From the IMG/VR virus record IMGVR_UViG_3300021138_000061, positions 1 through 41,524 of that record: a stretch of DNA of 41,524 nucleotides. One strand, given 5' to 3'. This DNA comes from a virus. Both the position numbers and the translations under genes were made by a program. Positions 1 to 41,524 of the stretch are shown here, in pieces; within the stretch, counting starts at the first letter, position 1; each line of letters begins with the position of its first letter. A model generated the notes under the pieces. It was not told the DNA's origin and ran no database searches. It worked only from the letters and a program-made list of their open reading frames with translations.

Positions 1-23
1 ATTACCTATTCTATTTCTTATTT

Positions 24-461
24 ATGTTCCATAAAAGATTCTTTAAACCTTTGCATCCAGAAAAATACTCTGGAGATCCGACTAATATCATAATGCGATC
101 TAGTTGGGAGACCCGATTCGCTTCTTGGTGTGATAAAAACCCAAGTATAGTAAAATGGCAGTCAGAAGAAACTGTCGTTCCATATCGCTGCCCAACTGAT
201 AACAGAATACATCGGTATTTTGTTGATTTTCAAATTCAAGTATTACAAACAAATGGTAAATTAAAGCGATATTTGGTTGAAGTAAAACCAGCTAAACAAT
301 GTTCTCCACCTGTGTATCCTGGAAAACAAACTAAGCGTTATCTAGCTGAATCTGTTACATATATTAAAAATCAAGCAAAATGGAAAGCAGCAACCGAATA
401 TGCTAAAGATCGTGGATGGGAATTTAAAATTATAACAGAAAAAGAACTTGGGCTTACTTAA
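24..461 (+). CDS. gp4: Head completion protein, T4 gp4 (gp50/65) family
   Basis: A 145-aa protein, close to the roughly 150 aa of T4 gp4. The N-terminus MFHKRFFKPLHPEKYSGDP and the following SSWE and CD.NPS.V.W.SEE pattern are hallmarks of this family. It has a TnsA/PD-(D/E)XK-like nuclease fold and finishes packaged heads before tail joining. The acidic and lysine residues at D68 (YFVDF) and E87-K89 (VEVKP) fit the D...ExK active site. It is the first gene of the plus-strand late block and no strong Shine-Dalgarno site is visible before the ATG. Identification is from sequence pattern and synteny. Confidence 0.88.
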   Translation: MFHKRFFKPLHPEKYSGDPTNIIMRSSWETRFASWCDKNPSIVKWQSEETVVPYRCPTDNRIHRYFVDFQIQVLQTNGKLKRYLVEVKPAKQCSPPVYPGKQTKRYLAESVTYIKNQAKWKAATEYAKDRGWEFKIITEKELGLT

Positions 462-475
462 CCTAAATAAAGAAT

Positions 476-1078
476 ATGGCTATTAAGAAACCAATTCAAG
501 ACGTTTTTGACCAAAATAAATACGATCTCTTAACTGCGGTAAAGAGATCTAGAGGTTGGTTTGAAAAACAAGTTGCCGCAATGGCTCAGCAAAACATCAC
601 TCCCAATAAAGTGTTGAAGGGTGAGCCATCAGATATGCGAACTTCAATTGTTCCAGGGTCTTTGTATATGTATATTTATGACCCAAAAACCAAAGAAGAT
701 TTGCCATATTATGATAGATTCCCTTTGGTATTTCCTTTTAGAAAAACCCAAGATGGTTTCTATGGATTAAATATGCATTATTTACCATACGATTTACGTA
801 TTAAATTGCTTGATCAACTTCTAGTTTTTAAAAGCAATAGTCGTTGGGATGAAACAACAAAGATTAAATATAGCTGGGCATTAATAGATGGCGTTTCCCG
901 TTTTGCTCCAGCGAAACCTTGCGTGAAGCAGTATTTAAATGGTCATGTAAGAAGTCAATTTAGACAAATCTATTCAGAGGATTGGGCAACTGCTATGTTA
1001 TTACCAGTTGAAAGATTTGTTGGTGCATCTAAACAACAAGTCTGGTCAGAATCCAGAAAAATTACAAGAAGAGCATAA
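476..1078 (+). CDS. Conserved T4-like virion/assembly protein, function unassigned
   Basis: A 200-aa soluble protein with a central block (VPGSLYMYIYDPKTK, then PYYDRFPLVFPF and GLNMHYLPY) that I recognise as typical of an uncharacterised protein found beside head-completion and baseplate genes in T4-like phages of environmental bacteria. No signal peptide or membrane segment is visible. It follows gp4 by 14 nt, and its stop overlaps the next start (TAATG), so it is probably translated with its neighbours late in infection. It does not resemble T4 gp53, which would be the positional guess. A structural or assembly role is inferred from position only. Confidence 0.7.
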   Translation: MAIKKPIQDVFDQNKYDLLTAVKRSRGWFEKQVAAMAQQNITPNKVLKGEPSDMRTSIVPGSLYMYIYDPKTKEDLPYYDRFPLVFPFRKTQDGFYGLNMHYLPYDLRIKLLDQLLVFKSNSRWDETTKIKYSWALIDGVSRFAPAKPCVKQYLNGHVRSQFRQIYSEDWATAMLLPVERFVGASKQQVWSESRKITRRA

Positions 1079-1773
1079 TGGCAAACTCTCCAATAAACGA
1101 TTTTATTTCTTCAATTAAAGCTAATGGTCTTTCTAGAACAAACCGATATGCGGTAATGTTTGGAAATACACCATGGGCAGAATCAGCATTAACAAAGAAT
1201 ACAGTATTATTTTGTGACCAAATCCAGTTGCCTGGAACAAATTTTAATACAACTGATATGAGAACATATGGCGAAATTAGAAAAGCACCATATGAAAGAT
1301 TATATGAAGACATTAATATGTCGTTTTATGTTGATACTGATATGTCTGTAAAATTATTTTTTGATTTTTGGATGGAACATATTCAAAATCCAGTTTCTCG
1401 TAATTTTAATTATTATGAGAATTATACTTCAGATATTGTTATTGAAGTTCAGGATTTACAAAATCAAACAAGATATAATATGAAAATGTTTGAAGCATTT
1501 CCAAAAAGTATTGGTGCAGTTCAGATGGATTATAATGCCAAAGATGTTATGAAGTTATCTGTTAATTTTGCCTACAAATATTATCACGTCGGAGCATTAG
1601 AAGGTCTTCAACAACAAGATGTTATTGGATATCCAGGAGTAAATGATCTCAGTCATGACCCATTAAATGTTCTAACAAATAGATTACAAAATTTTGCTAT
1701 CGGTTCTATCGGTGCATATGGTGTTTCTAAAATACCGTCATTAACTAAAAATTTACCATCAATAAAGTTTTAA
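1078..1773 (+). CDS. Tail tube-like protein (gp19/gp54 family)
   Basis: A 231-aa protein related to the T4 tail tube fold. The N-terminal region (SINRYAV-like, here SRTNRYAVMF) and the segment around residues 80-165 (APYERLYEDI, FYVDTDMSVKLFFDFW, FPKSIGAVQMDY, then a beta strand ending FAYKYY) are characteristic. In T4, gp19 builds the tube and its paralogues gp48/gp54 cap the baseplate and start the tube. Length and position next to baseplate genes favour a gp54-like initiator, but a second tube gene outside the window would be needed to decide. The start overlaps the upstream stop. Confidence 0.75.
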   Translation: MANSPINDFISSIKANGLSRTNRYAVMFGNTPWAESALTKNTVLFCDQIQLPGTNFNTTDMRTYGEIRKAPYERLYEDINMSFYVDTDMSVKLFFDFWMEHIQNPVSRNFNYYENYTSDIVIEVQDLQNQTRYNMKMFEAFPKSIGAVQMDYNAKDVMKLSVNFAYKYYHVGALEGLQQQDVIGYPGVNDLSHDPLNVLTNRLQNFAIGSIGAYGVSKIPSLTKNLPSIKF

Positions 1774-1782
1774 GGAATTAAA

Positions 1783-2472
1783 ATGGCAGAGAAAAAGGAA
1801 AAAGACGAAGATTGGATGCAAAAGAAATGGCGTCCAGCTATGGGCTGGATGTATATGTTGATATGTCTATTAGACATGGGCATATTTCCAATTCTTTGGG
1901 CAGTTGTTCAAACATTAAATCACCAACCATTAATTCAATGGAATCCATTAACTCTCCAGGGTGCTGGTTTATTTCATATAGCAATGGGAGCAGTTTTAGG
2001 TATTAGTGCGTTTGGTCGCACACAAGAAAAATTAGCAGGTACTGCGGCAAATCCAACAGCTACTTCACAAACTATGACAAACAATACAAATATGTCAGGT
2101 GTTCCTAGCGGGATGCAAGGTGGTATGGGTGGTGCTGGAGGATTTGGTGGAAATACAGGAATGGGTGGTGCTGGAGGATTTGGTGGATCAACAGGTGGTT
2201 TCGGAGGAGCAGGAAATGGCGGATTCGGTGGTTCATCAATGGGCAGCACTCCAGCATTTGGCGCATCTACGCCAGGAGGATTCGGTGGGGGTGGTTTCGG
2301 TAGTTCACCAAGTCCAGCGCCAGCAGCAGGCGCAGGTGGGTTTGGTAGTCCAGCAGCAACAGGCGCAGGTAGTTTTGGAAGCGCACCTACAACAACTCCA
2401 GCGCCAGCAGCAGTAACCCCTGTTTTACACCCCAGTGACCCACAAACAAGAAATACTAGAAACGATCTATAA
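1783..2472 (+). CDS. Putative holin-like membrane protein with glycine-rich tail
   Basis: A 229-aa protein in two parts. Residues 1-86 carry a charged N-terminus, the segment WMQKKWRPAMGWMYMLICLL with further hydrophobic stretches to about 44, and a second one at 61-75 (GAGLFHIAMGAVLGI); this arrangement resembles three-helix phage holins (GTA-holin type). Residues 87-229 are a low-complexity Gly/Ala/Ser/Pro tail with many GGFGG/GSFG repeats, ending in a short polar C-terminus. A holin would set the time of lysis by permeabilising the inner membrane. The tail is unusual. Holin function is inferred from topology; a structural membrane protein is the alternative. Confidence 0.55.
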   Translation: MAEKKEKDEDWMQKKWRPAMGWMYMLICLLDMGIFPILWAVVQTLNHQPLIQWNPLTLQGAGLFHIAMGAVLGISAFGRTQEKLAGTAANPTATSQTMTNNTNMSGVPSGMQGGMGGAGGFGGNTGMGGAGGFGGSTGGFGGAGNGGFGGSSMGSTPAFGASTPGGFGGGGFGSSPSPAPAAGAGGFGSPAATGAGSFGSAPTTTPAPAAVTPVLHPSDPQTRNTRNDL

Positions 2473-2474
2473 AT

Positions 2475-2897
2475 ATGAAAATTGATGATACATTATCAGA
2501 GGTGTTTAATATGACACCTCCAAAATCTAAATGTGAGGTAAGCGAAGTGATTGATAATACTACTGGTGAAATTCTACAAACACCAGAAAGTAAAATTGAA
2601 ACCGACTACGAAACTACTAGAGCAAATCTGCGCGAGCTTCTTATTACTGGACAGAATGCTTTATATTCTGCTCTTGAAGTAGCTAAACAATCTGAACATC
2701 CACGTGCTTTTGAGGTTGTGGGTAATCTTATGAAACAATTGGCTGATGTAAACCAACAACTATTAGATATACATCAGCAAAAACAAAAATTAGATGCACC
2801 AAAGAAAGGTGCTGATAAAGTAACGAATAATGCTATCTTTGTTGGTAGCACTGCTGAGTTGAATAAGTTAATTAAGAATATGTCTAAAGGAGAATAA
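2475..2897 (+). CDS. gp16: Small terminase subunit, T4 gp16 family
   Basis: A 140-aa protein. The core DYETTRANLRELL (about residues 44-56), a long helix around PRAFEVVGNLMKQLADVNQQL and the C-terminal NNAIFVGSTAEL match the layout of T4 gp16 (helix pair, then ATVFMGSPTEL). Small terminase oligomers regulate the gp17 motor during headful DNA packaging. It sits 2 nt after the putative holin and 2 nt before gp26, so it is part of the same late operon, unlike T4 where it lies next to gene 17. Confidence rests on these matching motifs. Confidence 0.88.
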   Translation: MKIDDTLSEVFNMTPPKSKCEVSEVIDNTTGEILQTPESKIETDYETTRANLRELLITGQNALYSALEVAKQSEHPRAFEVVGNLMKQLADVNQQLLDIHQQKQKLDAPKKGADKVTNNAIFVGSTAELNKLIKNMSKGE

Positions 2898-2899
2898 TT

Positions 2900-3622
2900 A
2901 TGGCATTGCCAGTAATGAGTACACCAATTTATAATTTGGTGATACCTTCTACTAAAAAAAGTGTTAAGTATCGTCCGTTTTTAGTAAAAGAAGAAAAGGC
3001 AATTTTAATTGCGCAACAAAGTGAAGATACTGTTATTATGGTAGATACGCTTAAGAGTGTAATCAGATCTTGTATTTTAGATAAAATTGATCCAAATGAT
3101 TTAGCTACATTTGATCTTGAGTATATCTTTACTCAAATTCGAGCAAAATCTGTTGGTGAAACTGTTGAACTATTATTTCCGTGTGATAATGACCATGGGG
3201 ATCAAAACGATAAAGCCAAGGTAAAGATCTCAATTGATTTAACTAAAATTTCTGTTGAAACTCCAGAAAATCATAATGCAAAAATAGATTTATTTGGTGA
3301 TGTTGGTATTGTAATGAAATATCCAACAATTGAAATTATGAGTAAGTTAGAAAAAACTGATACTGATGATCTAGATAATATTTTTAATATTATAGCTGAG
3401 TGTGTAAATTATATTTACGAAGGCGATAAACTACACTACGCTAAAGAACAAAAGAAAGAAGATCTAATTGAATTCTTGGGTAATCTAAATTCTGAGCAAT
3501 TTATAAAAGTCCAAGAATTCTTTTCAACTATACCAAGGATTAAAAAAGATGTTGAATACGACTGTCCAATATGTGGCAAACATCATATTAAAACCTTGGA
3601 GGGAATGCAAAGTTTTTTTTAA
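2900..3622 (+). CDS. gp26: Baseplate hub / tail assembly protein, T4 gp26 family
   Basis: A 240-aa protein of the T4 baseplate family. The N-terminus (MALPVMSTPIYNL followed by PFLVKEEK) and the C-terminal zinc-knuckle-like CPICGKHH at about residues 225-232 are typical. A good Shine-Dalgarno (AAAGGAG) precedes the ATG. The last codons run AGT TTT TTT TAA, and the run of eight T residues just before the stop permits a -1 shift into the gp51 frame. The gene lies directly before gp51 and the tape measure, the position held by tail-assembly chaperone pairs such as lambda G/GT. In T4, gp26 is needed for hub assembly. Confidence 0.82.
   Translation: MALPVMSTPIYNLVIPSTKKSVKYRPFLVKEEKAILIAQQSEDTVIMVDTLKSVIRSCILDKIDPNDLATFDLEYIFTQIRAKSVGETVELLFPCDNDHGDQNDKAKVKISIDLTKISVETPENHNAKIDLFGDVGIVMKYPTIEIMSKLEKTDTDDLDNIFNIIAECVNYIYEGDKLHYAKEQKKEDLIEFLGNLNSEQFIKVQEFFSTIPRIKKDVEYDCPICGKHHIKTLEGMQSFF
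3613..3619 (+). promoter_or_regulatory. Predicted -1 ribosomal frameshift slippery site (T TTT TTT)
   Basis: In the gp26 frame the codons read AGT TTT TTT TAA. The heptamer T TTT TTT allows both tRNAs to re-pair after slipping back one base, after which reading continues TTA ATT AAT with no stop for 61 codons. The shift happens one codon before the zero-frame stop. A stem candidate starts 3-5 nt downstream. Confidence 0.72.
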
Positions 3623-3804
3623 TTAATCTCTGCCATGAAAGTCTAGCGAATTATTATAAAATGAATTTCGCTTTGATGCAGTACCACAAATACTCTCTAG
3701 CAGAGATTGAAAATATGATTCCTTTTGAAAGAGAAGTTTACGTTGCTATGTTAATACAGTATTTAGAAGAAGAAAAACAAAGAATAGAAACAAACAAGAG
3801 ATAA
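3619..3804 (+). CDS. gp51: gp51-like extension, probably made by frameshift from gp26
   Basis: In the -1 frame relative to gp26 an open frame runs from the slippery site to TAA at 3802-3804, giving 61 residues. These include ANYYKMNFALMQYHKYSLAE and EIENMIPFEREVYVAMLIQY. A short hydrophobic segment followed by a Y.L.EIE..IP.ERE..V motif is what T4-like gp51 and the T part of tail chaperones look like. The only early ATG (3661) has no Shine-Dalgarno, so translation mainly as a 301-aa gp26-gp51 fusion is inferred. In T4, gp51 catalyses hub assembly. The tape measure starts 6 nt downstream. Confidence 0.68.
   Translation, partial: LINLCHESLANYYKMNFALMQYHKYSLAEIENMIPFEREVYVAMLIQYLEEEKQRIETNKR
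3623..3710 (+). promoter_or_regulatory. Long-range stem that may stimulate the frameshift
   Basis: Bases 3625-3633 (AATCTCTGC) are perfectly complementary to 3700-3708 (GCAGAGATT). Two more pairs, one of them G-U, extend the stem to 3623/3710. The loop is 66 nt. The stem begins 3-5 nt after the slippery heptamer, close to the spacing used by known -1 stimulators. Confidence 0.55.
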
Positions 3805-3810
3805 ACTAAA

Positions 3811-5451
3811 ATGGCAAAACGCACAGGTAACAGTTCAGTAAATTCTAGTATCAGACAACAGACACAGTCTAATGCTGAGGGATTAGATAATCTACTGGCA
3901 GCACAACAGGCTTCTCTTGGTGAACTATCTTCAATTAGAAAGCTGATGGAACTATCTAAAGACCGTGAGAAAATTCAGAAAAATGCTAATGGTGGTATTG
4001 ATGTTTCCAAAATCCAAGAACAAATTCTAGATACCGCAAAACAACAGTTAAAAGGTAGCAAAACATTTTGGAAAACTAGAGAAGAAATGGACAGGATTGC
4101 TTATCAAGAATCTGATAAGATTGCTGAGTTAGCAAAGGCGATGAATACTAGTGGTAATTTTCTACAAAAACTTGGTGACTCTTTAACTCAAAAGAAAGAG
4201 GGGGTTAAAGAAAAGTTTGGTATTGCTAATGGTGGTTTAAAGAAAACAGTTCTTGGGGCATTAAATGTTGGTGGTGTTTTTAATAAAACTCTGGCCAAAG
4301 ATGCGTTTAAACAGAAACAAAAAGCACTTGGTAATGATGTTACTGATGAAGATGCTGAAGGTGCATATAATACTTCTAAACAAATAAAAGCTCATGATCA
4401 GAAAATTTCTGCTCTTAAAGCTAAACATGGTATTAGCGACGAAGAATTTGGAGCATCTAAAACTGGTAAAGAGATGCTTAATAAAAAAGAACAGCTAACT
4501 AACCAATACCGTTCTTATGATAAAAGTGCAAAAGCAGTAACTCCAGATCCAACTGAAAGAAATATTAATTTTGATAAGGTTAGTGCTCCTCAAAAAACTC
4601 CAACAGCAACTGCTGCTGAAGCTACTCAAAACGCAGAAGCAGTTGAAGAAAGTAAAAAAATGGAGGATGACGAACTCCATTATTTAAAAATTATTGCTGA
4701 GAATACTGGAGGCGCAGATAAATCTAAAGGTGCTAAACCAGATGAAAAGAAACCAGAAGGTGGTGGTTTATTAGATTCGTTATTCAGTATGCTCTCTGGT
4801 GGTTTAATGCAAGCATTTAAAGCATTATTAAATCCAGGAGCAATCCTTAAAGCACTAGGTAAAGTATTTGCAATTGGTATGATTGTTGGTGCGTTATTTG
4901 AAGGTATTATGGATGGGTTTGAGGAGTTCCAAAAGACAGGCGATATCGGTAAAGCACTTATCGCTGGTCTTGCTGGTATAATTGATTTCTTAACTTTTGG
5001 ATTATTTGATAAAGATAAAATCAAAGAAGTTATTGGCGATATGGCAGCATGGACTGAAGACCATATCATTAAGCCAGTAACAGAATTCTTCACATCAATG
5101 AAGGATGCTTTCATGGGTATGTTATCTAAGATAGGTATTCCAGAAATTACTTTATTAGATACAAAATTAACAGGTAAAGTTAGCGTTGGTCCGTTCTATC
5201 CATTTAAAGATGCTGAACCTGCTAAAGCAAAAGGTAGTACACCAGAAGCAGCTACGCCAACAAGTGCTACTACAGTTGAACAAAAATCTGCTGATAATGC
5301 GGCATTATCTGGTGCTCCAGTTGCAAGTAACAAGACTAATGTAGTCAATGCTCCGCAAACTACGAACAATACTACTAATCAGGTTATTAAATCTCCAATT
5401 AGGAACCAAGAGTCATCTCAAAGTAGGTATATCGCTACAAAATACGCATAA
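3811..5451 (+). CDS. Tape measure / baseplate hub protein, probable gp29 counterpart
   Basis: A 546-aa protein, similar in length to T4 gp29 (590 aa). Residues 1-250 are polar and rich in Gln, Lys and Ala with predicted coiled-coil stretches. Residues about 325-440 form a cluster of hydrophobic Gly/Ala-rich helices (GKVFAIGMIVGALFEGIMDG, ALIAGLAGIIDFLTFGL). The last 100 residues are low-complexity Thr/Ala/Asn followed by SRYIATKYA. This layout, and its place straight after the gp26/gp51 chaperone pair, fits a tape measure that fixes tail length and travels through the tube. Direct homology to gp29 could not be shown by eye. Confidence 0.65.
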   Translation: MAKRTGNSSVNSSIRQQTQSNAEGLDNLLAAQQASLGELSSIRKLMELSKDREKIQKNANGGIDVSKIQEQILDTAKQQLKGSKTFWKTREEMDRIAYQESDKIAELAKAMNTSGNFLQKLGDSLTQKKEGVKEKFGIANGGLKKTVLGALNVGGVFNKTLAKDAFKQKQKALGNDVTDEDAEGAYNTSKQIKAHDQKISALKAKHGISDEEFGASKTGKEMLNKKEQLTNQYRSYDKSAKAVTPDPTERNINFDKVSAPQKTPTATAAEATQNAEAVEESKKMEDDELHYLKIIAENTGGADKSKGAKPDEKKPEGGGLLDSLFSMLSGGLMQAFKALLNPGAILKALGKVFAIGMIVGALFEGIMDGFEEFQKTGDIGKALIAGLAGIIDFLTFGLFDKDKIKEVIGDMAAWTEDHIIKPVTEFFTSMKDAFMGMLSKIGIPEITLLDTKLTGKVSVGPFYPFKDAEPAKAKGSTPEAATPTSATTVEQKSADNAALSGAPVASNKTNVVNAPQTTNNTTNQVIKSPIRNQESSQSRYIATKYA

Positions 5452-5475
5452 AAAAGGGCACCGAAGTGCCCTTTT
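5452..5475. terminator. Bidirectional rho-independent terminator
   Basis: Stem GGGCAC (5456-5461), loop CGAA, stem GTGCCC (5466-5471), flanked by A-runs on the left and T-runs on the right. It can therefore end both the plus-strand tape-measure transcript and the convergent gp32 transcript. Confidence 0.9.
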
Positions 5476-5489
5476 CAACAACTACTAAA

Positions 5490-6407
5490 TTATTCTTCAG
5501 CAGCAATTTTCTTAAAGTAAGACATTACATCTTCGTCATCATCTTCAGCTACAGCTACAGCTTTTGGTGCTGGTGCTGCCTTAGAAGCAAAGGTTGGTGC
5601 CGCAGCAACTGGACGATCTTCCTCAGACATTTGAGCAGCAGACTTACCTGCAAAAGTATCACCAGAAAGAACTGCATCAAGTTTCTTCTTTAATTCATCA
5701 TAAGACTTAAAGTTGCTACGATCAGTAAACTCAGACAACTTGTACTGAGCATTAACGATACGAACCAATTCCTCATCAGAATCAGCAGCAGGACATGGTT
5801 CAGAAAATACTGACTCATCGTAGTTGGCGTAACCATCTTTCTTGCGCATGCGCAATTTAAAGTTAGCACCTTCCCACAAATCGAATACATTCACTGGCTT
5901 CTCATCTTCAAAAGTTGGACGAGCCTTGTCCATAATCTTATCAAAGATTTTCTTACCAAACTTAAACAAGAATACTTTACCTTCGTTCTCTGGGTGCTTT
6001 GGGTCAGACACAACGAGTACGTTAGCAGTGAAAGACAACTTACGCTTTTGTTTACGAGCGATCTCTTTGTTAGCATCAGAACCTGAGTTCCAAAGCATAG
6101 TGTTCAATTCACCGACTGGATCATTTTCACCAAGAGTTGTTAGGGAGTTTTCGATATACCATTTTCCAGTTGGACCTTGGAAGCCGTGATTAAACATGCG
6201 AACCCATGGGAGTTCATCGCCTTCAACACGTGGTAGGAATCGGAGAGTTGCTGTTCCGTTACCAGCTTTATCGCCTTCTAGACGCCAGAAGCGATTGTCG
6301 TCATAAGACTTCTTTTCGCCACTTTGTGGGTTAGAAATTTTATCAAATTCACCAGCAATTTTGCTGAAGTCTTGATTGCGCATTTTACGGAGTGTTTGAA
6401 TATCCAT
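5490..6407 (-). CDS. gp32: Single-stranded DNA-binding protein gp32
   Basis: A 305-aa homologue of T4 gp32 (301 aa), which coats ssDNA during replication, recombination and repair. A basic N-terminal B region (LRKMRNQDF) is followed by the OB-fold core (FWRLEGD, ATLRFLPR, ELPWVRMFNHGFQG, then NVLVVSDPKHPENEGKVFLF and WEGANFKLRM). The tail is Ala/Pro-rich and acidic (DDDEDVM), the A domain that binds replication partners. The Cys ligands of the T4 zinc site are missing: the region after the conserved FNHGF has no CPVC motif. The Shine-Dalgarno AAAGGAAAA is well placed. Confidence 0.95.
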   Translation of the reverse strand: MDIQTLRKMRNQDFSKIAGEFDKISNPQSGEKKSYDDNRFWRLEGDKAGNGTATLRFLPRVEGDELPWVRMFNHGFQGPTGKWYIENSLTTLGENDPVGELNTMLWNSGSDANKEIARKQKRKLSFTANVLVVSDPKHPENEGKVFLFKFGKKIFDKIMDKARPTFEDEKPVNVFDLWEGANFKLRMRKKDGYANYDESVFSEPCPAADSDEELVRIVNAQYKLSEFTDRSNFKSYDELKKKLDAVLSGDTFAGKSAAQMSEEDRPVAAAPTFASKAAPAPKAVAVAEDDDEDVMSYFKKIAAEE

Positions 6408-6431
6408 CGTATTTTCCTTTGTATTAAAATA

Positions 6432-6653
6432 TTACTTTGTATTAGTATTATGTTGTATTGAAATTTCATCATCTAACTCAACATCATCATCGAAGTCTTC
6501 ATCGTTGATGTCATAATCTTCTTCAACATAGTTATTTATCGTTCTCATTCCGCCAGTTTTTTTACCGTTAGAATGTTTGGCATGCTTTCCCGAACGACCA
6601 CCAAATTCTGTATCATCAAAACTCTTTGATGATTTATGATATGTGCGACCCAT
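6432..6653 (-). CDS. Small conserved phage protein, basic head and acidic tail
   Basis: A 73-aa protein with no recognised domain. The first half is basic and Ser/Gly-rich (GRTYHKSSKSFDD, GKHAKHSNGKKTGG), the second half strongly acidic (EEDYDINDEDFDDDVELDD). It lies between gp59 and gp32 in a minus-strand operon and begins 1 nt after the gp59 stop region, so translational coupling is likely. I have seen similar short proteins beside gp32 in environmental T4-like phages. The charge split suggests binding to nucleic acid or to a basic partner, but that is a guess. Confidence 0.75.
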   Translation of the reverse strand: MGRTYHKSSKSFDDTEFGGRSGKHAKHSNGKKTGGMRTINNYVEEDYDINDEDFDDDVELDDEISIQHNTNTK

Positions 6654-6654
6654 A

Positions 6655-7266
6655 TTAATCTAGTTCTTCAACAAAATGTGTAAATATTTTACGTAGTTTT
6701 TCTTTATCATATTTAATAAAACCAGTCAACTTCTTTATTCGTAATAATTCACTACTCCATATATATTGGACAGAAGTATTATCAAGCCAATGTTCAATAA
6801 TATGATCTAGTTCATTTACAATCACAAGGGTTTCAATTGAAATTTTACCACCGAGCCATAACTTTAATGCAGCTGGGTATTCATTAAAATTAAAATCAAA
6901 AATACTAGAAGTTGGTAATTTATTTATCTCAACATATGTCAATAAAGACGCAAGGTCGTCAATAAAAATCTTAGTAATACTCTGTTTTCTTTTATTCCAT
7001 TCAGCTAGATTATCATCTGCTTCTTGACCTGCATAAATTGCAGACTCATTACCATAAGCAAAATTCGCAACAAAGAACTGAATAATATCGCGATCGTTTC
7101 CAAACTTCCTTGCTAATTTCTCAAAAATATATCTATCATTCCGAGCATTAAATGCTTCACGTGAACCTTTAACATTTCCTCGGTTTTCGAAGACGTTAAA
7201 TTTCTCAGAGGTAAAGTGTAACTTTAATGCGAGATAGTAACGATATGCTTTAAAGCCATCCATCAC
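6655..7266 (-). CDS. gp59: Helicase loader gp59
   Basis: A 203-aa protein, close to the 217 aa of T4 gp59, which loads the gp41 helicase onto gp32-coated fork DNA. The N-terminus (GFKAYRYYLALKLHF), the segment RNDRYIFEKLARKFGN and the alpha-helical remainder align by pattern with T4 gp59. Gene order gp32-(small)-gp59-gp33 is the T4 order, which supports the call. It overlaps the gp33 stop by 4 nt and starts with Met-Met, so either ATG (7266 or 7263) could serve. Confidence 0.85.
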   Translation of the reverse strand: MMDGFKAYRYYLALKLHFTSEKFNVFENRGNVKGSREAFNARNDRYIFEKLARKFGNDRDIIQFFVANFAYGNESAIYAGQEADDNLAEWNKRKQSITKIFIDDLASLLTYVEINKLPTSSIFDFNFNEYPAALKLWLGGKISIETLVIVNELDHIIEHWLDNTSVQYIWSSELLRIKKLTGFIKYDKEKLRKIFTHFVEELD

Positions 7267-7478
7267 ACGTCCAGTTTTGCTCTTTTAGGTAAATAGTTTT
7301 CATCTTGAAAATTTACCTCAAGTTTATCCTTAAGAGATTTATTTACAAGTTTTGCGACATCTTCTGGTTCAATAAAGTTTTCTTTACAATATTGAAGAAC
7401 AGCATCCATGTAAGATATCTTTTTATCACGAACAATCTGTTCAATATGGAGCGAAAAATCGTTTGAAGATTTAAACAT
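7263..7478 (-). CDS. gp33: Late-transcription coactivator gp33
   Basis: A 71-aa protein if started at ATG 7478, which places FSLHIEQIVRDKKISYMDAV near the N-terminus as in related small gp33 proteins. T4 gp33 is 112 aa. It bridges the RNA polymerase beta-flap and the gp45 clamp to activate late promoters. The C-terminus (NYLPKRAKLDV) has the hydrophobic-basic form expected of a clamp-binding tail. A longer open frame exists upstream, but it overlaps the preceding gene almost completely and lacks family features. Position next to gp59 is as in T4. Confidence 0.75.
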   Translation of the reverse strand: MFKSSNDFSLHIEQIVRDKKISYMDAVLQYCKENFIEPEDVAKLVNKSLKDKLEVNFQDENYLPKRAKLDV

Positions 7479-7683
7479 GTTTTTTAATCCAGTATTCAGT
7501 GTTGCGAATTTCTTGGCAAACTTTATTATAGTCAGCAGATTTCTGTTTATATAATTTCCAAATAGGGGTATCAGTTCGTTCTGGATCCATCTGGCGATCA
7601 AATTTATCCAAATACATCGTAAAGAACTTATCTAATTTCATCTTCTGAATTAGAAGTTCTTGTCGTTTAGTTTTGTAATCCAT
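7471..7683 (-). CDS. Small hypothetical protein, probably leaderless
   Basis: A 70-aa, charged, helical protein (MDYKTKRQELLIQKMKL start) with no family recognised; it overlaps the gp33 start by 8 nt. The ATG lies only 6 nt after a TATAAT box, so the predicted transcript begins at the start codon. The nearest AAGG is inside the promoter spacer and cannot act as a ribosome site. T4 carries dsbA and rnh in this area, but I see no similarity to either. Confidence 0.7.
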   Translation of the reverse strand: MDYKTKRQELLIQKMKLDKFFTMYLDKFDRQMDPERTDTPIWKLYKQKSADYNKVCQEIRNTEYWIKKHV

Positions 7684-7689
7684 TATATA

Positions 7690-7718
7690 ATTATACCTTA
7701 GTTCTTCATAAAAGTCAA
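7690..7718 (-). promoter_or_regulatory. sigma70-type promoter TTGACT-N17-TATAAT
   Basis: On the minus strand, -35 TTGACT (7713-7718), 17-nt spacer and -10 TATAAT (7690-7695). The predicted start is about 7683, the A of the ATG. Confidence 0.85.
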
Positions 7719-7720
7719 GT

Positions 7721-8092
7721 TTACCTACGCATTGTTGCAATATCTTTTGCTTCTTGATCGCTAAAAATTGGAACTGCATTTGACTTATGCATAGTACCAA
7801 TACCTTTGATCAAACTTCCTGTATAAACTGGAGCTTCTTTTTTAACACATGGACCACCAGTAAAAGGAAGACTCGGAATCTTAGGTGTCTCACGACAAGC
7901 AGGTTTTCCAAGTGAGTATACATCACTGAGTTGTTGCTTTTTGGGAGCAACAGTCTTTGTGGTATACTTCTTTAACAACTGTTCCCAACTATCTCGTAAC
8001 TCACGTTGTTTTGCATTGGGTTTTTTCTTTTTAGACTTTCCAGGGGATGTAAAAATCATTTGCATAATATAGTCATCAAAATAGTTAATCAC
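7721..8092 (-). CDS. Conserved phage hypothetical protein
   Basis: Up to 123 aa. The N-terminal half is Lys-rich (GKSKKKKPNAKQRELRDSW); the C-terminal part KGIGTMHKSNAVPIFSDQEA followed by KDIATMRR is a signature I recognise from many uncharacterised environmental phage proteins. The frame opens with GTG at 8092, 7 nt after a perfect -10 box, so a leaderless GTG start is possible. ATG at 8065 or 8059 are alternatives, but neither has a clear Shine-Dalgarno. No function can be given. The Lys-rich region could bind nucleic acid. Confidence 0.75.
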   Translation of the reverse strand: MINYFDDYIMQMIFTSPGKSKKKKPNAKQRELRDSWEQLLKKYTTKTVAPKKQQLSDVYSLGKPACRETPKIPSLPFTGGPCVKKEAPVYTGSLIKGIGTMHKSNAVPIFSDQEAKDIATMRR

Positions 8093-8099
8093 AGTATAT

Positions 8100-8128
8100 A
8101 TTATACCCTACTTTTTAATTAAAGTAAA
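8100..8128 (-). promoter_or_regulatory. sigma70-type promoter TTTACT-N17-TATAAT
   Basis: -35 TTTACT (8123-8128), 17-nt spacer containing TTAATTAAAAAGTAGGG, -10 TATAAT (8100-8105). The same spacer sequence recurs at other promoters in the window, which argues for a shared, selected element. Confidence 0.85.
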
Positions 8129-8139
8129 GCGATTTTTGA

Positions 8140-8376
8140 CTATTTTTTAGAGATATTTGACTCTCTACCATGTCCTGAAGCATATTGCATACAAATCCAG
8201 CTTGAATCACCATAGGCGCAACGAACTGCAAGAGGATCAATTCCCTTTGCGATTGCAGAGTCAATATTTCGTTCCATTGATTTTAATTCTGCATTTTTAT
8301 TGTAAGTATAACTACCAATTAATGCAAGAATTGCAAGAAGAATTGATATAATAAACACTTTATCGTTTGTAATCAT
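8140..8376 (-). CDS. Small membrane-anchored conserved protein
   Basis: A 78-aa protein. ATG 8376 is chosen because AAAGGAAC lies 5 nt before it; the first in-frame ATG (8397) lacks a site. Residues about 6-21 (VFIISILLAILALIGS) form one transmembrane helix. The following region has IDSAIAKGIDPLAVRCAYGD and a second cysteine in WICMQYA, a pattern common to small T4-like phage proteins of unknown role. The soluble part probably lies in the periplasm if the N-terminus is a signal anchor. It overlaps nothing. Confidence 0.72.
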   Translation of the reverse strand: MITNDKVFIISILLAILALIGSYTYNKNAELKSMERNIDSAIAKGIDPLAVRCAYGDSSWICMQYASGHGRESNISKK

Positions 8377-8390
8377 AAGTTCCTTTAATT

Positions 8391-8579
8391 TTACCATGTT
8401 CCGTTATCCAATACTGTTCTAACAGACAGCGGACCAACGGTAATATAAATTGCATACATAGAAGGATCAGTATCTGTTGGTTTATGAAATGAACCAGATA
8501 ATCTCCAGTGGAATGGGTTTAATGCAAAACTTACCCATATACCAGAGAATCTTACGTAATCAAGAAAGTTCTTTAACAT
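8391..8579 (-). CDS. Small conserved hypothetical protein
   Basis: A 62-aa protein with aromatic-rich segments (YVRFSGIWVSFALNPFHWR) and a C-terminus GPLSVRTVLDNGTW. Similar short proteins of unknown function occur in T4-like cyanophage-type genomes. It overlaps the 3' end of the ClpP-like gene by 20 nt, which points to coupled translation. It may associate with membranes through its amphipathic N-terminal half, but there is no clear transmembrane helix. Confidence 0.65.
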   Translation of the reverse strand: MLKNFLDYVRFSGIWVSFALNPFHWRLSGSFHKPTDTDPSMYAIYITVGPLSVRTVLDNGTW

Positions 8580-9117
8580 CGTCGCATAGTCCTAATTTTT
8601 TTGATTCGGTTGCGCTTAACCAAATATCTTGAGGTGGCAACAATACCTCTCTAATTTTTGTTTCAGATAAACCAGTACATTTTTTATAATGATTAATCAT
8701 TTTCTTAGTTGTTAAGTCAAACTCTTTAACAGTGGCAAATAATTCATGTTCTTTACCAAATGCACCCCATGAGTATTGATGACTCAAGATAGAAGTATTT
8801 GGTGTCAACAAACGATGACCCTTATCACCAGCAATAAAAATCATAAGTCCAGCTGAAGCAATCTGACCAAGACCAATTGTTCGAATTGGAATAGCAGAAC
8901 CACGCATAGTGTCGATCAAAGCAAATGCTGCATTCAAATCACCACCTGGACTTGTAATAATTAAATTAAGTAATTCTGGACGCTCTTCTGCAAAATTGGC
9001 TTCAAAGATCCACTCAACCGCAGTCTTAACGCTGGTTAGAGTAATCTCCTCCATCAGAAGAAGAAAGGAATGTTTTGATTGTTCTTCCTTGAGTTGCAGA
9101 TTCATTTTTGTCATCAT
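8560..9117 (-). CDS. clpP: ClpP-like serine protease
   Basis: About 185 aa, in the ClpP/crotonase-fold protease family. SPGGDLNAAFALIDTMR is the typical ClpP helix-turn. The nucleophile Ser lies in GQIASAGLMIFIAGD, the His in TSILSHQYSWG and the likely Asp in PPQDIWLSATES, where the family puts its third residue. ATG 9117 is chosen because GGAAAATACT precedes it with the same spacing as at gp32; a GTG 12 nt upstream is possible. The start lies 92 nt inside the upstream hydrolase gene. It could act with host ClpX/ClpA on tagged proteins or in virion maturation. Confidence 0.82.
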   Translation of the reverse strand: MMTKMNLQLKEEQSKHSFLLLMEEITLTSVKTAVEWIFEANFAEERPELLNLIITSPGGDLNAAFALIDTMRGSAIPIRTIGLGQIASAGLMIFIAGDKGHRLLTPNTSILSHQYSWGAFGKEHELFATVKEFDLTTKKMINHYKKCTGLSETKIREVLLPPQDIWLSATESKKLGLCDDVKELS

Positions 9118-9628
9118 AGTATTTTCCACTTTCTTTATAAAAAATATGTCTACCTATTACAGTAGTCTTTTCGAGTTTCCATTTTGGATTTACATAATCT
9201 GCATGATAGTATAATGCACCTTTTGTAATGTCTTTTAAATTTTCATAATTAGCATAGACATAAACTGCTACTTCTTTTGCGTCTTCATATACATCTTTAT
9301 TTTTTATAGAAGTATTTTGACAAAACCAAGAAAACTGACAAACTGAAGTTGTTTTCTGTTTAACAACCCCACATATATCTTTTGGGAATCTAGGATCCTG
9401 TGTCCTATTAAGTGTAACAAGCGCAACTGCTTCTTTACCTTCTCTGGATTCATAGCCAGCTTCATGGTAAATATTTTCAGCAAGACAATCGATTTGTTGT
9501 TGAGTTTCTTTAGTTAATTGGTTATAACTTACATCAAGCAACATCGCATCAGAAAACATATTTTTTGTTAATAATATAACGCTTAAGAATAATAATATTA
9601 TTGGTATGTATATACGGTATATACGCAT
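9026..9628 (-). CDS. Cell-wall hydrolase, SleB/CwlJ family
   Basis: A 200-aa protein. Residues 5-22 form a signal anchor. The catalytic domain follows with QIDCLAENIYHEAGYESREG, ALVTLNRTQDPRFP, ICGVV and VCQFSWFC, the standard Hydrolase_2 motifs; Glu in the YHEA segment is the probable catalytic residue. The family cleaves peptidoglycan as a transglycosylase or amidase. A strong AAGGAG site sits before ATG 9628. The last 30 codons overlap the ClpP-like gene in another frame. With the signal anchor it could reach the periplasm without a holin. Confidence 0.85.
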   Translation of the reverse strand: MRIYRIYIPIILLFLSVILLTKNMFSDAMLLDVSYNQLTKETQQQIDCLAENIYHEAGYESREGKEAVALVTLNRTQDPRFPKDICGVVKQKTTSVCQFSWFCQNTSIKNKDVYEDAKEVAVYVYANYENLKDITKGALYYHADYVNPKWKLEKTTVIGRHIFYKESGKYYDDKNESATQGRTIKTFLSSSDGGDYSNQR

Positions 9629-9644
9629 ATGATCTCCTTGTAAA

Positions 9645-9674
9645 AGAGAAAGAGAGCAAAATGCTCTCTCTCAA
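9645..9674 (-). terminator. Rho-independent terminator
   Basis: On the minus strand a GAGAGAGC stem, short loop and GCTCTCTT stem are followed by a T-rich tract (TTTCTCTTTTA). It lies between the 91-aa gene and the SleB-type hydrolase. Confidence 0.75.
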
Positions 9675-9680
9675 TCCCTA

Positions 9681-9956
9681 TCAGGTGGACTTTTTGCTAG
9701 TCTTTGTAGTATCTAGTGGGATGTTTGAAACAAAACCATTTAGGGTCTGAGCCTTGGCAATGATTTCTGCTTCGGATGGATAAGCTGGGAATCCTGGATG
9801 TTCAGGTAACTCTCCACCATTAATTTTAGCAATTTCTAACTTAGCATGCCAGCTATTGCTAATTACTTCACGTTTACCATAATAATCATCATTTAACATG
9901 TCTTTTGCCATTTTTAATAGTTCAAGACGGATTTCGAATGGTGTCATATTTGACAT
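9681..9956 (-). CDS. Conserved T4-like phage protein, function unknown
   Basis: A 91-aa soluble protein. The start MSNMTPFEIRLELLKMAKDM and the later PSEAEIIAKAQTLNGFV match a small protein seen in many marine and freshwater T4-like phages. A good AAAGGAG site lies upstream. No catalytic motif is visible. It is followed by a terminator, so it may end its own transcription unit. Confidence 0.8.
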   Translation of the reverse strand: MSNMTPFEIRLELLKMAKDMLNDDYYGKREVISNSWHAKLEIAKINGGELPEHPGFPAYPSEAEIIAKAQTLNGFVSNIPLDTTKTSKKST

Positions 9957-10035
9957 AATAATACTCCTTTGTGTTGTGTTTGTGTAATGGTGGTTTTATT
10001 GGGTTCCACCAACCCACGTGTATAATTATTTAGGA

Positions 10036-10215
10036 TTACTTCGCTTCTACTTTTTTCTTTGGAGTAGGTTTTGTACCAGAGGGTGGAGCCTTTGGAGTTT
10101 CCGCTTTTTTAGCAATAGTAGTTTTTGCTTTTGTTTCTTTCTTTGGTGCATCTGCTGCGATTGCATTAATGGCCAAATTAGCCATTAATGCTGCTAACAA
10201 TAATTCTTTTTTCAT
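10036..10215 (-). CDS. Small exported Lys/Pro/Ala-rich protein
   Basis: A 59-aa protein. The first 20 residues are a signal peptide (MKKELLLAALMANLAINAIA) with a probable cut after AIAA or IAA. The mature part is about 38 residues of Lys, Pro, Thr and Ala with almost no hydrophobic residues (KKETKAKTTIAKKAETPKAP). The start overlaps the stop of the upstream gene (ATGA), so translation is coupled. A basic periplasmic peptide may bind lipopolysaccharide, peptidoglycan or DNA; none of this can be shown from sequence. Confidence 0.75.
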   Translation of the reverse strand: MKKELLLAALMANLAINAIAADAPKKETKAKTTIAKKAETPKAPPSGTKPTPKKKVEAK

Positions 10216-10730
10216 GTTATATCCTTTATAAAATTAAAAGTAACTTCGGGATAATCGTTTTGGAGTTTATCCCAGTTCAACCTCCAATTTACTATACGCT
10301 GAAGTTCTGAATCAGGATTATGATCATAAACTAATGTATTAGTAAAACTTTCAACAGTATCCTTAAACATTGAGTCAACCCCAAATATATCAAGTTCTGT
10401 GAAATCATTTTCACACATAATTTGCGCAGCGACATGACCAGCTGAAAAGAATTCAGGAGCATCTGGCATCATATCAATAAACAAATTATTGTTTAGTATA
10501 TATTCTCTAAACTTAACTTCATCAGTCGTTCGCCATGCTTTGGTTGTAAAAAAGGCTGGACAAGAAATCAGATTAGGATCCCCTGCCCAGCGATGTATTA
10601 CGTTGCCATCAAGTATAACTGTTGCATTTACTTTAGTCCAAGGTATATTACAACCGATAATATAATTATACCCTAAATTTTCTTGAAAAGCAAATCTACT
10701 TGGACCATTGCAAACTACTGCAGCTTTCAT
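10212..10730 (-). CDS. Putative MptE/DUF115-like or glycosyltransferase-fold protein
   Basis: A 172-aa protein. The N-terminus KAAVVCNGPSR resembles the GNGPS nucleotide-binding loop of DUF115/MptE-like and related sugar-modifying proteins. The segment SAGHVAAQIMCENDFTELDI with FGVDS resembles the second half of that Rossmann-like fold. It lies in an ATGA-coupled run from the GroES-like gene to the small exported protein. A role in glycan or nucleotide-sugar chemistry is possible. The family call is tentative, since only two motifs are seen. Confidence 0.5.
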   Translation of the reverse strand: MKAAVVCNGPSRFAFQENLGYNYIIGCNIPWTKVNATVILDGNVIHRWAGDPNLISCPAFFTTKAWRTTDEVKFREYILNNNLFIDMMPDAPEFFSAGHVAAQIMCENDFTELDIFGVDSMFKDTVESFTNTLVYDHNPDSELQRIVNWRLNWDKLQNDYPEVTFNFIKDIT

Positions 10731-10993
10731 GCATCAACCACTGCAACAATAAATTCTTCTTTAATCATTACACGTTGAGCATCATCAATCTTAACGACTT
10801 GACCTTTATTCCATTCCAAATAAATTTTGTCACCAACATTAACTGCGGTAACTTCAGAACCTATTGCTAATACTGTACCTGTTTTTGAATTACGATTAGA
10901 TGTTGTTCCATCTAAAATAATTCCAGATTCAGTGGTTTGGTCAACTGCATTTTCAGCGACCAAAACCATTTTTCTCAGTGGTTTAATTTCCAT
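10727..10993 (-). CDS. GroES-like cochaperonin (gp31 functional counterpart)
   Basis: An 88-aa protein when started at ATG 10993. The N-terminus MEIKPLRKMVLVAENAVDQT and a mobile-loop region ESGIILDGTT followed by KTGTVLAIGSEV and VGDKIYLEW match GroES. The loop tripeptide Ile-Ile-Leu would bind GroEL. T4 replaces GroES with gp31 for folding the capsid protein, so this gene may do the same. There is no Shine-Dalgarno; the ATG lies next to the stop of the barrel gene, so coupling is likely. A longer frame starting 14 codons upstream lacks family support. Confidence 0.82.
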   Translation of the reverse strand: MEIKPLRKMVLVAENAVDQTTESGIILDGTTSNRNSKTGTVLAIGSEVTAVNVGDKIYLEWNKGQVVKIDDAQRVMIKEEFIVAVVDA

Positions 10994-10994
10994 A

Positions 10995-11450
10995 TTAAAA
11001 TGCGTACTTTGCGCCAACCAATACAGTTGATCCATTTAAGTTATCAACACGAGATTGTCCAGCCTGATAACGATAATCAACAGTAGCAGCAACAGATTTT
11101 GTTACTGGGATTGATACACCAGCACCAACTACGCCAGCATAGCCAGAACGATCGGAATAATATTTTGAATTTTCTTGATCAAGGTATACTGCACCAATTT
11201 TAGCAGTTAAAGTTGCAGAGCCAATTTGAGCAACATCATAACCACCAATGATACTATATTTGTTTAAACTATCTTTGCTATAACGATCAAATCCAGCAGT
11301 TGCGCTAAATTTACCAAAATGTTCACCAACAGTTACGCCATAACCTGTTTGATCATGTTTTGCGTTATCATAACTCCCAGTAACACCAACCTCAAATGCT
11401 TGGGCAGAAAATGCTGCCATTAAAGCAGCAACTAGAACTAAATGTTTCAT
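10995..11450 (-). CDS. Outer-membrane beta-barrel protein (OmpX/Ail/Lom-like size)
   Basis: A 151-aa protein. The signal peptide MKHLVLVAALMAAFSAQA is followed by alternating beta strands (FEVGVTGSY, YGVTVGEHFGKFSATAGF, YSIIGGYDVA, ATLTAKIGAVYL, AGVVGAGVSIPV, AATVDYRYQAG, TVLVGAKYAF). The final Phe is the BAM-recognition residue of outer-membrane proteins. About eight strands fit the Ail/OmpX/Lom class. In lambda, Lom is made by the prophage; here the barrel is in a lytic-type genome, next to the tmRNA and GroES-like genes. Superinfection exclusion or envelope change is a guess. AAGGAAG precedes the ATG. Confidence 0.8.
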   Translation of the reverse strand: MKHLVLVAALMAAFSAQAFEVGVTGSYDNAKHDQTGYGVTVGEHFGKFSATAGFDRYSKDSLNKYSIIGGYDVAQIGSATLTAKIGAVYLDQENSKYYSDRSGYAGVVGAGVSIPVTKSVAATVDYRYQAGQSRVDNLNGSTVLVGAKYAF

Positions 11451-11472
11451 AAATTAACTTCCTTTTTAAATT

Positions 11473-11510
11473 TAAAAATGGTAACTTATTCTGTTACGAG
11501 GAAAGTTACC
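11473..11510 (-). terminator. Hairpin at the 3' end of the tmRNA coding piece
   Basis: GGTAACTT (11480-11487 on the plus strand) pairs with AAGTTACC (11503-11510), followed on the minus strand by ATTTTTA. It may end tmRNA transcription or be a structural helix of the mature RNA. The barrel gene starts just downstream. Confidence 0.6.
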
Positions 11511-11797
11511 GAAACCCTAAGCAGTGTTTAGGCTGCTAATGCGAACAGTTCGTCGTTTGCGTTTACGTTTTTTGCTTCTTCGACCGAGTTTCCCCAATCC
11601 TAATGGCTTTCACATTGCCAAGTTGTCCACTTCTGTACTTGTTGCCCTGTCGAAACCTAGTCACCCCCATCAGAAGTATATTGCCACAGTTTCTATGTTT
11701 GCTACCGATAACTCGGTTCGTCAATATACTTTTGGTGGAGGTGGGGAGAATCGAACTCCCGTCCAGAACACTTTTCTAGTTGCTTCATACAACCATA
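11480..11797 (-). ncRNA. ssrA: Circularly permuted (two-piece) tmRNA
   Basis: The acceptor part comes first: its 3' end reads GGACGGGAGTTCGATTCTCC and then CACCTCCACCA, with CCA ending at 11733. After a spacer of 64 nt (11669-11732) the coding piece starts at 11668 with GGGGGTGACTAGGTTTCGAC, the normal 5' end of tmRNA. GGGGGUG pairs with CACCUCC, giving a seven-pair acceptor stem with G3-U70, the alanine identity pair. The tag frame lies further downstream and its stop sits in a small hairpin (CCTAA/TTAGG). This order is that of permuted genes known in alphaproteobacteria, cyanobacteria and some betaproteobacteria. Spacer removal is inferred. Confidence 0.9.
11528..11560 (-). other. tmRNA tag reading frame (ANDELFALAA)
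   Basis: GCA AAC GAC GAA CTG TTC GCA TTA GCA GCC TAA encodes ANDELFALAA, very close to E. coli ANDENYALAA and betaproteobacterial tags such as ANDERFALAA. It ends with LAA, the ClpXP/ClpAP degron. Reading could also resume at an earlier GCA (11573-11575), giving AKNVN before the tag. Confidence 0.85.
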
Positions 11798-11802
11798 TCA
11801 CT

Positions 11803-11831
11803 ATTATACATTATATAGTTTAAAATGTCAA
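11803..11831 (-). promoter_or_regulatory. Full-consensus sigma70 promoter of the tmRNA gene
   Basis: -35 TTGACA (11826-11831), 17-nt spacer, -10 TATAAT (11803-11808). It matches the consensus at all 12 positions and should start transcription near 11796, just before the acceptor piece. Confidence 0.88.
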
Positions 11832-11832
11832 A

Positions 11833-12066
11833 TTATTCTTTAACTTCTTTACCAACATCAATTACATTCCATGCACGTTCATGAAAGAAATATAGAATTG
11901 AGTTAACTACGAGCGCAAAAGAAACTACACCCAAACCAACCATCCAAGATCCTGATGCTAAGTAACCACCAATAAAATTAGTAATCGTAACAAGAATACG
12001 CCATGTAACAACTTTACCCAATGAGCGCATTGTTTTTTCATAAAATTTAGTTTTAAACAAAATCAT
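11833..12066 (-). CDS. DUF2061-family small membrane protein
   Basis: A 77-aa protein. The motif RSLGKVVTWRILVTITNFIG, then a second hydrophobic segment and YFFHERAWNVI, is the DUF2061 pattern. Two transmembrane helices are likely (about residues 22-39 and 43-60). Members occur in bacteria and in many phages, with no settled function. It ends 2 nt before the tmRNA -35 box, so the tmRNA promoter lies at the operon boundary. Confidence 0.82.
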   Translation of the reverse strand: MILFKTKFYEKTMRSLGKVVTWRILVTITNFIGGYLASGSWMVGLGVVSFALVVNSILYFFHERAWNVIDVGKEVKE

Positions 12067-12073
12067 TTTATCC

Positions 12074-12727
12074 TCAAATATTTTTTAAATTTTTGTAATC
12101 TAATCTTAACTTTCTAAACCCACCAATCCAATTGTCTCTTTTTTCTATAAACCATCTTGGATCATCATTATCAACTGCCATAATAATAACAAGTCTTCCG
12201 ATAGGAATTCCTGTTCTTTCTTCAAAAGCTACTGCATATGCTGCAGTTTGCATAAAGTAGTTATGAATGTCATCTCTATCTTTTGGTTTGCTTGATGTTT
12301 TAAAATCTATAACACTAAGTTTACCTTGGAACTCTGCGATGCAGTCAACTGTGCCAGCGACTTGTAAATGGTCAGACCATAATGGAGTTTCCAAGCAGTG
12401 GATGTTGTCAACTTGGTCAAGGAGGGGTTTGATAGAGTTGAACATTTGGAGGTCGAACATATCTGCTTCGAATAGGTTTCCTCGTAAATAGTCTTCACAA
12501 TACTGGTGAATCCTCGTTCCTCTTGCTGAGGCTCTTCCAGAGATTTTATTTGCTTCTGCTTCGCCAACTCGTTTTCTCCATTCTGCGATCCCTTTTGCTG
12601 AGTGCAGTCCTGTAACTGTCGTAACGGAGGGATAGGATTTACCCGATGGCGTTTTATATACTCTTGTGCCATCGGGGGATGTATCACGTTCAAGTTTAGC
12701 GATATCATGATGTATAAATGTTTTCAT
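12074..12727 (-). CDS. PD-(D/E)XK exonuclease, RecB/Cas4-like
   Basis: A 217-aa protein. The active-site run GTVDCIAEFQGKLSVIDFKT gives the D...DxK triad, followed by motif IV Gln in FMQTAAYAVAFEE. An upstream helix with ARGTRIHQYCEDYL supplies the early His/Glu seen in such nucleases. T4-like environmental phages commonly carry this exonuclease, likely for recombination or breakdown of host DNA. Its start overlaps the stop of the endolysin gene (TAATG). Confidence 0.82.
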   Translation of the reverse strand: MKTFIHHDIAKLERDTSPDGTRVYKTPSGKSYPSVTTVTGLHSAKGIAEWRKRVGEAEANKISGRASARGTRIHQYCEDYLRGNLFEADMFDLQMFNSIKPLLDQVDNIHCLETPLWSDHLQVAGTVDCIAEFQGKLSVIDFKTSSKPKDRDDIHNYFMQTAAYAVAFEERTGIPIGRLVIIMAVDNDDPRWFIEKRDNWIGGFRKLRLDYKNLKNI

Positions 12728-13338
12728 TAAACGTATTGAATAATCTGATTATATAATTGTTGTCGTTCATCAAGACCAAGATAACCACCATTGATAATCT
12801 TAGTCATAGTTTTAATATCACCAATATCAGCATAGTGATTAAGATTATGTGCATTCCAGAACCAAATCGCAGACATTAAAGCGAAATCTTTATCATACGT
12901 TACCCAGTCTGGGTTATCAAGTAAATTTTGCCAGTCATCAAACATATCTTGCGCAAACTTAGTATAATTGGCTTTACCAGTTAACTGAATTGGACCACGT
13001 CCACGATATTTCCAACCATCACCAGATGCTTCATCGCCATTGCCCATTCGGTTAGCATAGATTCTATTGGCAATCTTTTCTGGTTGACGAGCATATTGAT
13101 CAGCATCTCCATGGAAATGCGAACCAAAAATACCCATTAAACCTTGCGCTGAGTAATTTAAATTTTCTTCAAAGATAGCCCATCCACCTGACTCATGACC
13201 ACATTGAGCAAGAAATGCTGCAATACGATGGGGTTGATCAATACCATAATTAGGAAAAGTTTTATTCATAGAAGCAACCCAACCTTGTGGGTCTGTATTT
13301 CTAGGAAATATCTGAGCAAACTGTTCTGCTGTTATCAT
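12727..13338 (-). CDS. GH19-type endolysin (chitinase class I fold)
   Basis: A 203-aa protein started at ATG 13338, with GGAG 8-10 nt upstream. The catalytic Glu lies in AQCGHESGGW; the second family motif is FEENLNYSAQGL, and GDGWKYRGRGPIQLTGKANY is the substrate loop. The domain fills nearly the whole protein, and there is no signal peptide, so a holin is needed for release. It is the second peptidoglycan hydrolase in the window beside the SleB-like one. The start lies inside the 3' end of the upstream gene. Confidence 0.9.
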   Translation of the reverse strand: MITAEQFAQIFPRNTDPQGWVASMNKTFPNYGIDQPHRIAAFLAQCGHESGGWAIFEENLNYSAQGLMGIFGSHFHGDADQYARQPEKIANRIYANRMGNGDEASGDGWKYRGRGPIQLTGKANYTKFAQDMFDDWQNLLDNPDWVTYDKDFALMSAIWFWNAHNLNHYADIGDIKTMTKIINGGYLGLDERQQLYNQIIQYV

Positions 13339-14143
13339 TTTTGAACACTCCATACGTTAAGATCATATCTGGATTAGAAAAATACTCAACATTATTTAGT
13401 GCCTCTTCAAATGTTACTGCTTTCAAAAATACATCATCTTTACCAATATTTGAATATAAAAACAAATCATTAATGTCTAATAAAGATTTTAGAGATTTAA
13501 AAAAATGTTCTATCATTGGCATACCAGAATTATGATTATAGTTATTAGAAATTCCACCAAAAACATTTAATCCAGGTTTTAATGATGGATCTTTTTCCTC
13601 TATAAAATCTGGTATATATTCTCGGATATTAAATCTTCCTACATTTAAATACTCAGACATTAAAGTAGTTGATATGTGAATAGAAGATCTTGCATCAATA
13701 ATATTTAAAGCACGTTTTCTTTTTATAAATTCAGTAAACATATCGTACACATATGGACTACCAGGAGTAAACATATAGACATGTTTAAATTTAAGTTTTT
13801 TATATTCTTGCTGAAGAAAATTAAACAAATATGAAATTATTGTCGGACCATCCCTCTGAATTCCATCATTAATATTCCATATTCTACCAAACGTATTCAT
13901 CACACCATATTTTAAATTTCCATCATATACATTAAATTCAAACTCTTTAAAAAGTATTTCATGTCCTGAAGGAGCACTTAAATATTCAGGATTAGAAGAA
14001 TGATCTATTCCAAGATAGTCGGCTGTCATTAACGCAATACAATCATTGCTTGTTTTTAATTTATTAACAACTTCTAAAAAACTTTGTGTTATGTCTGTAT
14101 TACGAATTGGTATACCGACACGTGTTATCTCAAAATCATACAT
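13301..14143 (-). CDS. Unrecognised protein
   Basis: A 280-aa soluble protein with no family I can name. It starts MYDFEITRVGIPIRNTDITQ and has a mixed alpha/beta look, with several hydrophobic strands (CIALMTADYLGI, HVYMFTPGSPYVYD, MILTYGVF). A Rossmann-like fold such as a glycosyltransferase is possible but no DxD motif is clear. It overlaps the PhoH stop by 1 nt and the endolysin start by about 38 nt, so all three are probably cotranslated. Confidence 0.7.
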   Translation of the reverse strand: MYDFEITRVGIPIRNTDITQSFLEVVNKLKTSNDCIALMTADYLGIDHSSNPEYLSAPSGHEILFKEFEFNVYDGNLKYGVMNTFGRIWNINDGIQRDGPTIISYLFNFLQQEYKKLKFKHVYMFTPGSPYVYDMFTEFIKRKRALNIIDARSSIHISTTLMSEYLNVGRFNIREYIPDFIEEKDPSLKPGLNVFGGISNNYNHNSGMPMIEHFFKSLKSLLDINDLFLYSNIGKDDVFLKAVTFEEALNNVEYFSNPDMILTYGVFKNDNSRTVCSDIS

Positions 14144-14913
14144 TATTTTTTCTTGTCCTCGTAATCTTCATATTTTAGTTTGGCTAAAATATAATCTTTT
14201 ACTAGTGATGAACGAACAATATCATCTACAGTAAATTCAATACGAGTAAATGCTTTCATGTGTTGAGCAATATCAAAAAACTTTAAAATACCAGTAACGT
14301 CGTTCTTTCTTTTATTTAGGTCGGTTTGTCGATAATCCCCACACCAGATAATTTTAGACATATGACCAACACGAGTCATAACTGTATCAATCTCTTCATA
14401 AGTCAAGTTCTGCATCTCGTCAACGATAATAATTGCATTATCAAAAGACATACCACGAATAAACGAGGTAGAAATAAAAGTTACATAACCCTGTTCTTCT
14501 AAACGATCCCATGCGTCTTTACGATCAAATAACTGATGGCAGATTTGACGATATGGTTGTTCATAGATATCCATCTTTTCACCAACATCGCCTGGAAGGT
14601 GACCAATTTCGCGAGATTGGACCGCAGAACGAACTACGATAATTTTATTGAATGGATTTGTTTTATCGAGGACTTCTTCAATTGCTTTATAAAGTGCAAT
14701 GAAAGTTTTACCAGTACCTGCGACGCCATGGAGTGCTATAAAGTAGTCACCCTGTTTATATGCATTATAAAATAGTTTTTGATTATCAGTTAATGGTTGA
14801 AATGTTTTTAAATTATCTAATCTTAATTTTAATTGATTACTAGCAACTGGCTTTGACTCACGTTCTTCATTATGTATTTCTATTACTTTTTTTGCTGCCG
14901 AAGTACGAGCCAT
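14143..14913 (-). CDS. phoH: PhoH-like P-loop ATPase
   Basis: A 256-aa protein. Walker A is GVAGTGKT (about residues 62-69), Walker B is AIIIVDEMQN, and the sensor region has GDYRQTDL; VVRSAVQSREIGHLPGD is the classic PhoH signature. PhoH proteins have RNA-helicase-like ATPase cores and are widespread in marine and freshwater phages; the phage role is unknown. AAGGAATT precedes the ATG. The N-terminal 30 residues are a polar extension. Confidence 0.93.
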   Translation of the reverse strand: MARTSAAKKVIEIHNEERESKPVASNQLKLRLDNLKTFQPLTDNQKLFYNAYKQGDYFIALHGVAGTGKTFIALYKAIEEVLDKTNPFNKIIVVRSAVQSREIGHLPGDVGEKMDIYEQPYRQICHQLFDRKDAWDRLEEQGYVTFISTSFIRGMSFDNAIIIVDEMQNLTYEEIDTVMTRVGHMSKIIWCGDYRQTDLNKRKNDVTGILKFFDIAQHMKAFTRIEFTVDDIVRSSLVKDYILAKLKYEDYEDKKK

Positions 14914-14922
14914 TAGAATTCC

Positions 14923-15171
14923 TTATAGTTGTGACGATGTTTTATTTAATTCGCTTCCTGGTGATCGTTCGTGTATTTTTTGTAATACCTCCTTAAATCC
15001 TGAATCAAATTTACGAGTTGTGCTTAATTTAGTAGGATCTCCAAATGCTACTGATTGGATTACTGTTTCTAGGTGGGGATTATTTTCCCTGAATGGGTCG
15101 AGTTCTGACATTTTCATCACTTGTTCAAACTGTTCGCCAGTTTCTTTATTACGAAATACATATGTTGGCAT
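14923..15171 (-). CDS. FmdB-like small protein lacking zinc cysteines
   Basis: An 82-aa protein beginning MPTYVFRNKETGEQFEQVMK, the same start as bacterial FmdB zinc-ribbon proteins and their phage relatives. Bacterial members have two CxxC pairs; this one has no cysteine at all, so it cannot form the zinc ribbon. The C-terminal part (DSGFKEVLQKIHERSPGSEL) is like phage members. Function is unknown. An AAGGAG site lies 6 nt before the ATG. Confidence 0.75.
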   Translation of the reverse strand: MPTYVFRNKETGEQFEQVMKMSELDPFRENNPHLETVIQSVAFGDPTKLSTTRKFDSGFKEVLQKIHERSPGSELNKTSSQL

Positions 15172-15191
15172 AATATCTCCTTACCTTCTAT

Positions 15192-15794
15192 TTAGTTTGG
15201 TTGAAGATTAAACGCAACACAAATTCTGTCTTCAGTATTAGCACTTGCTGGAACTTCATGACATAACCAACTTGGCCACATTAAAAATGTTCCTTCAACT
15301 GGGTTAATAACATATTCTGGAAATAAATTATATTTTTCTATAGTATCTCCAAATTTAATTGGATATTGTATAAATTTCCAATAGTCTCTTGGATCATTGT
15401 ATACAATTGGCGCAGAATCTTTTGGTACTTTTAAATAAAAACATCCAGATAATAATGATCCTGGGTGTGGGTGGGGTGGATGCGCTCCACCAGATGTTAT
15501 TTTATTAAACAAATAATATGGTGTCAAAGACCATCCAGTAGAATCTATACAATTATCTTCAAAATATTTTCTAGATGCAGTCTTAATATAATTATTGAGA
15601 TTAATTAATCTTGCATCTGTTCTTTGTTTTAATCCAGCAGAATTAATATTATATGTTGAATCATAATTTTGTTGATTCAGATATTTGTCACCATATACAT
15701 TTAGATAATCTTCTGCCACTGGAAGAATTTCTTTTGCTAATTCTAATTGTTCATCAACGTATAGTGGTGTTGGAAATAAATTAATGTACTGCAT
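15192..15794 (-). CDS. 2OG-Fe(II) oxygenase
   Basis: A 200-aa protein started at ATG 15794, which gives the family N-terminus INLFPTPLYV. The iron-binding motif appears as HPPHPHPGSLLSGCFYL, the distal His in MWPSWLCHEVP and the 2-oxoglutarate Arg in EDRICVAFN. This is the phage-type putative 2OG oxygenase family (jelly-roll fold) using 2-oxoglutarate and O2. It is one of two such genes here and of ten in the window. Substrate is unknown. Confidence 0.82.
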   Translation of the reverse strand: MQYINLFPTPLYVDEQLELAKEILPVAEDYLNVYGDKYLNQQNYDSTYNINSAGLKQRTDARLINLNNYIKTASRKYFEDNCIDSTGWSLTPYYLFNKITSGGAHPPHPHPGSLLSGCFYLKVPKDSAPIVYNDPRDYWKFIQYPIKFGDTIEKYNLFPEYVINPVEGTFLMWPSWLCHEVPASANTEDRICVAFNLQPN

Positions 15795-15795
15795 C

Positions 15796-16338
15796 TTATA
15801 CGTATGCAATCCACTTAGGTGGTTGACGATTTTTCCAAGTAAACATTTCTGCTTTATCGCCAATATAGTAATTATGATACGATAACACAGAATTGCCAGC
15901 TACTTTATATTTGTCAGGCATCGCTGGTGTTGGTTCAGTAAATGATTTATCTTTTGGAATATGATTAGGTGGAAATTGTAATGTTGACATTAACAATGAT
16001 GTTTTATGATCACGATTATATCTAAATTTGTATTCGTAACATAAGTCAACAAACAAATTATAAAGCCATTGATAATTTTCTAGCGACTGTCTTACCCAAA
16101 CAGCAGAGGGATGGTTAATATGAGTAGCACTATACAATATATGCTCACGATTATCGGAGAGAATGTATTGCTTCCGTTTGCGACCAGACTTAGATAAACC
16201 ATTAGTAAGAATACCGTCAAGATAGCGGTGAGCAGTAGAAAGTAATTGTGCATATTCGAGAATCATCTTTACGCAATGTTTATCAACGTGCATTTCTGCA
16301 CACTTACGGGGATCGTTGTCAAGATAAAAAATATTCAT
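15796..16338 (-). CDS. Conserved phage protein, function unknown
   Basis: A 180-aa protein. MNIFYLDNDPRKCAEMHVDK followed by HCVKMILEYAQLLSTAHR is a signature common in T4-like cyanophage and related genomes. The conserved His, Asp and Lys residues of MHVDKHCVKM suggest a catalytic or metal site. The C-terminus has GNSVLSYHNYY and WKNRQPPKW. It stands between two 2OG oxygenase genes with small overlaps, so they are probably one operon. No function is claimed. Confidence 0.78.
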   Translation of the reverse strand: MNIFYLDNDPRKCAEMHVDKHCVKMILEYAQLLSTAHRYLDGILTNGLSKSGRKRKQYILSDNREHILYSATHINHPSAVWVRQSLENYQWLYNLFVDLCYEYKFRYNRDHKTSLLMSTLQFPPNHIPKDKSFTEPTPAMPDKYKVAGNSVLSYHNYYIGDKAEMFTWKNRQPPKWIAYV

Positions 16339-16907
16339 GATAAAGTTTTTCGAGAAATTTCTAATTTAAGTTTTTGTACAGTAAATACTAGGGATAATCT
16401 ACCATTATTTTTATCTTCACCAAATCCTGCAAGTGGGGCATGAATATAATCAGAGCGATACATAATTAATGTATTAAATATATATGGCATAATAAATGAA
16501 TCATTATTTTGATTAAAGACGATAGTTCCATGGTCGTTTGGGTTTTCTAATGGTTTGTCGTTTAAGTAAATTACACCAGAAAGAAATTCAGAGTCTTGAT
16601 GTATTTCAGATTTACCACCAAGATATTCTTTTGAAAAATAATGAAAATATGCACTACCCATATATTCAACATTTCTAGTTGAGTCTGGCGGAATATTATC
16701 AAAAACTACTTTTTTTATAAAAGTATCACTTAAGATATTATTTGTATATTCATCTAATTGTTCAGATCGTTTGCCACCATAATAAATTTGCGTACCCTTA
16801 TCTTTGGGGTGCTCTGTGTGAGCATAAAATGTGTTAGATTTTGCTATATTAACAATCTCTTCTGGATTATCAAAAAAATTTGGTACAATTATTAGATCTT
16901 TAAACAT
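16335..16907 (-). CDS. 2OG-Fe(II) oxygenase, DUF6445-like
   Basis: A 190-aa protein. HQDSEFLSGVIYLNDKP gives the HxD metal pair; the distal His lies in YRSDYIHAPLAGFG, and Arg in GRLSLVFTV binds 2-oxoglutarate. This arrangement is typical of the short phage oxygenases. AAAGGAAAT precedes the ATG. It overlaps the next gene by 4 nt (ATGA). Substrate is unknown. Confidence 0.8.
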   Translation of the reverse strand: MFKDLIIVPNFFDNPEEIVNIAKSNTFYAHTEHPKDKGTQIYYGGKRSEQLDEYTNNILSDTFIKKVVFDNIPPDSTRNVEYMGSAYFHYFSKEYLGGKSEIHQDSEFLSGVIYLNDKPLENPNDHGTIVFNQNNDSFIMPYIFNTLIMYRSDYIHAPLAGFGEDKNNGRLSLVFTVQKLKLEISRKTLS

Positions 16908-16915
16908 ATTTCCTT

Positions 16916-17227
16916 TTACCAGTGTTTTAAAACCCCAGTCGCCACCAACATCCTTATTAATCCAAATGTATCAATACTTGTTAACAAGATATAGTTAGCA
17001 AGCATCCCAAACGATTTCCGAGTATAAGCAGCATAAGCATAAAGAGCACAGCCACTAATCCAGACAGGGTATAGTAAAATAAGAGGAGGATTAGGGACTG
17101 TGACTGCCATCGTGATGCTGCAGCCAACACTGATAGCCCAAGCAAGCAGCTCAAGAACAAATCTAGTAGGGTTACTTCTCCAGTCATCTTTAATCCATTC
17201 AATAGTTGGTCCAAAAATATCAAGCAT
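16916..17227 (-). CDS. Conserved multi-pass membrane protein
   Basis: A 103-aa protein with three likely transmembrane helices (FVLELLAWAISVGCSITMAV, LLYPVWISGCALYAYAAY, MLANYILLTSIDTFGLIRML). Preceded by WIKDDWRSNPTRF, it matches a small membrane protein frequent in T4-like cyanophages. PnuC-like topology has been suggested for such proteins in general, but no motif supports it here. AAGGAAAG lies before the ATG. Confidence 0.75.
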   Translation of the reverse strand: MLDIFGPTIEWIKDDWRSNPTRFVLELLAWAISVGCSITMAVTVPNPPLILLYPVWISGCALYAYAAYTRKSFGMLANYILLTSIDTFGLIRMLVATGVLKHW

Positions 17228-17726
17228 AATCTTTCCTTAATGCATATAACCCACGAATACCACGAATAGTATCATGAATTTGCTGAATTGTATCAGATGA
17301 ACGTGTATGTAAAATTCCATATCCATTCTTTGCAGAAAATGGGTCGATGCATCCTGGAGAATCATCAACTAATATTGCTCGATCGTGAGCAAAATTAGAT
17401 TTTTCTTCTTTAGAACGAACAAAATTGGCTTTATATGGAATATTCCATTTATCTAACCATTTTTGTTTTTGTCTTTTTGCTTCATTTCCTTGCTGAACAT
17501 CAAAAGTTCCCATGGAAGTGAGAATTTCAATATTAATTAAGTCGAGTTTGCTCACATAAGTGAGTAATTCTTGTGTATCTGGCATAAATTCCAGATCTTC
17601 AAAGATGTGAAAATCCATAACAGCTGAACGAAATCGTTTTCCATCAGCTGCATGAGTGCGTAAAGAGCGATATGCTTTGTCAAAGTTGCAAAGCACGCCA
17701 TCCATGTCTAAGTATAGTGTAATCAT
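17220..17726 (-). CDS. HAD-family 5'(3')-deoxyribonucleotidase-like enzyme
   Basis: A 168-aa protein. Motif I is LYLDMDGVLCNFD at the very N-terminus (catalytic DxD), motif II is EILTSM, and motif IV is ILVDDSPGCIDPF. It would remove phosphate from deoxynucleotides during nucleotide turnover. The position of motif I fixes ATG 17726 as the start, 6 nt after TATAAT, with no Shine-Dalgarno. The transcript should therefore begin at the start codon. Confidence 0.85.
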   Translation of the reverse strand: MITLYLDMDGVLCNFDKAYRSLRTHAADGKRFRSAVMDFHIFEDLEFMPDTQELLTYVSKLDLINIEILTSMGTFDVQQGNEAKRQKQKWLDKWNIPYKANFVRSKEEKSNFAHDRAILVDDSPGCIDPFSAKNGYGILHTRSSDTIQQIHDTIRGIRGLYALRKDYA

Positions 17727-17732
17727 ATTAAT

Positions 17733-17761
17733 ATTATACCTGACTTTTTAATTAAAGTCAA
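17733..17761 (-). promoter_or_regulatory. sigma70-type promoter TTGACT-N17-TATAAT
   Basis: -35 TTGACT (17756-17761), 17-nt spacer TTAATTAAAAAGTCAGG, -10 TATAAT (17733-17738). It is almost identical to the promoter at 8100-8128. Start predicted at 17726, the A of the ATG. Confidence 0.88.
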
Positions 17762-17762
17762 G

Positions 17763-18137
17763 TTATTTCACGAATTTTGCAAAATTAGGTGGTTTCCACC
17801 CCTCTGGTTTCAGAATTTTACCATCTTCACGACGAAAAACCATACCAGTAGTAGGGTTAATCTTGGATAAATTGCTTTTTGCACCCTCATCCCACGCAGT
17901 TTCGCAATCCCAACCACGTGCTTTCATATAACCGATGATAACCCACATCATATCGAAACAAGCATCGAGTTGTTCAGCGTCATCATTGTCTGCAACTGCT
18001 TCTGCAAACTCATTATACTCTTCATCGATCAATTTTAAATAGAGATCTGAGAGTTCATTTGGTTCGCTTGGGAAATTTGGATGTTTTTGTCCACAAGCAG
18101 ATAGAAATACTTCTACATCTGTAAATACTTTACTCAT
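17763..18137 (-). CDS. MazG-like NTP pyrophosphohydrolase
   Basis: A 124-aa all-alpha protein. LIDEEYNEFAEAV followed by EQLDACFDMMWVIIGYM has the EExxE...D..D metal-binding pattern of MazG/HisE-type pyrophosphatases. The C-terminus DEGAKSNLSKI and the rest match phage MazG proteins. Such enzymes act on nucleotides or (p)ppGpp; the substrate is not fixed. The ATG has GGAG 8 nt upstream and overlaps the previous stop. It is transcribed with the genes upstream of the 17733 promoter. Confidence 0.82.
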   Translation of the reverse strand: MSKVFTDVEVFLSACGQKHPNFPSEPNELSDLYLKLIDEEYNEFAEAVADNDDAEQLDACFDMMWVIIGYMKARGWDCETAWDEGAKSNLSKINPTTGMVFRREDGKILKPEGWKPPNFAKFVK

Positions 18138-18379
18138 TTGTTTCGCTCCGTATCAAAATAATGTTGTGAATGAACTTTATCCCAGTCTTCCATAGTTGGC
18201 TCAACAAGTTCTTCAACATAGTCAAGCGTTCCAGTTGGATTAAATCCTGCTCCACGTAAAAACAAATCTACGTTTTCAAGAACATCACCAATATAATCTA
18301 CATCAAATTCATGAGTAGTTTTACTAAGCATTCTGCCAAACATATCATTGTGTTCAGCTATCAGTGTGAATTTCGGCAT
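18134..18379 (-). CDS. Small conserved hypothetical protein
   Basis: An 81-aa protein started at ATG 18379, which has AAGGAAA upstream; a TTG 6 nt before is an unlikely alternative. The pattern MPKFTLIAEH, THEFDVDYIGDVLENVDLFL and RGAGFNPTGTLD is seen in other phage small proteins. No motif suggests a function. It overlaps the AbrB-like gene by 26 nt and the MazG-like one by 4 nt. Confidence 0.72.
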   Translation of the reverse strand: MPKFTLIAEHNDMFGRMLSKTTHEFDVDYIGDVLENVDLFLRGAGFNPTGTLDYVEELVEPTMEDWDKVHSQHYFDTERNK

Positions 18380-18548
18380 CGTCAATTTCCTTCTTAGATA
18401 AAATAATGGATCCGTTTGTTTTTACAGTCCATGTTAATGTGTCACCAATTTGCCATCCACATTTGGCAAGTATCTCATCAGTAAACGGGAGCATTAAATC
18501 TCCCGTTTCTGGATCTTCTTCAACAGTTAATACCCATCGGTCTCTCAT
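18354..18548 (-). CDS. AbrB/MazE-like small protein
   Basis: A 64-aa protein. RDRWVLTVEEDPETGDLMLP followed by LAKCGWQIGDTLTW is like the swapped-hairpin domain of AbrB/MazE antitoxin-type proteins (L..CGW..GD). These bind DNA, but single phage members may be regulators or have no partner; no toxin gene is next to it. GGAGG lies just before the ATG, and the ATG overlaps the phosphoesterase stop. Confidence 0.6.
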   Translation of the reverse strand: MRDRWVLTVEEDPETGDLMLPFTDEILAKCGWQIGDTLTWTVKTNGSIILSKKEIDDAEIHTDS

Positions 18549-19459
18549 TAAACCTCCACAACCTTCAATTCAAACCGATCTGCGCGATCCTCGTAGTTAA
18601 TATATCCACGTGGATTACAAACAACACGGCATTGTTTAATCATATAGTCAAAGTCTTCATGAGTATGACCATGAGTCCAAAGTTTAATTCCTGGACGATC
18701 CATAATAAAAGTATCCAACTTAGAATTATACGCACCATTCATTAGTTGGTCGTGTTTATAACGTGGATGCTCAGAACCTTTGCTTGGGGCATGGTGAGTA
18801 CAAACAACAGCAGTCTTCCATGGAGGAATATCTGCGTAAGTTTCTTCAATAAACTTCAACATTGCTTTGTGGTCTTCAACTGCATCAGATGGAGAAAGGT
18901 ATGCGTCACGAACATGGAATGTTGCATGGTATTTTGGAACACCATTCTCATCTTTTACCTGATTGCCTTCAGCATCAAGAATTGGTTCATTAGTTCGGTA
19001 ATTTACTTGACGTAAACTATTCTTACAAATTTGGAAGTCATTCATGCGACGCTCAACGTGGCGCATGGTCATTTCATCTTCACCATTCATATCAGTCCAG
19101 AGAGTACCACCGATAAACACATGGTCTTTATATTTCCAAACTTCTTTATCAAGAAAGTGAATATTATCACCACATTGTTTCATGGCATCTCTTAGATAAC
19201 CTGCAGAAGTAGCAAAGTCACCATGGTAATGCTCGTGATTACCCATAACATAAACCACATGAGGAAAGTTCCTACTACAAGCAGTAAAAAAATCAAGATA
19301 GCGATCAGTTTTAGCACTAGATAAAATACTATCGGTGACACGAAGATCAACAGCAGTACAAATATCACCAGATAAAACAAGGACTTCAGCATTTTCTGTA
19401 TTTTCCAGTTCAAGTTGTCCAAATTCAAGATGGACGTCAGAGCAAATTGCGATTTTCAT
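18548..19459 (-). CDS. Calcineurin-like metallophosphoesterase
   Basis: A 303-aa protein started at ATG 19459. Metal-site motifs appear in order: ICSDVHLEF (DxH), VLSGDIC (GD), YVMGNHEHYH (GNHE), VVCTHHAP (H) and WTHGHTHED (GHxH). This is a full-length two-metal phosphoesterase of the phage type. A longer frame upstream adds 18 residues without family support. Substrate could be a nucleotide or RNA end; it cannot be told. The second such enzyme lies at 38279-38860. Confidence 0.85.
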   Translation of the reverse strand: MKIAICSDVHLEFGQLELENTENAEVLVLSGDICTAVDLRVTDSILSSAKTDRYLDFFTACSRNFPHVVYVMGNHEHYHGDFATSAGYLRDAMKQCGDNIHFLDKEVWKYKDHVFIGGTLWTDMNGEDEMTMRHVERRMNDFQICKNSLRQVNYRTNEPILDAEGNQVKDENGVPKYHATFHVRDAYLSPSDAVEDHKAMLKFIEETYADIPPWKTAVVCTHHAPSKGSEHPRYKHDQLMNGAYNSKLDTFIMDRPGIKLWTHGHTHEDFDYMIKQCRVVCNPRGYINYEDRADRFELKVVEV

Positions 19460-19466
19460 TTTTTTC

Positions 19467-19685
19467 TCATTGTACAGTAAATTTTCGTGGGGTAAAATTG
19501 GTTGTAATAACATGGTTCAATAGTTTATTAAAATCTTCTGTTGCTTCTCCAGCTTCAGCAATAATTTTCAATCGAGCCAGAATTACACCAGTAAGAGATA
19601 AAGGATTAATATCATATTTCCCACATAACGCATGTAGGGTTTTATCAACTTCATTGCTGAGGGATACTAGTTTCTGATCTTCCAT
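19467..19685 (-). CDS. Small conserved hypothetical protein
   Basis: A 72-aa helical protein (VDKTLHALCGKYDINPLSLT, GVILARLKIIAEAGEATEDF). Related short proteins occur in other T4-like phages. No catalytic motif is visible. GAGAGAA lies before the ATG, and the gene overlaps the previous one by 35 nt. Confidence 0.65.
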   Translation of the reverse strand: MEDQKLVSLSNEVDKTLHALCGKYDINPLSLTGVILARLKIIAEAGEATEDFNKLLNHVITTNFTPRKFTVQ

Positions 19686-19821
19686 TTAATTCTCTCTGTT
19701 TATAATATTTAAATAATTTAACACAATTTGCAAATTGAATTGGCTCATGTTCAAAATTTGGTAAAGATCCAAAGAACTTTTCCATTTCATTGTATATTAT
19801 CAATGCGTCTTCATCTGTCAT
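19651..19821 (-). CDS. Small hypothetical protein
   Basis: A 56-aa protein from ATG 19821, which overlaps the stop of the lipoprotein gene (ATGA), so it is probably read by coupling. The sequence MTDEDALIIYNEMEKFFGSL is acidic and helical, and the C-terminus is basic (KYYKQRELNGRSETS). No family is recognised. Confidence 0.6.
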   Translation of the reverse strand: MTDEDALIIYNEMEKFFGSLPNFEHEPIQFANCVKLFKYYKQRELNGRSETSIPQQ

Positions 19822-19967
19822 TTCTTGACCCACATACAGTAATCACCAACATAAAAATTACAAGGATTGCCAACGAAATTATTGGGTGCATTATTATTAA
19901 CATGCAACTGATCCATCATTGTAACATTTGCGCAGCCAGATAAAAACAATACAATAATATATTTCAT
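19818..19967 (-). CDS. Small lipoprotein, probably leaderless
   Basis: A 49-aa protein. MKYIIVLFLSGC is a very short lipoprotein signal peptide; Cys12 would be the lipidated residue. The remaining 37 residues contain two more cysteines (PCNFYVGDYC), which may form a disulfide in the periplasm. ATG 19967 is fixed by the signal peptide and lies 6 nt after TATAAT with no Shine-Dalgarno. Lipoproteins in lytic phages sometimes block receptors to exclude superinfection (as T5 Llp does), but nothing here proves that. Confidence 0.72.
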   Translation of the reverse strand: MKYIIVLFLSGCANVTMMDQLHVNNNAPNNFVGNPCNFYVGDYCMWVKK

Positions 19968-19973
19968 ACAACT

Positions 19974-20002
19974 ATTATACCCTACTTCTTAATTAAAGTA
20001 AA
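19974..20002 (-). promoter_or_regulatory. sigma70-type promoter TTTACT-N17-TATAAT
   Basis: -35 TTTACT (19997-20002), 17-nt spacer TTAATTAAGAAGTAGGG, -10 TATAAT (19974-19979). It overlaps the last codons of the next upstream gene. Start predicted at 19967. Confidence 0.87.
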
Positions 20003-20280
20003 GGGAAATCTGACTTTACATCAGAAACAAATAGTTGCATAATTTCTTGCAGTTCACCTGCTTCGTCTGGAGAACAGTTTCTATATCGAATCATAATACG
20101 TTTTGTAATTTCATCAAATGATTCTTTCATTAGATCTTCAATTTCTTCATAGGTCCAATCAATACAATCATTTGCATCCATTGAATACCATGCAGATAAT
20201 ACTTGACTGTCTCTATCATCTCCTGAGGAGTTGTTCCAGAATGTATACCAAGAACTATTACTCCACCGACTATAACTCAT
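19993..20280 (-). CDS. Small conserved phage protein
   Basis: A 95-aa protein starting MSYSRWSNSSWYTFWNNSS, an aromatic/Ser-rich head seen in several uncharacterised phage proteins, then acidic helices (TYEEIEDLMKESFDEITKR). AAAGGA precedes the ATG. Its end carries the -35 of the promoter at 19974. No function is known. Confidence 0.7.
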   Translation of the reverse strand: MSYSRWSNSSWYTFWNNSSGDDRDSQVLSAWYSMDANDCIDWTYEEIEDLMKESFDEITKRIMIRYRNCSPDEAGELQEIMQLFVSDVKSDFPLL

Positions 20281-20282
20281 CC

Positions 20283-20621
20283 TTAATCCTTTTGTTTTGT
20301 TTTGCTCTTTCGGATTTCCAAAAAGTACGCTTCCAATCCCTTAGATGCTTCCACCATTGAGGTGGGCGAGCTAAATTCCCTTGCTTGACGTTGGCCATAT
20401 AATTCTCCTCCGAAGTCTTCCAATAGTTTATTAATGCGTCGCACTGTTTTAAAGTTACGTGAATAATCTTGTGGGTGCAACCAATACCCATCGGGATTGT
20501 CTTCATCCTTTGGGTTTGCTTCCCAGCGATCATTTTCACTCTGCAAATAATCTCGATAGTCCGTAAGGGTCAATCGTGTAATATTATTCGCTGTTTCCAT
20601 ATCAAGTTCAAGACCAACCAT
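20283..20621 (-). CDS. Hypothetical protein
   Basis: A 112-aa charged helical protein (ITRLTLTDYRDYLQSENDRW, KTVRRINKLLEDFGGELYG). AGGAAAT lies before ATG 20621. A shorter frame on the same strand (20270-20539) overlaps it and looks spurious. No family is recognised. Confidence 0.65.
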   Translation of the reverse strand: MVGLELDMETANNITRLTLTDYRDYLQSENDRWEANPKDEDNPDGYWLHPQDYSRNFKTVRRINKLLEDFGGELYGQRQAREFSSPTSMVEASKGLEAYFLEIRKSKTKQKD

Positions 20622-20629
20622 TTTATTTC

Positions 20630-20956
20630 CTATTCATAAATTAAAGTCATTGGATCTACATTCTCATCTAGAATCTCAATGATCACACCATTATCAGCAA
20701 ATTTCTTAATTAGATTATCAAGAACGCCACCACCATAAAAATTAGTACCATACGAATCCGAATGACAATGATACACGGATCCCGACGATCCCTCAAAGGA
20801 ATAAACATATCCTTCCTGGGTTACGGAAACTACACCACTATTTAACTGCCACGAGTCAGATCCAGCATATCCGCCATACCAACACGCAAAGACCTTATAG
20901 AGATTCTCATCTCCTATCTTAAGCAATACCCACTTATCTGGATGATAATCACTCAT
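20630..20956 (-). CDS. Hypothetical protein
   Basis: A 108-aa protein, beta-rich and Gly/Ser/Tyr-rich in the middle (CWYGGYAGSDSWQL, YSFEGSSGSVYHCHSDSYGT), with an acidic C-terminus. No domain is recognised. It overlaps the next gene by 8 nt and follows the early-type small-gene layout of this region. Confidence 0.62.
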   Translation of the reverse strand: MSDYHPDKWVLLKIGDENLYKVFACWYGGYAGSDSWQLNSGVVSVTQEGYVYSFEGSSGSVYHCHSDSYGTNFYGGGVLDNLIKKFADNGVIIEILDENVDPMTLIYE

Positions 20957-21146
20957 TCTTTAGCCCATCCATAATAAACTTACCAAGATTCGGTTCAGTA
21001 CGAGTCTGACCATATTTCCACATAACATACTGAACAATCTGCTCAGTATACGCTTCTAGCCTAGCATCCCACTTGGCTTTATCCTTACCTAGACCATAAA
21101 CATCTAGATTAGTATCAAATGCAAATCTATCAATCTTTTTCATCAT
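20949..21146 (-). CDS. Hypothetical protein
   Basis: A 65-aa helical protein (KAKWDARLEAYTEQIVQYVM, WKYGQTRTEPNLGKFIMDG). AAAGGTG stands before the ATG, and it overlaps both neighbours by 8-17 nt. No family is recognised. Confidence 0.6.
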   Translation of the reverse strand: MMKKIDRFAFDTNLDVYGLGKDKAKWDARLEAYTEQIVQYVMWKYGQTRTEPNLGKFIMDGLKNE

Positions 21147-21387
21147 ACACCTTTAATCGTTTCATTCCTCTACTGGGTACACGAACAATAACTCTATATT
21201 CGTCTCCGTCTTTTACTGGGAGATCGAGATGACATAATACCAAAGAAGAATCATTATAATCCTCACGAATAACCATACCCATGACTGGAACCTTACCTAG
21301 TCGACCAGAGATACGATCTCCATAAACCCAAGTAGGTGAAGGTTTATCCGCATCACGTTCTTCAAAATAGTCTTTAACTGATGCCAT
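21130..21387 (-). CDS. Hypothetical protein, possible SH3-like beta fold
   Basis: An 85-aa protein with a run of beta strands (TWVYGDRISGRLGKVPVMGM, SLVLCHLDLPV, YRVIVRVPSRGMKRLKVYD), suggestive of a small barrel. There is no identified family. The ATG overlaps the previous stop (TAATG), implying coupled translation. Confidence 0.6.
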   Translation of the reverse strand: MASVKDYFEERDADKPSPTWVYGDRISGRLGKVPVMGMVIREDYNDSSLVLCHLDLPVKDGDEYRVIVRVPSRGMKRLKVYDEKD

Positions 21388-21638
21388 TATTCAACTCCCA
21401 TACGGTCTTTAATATAATCACTCACCCTACTAGAATGACTACGAATTTCTTTATCATTTAGTGATTGTAAATTATTGTTAAAGGTTAGTGCGTGTTCAGC
21501 ACATTCCTGAACAATCGACTCGGCGAACTTTTGTAGTCCATCGGTAATTTTTTGTGACTGTTCTTCGCTGTAAAAGTTACCGTCCTCACATAACATAAAG
21601 TCTGCTTCGACTGCTAATGCTTTAATTCGTTCGTTCAT
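21387..21638 (-). CDS. Small conserved phage protein
   Basis: An 83-aa protein started at ATG 21638 (AAGGAAG upstream). MNERIKALAVEADFMLCEDG followed by FAESIVQECAEHALT is a pattern repeated in many small phage proteins (MNERIKxLAxxA, FAExIVxEC). No function is known. A TTG 6 nt upstream is an unlikely start. Confidence 0.7.
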   Translation of the reverse strand: MNERIKALAVEADFMLCEDGNFYSEEQSQKITDGLQKFAESIVQECAEHALTFNNNLQSLNDKEIRSHSSRVSDYIKDRMGVE

Positions 21639-21850
21639 AACCAACTTCCTTGTAAAACATAGGGCTTTTTGCCTCGCTCACGCACATCTATTTGTCTATG
21701 CTTTAGTTTCAATTTTTTAGCATAATATCTTGCACGACCTAAGTGAGGTGTGCATATGTAATTCATGCTCCACCTACCATTAGCATCACTGCCTTCAATC
21801 ATTTTATACAAGTGAACATAATACTTCTTTTTTGAGTAGCATAATTTCAT
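21635..21850 (-). CDS. Small basic hypothetical protein
   Basis: A 71-aa protein rich in Lys, Arg and Tyr (KLCYSKKKYYVHLYKMIEG, GRARYYAKKLKLKHRQIDVR). AAAGG precedes ATG 21850. The net positive charge could allow nucleic acid binding, but no domain is recognised. Confidence 0.6.
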   Translation of the reverse strand: MKLCYSKKKYYVHLYKMIEGSDANGRWSMNYICTPHLGRARYYAKKLKLKHRQIDVRERGKKPYVLQGSWL

Positions 21851-21851
21851 T

Positions 21852-21953
21852 CTAGCAACCTTTTACAACAAAAATTTTCTCGGGGAATTTTTTTCTGACT
21901 GTGAGTTCTAATTGCTGTAGGTTATTCCGAGGTAAAATCGGTCGGTCGTACAT
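21852..21953 (-). CDS. Possible 33-aa peptide
   Basis: An open frame of 33 codons (MYDRPILPRNNLQQLELTVR start, ending FVVKGC) with ACAGGA 6 nt before the ATG. It fills the gap between two small genes, and its TAG is 2 nt before the next start. It fits the tightly packed pattern, but the length is too short to be sure. Confidence 0.4.
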   Translation of the reverse strand: MYDRPILPRNNLQQLELTVRKKFPEKIFVVKGC

Positions 21954-22014
21954 AGCGTCCTGTAGCAGAGACTCCCGTCCAACTCAATATAGATTTCAAT
22001 TTACCCCTATCCCC

Positions 22015-22230
22015 TTATACGACACTCAACTGGACATCAAATGAATGGTGCTGCATCTTACCATCATACAATACCACTGTCGTAGCAACACCCATATTCT
22101 TACCCATCTTATCTAGAGCAAAAAACAACGCTGTATTCTGCAGAGTATGGGCACTGCTGGTTTGTTTCTTCAGAGCAGCAGTGGTGGTATAGTAGGATAC
22201 ACCATTAACAATAGCACGAATCTTGGCCAT
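22015..22230 (-). CDS. Small conserved hypothetical protein
   Basis: A 71-aa protein (MAKIRAIVNGVSYYTTTAAL, LFFALDKMGKNMGVATTVVL). AAGGAGAT lies 6 nt before the ATG, which overlaps the stop of the membrane peptide gene. It looks like a small alpha/beta protein; no family name is known to me. Confidence 0.68.
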   Translation of the reverse strand: MAKIRAIVNGVSYYTTTAALKKQTSSAHTLQNTALFFALDKMGKNMGVATTVVLYDGKMQHHSFDVQLSVV

Positions 22231-22394
22231 TAACGGATCTCCTTCATAGCAGATACCCCACTATACATAAGACCAAGACCAAGGACAGCAATGAGTATGA
22301 CCACATAAAGCTGACGATCAGCAGCAGTATCCAAACCACCAGCAGCACCGAGAGTGATGATAAGACCAGTAATAGCACGTATAGAACCCCTCAT
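22230..22394 (-). CDS. Small membrane protein
   Basis: A 54-aa protein starting MRGSIRAITGLIITLGAAGG with a second hydrophobic stretch VVILIAVLGLGLMYSGVS. Two transmembrane helices are likely, linked by DTAADRQLY. GAGGGG lies before the ATG and the stop overlaps the next start (TAATG). The MRGSIRAITGL start is familiar from other phage membrane peptides of unknown role. Confidence 0.72.
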   Translation of the reverse strand: MRGSIRAITGLIITLGAAGGLDTAADRQLYVVILIAVLGLGLMYSGVSAMKEIR

Positions 22395-22408
22395 AGTAGT
22401 GACCCCTC

Positions 22409-22663
22409 TTAGATACGGGATAGGTTAATAACACGACCTGGATAGTCCATGAATGCAACCATCTTAGGAACATAAACGATCTTACCAACACGACCCTTGT
22501 CAGTGGCGTCAGACCATGAGTCTTTAGTCACGGTAATCTTGTAAGCAGTATATCCTTGATCGGTACACTCACGCTCAACAACACCCTCAACAAAACAATC
22601 CTCACGACCAACCATCGGTTTAAAGTCGTAAGAGCGAATCACGTCACCACGATTTACAATCAT
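22409..22663 (-). CDS. Hypothetical protein
   Basis: An 84-aa beta-rich protein (MIVNRGDVIRSYDFKP start, CFVEGVVERECTDQGYTAYK). ATG 22663 is chosen for its AAAAAGGA site 6 nt upstream. An in-frame ATG at 22687 lies 6 nt after the -10 box and would add 8 residues in a leaderless form. Both could be used. No family is recognised. Confidence 0.66.
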   Translation of the reverse strand: MIVNRGDVIRSYDFKPMVGREDCFVEGVVERECTDQGYTAYKITVTKDSWSDATDKGRVGKIVYVPKMVAFMDYPGRVINLSRI

Positions 22664-22693
22664 TTTAAGTCCTTTTTCAATCATCATACAGTA

Positions 22694-22722
22694 AGTATAC
22701 GCTAAATCGGAATTAAAGTAAA
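22694..22722 (-). promoter_or_regulatory. sigma70-type promoter TTTACT-N17-TATACT
   Basis: -35 TTTACT (22717-22722), 17-nt spacer, -10 TATACT (22694-22699). The following TACTGTATGATGATTGAAAA is nearly repeated after the promoter at 26072-26100. Confidence 0.83.
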
Positions 22723-22737
22723 GGGATTTCTTGGATA

Positions 22738-22818
22738 ACCCTACAGAATAGTAGGGAATAAACTACGGATCTAAACCCTTGTTACAACAGGATCTTATTA
22801 GGGAATATCAAACCCGAC
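22738..22818 (-). ncRNA. Candidate ~80-nt small RNA with own promoter and hairpin
   Basis: A perfect promoter (22825-22853) should start a transcript near 22818. About 60 nt later comes a CCCTAC/GTAGGG hairpin (22739-22756) followed by TTAT. Between them is no frame longer than 12 codons (ATG at 22820). A short RNA is inferred; read-through to the next promoter is the alternative. Confidence 0.4.
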
Positions 22819-22824
22819 ATGGTT

Positions 22825-22853
22825 ATTATACGGGATAAGTCGCTGCAAGTCAA
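22825..22853 (-). promoter_or_regulatory. sigma70-type promoter TTGACT-N17-TATAAT
   Basis: -35 TTGACT (22848-22853), 17-nt spacer TGCAGCGACTTATCCCG, -10 TATAAT (22825-22830). The spacer differs from the other promoters. No sizeable gene follows before the next hairpin. Confidence 0.8.
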
Positions 22854-22877
22854 GTATATTTGATCTAATTCTTGCAG

Positions 22878-22917
22878 AAATTTACTATGTTATTTCCCTA
22901 AAATTTACTATGTTATT
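22878..22917. repeat. 17-bp tandem direct repeat
   Basis: AAATTTACTATGTTATT occurs at 22878-22894 and again at 22901-22917, with a 6-nt gap. The second copy overlaps the end of the zinc-finger gene. It may be an operator or a duplication scar. Confidence 0.75.
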
Positions 22918-23209
22918 CAGCTTCAGTCCATAGGTCACCATCGGATATAAACTGATCCAAACCCAGTGGTGATTCTACTTGTGGGGGTATAGGTATATCT
23001 GGCATAATCTTGGCGATCTGTTTTTGTTTAAATTCAGGATCATCTATCATCTTTTGCTTCAGCGCATTTGATACCTTTGCTTTATAGGTAGGGGTAAATA
23101 CACGAGAGTTACCGCACGCACGACAGCAATACTTTCCCTGCTTAGTGAATAACTTAGAGCATGTGGGGCATTTCTTCTCGGGATATTTTCGAATGCGTTT
23201 AGTTGGCAT
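22913..23209 (-). CDS. Small zinc-finger protein
   Basis: A 98-aa protein. The N-terminus is basic, then CPTCSKLFTKQGKYCCRACG holds two Cys pairs that could bind one zinc ion, as in treble-clef or HNH-associated fingers. A helical middle (KAKVSNALKQKMIDDPEFKQ) and an acidic C-terminus follow. No HNH nuclease residues are visible, so this is a bare finger. No clear Shine-Dalgarno precedes the ATG. A DNA- or RNA-binding role is likely. Confidence 0.65.
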   Translation of the reverse strand: MPTKRIRKYPEKKCPTCSKLFTKQGKYCCRACGNSRVFTPTYKAKVSNALKQKMIDDPEFKQKQIAKIMPDIPIPPQVESPLGLDQFISDGDLWTEAE

Positions 23210-23276
23210 GGCGATTGTGGAAAGACAAGGGTATCAAGATAGGATCAGTTTTTAGCCCCATGCGATGATACCGATA

Positions 23277-23453
23277 TCACTTTATTGATTCCTGTAAAAA
23301 TTCGATTAACTGCGGTATCACTCTCTTATCCATAGTAAATTTCCAGTCTGGCTGATATTGTAATAGCGATAACTTCAGCATTTTATCGTCTACCTCTACT
23401 CCCAGATATGGCTTTCCATTGATGGTATCGGACAGTATTTTTTTCATGGACAT
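23277..23453 (-). CDS. Small hypothetical protein
   Basis: A 58-aa protein (MSMKKILSDTINGKPYLGVE start, LLQYQPDWKFTMDKRVIPQL). Two in-frame ATGs (23453, 23447) could serve. Its start overlaps the end of the previous membrane protein by 10 nt. It has a soluble, mixed alpha/beta composition. No family is recognised. Confidence 0.6.
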   Translation of the reverse strand: MSMKKILSDTINGKPYLGVEVDDKMLKLSLLQYQPDWKFTMDKRVIPQLIEFLQESIK

Positions 23454-23602
23454 ATCTTTACTATATCCTCGGCTGTTCTATTGGCTTTCATTGCTTCCAT
23501 ACGACAATTTTGTCTCATATCTTGCGCTTTCCAAGCCATAAAACCTATACCAAATATCAATAGCATAAAGCAGATCCCTGCGTATTTTTCACTTTGATTC
23601 AT
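23444..23602 (-). CDS. Small membrane-anchored protein
   Basis: A 52-aa protein with one transmembrane segment (GICFMLLIFGIGFMAW) near the N-terminus, then a charged tail (RQNCRMEAMKANRTAEDIVK). A second ATG 3 nt upstream (23605) is an equal option. It overlaps the neighbours on both sides. Function is unknown. Confidence 0.62.
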   Translation of the reverse strand: MNQSEKYAGICFMLLIFGIGFMAWKAQDMRQNCRMEAMKANRTAEDIVKICP

Positions 23603-23765
23603 CATATTCTTTTATCCAGTTTAATGCTTCATTTATATCATAGAACCATTCGCTACGAGCAGTTCTATCTTTATCAATCCAGCGATACTTGATTCTTTCG
23701 CCTATGTCCCATTTGTCACCATTCCACTTGGCTGATACGGGATCTTTGGAGTGTTCAAGAATCAT
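23589..23765 (-). CDS. Small hypothetical protein
   Basis: A 58-aa protein started at ATG 23765, preceded by GGGGAAG and overlapping the upstream stop (ATGA). It is Trp- and Lys-rich (SAKWNGDKWDIGERIKYRWI, EWFYDINEALNWIKEYDE). A TTG start 33 nt upstream is possible but lacks a site. No family is recognised. Confidence 0.6.
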   Translation of the reverse strand: MILEHSKDPVSAKWNGDKWDIGERIKYRWIDKDRTARSEWFYDINEALNWIKEYDESK

Positions 23766-23866
23766 TTCTTCCCCTGTAGTAATATTCCTAACCAGCAACA
23801 GAGTAGACTTGATATTGGTGTCATTATAATAGTTAATGCCAGCCAGAATAGGTCATCAGTAGTCAT
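23762..23866 (-). CDS. 34-aa membrane peptide
   Basis: MTTDDLFWLALTIIMTPISS then a second hydrophobic part with two Cys (LLCCWLGILL) and a basic end GKK: one long transmembrane helix. GGAAA is 8 nt before the ATG, and the frame overlaps the genes on either side by 4-11 nt. The translational packing and SD support a real gene. Confidence 0.55.
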   Translation of the reverse strand: MTTDDLFWLALTIIMTPISSLLCCWLGILLQGKK

Positions 23867-24086
23867 AATTACGTTTCCGAGCGAATTCTGCTTGCTTCTC
23901 GTGAGTGGATAGGGAATATCCTTTGTCTGACATAATCTTATCCCCAGCAAGTAAGTTCTCATGCTGTTCATTTCCGATACGAGCCAGTTCATTTGCTATA
24001 TTTCGTATGGCGATATCAGTTCGCATATCTGGTTGGTTTCTTGCAAGATCGTGTAATTCTATAATAAGATCGGAGATGGTTTTCAT
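23856..24086 (-). CDS. Small hypothetical protein
   Basis: A 76-aa helical protein (MKTISDLIIELHDLARNQPD start, IAIRNIANELARIGNEQHEN). The ATG overlaps the previous stop (ATGA), and AGGA lies about 10 nt upstream. No family is recognised. Confidence 0.62.
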   Translation of the reverse strand: MKTISDLIIELHDLARNQPDMRTDIAIRNIANELARIGNEQHENLLAGDKIMSDKGYSLSTHEKQAEFARKRNYDY

Positions 24087-24331
24087 TCTGGTTGTCCTGT
24101 CATTAGGTTTTGATCGAATGGAACAAAGTCACAGTAGCCACCATAGGTACTAACGAATTCTGAAAGCAATTCCTCAGGAACCCAAAACCTAGTGCGATTG
24201 GCATGAACCTCATAGGGTAGATTATGTTCTTTAATATAACCCACTACATCAACAAACTTCTCGGATAGAGTAAGAATGGCGTAGTGTTGGCTAGTGGCTT
24301 TGATGCGATCTTCGGTAGTGAATGTGGTCAT
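24083..24331 (-). CDS. Small hypothetical protein
   Basis: An 82-aa alpha/beta protein (MTTFTTEDRIKATSQHYAIL start, EVHANRTRFWVPEELLSEFV). The start overlaps the stop of the basic 43-aa gene. No motif points to a function. Confidence 0.62.
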   Translation of the reverse strand: MTTFTTEDRIKATSQHYAILTLSEKFVDVVGYIKEHNLPYEVHANRTRFWVPEELLSEFVSTYGGYCDFVPFDQNLMTGQPE

Positions 24332-24459
24332 TGCACTGCTTCCGTATGCTTATGCTTGAGGGATTTCTTTAGGATCTTTAGATAGAATTTCTTCTCGGCT
24401 GGCTTATCGGAGCGGAGAATTGCTCTGTACATCTTCTTGATTAGTTTCTTTACCTTCAT
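24328..24459 (-). CDS. 43-aa basic peptide
   Basis: MKVKKLIKKMYRAILRSDKP followed by AEKKFYLKILKKSLKHKHTE: about one third Lys/Arg/His, an amphipathic basic helix. Both ends overlap neighbours as ATGA, which argues for real translation. A nucleic-acid or polymerase-binding host-takeover peptide is one possibility. Confidence 0.6.
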   Translation of the reverse strand: MKVKKLIKKMYRAILRSDKPAEKKFYLKILKKSLKHKHTEAVQ

Positions 24460-24617
24460 TGGGTAGTTCCTCCATAGACTTCAGATTCTAGTTGAGCAAT
24501 ACGATCACGAGCCATTTCCAACTGATGATTGGCGATACCTAGATCGATCTCTAGTTTCTTCATTACTTCAATGAGTTCCAGGAATGCGCGAGTTTCAATT
24601 TGTTGCAGAGTGTCCAT
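24456..24617 (-). CDS. 53-aa coiled-coil protein
   Basis: ATG 24617 has AGGAAAT 6 nt upstream. The protein (MDTLQQIETRAFLELIEVMK then ANHQLEMARDRIAQLESEVY) is a single heptad-patterned helix. A longer frame adding a hydrophobic N-terminus overlaps the neighbour and lacks a ribosome site. No family is known. Confidence 0.62.
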   Translation of the reverse strand: MDTLQQIETRAFLELIEVMKKLEIDLGIANHQLEMARDRIAQLESEVYGGTTQ

Positions 24618-24618
24618 A

Positions 24619-24819
24619 TTATTTCCTATAAATGTCAAACGAATGTGCGTGTTTCTTACGAGTGGAGCAACGCATGCTATCAAAACGAGGACCACGAAAT
24701 ATATAGCGAATTCCACGAATGTTTTTACGGAAATGCGCCTGAACTTCTGTTAGGTTTTCGATCGGGATACCTTTGTATAGTGGCAAACCCTTGGACTGAT
24801 AGTTCTCTAAATTAATCAT
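24619..24819 (-). CDS. Small hypothetical protein
   Basis: A 66-aa basic protein (MINLENYQSKGLPLYKGIPI start, RYIFRGPRFDSMRCSTRKKH). AGGAGAT precedes the ATG. It sits 1 nt after the coiled-coil gene. No family is recognised. Confidence 0.62.
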   Translation of the reverse strand: MINLENYQSKGLPLYKGIPIENLTEVQAHFRKNIRGIRYIFRGPRFDSMRCSTRKKHAHSFDIYRK

Positions 24820-24820
24820 A

Positions 24821-25024
24821 TCAAATCTCCTGAACAGTTACAATATAATTTTTACCATTACGATCAACCACAGTCATGGTTTTCTTAGTGCTAAGAAATT
24901 CACCACGTGGACCAAGATCATAGTTCACACGACCCACTGAATCAACAAACGTACCATACTCATGGCTGTCTTTCTTCAGTGCGTCATTTATAACTTTTGC
25001 CATATAATCACAGTAAGCCAACAT
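24821..25024 (-). CDS. Small hypothetical protein
   Basis: A 67-aa protein started at ATG 25024 (AAAGGATAT upstream); the in-frame upstream part is not supported. Its N-terminus has MLAYCDYMAKVINDALKKDS, followed by strands to NYIVTVQEI. Its role is unknown. Confidence 0.62.
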   Translation of the reverse strand: MLAYCDYMAKVINDALKKDSHEYGTFVDSVGRVNYDLGPRGEFLSTKKTMTVVDRNGKNYIVTVQEI

Positions 25025-25041
25025 AATATATCCTTTCAAAA

Positions 25042-25938
25042 TTAAGCAGTTAACATATAAGTTGCAAGGTCTTTCCAATCTTTATTGGAAGCACGAACCT
25101 TGGCAACAGCGATAAGAGTACGGAGGGAAATTTCCTTAACATCATCCTTGATCGCACGGATTAGGGCGAGCGCATCAGATTTAACCAACTGGTCGTACTC
25201 AGGGAGGAATTCTTCTAACTTAGAGATATGTTCCATGCGGTCAATCTTTTGGCTAGTAGTCATGGATAAGTCAATCATCATAGAGCGACTACGGATCGCT
25301 TGGTCGATTTTATCTTGACTCATGTTAGAGATAAAGATCACACGACCTTCAAAGTTGAATGACTTAGGTAGGTCGTCGTCACGCATATCAGCATTCCAAG
25401 AGATAATACGCTTACCGTAGGAATCCAACGCACCTTTGAGGATGTTAAGAGCAACTGGATCTTTAAGAACAGCATCGCAGTCATCAAAAACGATAATTGA
25501 CTTATTGTTTTCGAACAGGGTACGATACAAACCCTTGGCAGTGCTATAACCCTTGACGAAAGTAAAACATTTGCGAGTAGAGATAACAGCACCGACATCG
25601 AAGTCAGCGAGGTCAGAGATATCTTTGTAGCCATGGGCTTCCAAAGTCTTAGTCACGGTATAAGTCTTACCGAGACCACCTTCACCAGTGATAACAGCGG
25701 AGGGTTGAACACCAGACGCAACCATAGTCACGAGTTTCTCAACGAAACCGAAACGAGTGTTGATATCGAACTTCTCAGATTTCTCTTCGAATGCTTTCTG
25801 GGCTTCAGCGATAGTGCCAGACATTTCGTTCAGACGAGCTTTAACAGCTGATTCGTACTTAGAACGAACAACAACTTTTCCATCAACAGTACCAACGAAT
25901 TTTCCAGAAGCGGAGTCAAAGGAGATCAGAGTTTTCAT
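25042..25938 (-). CDS. AAA+ ATPase
   Basis: A 298-aa protein. Walker A GEGGLGKT (about residues 87-94), Walker B SIIVFDDCD, sensor-1-like FISNMSQDKID and a later Arg cluster QAIRSRSMMID. It resembles phage AAA+ proteins of unknown substrate (helicase loader or DNA-remodelling type). ATG 25938 is chosen because GGAAAATACT precedes it with the same spacing as at gp32 and ClpP. Ten upstream residues in frame look like leader. It lies behind two promoter copies. Confidence 0.82.
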   Translation of the reverse strand: MKTLISFDSASGKFVGTVDGKVVVRSKYESAVKARLNEMSGTIAEAQKAFEEKSEKFDINTRFGFVEKLVTMVASGVQPSAVITGEGGLGKTYTVTKTLEAHGYKDISDLADFDVGAVISTRKCFTFVKGYSTAKGLYRTLFENNKSIIVFDDCDAVLKDPVALNILKGALDSYGKRIISWNADMRDDDLPKSFNFEGRVIFISNMSQDKIDQAIRSRSMMIDLSMTTSQKIDRMEHISKLEEFLPEYDQLVKSDALALIRAIKDDVKEISLRTLIAVAKVRASNKDWKDLATYMLTA

Positions 25939-25960
25939 AGTATTTTCCATTTCAATCAAT

Positions 25961-26065
25961 TTATACATATAGTTTACTACAGAATCGGATTAAAGTAAAG
26001 GTATTTTTTGCATTCCCCTCAACTTTTGAGGGTTTTACCGACTTCAGATCCTTTTCAATTATCAT
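25961..26065 (-). CDS. Possible 34-aa leader peptide
   Basis: ATG 26065 lies 6 nt after TATACT and opens a 34-codon frame (MIIEKDLKSVKPSKVEGNAK start). Its first 15 nt are nearly those after the promoter at 22694, where MMIEKGLKM is followed by a real gene. It may be a leaderless peptide or simply a remnant of that leader. Confidence 0.3.
   Translation of the reverse strand: MIIEKDLKSVKPSKVEGNAKNTFTLIRFCSKLYV
25971..25999 (-). promoter_or_regulatory. Weak sigma70-type promoter TTTACT-N17-TAAACT
   Basis: -35 TTTACT (25994-25999) inside the TTTACTTTAATCC element, 17-nt spacer, but a poor -10 TAAACT (25971-25976). The transcript would carry a short leader with the Shine-Dalgarno of the AAA+ gene. 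Confidence 0.55.
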
Positions 26066-26071
26066 ACAGTA

Positions 26072-26100
26072 AGTATACCTGTTTTCTGGATTAAAGTAAA
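26072..26100 (-). promoter_or_regulatory. sigma70-type promoter TTTACT-N17-TATACT
   Basis: -35 TTTACT (26095-26100), 17-nt spacer, -10 TATACT (26072-26077), followed by TACTGTATGATAATTGAAAA. It is near-identical to the 22694 promoter. Confidence 0.8.
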
Positions 26101-26158
26101 GCGAAATATGACTCTAAAATCCCCTTCTAAATCAATAACTTACGTGCTCCAAAATGCG

Positions 26159-26183
26159 AAAAAACCCTACTTTTGGTAGGGTT
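26159..26183 (-). terminator. Rho-independent terminator
   Basis: On the minus strand AACCCTAC, a short loop and GTAGGGTT are followed by TTTTTTCG. It ends the SGNH hydrolase transcript. The same CCCTAC/GTAGGG stem recurs elsewhere in the window. Confidence 0.88.
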
Positions 26184-26247
26184 ATCTGTTAAACGACGAT
26201 AAACTGGAGGGAAATCTAGTCTGTTTTCTCGGGTTTTCCACCATTAC

Positions 26248-26649
26248 TCATTCGGATGCCTTTGCAATTTCTTTATAACCAGCCCAACTTGGATGAACAC
26301 CATCTGCTTGATATCGTTTTGTTCCAAGGATTATGTCATTGTTCTCATTTGCGATATGCCAAACTGCTGACTGCGCTGCTGGAAACTTATCGCTTGGCAT
26401 TACCCAGTAAACTACCTGAGCATTTGTTAGTTTACGAATATTGCGCAGTTCTTCTTCTGTCTTGATATACTTATGATCGTTTGATCCAAGCGAGATAATA
26501 ACATGACGTGCTTGGAGTGGCATATTCTGAATATTCTTATCAAGCCATTGTTTTGAATTAATTCCACCCTTAGAATACGAAACGCATTCTTTCCTTACGT
26601 TGGCAATTCCAACTGCTATTGAATCACCTGCGATTAAACATTCTAGCAT
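26248..26649 (-). CDS. SGNH/GDSL-type hydrolase
   Basis: A 133-aa protein, short for the family. Block I is AGDSIAVG (catalytic Ser), block III-like is SLGSNDHKY, and block V is DGVHPSWAGY with Asp/His. It would hydrolyse an ester, for example an acyl group on a sugar or lipid, or a capsule acetate. AAAGGAC precedes the ATG. It sits downstream of the oxygenase operon, with a hairpin between them. Confidence 0.8.
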   Translation of the reverse strand: MLECLIAGDSIAVGIANVRKECVSYSKGGINSKQWLDKNIQNMPLQARHVIISLGSNDHKYIKTEEELRNIRKLTNAQVVYWVMPSDKFPAAQSAVWHIANENNDIILGTKRYQADGVHPSWAGYKEIAKASE

Positions 26650-26767
26650 ATAGTCCTTTAATTGATTGGATTAAATTATAGAAACGCATTTGATGTTGCG
26701 TTCTTTGGGGGCAATCACGTCCCTGATTGCATAGGTTATCACAACAAAATCTAGGCATAGGTATCTT
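26650..26767 (-). other. Gap between oxygenase operon and SGNH gene
   Basis: 118 nt holding one clear hairpin, GCAATCA (26711-26717) with TGATTGC (26724-26730), not followed by a T-run on the minus strand. A TATAAT at 26675-26680 has no matching -35. No gene is seen. Confidence 0.6.
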
Positions 26768-27439
26768 TCAAAGTTTACAAAAAATATTTTTGTTATTCAA
26801 CATCATATACACACGTTCTGGTAAAATATCAAATGCGATTGATAATCTTGGAGTTTCTGAATTGTTTATAGATGTATCGTGCATAACGAAACTTGGAAAC
26901 AAAACCATATCCCCATTAACATTTGGTATTCTTTGCCACATCTGCTCAAGGTAAGGTGATCTATAATTGGTAGTTGTGTTTTCTGCATTTATACAAAGAT
27001 TACCAGAAAGATATGCGCTTGAATAGGTTTTTGATTCAAGATGGCCATTAGTATGATTGTGCGCTTCTATCTTTCTACCTTTTCGAACTATATTAATCCA
27101 TCCATGAATATAAACTTCTTCATCTGGTAGTTTCATTCCAGTCACCATATCTACATATGATTTCTTTATAAAATTTTTTAGACCAATGATTTCTTCATCA
27201 TCACTTTCAAAGAAATTATAATGTGGTATACTAGCACTCACCCAATTATTAAGAGTTTCTCCTGGTTTCATAGTTCCATATTTTGAGTAGTCATCTTTAC
27301 TCAAATCCAGTATAGATTGTTCTTTATTTAAAATTATCTCAATGAATTTATTTGAATCAGAGTAATTTGTTTTAAAGATTGGTAAAGTCCATTCTGGTAT
27401 AAAGTCAGAGTTCGTTGGGTAATTTAAAAATATTAGCAT
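26768..27439 (-). CDS. 2OG-Fe(II) oxygenase (type A)
   Basis: A 223-aa protein and the last gene of the oxygenase operon. HNHTNGHLESKTYSSAYLSG, the distal LFPSFVMHDT and Arg in PRLSIAFDIL give the usual iron and 2-oxoglutarate residues. It is the closest paralogue in the window to 30391-31047 (shared SGNLCI/SGNICI and SIAFDI blocks). Its start overlaps the stop of the previous gene (TAATG). Confidence 0.82.
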   Translation of the reverse strand: MLIFLNYPTNSDFIPEWTLPIFKTNYSDSNKFIEIILNKEQSILDLSKDDYSKYGTMKPGETLNNWVSASIPHYNFFESDDEEIIGLKNFIKKSYVDMVTGMKLPDEEVYIHGWINIVRKGRKIEAHNHTNGHLESKTYSSAYLSGNLCINAENTTTNYRSPYLEQMWQRIPNVNGDMVLFPSFVMHDTSINNSETPRLSIAFDILPERVYMMLNNKNIFCKL

Positions 27440-28089
27440 TATCCATACACTTTATTGTTATTATCTTCCAAAAGTTTAGTATTCATTCTAACACTGGAAA
27501 AATTTATACTCATCACATATCTTGATTCATCAACTTGATTTTTTTCTGTTTTGTGGTATATCCATCCAGGAAACATAATTATATCACCAGTCTTTACTGG
27601 ACCTATGTGATACCAAATACTATCACCAGCAGTTCCTCTAATTTGCATTCCATGAGAACCTCCCCAATGATATTCCATTGGATCTCTTACCATTAACGTG
27701 CCACTATTTTCTGGAACATGGATATAATAAACTACTACAAAGTTTGCTCCCTTATGATTGTGTTCATCTGTCCATGCTCCTTTTGGATGTTCATTCATCC
27801 AACTATCTGTTGGTCTATATGGAATGCCATTAATTTGCCAGCGAGTAAGCACTTCGTCTAGAATAGAATCTAAATGATTTCTGAAACCTTCCAGTTCTGG
27901 CCAAAGATGTGGATGATCGTGAGTAGTTCTAGAATATGACACAGAACTTTGTCCACCATCACGCTCAACATCTCCATTACCTGGAATATCTTTCTCGAAT
28001 GTTTTATATCGCTCAATCATTTTTTTGAAATCAGTCCCCAAGTAACTGTCTCTAAAAATAATTGGTGACCATGGGTCTATAATTTCCAT
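27439..28089 (-). CDS. 2OG-Fe(II) oxygenase (type B)
   Basis: A 216-aa protein. DEHNHKGANFVVVYYIHVPE holds the first metal ligands; the distal His lies in FPGWIYHKTEKN and Arg in SRYVMSINFS. A RDPMEYHWGG segment resembles the NDPR part of 15192-15794 and the IDPRGG of 31258-31950, so the three probably share ancestry. It starts 10 nt inside the carbamoyltransferase end. Confidence 0.8.
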   Translation of the reverse strand: MEIIDPWSPIIFRDSYLGTDFKKMIERYKTFEKDIPGNGDVERDGGQSSVSYSRTTHDHPHLWPELEGFRNHLDSILDEVLTRWQINGIPYRPTDSWMNEHPKGAWTDEHNHKGANFVVVYYIHVPENSGTLMVRDPMEYHWGGSHGMQIRGTAGDSIWYHIGPVKTGDIIMFPGWIYHKTEKNQVDESRYVMSINFSSVRMNTKLLEDNNNKVYG

Positions 28090-29792
28090 ATCAATTCGCT
28101 TCTTTCTGGTAAGTACAAATATTTTATTTCTGATCTACGTAGTGTATCCAGCGCATCTGTCATTGTTTCAACTAAAGGATCGCCAGCCAAGTTAAAACTA
28201 GTATTGAATAAAATTGGAACACCAGTGACTTCTTTGAATTTTGTTATCAAATTGTAGTAGTGTAAATTTTCTTCCAATGTTACTGTTTGAATACGACATG
28301 TTCCATCAACGTGGATAATTGCTGGTACAATTTCTTTCGCCTTATCTGTTGCATTTACAGCATACATCATGAATGGAGAATCTTCAAGCCCACGCATATC
28401 AAACCATTCATGAACATCTTCTTTTAAAATAGTTCCAGCAAATGGTCTATACCATTCTCTGTTCTTTATTCTATTGACAAAATCTTTACCATCCTTCACA
28501 CGTGGATCATAAAGGATAGATCTATTGCCTAGTGCTCTTGGTCCAGCTTCTGATCTACCTTGATACATTGCAATAATATTACCATCAACCAACAGATCAA
28601 CAACATCAGCATACGATACTATTTTACTAGAAAATTCATTGCAAGGCAAATCAAATTTGTAATCAGGTGGTGGACCAAGATAAAATGTTTCTTGTTTCTT
28701 TGGTTGTGAAGGAAATTTGCTATTCCAAAATTTCTTTGCCAATCCAATTGATAAACCTGCATCACTAGAAGGTGGATCAATGTATAGTTTACATCCCTCT
28801 GGTAAATGCTTTAAGTATTCGTAGTTCGCTACACAATTAAGCATATAACCACCACTGAGAACTACATTCTTACAACCACTATTATTGATGGCAGATAATA
28901 TTAAGTTTAGAACATATTTCTCAGTACCTTTTTGAACAGCATAACACCAATCCTCTTCTGGATATCGATCAAACCCAGTCAACGTAGTCATGTATATGTC
29001 TTTTGTATTTGGTAAGTACATATTTCGATCAACGTATCCATCTTCTCTGTACAAATTTAAATTTGGATTAGGTTTACCGTAAGAACTCCATCCCATTGCC
29101 TTACCACATTCCAATGAACCATGACCAAGATGAGCAGCAACTGCTGCATATAAAAATCCTGGACCAATGTGTGGTTCAAAAAAATATAGATTATTGATGT
29201 TGTAAGAATTATGTAAAAGTGGATTGTATAGTCGTTTATACAAAAGTTCAGTCTTTGATGGATATTCCATAAAATAAACAGATTCAGTTTCTACTCCAAC
29301 ATTTAAACCATGCAGTGTTCTATTAACTGACATATCATCTTCAGTTTTCATAGAATTTTGTGGTAAACGATCGTGCATTATATCATCTGACCACTGCTTA
29401 TAAGAACCACCACCATCAACAGTTACACAAACTGCTTTATCAAATCCAGAACTATAAAAAGCAGATGCCGCATGGGCATCGTGGTGTAATGTCTTTGATG
29501 GATCAGGTAATCCCTTAAAATCTCCTGTTGGGATTAAACCAAGTTTCTGACAAAGTCTGATATATGGATTTTCATTATTTCTTTTATTGGGTTCATCCAT
29601 TAACAGATAATCTAATCTATCAGTATACTTCTTCACCTCAAGAATAGCCAACATTGGCATATTCTCTGCTTTAATTCTACTTAATCTTTCTTCTTCTATG
29701 TAGAAAACAATTTCACCATTTTTCATTAAACAACAAGATCCATTGTGCATATATCCTGCAACTGAAAGAATCCAAATATCTTCTTTATTCAT
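28077..29792 (-). CDS. Carbamoyltransferase, NodU/TobZ family
   Basis: A 571-aa protein covering the full family length. The metal-binding N-terminal part has LHHDAHAASAFYSSGFD and VTVDGGG; then AMGWSSYGKP, VVLSGGYMLNCVANYEY and MYQGRSEAGPRALGNRSI followed by LYDPR; the C-terminal lobe ends GVPILFNTSFNLAGDPL. These enzymes move carbamoyl from carbamoyl phosphate to a hydroxyl. ATG 29792 has GGAA 9 nt upstream; 29801 is an alternative. It lies among eight 2OG oxygenases that could make the hydroxyl. Viral enzymes of this family acting on 5-hydroxymethylcytosine have been reported; the substrate here is unknown. Confidence 0.9.
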   Translation of the reverse strand: MNKEDIWILSVAGYMHNGSCCLMKNGEIVFYIEEERLSRIKAENMPMLAILEVKKYTDRLDYLLMDEPNKRNNENPYIRLCQKLGLIPTGDFKGLPDPSKTLHHDAHAASAFYSSGFDKAVCVTVDGGGSYKQWSDDIMHDRLPQNSMKTEDDMSVNRTLHGLNVGVETESVYFMEYPSKTELLYKRLYNPLLHNSYNINNLYFFEPHIGPGFLYAAVAAHLGHGSLECGKAMGWSSYGKPNPNLNLYREDGYVDRNMYLPNTKDIYMTTLTGFDRYPEEDWCYAVQKGTEKYVLNLILSAINNSGCKNVVLSGGYMLNCVANYEYLKHLPEGCKLYIDPPSSDAGLSIGLAKKFWNSKFPSQPKKQETFYLGPPPDYKFDLPCNEFSSKIVSYADVVDLLVDGNIIAMYQGRSEAGPRALGNRSILYDPRVKDGKDFVNRIKNREWYRPFAGTILKEDVHEWFDMRGLEDSPFMMYAVNATDKAKEIVPAIIHVDGTCRIQTVTLEENLHYYNLITKFKEVTGVPILFNTSFNLAGDPLVETMTDALDTLRRSEIKYLYLPERSELIWKL

Positions 29793-29797
29793 TTTAT

Positions 29798-30394
29798 TCA
29801 TTTCCAAAATACCCAATTAATTACAAATCTATTTTCTGATGTAACAGGATTAGAAGAAGCGTGATATCTATCTGCTTCAAATATCACTGCTCTATTTTTC
29901 TTAGGAGAAACACGCTGAGCCACTGTTAGTTTTAATGGCTCATGATTATCAGTATATTTTTCATTAAAGATAACAGTATCACCATCGCAATCATTCAAAT
30001 AATAAACCATTGTATACGTTGGACTTGGAACATCAACATGTGGTTGATTATAAAATCCCTGAAACTCTTTTTGTTGTAGTAAAATATTAAATTTAACTCT
30101 GTTACTACCACCAAGTTCTAACTCAGGAAATTTATCCTTTACTGTATAGAATATTGGTTTCAATTGTTCATATGCCCAACCAAATGTTATATTTTGTCTA
30201 AGATCGCTATCTTGTACAACGCATGATAATTGACCAGCATCTTTTACTAATGGATCATACAATAATGGTGGCGCATCTTGTTCATTAGTGTATGATGTTT
30301 TTAATGAATATTGATACGACAAATGATATTTGGCCAAATTGTAAATTGAATCACAATACGATGGGGTTAACAAATTATCAATTACTTCGATCAT
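29798..30394 (-). CDS. 2OG-Fe(II) oxygenase (type C, prolyl-hydroxylase-like)
   Basis: A 198-aa protein. QPHVDVPSPTYTMVYYLND carries HxD; then CDGDTVIFNE, the distal His in IFEADRYHASSNP and Arg in ENRFVINWVF. This is close to the P4H/phage-type short oxygenase. The stop overlaps the carbamoyltransferase region, and the start forms ATGA with the upstream gene. Confidence 0.82.
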   Translation of the reverse strand: MIEVIDNLLTPSYCDSIYNLAKYHLSYQYSLKTSYTNEQDAPPLLYDPLVKDAGQLSCVVQDSDLRQNITFGWAYEQLKPIFYTVKDKFPELELGGSNRVKFNILLQQKEFQGFYNQPHVDVPSPTYTMVYYLNDCDGDTVIFNEKYTDNHEPLKLTVAQRVSPKKNRAVIFEADRYHASSNPVTSENRFVINWVFWK

Positions 30395-31047
30395 AATTTT
30401 CTAAAATTATTTTTACGTTGGGATGGTAGTTTAAATACTTCTTCTGTAACAATGTCAAATGCTATACTAATTCTTGGCTCTTCGTTTTCATTTTTATCAA
30501 CCCAATGGAGAACCCATGAGGGAAATAATATTAACTCTCCTGGTATGTTAGCAATACCATATGCTTGTTTTGGTAAAAATGGATTTGCATAATGTGTTTT
30601 TGTTTGATTAGCACTAATACATATATTGCCTGATACGTAAGAATAGTTTAAAGGCGCATCTATATGAGCATCAGAATGTGTATGGGGAGTAATAGTCCTA
30701 TTATTATTTCGAATAACATTTGCCCAGCAATTTGCATATACTTGTTCAACTGGCGCATTAATTATACCACAGTATTCTACATACGAATCATATATGAATT
30801 TTTTAAATTCTTCTAAGACAGGATACTCACAAGAGTAGTCAAGCAAGTTGTATTCATATAATCGATTTGTTAGCCAATCATGACTATCATGTTCTGGATA
30901 TGGTTTTGTTGTTTCGAGAATATAAGTTTCTTTTTCTAAAACAACATTACCCAACTCAGCATATCGATTAAATACCGTCTTATTAAGAGGTATACTAAAT
31001 TCAGGTAGAAATGGAGATTTACTCTCAAATTCTAAACCAATAAACAT
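30391..31047 (-). CDS. 2OG-Fe(II) oxygenase (type A)
   Basis: A 218-aa paralogue of 26768-27439. PHTHSDAHIDAPLNYSYVSG, ILFPSWVLHWVDKNENEEPR and ISIAFDIVTEEVF contain the metal and Arg residues. GAGGTGG lies just before the ATG, which overlaps the stop of the small basic gene. Two diverged copies in one operon suggest different substrates or steps. Confidence 0.82.
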   Translation of the reverse strand: MFIGLEFESKSPFLPEFSIPLNKTVFNRYAELGNVVLEKETYILETTKPYPEHDSHDWLTNRLYEYNLLDYSCEYPVLEEFKKFIYDSYVEYCGIINAPVEQVYANCWANVIRNNNRTITPHTHSDAHIDAPLNYSYVSGNICISANQTKTHYANPFLPKQAYGIANIPGELILFPSWVLHWVDKNENEEPRISIAFDIVTEEVFKLPSQRKNNFRKL

Positions 31048-31247
31048 TATCCACCTCGACCAGCAGCACGACGCATTGGTTTGTTGGCAATATTATTTAC
31101 TGCTCCCTTTACAAGTTTCGTTGCCTCTGATTTAGATAAACCTTTTGATTGTAAACTTTTTCTTGCTTTTTTCTTTGCTTTCTTAAGCAATTTCTCAGCA
31201 TGATATTGTTCAGCCCAAGCTGATTGTTGTTTAATTTCTTCTGTCAT
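31047..31247 (-). CDS. Small Lys/Arg-rich protein
   Basis: A 66-aa protein started at ATG 31247 (AAGGAGAAC upstream). The middle is basic (KLLKKAKKKARKSLQSKGLS) and the tail is RRAAGRGG. It is the only non-enzyme in the oxygenase operon. Such a basic peptide could bind DNA, RNA or acidic virion proteins and might guide the enzymes to their substrate; this is a guess from context. Confidence 0.65.
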   Translation of the reverse strand: MTEEIKQQSAWAEQYHAEKLLKKAKKKARKSLQSKGLSKSEATKLVKGAVNNIANKPMRRAAGRGG

Positions 31248-31257
31248 ATTGTTCTCC

Positions 31258-31950
31258 TTAACCTTCATTACCTGCCATATACTTAATCATTTTCTCATTA
31301 TCTTGATTTTCTAACACTTTAATCCAATCCTCATACATTCTATGTATGTTGGACACGATCATCACTCTTTCTTGATAAACTGGTTTCTGATAATCAGTTG
31401 GTTCAATATAATGGATTAGATAACCTGGATTTACAATCAACATACCTTCCTCTAATCGTAATCGTTTGAATGGGCTAAACTGATTAGACCAATTGACGCC
31501 ACCACGTGGATCAATGAACACCATATTACCTGGATTTTCATTTTGTAGTTTAATATAGAAAACACCAACACCAAGAGTTGAACCATGCTGGTGTGGAGTA
31601 ATACGATATTCAACATTTGGATGAATATGTCTGAAGTAACCTTTAGCAATACGCATTGGTGGCAGTGGCATCTCTGAATGTAATGTTAGAGTTTTCTCAG
31701 CCAACTCCAATTTCTTTTTCTGGACTTCTAGAATAGTATCAGGCAAATCAGGTAGATCCCAAACATTTACGCTATTCTTTTGAGCACGTGGAAGAACGTA
31801 CTTGAATACATCTTCTTTCAACTTCTCAATGAAGTCTTGTGTAAATGGTCTTGACACACCAATTGGCGTTGACCACAACTGATGTATAGTTTCTGGACCA
31901 TCACATTGTAGGACAGTCTTTTTAACTGGTGACATTTGTTCTTCGTTCAT
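31258..31950 (-). CDS. 2OG-Fe(II) oxygenase (type B)
   Basis: A 230-aa protein started at ATG 31950 with AAGGAAA upstream. TPHQHGSTLGVGVFYIKLQN gives the first ligands, then VFIDPRGGVNW, the distal His in NPGYLIHYIEP and Arg near QERVMIVSNI. It keeps the DPRG element of the type B proteins. Its N-terminus has the phage IHQLWSTPIGVSRPF form. Confidence 0.78.
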   Translation of the reverse strand: MNEEQMSPVKKTVLQCDGPETIHQLWSTPIGVSRPFTQDFIEKLKEDVFKYVLPRAQKNSVNVWDLPDLPDTILEVQKKKLELAEKTLTLHSEMPLPPMRIAKGYFRHIHPNVEYRITPHQHGSTLGVGVFYIKLQNENPGNMVFIDPRGGVNWSNQFSPFKRLRLEEGMLIVNPGYLIHYIEPTDYQKPVYQERVMIVSNIHRMYEDWIKVLENQDNEKMIKYMAGNEG

Positions 31951-32675
31951 ATTTTCCTTACTCTGAATACTACTGCGTATCGCATTTCTTCTGCCCATGG
32001 GGCTGTTGGTTTTGTTGTATGAAGTGCTCTGCCATCATATACAACTACACGTCCAGGAATTGGTGGTACAATTGCAAATGGATAACCAACTCCAAATCCT
32101 CTTGACTGACCAAAACCTTTTTGGTATTCTTGATGATCGCCTGTTGTTTCATCATCTGAATAGAATACATTCTCTGCCATCCAAGTTGGATACCATTGAA
32201 GATTTGCCATATACAGTATAGTATAATGATTTTCTTCTTCTAGATTGATAGTATCTCTATGTATAGCATGCGATCGTTTGATTGTTTCTGATGGTTGAGC
32301 ATTAACATAGCAAAGAGAATAGGCATTTGTTCCTAACTTTGGATCAGCCATACCTTCAGTATCACCATCAATAATAAAATTACCACCAATATTTTTGTTT
32401 ATATACCCCCAAAGTTCTTCAATAACTGGATGTCCTTCTCCACGTAAACCAAAAACACAACGATGCATGTATTGGTTATTCACTGATGGAAAAGTTTCGT
32501 CTAGGTATTCTTTTTTATTTTCTATGGGTTTATAATATATGACAGAACCTACTTCTGGATAATTGACATCTTTGCGTGTAGCGTGGAAGGTTTGTTTTTG
32601 TATATAATCCCAGACTCTCCAACGTAAATCATCTGGGACTACATTATCATATGTTTGAACTGAATATGTTTTCAT
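31947..32675 (-). CDS. 2OG-Fe(II) oxygenase (type C)
   Basis: A 242-aa protein. SHAIHRDTINLEEENHYTIL holds HxD; then YMANLQWYPTWMAENVFYSD, the distal His in VVYDGRALHTTKP and Arg in MRYAVVFRVR. It is the longest of the type C proteins. It overlaps the next gene by 4 nt at each end, so the operon is tightly coupled. Confidence 0.8.
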   Translation of the reverse strand: MKTYSVQTYDNVVPDDLRWRVWDYIQKQTFHATRKDVNYPEVGSVIYYKPIENKKEYLDETFPSVNNQYMHRCVFGLRGEGHPVIEELWGYINKNIGGNFIIDGDTEGMADPKLGTNAYSLCYVNAQPSETIKRSHAIHRDTINLEEENHYTILYMANLQWYPTWMAENVFYSDDETTGDHQEYQKGFGQSRGFGVGYPFAIVPPIPGRVVVYDGRALHTTKPTAPWAEEMRYAVVFRVRKI

Positions 32676-33325
32676 AATCTTTCAACAAAGAAGTATTGAG
32701 TTAATCTTTTACGCATTTTATTAGTTATTGGGTCACCATGAAGAGTTCCTGCTTTCCAGCTTACCATTCTATTATACTTATTTTTAATATCACAGGTCAA
32801 ATTAAAATTATTGTGGTATTCTGCATGTAATCTTTCATATTCTTGAATGTCAATAATACCAGCATCATACTTGTTTCTTGGTAGAGTATAATTGTCGATA
32901 CAATTCTCAATCAATTCTTTCTCAGTCCATTTTACTTCTGGTTTTAACTCGCATATCTTAACTCCACATTCTGGATCTGGATCTTCGCTTAGAAAAATCT
33001 GACCACATAGAATTAATTTATATTCTTCCATACTCATCATGCAGATATTTGGATTCTTGCCATCTATATGAATCCATTTCTTATTAAATACTTCAATTGG
33101 ATTTGATTCATGCTCCATGAAGAAAGTAGTAAGTTTTAAACCAGTTGGATTTATATTATGTATGTTGTATATTGCCCCACAAAAATCATTATACAATGAA
33201 GGATTCATATCTTGTAATGGAATACTTCTATTCCCAGTGCCACAACCAGAAATGGGGTAATCATTGTTCAGTAACTTTGTTACTTCTTGTGGGTTTGTGT
33301 AAAAGTTATCAAGAATATGTATCAT
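32672..33325 (-). CDS. 2OG-Fe(II) oxygenase-like protein (type D)
   Basis: A 217-aa protein. WIHIDGKNPN holds HxD, LCGQIFLSEDPDPECG matches the phage oxygenase strand, the distal His lies in SWKAGTLHGDP and Arg in MRKRLTQYFFV. It looks like the DUF6445-like group seen at 16335-16907, though more diverged, so the assignment is less sure than for its neighbours. Confidence 0.68.
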   Translation of the reverse strand: MIHILDNFYTNPQEVTKLLNNDYPISGCGTGNRSIPLQDMNPSLYNDFCGAIYNIHNINPTGLKLTTFFMEHESNPIEVFNKKWIHIDGKNPNICMMSMEEYKLILCGQIFLSEDPDPECGVKICELKPEVKWTEKELIENCIDNYTLPRNKYDAGIIDIQEYERLHAEYHNNFNLTCDIKNKYNRMVSWKAGTLHGDPITNKMRKRLTQYFFVERL

Positions 33326-33897
33326 ATAAAATTGTAATTAATTATACATCTCAAATCTGTTTTAGGTTTTCCAACTGCATGATATATGTTTCCATCAAAT
33401 ATAATTAATCTTCCTTTTTTTGGTTCTATTTCACAAGCAACATCAACATTACCTGCTTTGATTTCTTCTGGAGTAGATGTATTTGTCGTTTGTTTGAACA
33501 ATACAGTTGGTCCATCTACTTCATTAACATAATAAACAGCAACTTTAAATGGAAATGGGCGCACACCATCAACATGGGGCACGCCATATTTTTTATTTAA
33601 TTCTGTTATGATTGGAAGTTGTAACTGGATTCTTGCTGTCAATAGATTATTAAACCTACCAAGAAGTGGTCTAGTATACAAACCTAAATCTTTATCTGAA
33701 AAATTATCATCGTTTCTATAAAGTGATTTAGTGAATGACATTAATGATTTTCTCTGTGCGTCAGTAACCTCTAAGTGTTTATCACAGAAAACAGTTCTTC
33801 CAAATGTCCACTGAGTTTGCGGAGAGAATATGCTGTTCTCTAATAAATCTTGAGATTCTTCATCAATAACATCGTCTATGACTAACACATTGTGCAT
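33322..33897 (-). CDS. 2OG-Fe(II) oxygenase (type C), first gene of the operon
   Basis: A 191-aa protein. VPHVDGVRPFPFKVAVYYVN carries HxD; GPTVLFKQTT, PKKGRLIIFDGNIYHAVGKP (distal His) and LRCIINYNF (Arg) complete the set. It starts behind its own promoter with GAGGAAA 6 nt before the ATG and a 16-nt leader, unlike the leaderless promoters elsewhere. Confidence 0.84.
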   Translation of the reverse strand: MHNVLVIDDVIDEESQDLLENSIFSPQTQWTFGRTVFCDKHLEVTDAQRKSLMSFTKSLYRNDDNFSDKDLGLYTRPLLGRFNNLLTARIQLQLPIITELNKKYGVPHVDGVRPFPFKVAVYYVNEVDGPTVLFKQTTNTSTPEEIKAGNVDVACEIEPKKGRLIIFDGNIYHAVGKPKTDLRCIINYNFI

Positions 33898-33919
33898 TAT
33901 TTTTCCTCATGTAATAACA

Positions 33920-33948
33920 ATTATACTTTAAAGTTTATTGCAAAGCAA
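33920..33948 (-). promoter_or_regulatory. sigma70-type promoter of the oxygenase operon
   Basis: -35 TTGCTT (33943-33948), 17-nt spacer, -10 TATAAT (33920-33925). It is the only promoter-like site seen for the ten-gene operon 33897 to 26768. Confidence 0.8.
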
Positions 33949-33960
33949 ATATATTTAGAT

Positions 33961-33989
33961 GAAAAAGAGCAGTAGTTTCCTACTGCTCT
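33961..33989 (-). terminator. Rho-independent terminator
   Basis: AGAGCAGTAG (33966-33975), loop TTTC, CTACTGCTCT (33980-33989), then a T-run on the minus strand. It ends the YkuK-like gene and isolates the oxygenase operon from upstream transcription. Confidence 0.92.
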
Positions 33990-34031
33990 GAAATGCATTT
34001 CTGCATGATTCCAGTCTAGCTGGTATCTTAT

Positions 34032-34505
34032 TTATGCTGCCATATATGACTTGTATCTATCAGCAGCATAAGATGCAGCGAATGCTTTTGGTTTGACCAT
34101 AGGAATTACGTTACACATGCCACGAATGTAACCAGTTGCTTCATTGATTACGCAAGATGATCCATGCATTTCATTTGGATTAATATCTAGATGAACTTCC
34201 ACTTCACGATCTTCTAACACATCATGTAATTTTAAATACAATTCAGCAATCTTATAAACTTCATTCATAAGACGCATACGTGGCTTGTCTCGTTTCTGAT
34301 CCCAGTCACGTTCACGTTGTACTTCACCAAAGATTTTACAGCCATTGTTTCCATTGATATGAACAACAACAACCATAATGTAATCTGCGTACCAATCCTT
34401 TCCTATTAGAAATCGTTCAGAGTCACCACCGATATATACTTTGGTTTCTGGTGTCTGTGCCATGATGAATTCTCTAACTTCATCAATGTTGATCGCCTTA
34501 CGCAT
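34032..34505 (-). CDS. YkuK/DUF458-like RNase H-fold protein
   Basis: A 157-aa protein. VYIGGDSERF holds the first Asp of an RNase H-like site; IMVVVVHINGNNG and VEVHLDINPNEMHGSS (second Asp) and the C-terminal KPKAFAASYAADRY are the DUF458 layout. It may cut RNA or DNA hybrids; activity is not shown for the family in phages. AGAGGTAA precedes the ATG. It is downstream of two tRNA genes and before a strong terminator. Confidence 0.8.
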   Translation of the reverse strand: MRKAINIDEVREFIMAQTPETKVYIGGDSERFLIGKDWYADYIMVVVVHINGNNGCKIFGEVQRERDWDQKRDKPRMRLMNEVYKIAELYLKLHDVLEDREVEVHLDINPNEMHGSSCVINEATGYIRGMCNVIPMVKPKAFAASYAADRYKSYMAA

Positions 34506-34536
34506 GATTACCTCTTTTCTTATTACCTCATTAATT

Positions 34537-34610
34537 TGGAGCGGAGTGAGAGAATCGAACTCTCAACAACAGATTGGAAATCTGTAGTTTTACCATTAAA
34601 CTAACCCCGC
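34537..34610 (-). tRNA. tRNA-Gly (TCC)
   Basis: Cloverleaf on the minus strand, anticodon loop TTTCCAA, T-loop TTCGATT, acceptor GCGGGGT with ACTCCGC, CCA encoded. Reads GGA. Confidence 0.93.
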
Positions 34611-34613
34611 AAT

Positions 34614-34687
34614 TGGCATCCCGACAGGGACTCGAACCCCGACCAACAGTTTTGGAGACTGGTATGCTGCCATTACACTATCGAGAT
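34614..34687 (-). tRNA. tRNA-Trp (CCA)
   Basis: Anticodon loop CTCCAAA, discriminator G73, CCA encoded. One G-U pair in the acceptor stem. The adjacent tRNA-Gly is 3 nt away. Confidence 0.93.
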
Positions 34688-34688
34688 A

Positions 34689-34886
34689 TTAAGCGTATGT
34701 ATTTAAATTTTGATCCGCGATTGTATGGACTAATTCTCCTACGTCATCATAAATTTTTGCTGTATGTGTAACATTTTCAGTTGCATGACGAGCAAAATCT
34801 AATGCTTCTTCTAGAGTTTCTAATTCATGGTTATCAATTTTTAAAAAACCATTAATCCAACGATGAATTTTTACTTTATGTTTCAT
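34689..34886 (-). CDS. Small conserved phage protein
   Basis: A 65-aa protein (MKHKVKIHRWINGFLKIDNH start, ETLEEALDFARHATENVTHT). AAAGGAAAAT lies before the ATG. Similar short alpha/beta proteins (HRWxNGF, TLEEAxxFA) occur in other phages; function unknown. It ends 1 nt before tRNA-Trp and begins where the glycosyltransferase ends. Confidence 0.68.
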   Translation of the reverse strand: MKHKVKIHRWINGFLKIDNHELETLEEALDFARHATENVTHTAKIYDDVGELVHTIADQNLNTYA

Positions 34887-35933
34887 TTATTTTCCTTTAA
34901 AATAAGTTTTCCAAATTTCTTTGGTATTTTCTGTGTAGCGTTTTAATGCTATTTGATTTAACATAACATTTAACTTTGGATGGTTATATGCGTTCTTCAG
35001 TCCAAATTTAATATCATTACTATCAGTAGGTTCACATTTACCCATAATCTGCCATGGTATTTCTTTGCTACCAATCAATGGAACACCTTGACTAATCAAA
35101 TCTGCTCCAACAATATTAAAAGTTTCAGAGAAGTTACACTGCATCCCAATGTCCATCTGTGAACATAGTTCTAAAAATTTTTCTCTAGGAGTCCATTGAT
35201 GGTTAATCATTTGATGTCCATGTTCATATAGATGCTGAAACAAGCCTTTTAAATTTGAAACCGCAGCAGCACCTTGCATTTCAATTCTACCTGCATTTAC
35301 GTGAAATCTCAACTTTTTATTAATACTATTTGCAAAATCTATTGCAGCGATTGCTTGAACTAAATGATTCTTCAATGGTCTAACTGCACCAAAGCAACCA
35401 ATATCAATATATTCTTTATCTCTGTTGATTTCTCTGCGTTTAAAATTTTGTGGGTAGAAATTTGGTAAATAAACAACACGATAATCCCAAATTCTAACTG
35501 GATTTTTAATCTTTAAAAATGTTTTTACTTCACGCAACATACGTGGCGCATTAAATGCAAGAACAACATTTTTTAACTCAGCGTAATCCCCAATCCAATC
35601 CATTGCTGGACCTTCCCCAGCCATGAATGGCAGCTCACTATGGAATCTAATGATCCATGTTACTTTTGGATGTAGTTTCTGGAGAATATTAAACTTTTGT
35701 GGAACAACCCATAATGCTTCAATAATAACATGGGTTGGTTTGTATATGCTTACTTCTCTATCAATTGAATTATTGTCAGGAACAACTACTAATTTTGATT
35801 CAATACCAATATCGTTGAGCATTGTATCCATAAATTTTGCAGAGTTGTATAACCCTGTGCTTAATCCAATATGATTATCACGTTCAACATTATAATCATC
35901 TTTACGTTTTAAAACGAATAACACTCTTGACAT
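34887..35933 (-). CDS. GT-B-type glycosyltransferase-like protein
   Basis: A 348-aa protein from ATG 35933 (three more codons possible). The N-terminal lobe has SRVLFVLKRKDDYNVERDNH and TWIIRFHSELPFMAG; the C-terminal lobe has DIGCFGAVRPLKNHLVQAIA and FSETFNIVGADLISQGVPLI, like the nucleotide-sugar site of GT4-type enzymes (E..P...A). It could modify virion or host glycans, or DNA if a modified base is made. No Shine-Dalgarno is evident. Confidence 0.72.
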   Translation of the reverse strand: MSRVLFVLKRKDDYNVERDNHIGLSTGLYNSAKFMDTMLNDIGIESKLVVVPDNNSIDREVSIYKPTHVIIEALWVVPQKFNILQKLHPKVTWIIRFHSELPFMAGEGPAMDWIGDYAELKNVVLAFNAPRMLREVKTFLKIKNPVRIWDYRVVYLPNFYPQNFKRREINRDKEYIDIGCFGAVRPLKNHLVQAIAAIDFANSINKKLRFHVNAGRIEMQGAAAVSNLKGLFQHLYEHGHQMINHQWTPREKFLELCSQMDIGMQCNFSETFNIVGADLISQGVPLIGSKEIPWQIMGKCEPTDSNDIKFGLKNAYNHPKLNVMLNQIALKRYTENTKEIWKTYFKGK

Positions 35934-36001
35934 TTTTATCATTCATAGCATTTAACATATCTCTATTTAGATAAGTTAGATTTTTTAACATTTTATTAAA
36001 C

Positions 36002-36077
36002 TGGTGCCCTTGGACGGATTCGAACCGCCCACCTACTGATTACTAATCAGTTGCTCTACCAAATGAGCTACAAGGGC
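36002..36077 (-). tRNA. tRNA-Thr (AGT), A34 at the wobble position
   Basis: Acceptor GCCCTTG with CAAGGGC, discriminator A, CCA encoded. Anticodon loop TTAGTAA gives AGT, an A34 threonine tRNA, rare in bacteria. A second Thr tRNA (TGT) lies at 39297. Confidence 0.88.
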
Positions 36078-36084
36078 AAAACAC

Positions 36085-36159
36085 TGGAGCAGGATATCGG
36101 GTTCGAACCGATGACATTTTCGTTGGCAACGAAACATTCTACCACTGAATTAATCCTGC
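36085..36159 (-). tRNA. tRNA-Gly (GCC)
   Basis: Anticodon loop TTGCCAA, acceptor GCAGGAT with ATCCTGC, T-loop TTCGAAC, CCA encoded. Confidence 0.93.
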
Positions 36160-36165
36160 ATAATA

Positions 36166-36239
36166 TGGTGGAGGATGGGAGAATCGAACTCCCATAAACA
36201 GCTTGCAAAGCTGCCGTAATCCCATTATACTAATCCCCC
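36166..36239 (-). tRNA. tRNA-Ala (TGC)
   Basis: Anticodon loop TTTGCAA; G3-U70 identity pair in the acceptor stem, discriminator A, CCA encoded. Confidence 0.94.
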
Positions 36240-36244
36240 AAAAC

Positions 36245-36319
36245 TGGTGGTGACGAGTGGATTCGAGCCACTGACCTGCTCCGTATGAAGGAGATGCACT
36301 ACCGCTGTGCTACGTCACC
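36245..36319 (-). tRNA. tRNA-Met (CAT), elongator-like
   Basis: Acceptor GGTGACG with CGTCACC, anticodon loop TTCATAC, T-loop CTCGAAT, CCA encoded. It has a normal G1-C72 pair. Its 5' end is part of the inverted repeat 36318-36503. Confidence 0.85.
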
Positions 36320-36503
36320 ATTGTTGAACGTACTGTTATGTGTTTAGTTGGCAGCTTTAAATTCCTGCCACCAGATCCTCAAGCATTTCAATCTATGGTG
36401 GGTAGCCATAAATTCTCTCCGAATAAAGGACGCTGTTTTGACTGGCGATTATCTTCCCTAACAGTTGGGATGCCCTATCTTTTGCTCACACGTTCAACAA
36501 TGG
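36318..36503 (-). repeat. Inverted-repeat unit 1 in the tRNA array
   Basis: Arms CCATTGTTGAACGT (36318-36331) and ACGTTCAACAATGG (36490-36503) are perfect complements, enclosing 158 nt. The left arm includes the 5' end of tRNA-Met and the right arm includes the CCA of tRNA-Leu(TAG). Inside lies a 21-codon frame (ATG 36416, MATHHRLKCLRIWWQEFKAA) with GGAGAG upstream. A folded spacer RNA or a processing signal is inferred. Confidence 0.7.
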
Positions 36504-36583
36504 TGCCCCAAGAGAGACTCGAACTCTCACACCGAAGTACTGGCTTCTAAGACCAGCGTGTCTACCAATTCCACCATCGGGGC
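36501..36583 (-). tRNA. tRNA-Leu (TAG)
   Basis: Class II with long variable arm, anticodon loop CTTAGAA, T-loop TTCGAGT, CCA encoded. Confidence 0.93.
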
Positions 36584-36590
36584 ATTCATT

Positions 36591-36668
36591 TGGTTGCGGA
36601 GGTTGGATTCGAACCAACGATTTCATGGCTTATGAGACCAGACGGATAGACCACTTCCATACTCCGCT
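36591..36668 (-). tRNA. tRNA-Met (CAT), initiator-like
   Basis: Anticodon loop CTCATAA. The acceptor begins AGCGGAG and ends CTCCGCAACCA, so positions 1 and 72 do not pair, the hallmark of bacterial fMet tRNA. The anticodon stem lacks the three G-C pairs of E. coli fMet, so the assignment is not certain. Confidence 0.8.
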
Positions 36669-36686
36669 ATAACTTATCTACTTATA

Positions 36687-36765
36687 TGGCTCCGCATTAG
36701 AGAATCGAACTCTACTAACCAGTGATTAACAGTCACGCCCATGCACCTTGCTCGGGTTTTGCGGA
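36687..36765 (-). tRNA. tRNA-Asn (GTT)
   Basis: Anticodon loop CTGTTAA, T-loop TTCGATT, G73 and CCA encoded. The D-arm and position 8 are unusual, with a mismatched acceptor base, so the tRNA is diverged. Confidence 0.82.
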
Positions 36766-36853
36766 ATAATTAAAATTGTGGCAGGTACGGTATCTGGTCA
36801 TTGTCTAGCCAATGACTTGCCCATGTTCCTTTTACTTTCCTTACCACAAAACT
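36766..36853 (-). other. Structured spacer between tRNA-Asn and tRNA-Asp
   Basis: 88 nt. TTGTGG (36776-36781) pairs with CCACAA (36844-36849), and an internal hairpin joins GTCATTG with CAATGAC (36797-36816). It looks like a tRNA relic or small RNA; no T-loop consensus remains. An 8-codon frame with AAGGAAC is also present. Confidence 0.35.
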
Positions 36854-36928
36854 TGGCGACTCGTAGGAGAATCGAACTCCTGTATCCACTTAGACAGAGT
36901 GGTGTAATAACCATTATACGAACGAGCC
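36854..36928 (-). tRNA. tRNA-Asp (GTC)
   Basis: Anticodon loop CTGTCTA, discriminator G, acceptor GGCTCGT with ACGAGTC, CCA encoded. Confidence 0.94.
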
Positions 36929-36934
36929 AAAAAA

Positions 36935-37027
36935 TGGTGGAGCAACTTGGAGTCGAACCAAGAATGTTTACCACGAGGGGACGGATTTACAGTCCGCCGA
37001 TGCACACGCCATAGCATCAATTGCTCC
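36935..37027 (-). tRNA. tRNA-Tyr (GTA)
   Basis: Class II variable arm, anticodon loop CTGTAAA, acceptor GGAGCAA with TTGCTCC, CCA encoded. Confidence 0.94.
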
Positions 37028-37032
37028 ATGAT

Positions 37033-37222
37033 ATTAGTTGTATTGTTTTGTTATGGATATCGTTCACCCGATATCGTTTGCTTTTATCGTTGATAACTTA
37101 TTAGTGTATCCGTCGATACGATTTCATTATCACCAACTCGCGAACCTTGATAGTCGACATCCAGTTCGTTGAGAGTGCATTATCCTGGTAGCACAGAGTT
37201 TTTCCAAAACAATACAACTAAT
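37033..37222 (-). repeat. Inverted-repeat unit 2
   Basis: Arms ATTAGTTGTATTGTTTTG (37033-37050) and its exact complement (37205-37222), 18 bp, enclose 154 nt. No tRNA and no long frame lie inside. Internal short palindromes (GATATCG/CGATATC, GTATC/GATAC) suggest a folded RNA. Spacing to tRNA-Tyr is 5 nt. Confidence 0.75.
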
Positions 37223-37227
37223 ACCAC

Positions 37228-37456
37228 ATTTAATTACACTGGGATGATTAGCAACAACCATCACCCGATGGTTAACCACGTATTCGTCATACGATTGGTT
37301 GCTTCTCACATTATGATCCAACTTTCTCCAGCGTGACCACCGTATCCACCTTTCGGTTTCGTTTCCATCTTTCGTGTAGTTTGGCGAGCGACACTCCGTC
37401 GAGTATCCTGAACTCCCAAACCACCTACTGGTTTTGGTAACCCAATGTAATTAAAT
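37228..37456 (-). repeat. Inverted-repeat unit 3
   Basis: Arms ATTTAATTACACTGGG (37228-37243) and CCCAATGTAATTAAAT (37441-37456) pair at 15 of 16 positions and enclose 197 nt. A 20-codon frame (ATG 37373, METKPKGGYGGHAGESWIIM) lies inside, without a convincing ribosome site. It abuts the CCA of tRNA-Glu. Confidence 0.68.
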
Positions 37457-37457
37457 C

Positions 37458-37533
37458 TGGTACTCGGTGGGGGAATCGAACCCCTCCTTACTGCCGTGAA
37501 AGGGCAGTGTCCTAACCGATAGACGAACCGAGC
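37458..37533 (-). tRNA. tRNA-Glu (TTC)
   Basis: Anticodon loop CTTTCAC, T-loop TTCGATT, CCA encoded. The acceptor has a G1-U72 pair and A73, unlike the usual G73 for Glu. Confidence 0.88.
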
Positions 37534-37549
37534 ACATGGTGGTTTTTCT

Positions 37550-37609
37550 TTATAGTCTGTAGCCACCAAAAATAGACTGCTGCTGTTTTGGCTGTTTAAG
37601 GTCTGCCAC
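37550..37609 (-). CDS. Possible 19-aa peptide with strong ribosome site
   Basis: GTG 37609 is preceded 7 nt upstream by GGAGGG. The frame reads MADLKQPKQQQSIFGGYRL and stops before tRNA-Glu. Few other frames this short in the window have such a site, but the length limits confidence. Confidence 0.35.
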   Translation of the reverse strand: MADLKQPKQQQSIFGGYRL

Positions 37610-37704
37610 GGATATCCCTCCACTAAGACCATTGCCCCATGCGTCCGACTTGACGTAACGACTTAGAGAGGACTTTTAGATAACATTATCAACTAAGAAC
37701 CTTT

Positions 37705-37733
37705 ATTATACGCCACTTTTTAATAAAAGTAAA
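37705..37733 (-). promoter_or_regulatory. sigma70-type promoter of the tRNA block
   Basis: -35 TTTACT (37728-37733), 17-nt spacer, -10 TATAAT (37705-37710). No start codon falls at +1 here, consistent with an RNA operon. Confidence 0.85.
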
Positions 37734-37745
37734 GCGATATTTTTA

Positions 37746-37767
37746 ATCCCCTATTGCAAGTAGGGTT
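37746..37767 (-). terminator. CCCTA/TAGGG hairpin before the promoter
   Basis: CCCTA (37749-37753) pairs with TAGGG (37761-37765). It stands directly upstream of the -35 box, as at the other promoters. The T-run is weak, so termination may be partial. Confidence 0.5.
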
Positions 37768-37778
37768 ATTTGCAAGAT

Positions 37779-37853
37779 TGGAGCACGTAGTAGGAATCGA
37801 ACCTACGAACATCAGTTTTGCAGACTGCTACCTTACCATTCAGTCATACGTGC
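37779..37853 (-). tRNA. tRNA-Cys (GCA)
   Basis: Anticodon loop CTGCAAA, discriminator U73 (Cys identity), CCA encoded. Confidence 0.94.
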
Positions 37854-37858
37854 ATATC

Positions 37859-37939
37859 TGGTACCTCGAGTGAGATTCGAACTCACATTTAAATTTCTCC
37901 TTTTGAGAGAGACGACTTTACCAATTTGTCTACCGAGGT
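37859..37939 (-). tRNA. tRNA-Leu (CAA)
   Basis: Anticodon loop CTCAAAA, variable arm of about nine nt, shorter than usual for Leu; CCA encoded. Confidence 0.85.
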
Positions 37940-37940
37940 A

Positions 37941-38015
37941 TGGTGGGCTGGGTGAGAATTGAACTCACACTCAATCGATTATGAGTCGACTGCTTTACCA
38001 TTAAGCTACCAGCCC
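37941..38015 (-). tRNA. tRNA-Ile2 (CAT)
   Basis: Anticodon loop CTCATAA in a GACTCATAATCG context like E. coli Ile2, whose C34 becomes lysidine. T-loop TTCAATT, CCA encoded. It could alternatively be a Met tRNA. Confidence 0.75.
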
Positions 38016-38020
38016 ATTAC

Positions 38021-38095
38021 TGGCACGGCATGCAGGAATCGAACCCACATTCGTAGGGTAGAAGCCTACTGTATTCTCCATTATACTAATGCCGT
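38021..38095 (-). tRNA. tRNA-Arg (TCT)
   Basis: Anticodon loop CTTCTAC, acceptor ACGGCAT with ATGCCGT, G73, CCA encoded. Reads AGA. Confidence 0.93.
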
Positions 38096-38102
38096 AAAAA
38101 CT

Positions 38103-38185
38103 TGGTGCGAGTACCCAGACTCGAACTGGGAAGCCGAAGCGGAAGATTTTAAGTCTTCTATGTTTACCAATTTCATCATACTCGC
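38103..38185 (-). tRNA. tRNA-Leu (TAA)
   Basis: Class II, anticodon loop CTTAAAA, T-loop TTCGAGT, CCA encoded. Confidence 0.94.
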
Positions 38186-38188
38186 ATT

Positions 38189-38275
38189 TGGCGGAAGATA
38201 TAGGAATCGAACCTATCAGCCCATTTCTGAACGAGGGTTTAGCAAACCCCTGTCGCACCTTGCAACACATCTTCC
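38189..38275 (-). tRNA. tRNA-Ser (GCT)
   Basis: Class II with long variable arm, anticodon loop TTGCTAA, G73, CCA encoded. Confidence 0.93.
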
Positions 38276-38278
38276 AAG

Positions 38279-38860
38279 TTACATCGTTGGTCCGTTACCG
38301 TTTTTGAATCCTACGGTACCACCCTCGTCTTTGATTCTTTTAATCACGTCTTCAAACAAGATGGGTCTGAAGTCTGTTTGTTCGACGCAGACGCAGTGGT
38401 AACGAGTATCAATCTCAGTTGGCTTGTTGTTAAATCCACGAAGCATTACACGATTTGTGTGTAAGTGACCATGAATGTTAACACCGAACCTACCCAACGA
38501 TTCCTCATGAATAGGTATATGGCTTAAGATCATTCCATTCATTACGTGATATGCACGCAACTCACGAAAGTGTTCACGGTACTCATCATCTCGAAAGATG
38601 TCATGGTTACCACGAATCAAAACTTTATCACCATTCAATCTACGCATAATTCCCAATGCTTTACGATTGATAACTACGTCACCAAGATGATAAACTTTAT
38701 CGGTTGGCTTTACAGTTTCGTTCCACATCTTTACCATTGCCTCATCCATTTCATCTGGATCAGTCCATGGGCGAATCTTTGTGACTCCGTCAACTTCAGT
38801 GAATCGGCATACACCAGCGTGACCGAAGTGCGTATCGCTTACTAAGAATACACTTGGCAT
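38279..38860 (-). CDS. Calcineurin-like metallophosphoesterase (small phage type)
   Basis: A 193-aa protein. LVSDTHFGHAGVC (DxH), YHLGDVVINR (GD), VLIRGNHDIF (GNHD), GMILSHIPIH (H) and NIHGHLHTNR (GHxH) are in family order. This short type is common in phages. GAAAGGAAG precedes ATG 38860 with an 18-nt leader after the promoter at 38886. It separates two tRNA blocks. Substrate unknown; a 2',3'-cyclic or RNA end activity would suit its tRNA setting, but that is a guess. Confidence 0.86.
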   Translation of the reverse strand: MPSVFLVSDTHFGHAGVCRFTEVDGVTKIRPWTDPDEMDEAMVKMWNETVKPTDKVYHLGDVVINRKALGIMRRLNGDKVLIRGNHDIFRDDEYREHFRELRAYHVMNGMILSHIPIHEESLGRFGVNIHGHLHTNRVMLRGFNNKPTEIDTRYHCVCVEQTDFRPILFEDVIKRIKDEGGTVGFKNGNGPTM

Positions 38861-38885
38861 ATACTTCCTTTCTTATCAAGACACT

Positions 38886-38914
38886 ATTATACATCATTTA
38901 ACTATAAAAGTAAA
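38886..38914 (-). promoter_or_regulatory. sigma70-type promoter TTTACT-N17-TATAAT
   Basis: -35 TTTACT (38909-38914), 17-nt spacer, -10 TATAAT (38886-38891). A CCCT/AGGG hairpin lies just upstream. Confidence 0.86.
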
Positions 38915-38950
38915 GCGATATTTTTAATCCCTTTTACTTTATAGGGTTAT

Positions 38951-39045
38951 TGGCGGAGAGCAGAGGAGTCGAACCCCATCCACTTCGTCAGCAGAACCCA
39001 GTTTTCAAGGCTGGTCGGGGAACCAACTCCCCTGCATTACTCTCC
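38951..39045 (-). tRNA. tRNA-Ser (TGA)
   Basis: Class II, anticodon loop CTTGAAA, T-loop TTCGACT, G73, CCA encoded. One stem mismatch in the anticodon arm. Confidence 0.9.
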
Positions 39046-39053
39046 ATAAACTT

Positions 39054-39128
39054 TGGTACCCCATGATGGAATCAAACCACCTTCTCAGCGTTCGTAGCAC
39101 CGTATACTATTCATTGTACTAATGGGGC
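39054..39128 (-). tRNA. tRNA-Arg (ACG)
   Basis: Anticodon loop CTACGAA, the standard A34 arginine tRNA of bacteria. G1-U72 acceptor pair; T-loop TTTGATT with C56 changed to T. CCA encoded. Confidence 0.88.
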
Positions 39129-39130
39129 AT

Positions 39131-39204
39131 TGGTACCTCGTGACAGAATCGAACTGCCGTGACTGCTGTGTAAAAGCAGAGTTCTACCATTAAACTAACG
39201 AGGC
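39131..39204 (-). tRNA. tRNA-Val (TAC)
   Basis: Anticodon loop TTTACAC, A73, G1-U72 pair, CCA encoded. Confidence 0.92.
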
Positions 39205-39210
39205 ATATAT

Positions 39211-39287
<77 letters not shown>

Positions 39288-39296
39288 ATAAAAACT

Positions 39297-39370
39297 TGGT
39301 GCCCCATGACAGAATCGAACTGCCGTAACCTGATTACAAAACAGGTGTAATACCATTATACTAATAGGGC
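39297..39370 (-). tRNA. tRNA-Thr (TGT)
   Basis: Anticodon loop TTTGTAA, A73, CCA encoded. Confidence 0.92.
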
Positions 39371-39371
39371 A

Positions 39372-39445
39372 TGGTCCTCAGAACAAGAATCGAACTTGTA
39401 ATAAACGCTTATCAAGCATACGTTATACCATTTAACTATCCGAGG
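39372..39445 (-). tRNA. tRNA-Ile (GAT)
   Basis: Anticodon loop TTGATAA, acceptor CCTCGGA with TCTGAGG, A73, CCA encoded. Confidence 0.91.
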
Positions 39446-39449
39446 AATT

Positions 39450-39525
39450 TGGTGCTGGCTAGTAGAATCGAACTACTTTCAATGGCTCTTCAGACCACCG
39501 CTATGACCACATCAGCTAAACCAGC
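39450..39525 (-). tRNA. tRNA-Phe (GAA)
   Basis: Anticodon loop CTGAAGA, acceptor GCTGGTT with AGCCAGC, CCA encoded. Confidence 0.93.
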
Positions 39526-39532
39526 AAATTCT

Positions 39533-39607
39533 TGGGGTGTCTAACGAGTATCGATCTCGTACTACAACTTTCACAGAGTTGGGTGCTACCACTACACCAT
39601 AGACACC
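39533..39607 (-). tRNA. tRNA-His (GTG)
   Basis: Anticodon loop CTGTGAA. Extra 5' G pairs with C73, the His identity feature. T-loop begins ATCGATA instead of TTCG. CCA encoded. Confidence 0.92.
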
Positions 39608-39612
39608 ATAAT

Positions 39613-39686
39613 TGGTAGGAGTACAGAGAATTGAACTCTGATTTGCTGGTTAAAAGCCAGCTACTTTACCATTAAGTTATACTCCC
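39613..39686 (-). tRNA. tRNA-Lys (TTT)
   Basis: Anticodon loop CTTTTAA, T-loop TTCAATT, G1-U72 acceptor pair, CCA encoded. Confidence 0.92.
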
Positions 39687-39763
39687 ATAAGAGAACACAC
39701 TAACCCACAATCATGGCAGATCATTACCAGCGGATTGCGATTTACTTAATGTGTTCACTTATG
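39686..39763 (-). repeat. Inverted-repeat unit 4
   Basis: Arms at 39686-39703 and 39746-39763 pair at 16 of 18 positions and enclose about 42 nt. The left arm touches the first base of tRNA-Lys, and the right arm overlaps the CCA of tRNA-Gln. Same layout as units 1-3 but shorter. Confidence 0.6.
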
Positions 39764-39835
39764 GCACCCGAAATAAGAATCGAACTTATACTAACAGAGT
39801 CAAAGTCTGTTGTGCTACCACTACACCACTCGGGA
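39762..39835 (-). tRNA. tRNA-Gln (TTG)
   Basis: Anticodon loop CTTTGAC, G73, open U1-U72 pair, T-loop TTCGATT, CCA encoded. Confidence 0.9.
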
Positions 39836-39881
39836 ACATTTGGTACGCAAATTTTTAAAGAACAATGGGCACGATGGCCAA

Positions 39882-39918
39882 AACAAAAAACCCTCTAACT
39901 TTTCAGGTAGAGGGTTTT
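39882..39918 (-). terminator. Rho-independent terminator
   Basis: AACCCTCTA and TAGAGGGTT (39889-39897, 39908-39916) form a nine-pair stem followed on the minus strand by TTTTTTG. It closes the 40-aa gene's unit. Confidence 0.9.
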
Positions 39919-39943
39919 GGGAAATAAACTTTTAGTTTACACT

Positions 39944-40066
39944 TTACTTTCCAAAACCCCCTCGATCAAACGCATATGATACATTAATCTCTGGGCGTGT
40001 GCATGTCCAGCCACTTAAGAGTGGTAGATGCTTATTAAGCTGTCTGGATATGTTTAACGATTTCAT
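39944..40066 (-). CDS. 40-aa protein in its own transcription unit, probably leaderless
   Basis: MKSLNISRQLNKHLPLLSGW start, then a CxC pair and INVSYAFDRGGFGK at the end. ATG 40066 is 6 nt after a perfect -10 box, and there is no Shine-Dalgarno. The unit ends at a strong terminator, so it forms a complete promoter-gene-terminator unit. No family is recognised. Confidence 0.55.
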   Translation of the reverse strand: MKSLNISRQLNKHLPLLSGWTCTRPEINVSYAFDRGGFGK

Positions 40067-40072
40067 AGATTG

Positions 40073-40101
40073 ATTATACTACAGTTTTTGATTAAAGTAA
40101 A
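40073..40101 (-). promoter_or_regulatory. sigma70-type promoter TTTACT-N17-TATAAT
   Basis: -35 TTTACT (40096-40101), 17-nt spacer, -10 TATAAT (40073-40078). Predicted start is the A of ATG 40066. Confidence 0.86.
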
Positions 40102-40135
40102 GCGAAATTTTAATAACCTTACATTTCGTAGGGTT
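40102..40135 (-). terminator. Rho-independent terminator
   Basis: AACCTTAC (40115-40122) pairs with GTAGGGTT (40128-40135), with one G-U, then TTATTAAAATTT on the minus strand. It ends the 99-aa secreted-protein gene and adjoins the next promoter. Confidence 0.7.
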
Positions 40136-40153
40136 ATATAATATATAGGAAAA

Positions 40154-40453
40154 TTATTTCAGATAACAGAAGTTACCAGAAACTATTTGACCATTTTGTT
40201 GTTGAAATGTTTTTTGTTCACAAACTTGCACTGGTTGTTGTTGATAAATCACTTGTGGTTGTTGAACAATAACTGGTTGTTGAATTACTACTGGTGGTGC
40301 TTCATACACGTAACGTGGGCGACCAAGTTCATAACCTACGATCCCACCAACTATTGCTGGAGCAACCCAATATCCACCACCTCGATAGTAGCCATGTGCA
40401 GTTGCACTTCCTGCAACTGCAAGAAACATTAAACTTAGAGCGATCTTTTTCAT
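40154..40453 (-). CDS. Exported Gln/Pro/Val-rich protein with glycine-zipper start
   Basis: A 99-aa protein. MKKIALSLMFLAVAGSATA is a signal peptide. The mature part has a short Gly-rich hydrophobic segment (APAIVGGIVGYELGRP), then a Gln/Pro/Val low-complexity stretch (VVIQQPVIVQQPQVIYQQQP) and two cysteines in the tail (VCEQKTF, NFCYLK). Similar bacterial and phage exported proteins exist, often membrane-associated; the role is unknown. It has its own promoter (40479-40507), an AGGAA site and a terminator. Confidence 0.72.
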   Translation of the reverse strand: MKKIALSLMFLAVAGSATAHGYYRGGGYWVAPAIVGGIVGYELGRPRYVYEAPPVVIQQPVIVQQPQVIYQQQPVQVCEQKTFQQQNGQIVSGNFCYLK

Positions 40454-40478
40454 AGCATTAATTCCTATTGTTAGACCT

Positions 40479-40507
40479 ATTATACTCTATTTATTAATTA
40501 AAGTCAA
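40479..40507 (-). promoter_or_regulatory. sigma70-type promoter TTGACT-N17-TATAAT
   Basis: -35 TTGACT (40502-40507), 17-nt spacer, -10 TATAAT (40479-40484). The predicted leader is 19 nt and includes the Shine-Dalgarno. Confidence 0.88.
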
Positions 40508-40974
40508 GTCTTTTTGACTTCAATATTGCATTTCTGTAAGAAATCCAAACCGAGAGTATCTCGGTATGATTCTCGATAGTAAACTTTAGTTATACCTGCT
40601 CCATGAATTAATTTAGCGCAGTGTATACAAGGAGCATGAGTGCAAAATAGACTACTGCCATTTCCGCTCTCCCCATCACGAGCCAACTTGAGTATAGCAT
40701 TTGCTTCAGCATGAATAACCTCATCTTTCGTTACCAATTTATATGTTATCCACTCATCATGGAGTTTGTCGGTTTGTTCTCTCCAATCTCCATCATCACA
40801 ATAGATCTTAGTTTCACATTCATTAGTCCAACCAGATGGCATTCCATTATAACCAATAGAGATAATACGATTATCTTTAACCACAACTGCACCAACATGC
40901 AATCGCTGTGCACTAGAAAGCTGAGCAAATCGTTCAGCTGTGTCCATAAATGCATCAATCCATTTTTGTTTCAT
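40504..40974 (-). CDS. cd: dCMP deaminase
   Basis: A 156-aa protein started at ATG 40974, which overlaps the previous stop (ATGA). The catalytic VIHAEANAI (His and Glu) and the zinc site CTHAPCIHCAKLI (PCxxC) define the cytidine/deoxycytidylate deaminase fold, and its length fits dCMP deaminase. It makes dUMP for thymidylate synthesis in T4-like phages. The N-terminal helix KQKWIDAFMDTAERFAQLS is typical. It would supply dTTP during replication. Confidence 0.88.
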   Translation of the reverse strand: MKQKWIDAFMDTAERFAQLSSAQRLHVGAVVVKDNRIISIGYNGMPSGWTNECETKIYCDDGDWREQTDKLHDEWITYKLVTKDEVIHAEANAILKLARDGESGNGSSLFCTHAPCIHCAKLIHGAGITKVYYRESYRDTLGLDFLQKCNIEVKKT

Positions 40975-41524
40975 CGGCCAAACCCAAAAGGACATTTCTT
41001 TTCAACTGGTGCTTTCACTTTTTTAACATTCCTGTAATTTCCTGCATTCATCTCAACACTGTATCTTTTAACGAAGTCTTCTCTACTTAAAAGATGATTT
41101 GTAATTTTTACTTTTTTGTCAGATAGTGGTATGATGTGGATTAATGGATCTCCCGCATTTAATTTAACGATACATTTCTTTTTAATAAAGACGCTTATGT
41201 TAGTTGTTTTTTGAGTTTTATAATCTATAACTGCTGGAAGTATATGCATATCATTAAGGTATGATGTGTTATTCCACATGCATTGATTCCAACTAAATTT
41301 TACTCCACTCTTTTCTTCAAAGAACCATGGAGAAATTAATTTTAATTGAGCACAATCAGGATATATTTCATAACCAGTTTGATCTCTACCATGGTATCCA
41401 ACTTCAACATTAACTGTTGGTACAACATGTCCTGAGATATAAAATTTATTGTCATCAAGCATTTCTATCTGACAATCAAGCCATGAAGGAAATATAAAAC
41501 CTTCTGCAAATAAATCTCTAAAAC
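40971..41524 (-). CDS. Conserved phage protein, 5' end outside the window
   Basis: The frame stays open to the right edge, so the start is not in the window. At least 184 residues are present. It is rich in beta strands (FYISGHVVPTVNVEVGYHGR, IYPDCAQLKLISPWFFEEKS, YLNDMHILPAVIDY) and ends with CPFGFGR. A segment GFIFPSWLDCQIEM lies before the first internal ATG (41462). It precedes dCMP deaminase with ATGA overlap. No family name is known to me. Confidence 0.7.
   Translation of the reverse strand, partial: FRDLFAEGFIFPSWLDCQIEMLDDNKFYISGHVVPTVNVEVGYHGRDQTGYEIYPDCAQLKLISPWFFEEKSGVKFSWNQCMWNNTSYLNDMHILPAVIDYKTQKTTNISVFIKKKCIVKLNAGDPLIHIIPLSDKKVKITNHLLSREDFVKRYSVEMNAGNYRNVKKVKAPVEKKCPFGFGR

Follow-up and report, generated by a model that had tools for sequence, protein, structure and literature searches.

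A phage that carries its own tmRNA gene upstream of a gene for a ClpP-family protease raises the question of whether the RNA serves ordinary trans-translation during infection or is paired with the protease for dedicated degradation. We examined this question with a virus record of 41,524 bases, which is taken to be a fragment and whose whole length is called the window here. The first-pass annotation had described the DNA as that of a T4-like phage, and this was borne out by genes for a tail tube protein (phrog_45), a gp2-like DNA end protector (phrog_429), and a gp32-like ssDNA-binding protein (phrog_224), as well as by 26 tRNA genes, which ARAGORN detected on the minus strand at 34,537-39,835 and whose labels span 19 amino acids, with asparagine being absent. 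In addition, 14,789 nt of the window are identical to part of the 76,565-base viral contig L235. The T4-type proteins, the tRNA genes, and this identity place the tmRNA gene on a phage and not on a host contig.

The window also encodes a NodU-like carbamoyltransferase (28,077-29,816), which scored far under the NCBIfam cut-off, and an adjoining TIGR02466-like protein (27,439-28,089; 59.6 bits against a cut-off of 62.5). Several proteins of similar size in the region from 15 to 34 kb resemble, by eye only, oxygenase-type relatives. Directly after the tmRNA gene, at 10,995-11,450, a small protein resembling outer-membrane beta-barrels is encoded (PF13505, 27.1 bits against a cut-off of 28.7); a relative (OMP) occurs in 10 of the 46 ClpP-first loci described below.

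A complete circularly permuted tmRNA gene is present at 11,831-11,474 on the minus strand, the strand having been left unstated in the first-pass annotation (Table 1). ARAGORN located a permuted tmRNA gene at c[11437,11825] and read its tag as ANDELFALAA, and covariance searches identified the gene with RF04321 (tmRNA_permuted; 11,794-11,528 on the minus strand, model positions 1-213 of 213, 128.9 bits, gathering threshold 47) and with RF01850 (beta_tmRNA; 11,845-11,473 on the minus strand, model positions 1-331 of 331, 116.6 bits, gathering threshold 84). As both models align over their whole length, the match is not one to the acceptor arm alone. That beta_tmRNA is the best clade model points weakly to the host. 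Every element of the permuted order that had been named was found: an acceptor piece with CCA and T arm precedes the coding piece, the acceptor stem forms all seven pairs (GGGGGUG with CACCUCC) including G3-U70, and the tag frame has an alanine resume codon, an LAA-type end, and a stop codon. The tag itself was read identically by ARAGORN, and its C-terminal end is ALAA. The claim of an exact sigma70 promoter was also correct, as TTGACA-17-TATAAT agrees with the consensus in 12 of 12 letters. It is the only 12/12 match among the 26 promoter-like sites at 8,000-13,000, a region that on shuffling contained a mean of 19.3 such sites of any grade. The hairpin at the 3' end could possibly also be a terminator; it is absent from the output of the terminator scan, whose loop limit it exceeds. 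Judged by this anatomy and by the comparisons below, the locus is very probably a functional ssrA gene in circularly permuted form, borne by the phage, that would serve ordinary trans-translation during infection.

Table 1. Features of the tmRNA gene and of its downstream neighbours, in window coordinates.
Feature	Position	Strand	Remarks
ClpP-family (S14) serine protease gene, 189 aa	8560..9129	-	PF00574, 101.2 bits
SleB-like cell wall hydrolase gene between tmRNA and clpP	9026..9628	-	constant neighbour, 44/46 loci
GroES/Cpn10-like co-chaperonin gene, accessory neighbour	10727..11035	-	15/46 loci
Promoter of sigma70 type, TTGACA-17-TATAAT	11803..11831	-	12/12 consensus, promoter scan
Acceptor piece, transcribed first	11733..11796	-	encoded CCA ends at 11,733; 5' end inferred from promoter position
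P2 helix, lower part	GUUGU 11789..11793 with ACAAC 11,626-11,622	-	covarying; coordinates counted
P2 helix, upper part	UGUUCUG 11764..11770 with CAGGGCA 11,649-11,643	-	covarying; coordinates counted
T arm, 5-bp stem, loop UUCGAUU	11744..11760	-	coordinates counted from acceptor end
Acceptor stem (7 bp), 3' strand CACCUCC	11737..11743	-	contains U70
Intervening segment, 64 nt	11669..11732	-	10-bp closing helix AAGUAUAUUG/CAAUAUACUU
Coding (mRNA-like) piece	11474..11668	-	3' end putative
Acceptor stem, 5' strand GGGGGUG	11,668-11,662	-	start of coding piece
Tag frame ANDELFALAA and UAA	11528..11560	-	resume codon GCA
3' hairpin, last stem	11474..11510	-	8-bp outer stem GGUAACUU/AAGUUACC, then AUUUUU; fold -10.2 kcal/mol

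Scanning viral contigs with a 27-mer of the acceptor end yielded at least 119 loci, and ARAGORN made a permuted call in 108 of the 119 matches listed and a standard call in none. A second scan with a pattern for ANDELFALAA returned 85 stretches, 74 of which were new loci. Among 69 of these new loci, there were 48 permuted calls (5 with another tag reading) and 2 standard calls, and 3 of the remaining 5 were permuted. Five loci (L174, L184, L186, L197, and L206) match the tag pattern, yet a permuted ARAGORN call elsewhere reads ESYALLHL, which reflects either two genes or a miscall. A stricter script for the order of the elements, which required six or more of the seven acceptor pairs, was applied to 189 loci (the 119 listed, the 69, and the window); it recognised the permuted order in 129 and missed 60. 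All 129 have 7/7 acceptor pairs with G3-U70, with the 27-mer leaving no freedom in the acceptor 3' strand of the first locus set; the variants GGGGAUG/CAUCUCC and GGGCCUG/CAGGUCC, which come from loci outside that set, also keep all seven pairs and G3-U70. A promoter match of at least 11/12 was found in 52 of these 129 loci, which are not independent of one another, in comparison to 0 of 129 composition shuffles.

For covariation, we aligned 31 phage sequences including the window, chosen by script from 33 proposed (IVS 50-110 nt, dereplicated), and counted on nested helices only; most of these rows had been collected with a pattern that fixes the T arm and the acceptor 3' strand. Standard pairs occupy 97.4% of the 744 pair cells, and both sides change in 14 of the 24 pairs. 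The covariation score was 0.323 compared to 0.134 in shuffled alignments, none of 500 of which reached it, and slid versions gave at most 0.089; a measure of further pair types was weaker, being attained by 8 of 500 shuffles. The helices that join the acceptor and coding pieces covary, and the U70-G3 column is kept in 31 of 31 sequences. The helix closing the intervening segment has a mean length of 9.6 bp, as compared to 6.2 bp with swapped 3' ends (73 distinct viral segments, each 50 nt or longer). As far as alignments can tell, the tmRNA pairing is thereby shown to be under selection. This covariation and the conservation of the promoter in relatives lend additional backing to the original claim of a phage permuted tmRNA with its own promoter.

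We also considered that the gene might be a functionless passenger, either recently acquired from the host or left over as an ssrA remnant of imprecise excision. There is a precedent in prophage genomes, from which ssrA fragments are known according to a citation in the part of PMC9004378 available to us. The gene of the window, however, is complete, and it has compensatory changes and a conserved promoter among its relatives. Its distribution also argues against a passenger: the 27-mer of the acceptor end, present in at least 119 viral stretches, was found in only 15 stretches of genome_contigs, 10 of which have a one-piece call (one of them also a permuted call), whereas 3 have a permuted call only and 2 have none. 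Likewise, among 300 genomes from the order of G001 (Noviherbaspirillum pedocola), the Burkholderiales, just 13 passed the beta_tmRNA cut-off. With these data, a passenger appears highly improbable.

The betaproteobacterial permuted tmRNA (RF01850), which is rare by this count, has the same gene order as the window and tags of the ANDxxFALAA or ANDxxFAIAA kind, such as ANDERFALAA and ANDEQFAIAA. It lies apart from the window in a FastTree analysis of 65 short sequences (acceptor and coding 5' end; 54 viral including the window, 11 bacterial), an unrooted tree that was made without alpha and cyano rows and from which the bacterial L144, L147, L148, and L153 had dropped out as they were missed by the motif of the script. 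The window groups with other phages in this tree. Of the bacterial rows, seven group together in a clade (support 0.91), L121, L124, and L155 are in another (0.974), and L152 stands among the phages. The phage RNA thus belongs to a phage lineage, as its tag was not found in the cellular genomes searched and beta_tmRNA matches and the 27-mer are rare there.

At 17 lower-scoring places in the genomes of the order of G001 (L156-L172), ARAGORN found one-piece genes. A permuted tmRNA together with a second, lower-scoring tmRNA place was seen for L135 (Noviherbaspirillum pedocola), L121 (a Herminiimonas MAG), L124 (a Proteobacteria MAG), and L154 (G252). The second tmRNA of G001-G003 was called one-piece with the ordinary tags ANDEAYALAA, ANDNSYALAA, and ANDETYALAA. 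In the permuted copies of this bacterial group, the tags read by ARAGORN are odd, and an LAA end is present in just one; these extra copies are possibly those of mobile elements.

The tag differs between the phages mainly in its middle part: in 141 distinct complete viral genes, the end is LAA in 132 and the start is AND in 131, and there are 35 different tags. ANDELFALAA is encoded by 28 different DNA sequences, a diversity that in part results from the construction of the tag scan, and the first codon is GCA in every one. Among the unusual or long ARAGORN tags of viral permuted tmRNAs are those of L093 (27 residues), L005 (ANDSHFLQAANA), and L079 (ADNSDYTSAQVAMAA). The ANDELFALAA pattern that matched 85 viral-contig stretches had 0 matches in genome_contigs (84,980 species according to the description of the collection); the degenerate pattern and the scan of the collection each work separately, the tag scan of genome_contigs itself being without its own positive control. 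In 61 of the 300 genomes from the order of G001, we found ANDxxFALAA, mostly as ANDERFALAA, and among the matches listed there was none with EL, AQ, or SQ as xx. The apparent absence of the tag from cellular genomes was not found in the literature searched, as represented largely by titles and the openings of abstracts.

The conservation of the tag also bears on the possibility that the phage RNA is a decoy that inhibits host trans-translation by titrating SmpB or ribosomes. None of 32 phage records, which include fragments, yielded an SmpB, whereas the same search detected it in 10 of 14 control genomes; the phage RNA would hence compete for the SmpB of the host. The TLD-only tmRNA of mycobacteriophage DS6A provides a precedent for such a role, as far as described in the portions of PMC4131195 and PMC11915505 available to us. 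However, a decoy needs no tag, and yet the tag, the GCA resume codon, and the LAA end are kept across many DNA sequences, so that we regard this role as very unlikely.

For ordinary trans-translation, the absence of SmpB from the 32 phage records means that the phage tmRNA probably employs the host SmpB, and the phage RNA is assumed to fit the SmpB, the alanyl-tRNA synthetase, and the RNase P of the host. Background knowledge on tmRNA provides each step: tRNA-processing enzymes mature the permuted precursor, the G3-U70 pair is recognised by alanyl-tRNA synthetase, SmpB and EF-Tu deliver tmRNA, and proteins with LAA ends are Clp substrates. On this basis, we infer the transcription, processing, charging, trans-translation, and proteolysis steps for the phage tmRNA as follows. 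The host RNA polymerase would transcribe ssrA from the consensus promoter of the gene itself, and folding of the precursor through the acceptor stem, the T arm, and P2 would bring the two ends together. Host tRNA-processing enzymes would then cut out the intervening segment, which would result in a two-piece tmRNA whose parts stay together through base pairing and which is charged by the host alanyl-tRNA synthetase via G3-U70. Host SmpB and EF-Tu would bring this tmRNA to ribosomes stalled on broken messages in the infected cell, and the ribosome would resume at GCA, append (A)ANDELFALAA, and be released. The tagged product would be subject to Clp-type proteolysis, in which the phage ClpP possibly takes part. 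The phage would probably supply its tmRNA early, at a time when messages are being cut by host and phage nucleases and ribosomes become stalled.

The ClpP-like gene that had been noted about 2.4 kb downstream is indeed present, at a distance of about 2.3 kb (PF00574, 101.2 bits; cut-off 20.2). In 14 ClpP representatives, the presumed catalytic residues S92, H117, and D168, a triad assigned by analogy, are invariant, and it is plausible that the phage ClpP is catalytically competent. The protein scored far under the NCBIfam cut-offs for true ClpP (67.7 of 308.6 bits for TIGR00493, 85.4 of 249 for NF001368) and also under that of the ClpP-related head maturation protease NF045542 (62.5 of 120 bits), and an AlphaFold model from 14 rows had a mean pLDDT of 51.9. 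The closest named ClpPs, with 53% identity each, are those of Synechococcus phage BUCT-ZZ01 and Sinorhizobium phage Phosso. A ClpP-family gene is present in 23 of the 32 phage records, namely 20 of the window type (95-106 bits) and 3 canonical ones (262-269 bits), and was not found in the other 9, which are possibly fragments.

The best PHROG for the phage ClpP, with 85.2 bits, is phrog_94, a head maturation protease. Each of the 13 gp23-containing records has an S77 (gp21-type) prohead protease, and 9 of these 13 also have the window-type ClpP; neither gp23 nor S77 was found in the record of the window itself. ClpP as the sole prohead protease is thus disfavoured by analogy, phrog_94 still being its best PHROG, and a head-protease role for ClpP is unneeded in those relatives because the gp23 records all have S77.

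A more far-reaching interpretation is that the phage tmRNA and the phage ClpP are paired for tagging and degradation, with the ClpP core docking to host ClpX or ClpA and with abortive phage products or host proteins as the tagged substrates that are destroyed during infection. The conserved neighbourhood is in favour of such a pairing. Starting from the tmRNA, there were 157 loci with a permuted call, and a window-type ClpP was found at 62 of them, in each case 0.9-3.0 kb downstream on the strand of the tmRNA. Starting from ClpP, we examined 78 loci from the best 80 of 592 relatives, which are therefore close ones, and 46 of them had at least 3.4 kb upstream; a permuted tmRNA lies upstream on the same strand in 45 of these 46, the sole exception in the stretch read being L301. 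Contigs already collected via the tmRNA account for 20 of the 46 loci; the tmRNA is also present on 25 of the 26 new contigs. The invariant serine, histidine, and aspartate also fit with this idea, as do the ten records that contain both the window-type ClpP and S77, in which ClpP is hence not the only candidate for the head protease.

However, the linkage is conserved synteny and not proof of a functional pair. Plain synteny can explain it because other neighbours are about as constant in the 46 ClpP-first loci, namely SleB (44), orf85 (44), orf112 (43), and orf91 (41), whereas orf172 (20), Cpn10 (15), and OMP (10) vary; these counts are lower bounds, as the crude ORF calling recovered ClpP itself in only 35. 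Furthermore, 95 of the 157 tmRNA-first loci have no window-type ClpP, including 43 with at least 3.5 kb downstream, and 9 of the 32 records have no ClpP at all. No tmRNA call was made within 7 kb of the ClpP genes of BUCT-ZZ01 or Phosso, and the case of L301 is similar within the stretch read. The tmRNA is also equipped with a promoter of its own and with a hairpin resembling a terminator, and ClpP is far under the true-ClpP cut-offs. The hinted link to ClpP is made stronger by the conserved neighbourhood but is not specific to the pair, and 23 of the 43 loci without such a ClpP nearby share ANDELFALAA, a tag that is favoured by the tag scan. Altogether, we judge a dedicated pairing to be rather unlikely. 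It is unlikely, too, that this widespread T4-like lineage runs private trans-translation, in which the two-piece tmRNA, the strong host-type promoter, and a tag unused by the searched cellular genomes would be combined with a downstream ClpP-type protease that preferentially clears or directs phage-tagged products. With regard to ordinary trans-translation, the presence of the same tag at some loci without such a ClpP nearby suggests that the phage ClpP, while it may take on part of the work, is not required.

Permuted tmRNAs in phages are not new, since two-piece phage forms had already been published: in the portions of the paper available to us, 53 of 133 unique phage tmRNA structures are two-piece, and marine or aquatic samples were the source of 50 of these 53 (Buchholz et al., 2022; PMC9004378). 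The tmRNA database update lists 79 phage sequences, according to the accessible part of PMC11915505. The Methylophilales phage Melnitz likewise has a permuted ssrA in a T4-like myophage, and its authors propose the same two functions, ribosome maintenance or tagging of host proteins (PMC9004378, available portions). As described there, the Melnitz ssrA, which has a glutamine riboswitch, was placed among alphaproteobacterial sequences, whereas beta_tmRNA is the best clade model for the window. The window further differs from Melnitz by its perfect consensus promoter and its ClpP neighbour, the term ClpP being absent from the main text of PMC9004378.

Two named phages, Stenotrophomonas phage Marzo (Menderavirus, MZ326868) and Xanthomonas phage Rb1 (PQ569993), have tmRNAs that are also permuted according to ARAGORN, with RF04321 scores of 119 and 103.4 bits, respectively, and acceptor regions about 80% identical to that of the window; a match at this position is also present in 15 additional Stenotrophomonas phage records. 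The tags of Marzo and Rb1 are longer than that of the window (VAANDDSYTVRIAA and ANDDNFRPALRLAA), the Marzo gene lies among tRNAs near ribonucleotide reductase genes, and no gene annotated as Clp was found within 4 kb of the Marzo or Rb1 tmRNA. The tmRNAs of mycobacteriophages Bxz1 and Wildcat and of Bacillus phage G are one-piece, whereas the window gene is permuted. Phage-encoded ssrA genes of these and other mycobacteriophages and of phage G are listed in the accessible part of PMC4131195, which does not describe them as two-piece. The Sinorhizobium jumbo phage AP-J-162 has a tmRNA and a Clp gene, in this case clpX and not clpP, and their neighbourhood is not stated in the portions of PMC11242549 available. 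A phage tmRNA-clpP locus, and with it the steady clpP neighbourhood of the phage tmRNA, was not found in the literature searched on permuted and phage tmRNA and ClpP, which was represented largely by titles and abstract openings.

A sizeable lineage of these phages stably keeps the permuted tmRNA gene, which is no rare passenger there, and clpP as its conserved neighbour offers a concrete partner to test. As the tag was not found in the cellular genomes searched, tagged peptides in an infected cell could be assigned by mass to the phage or the host RNA. With such a phage-specific tag, it becomes directly testable what phages rescue, or destroy, through trans-translation.
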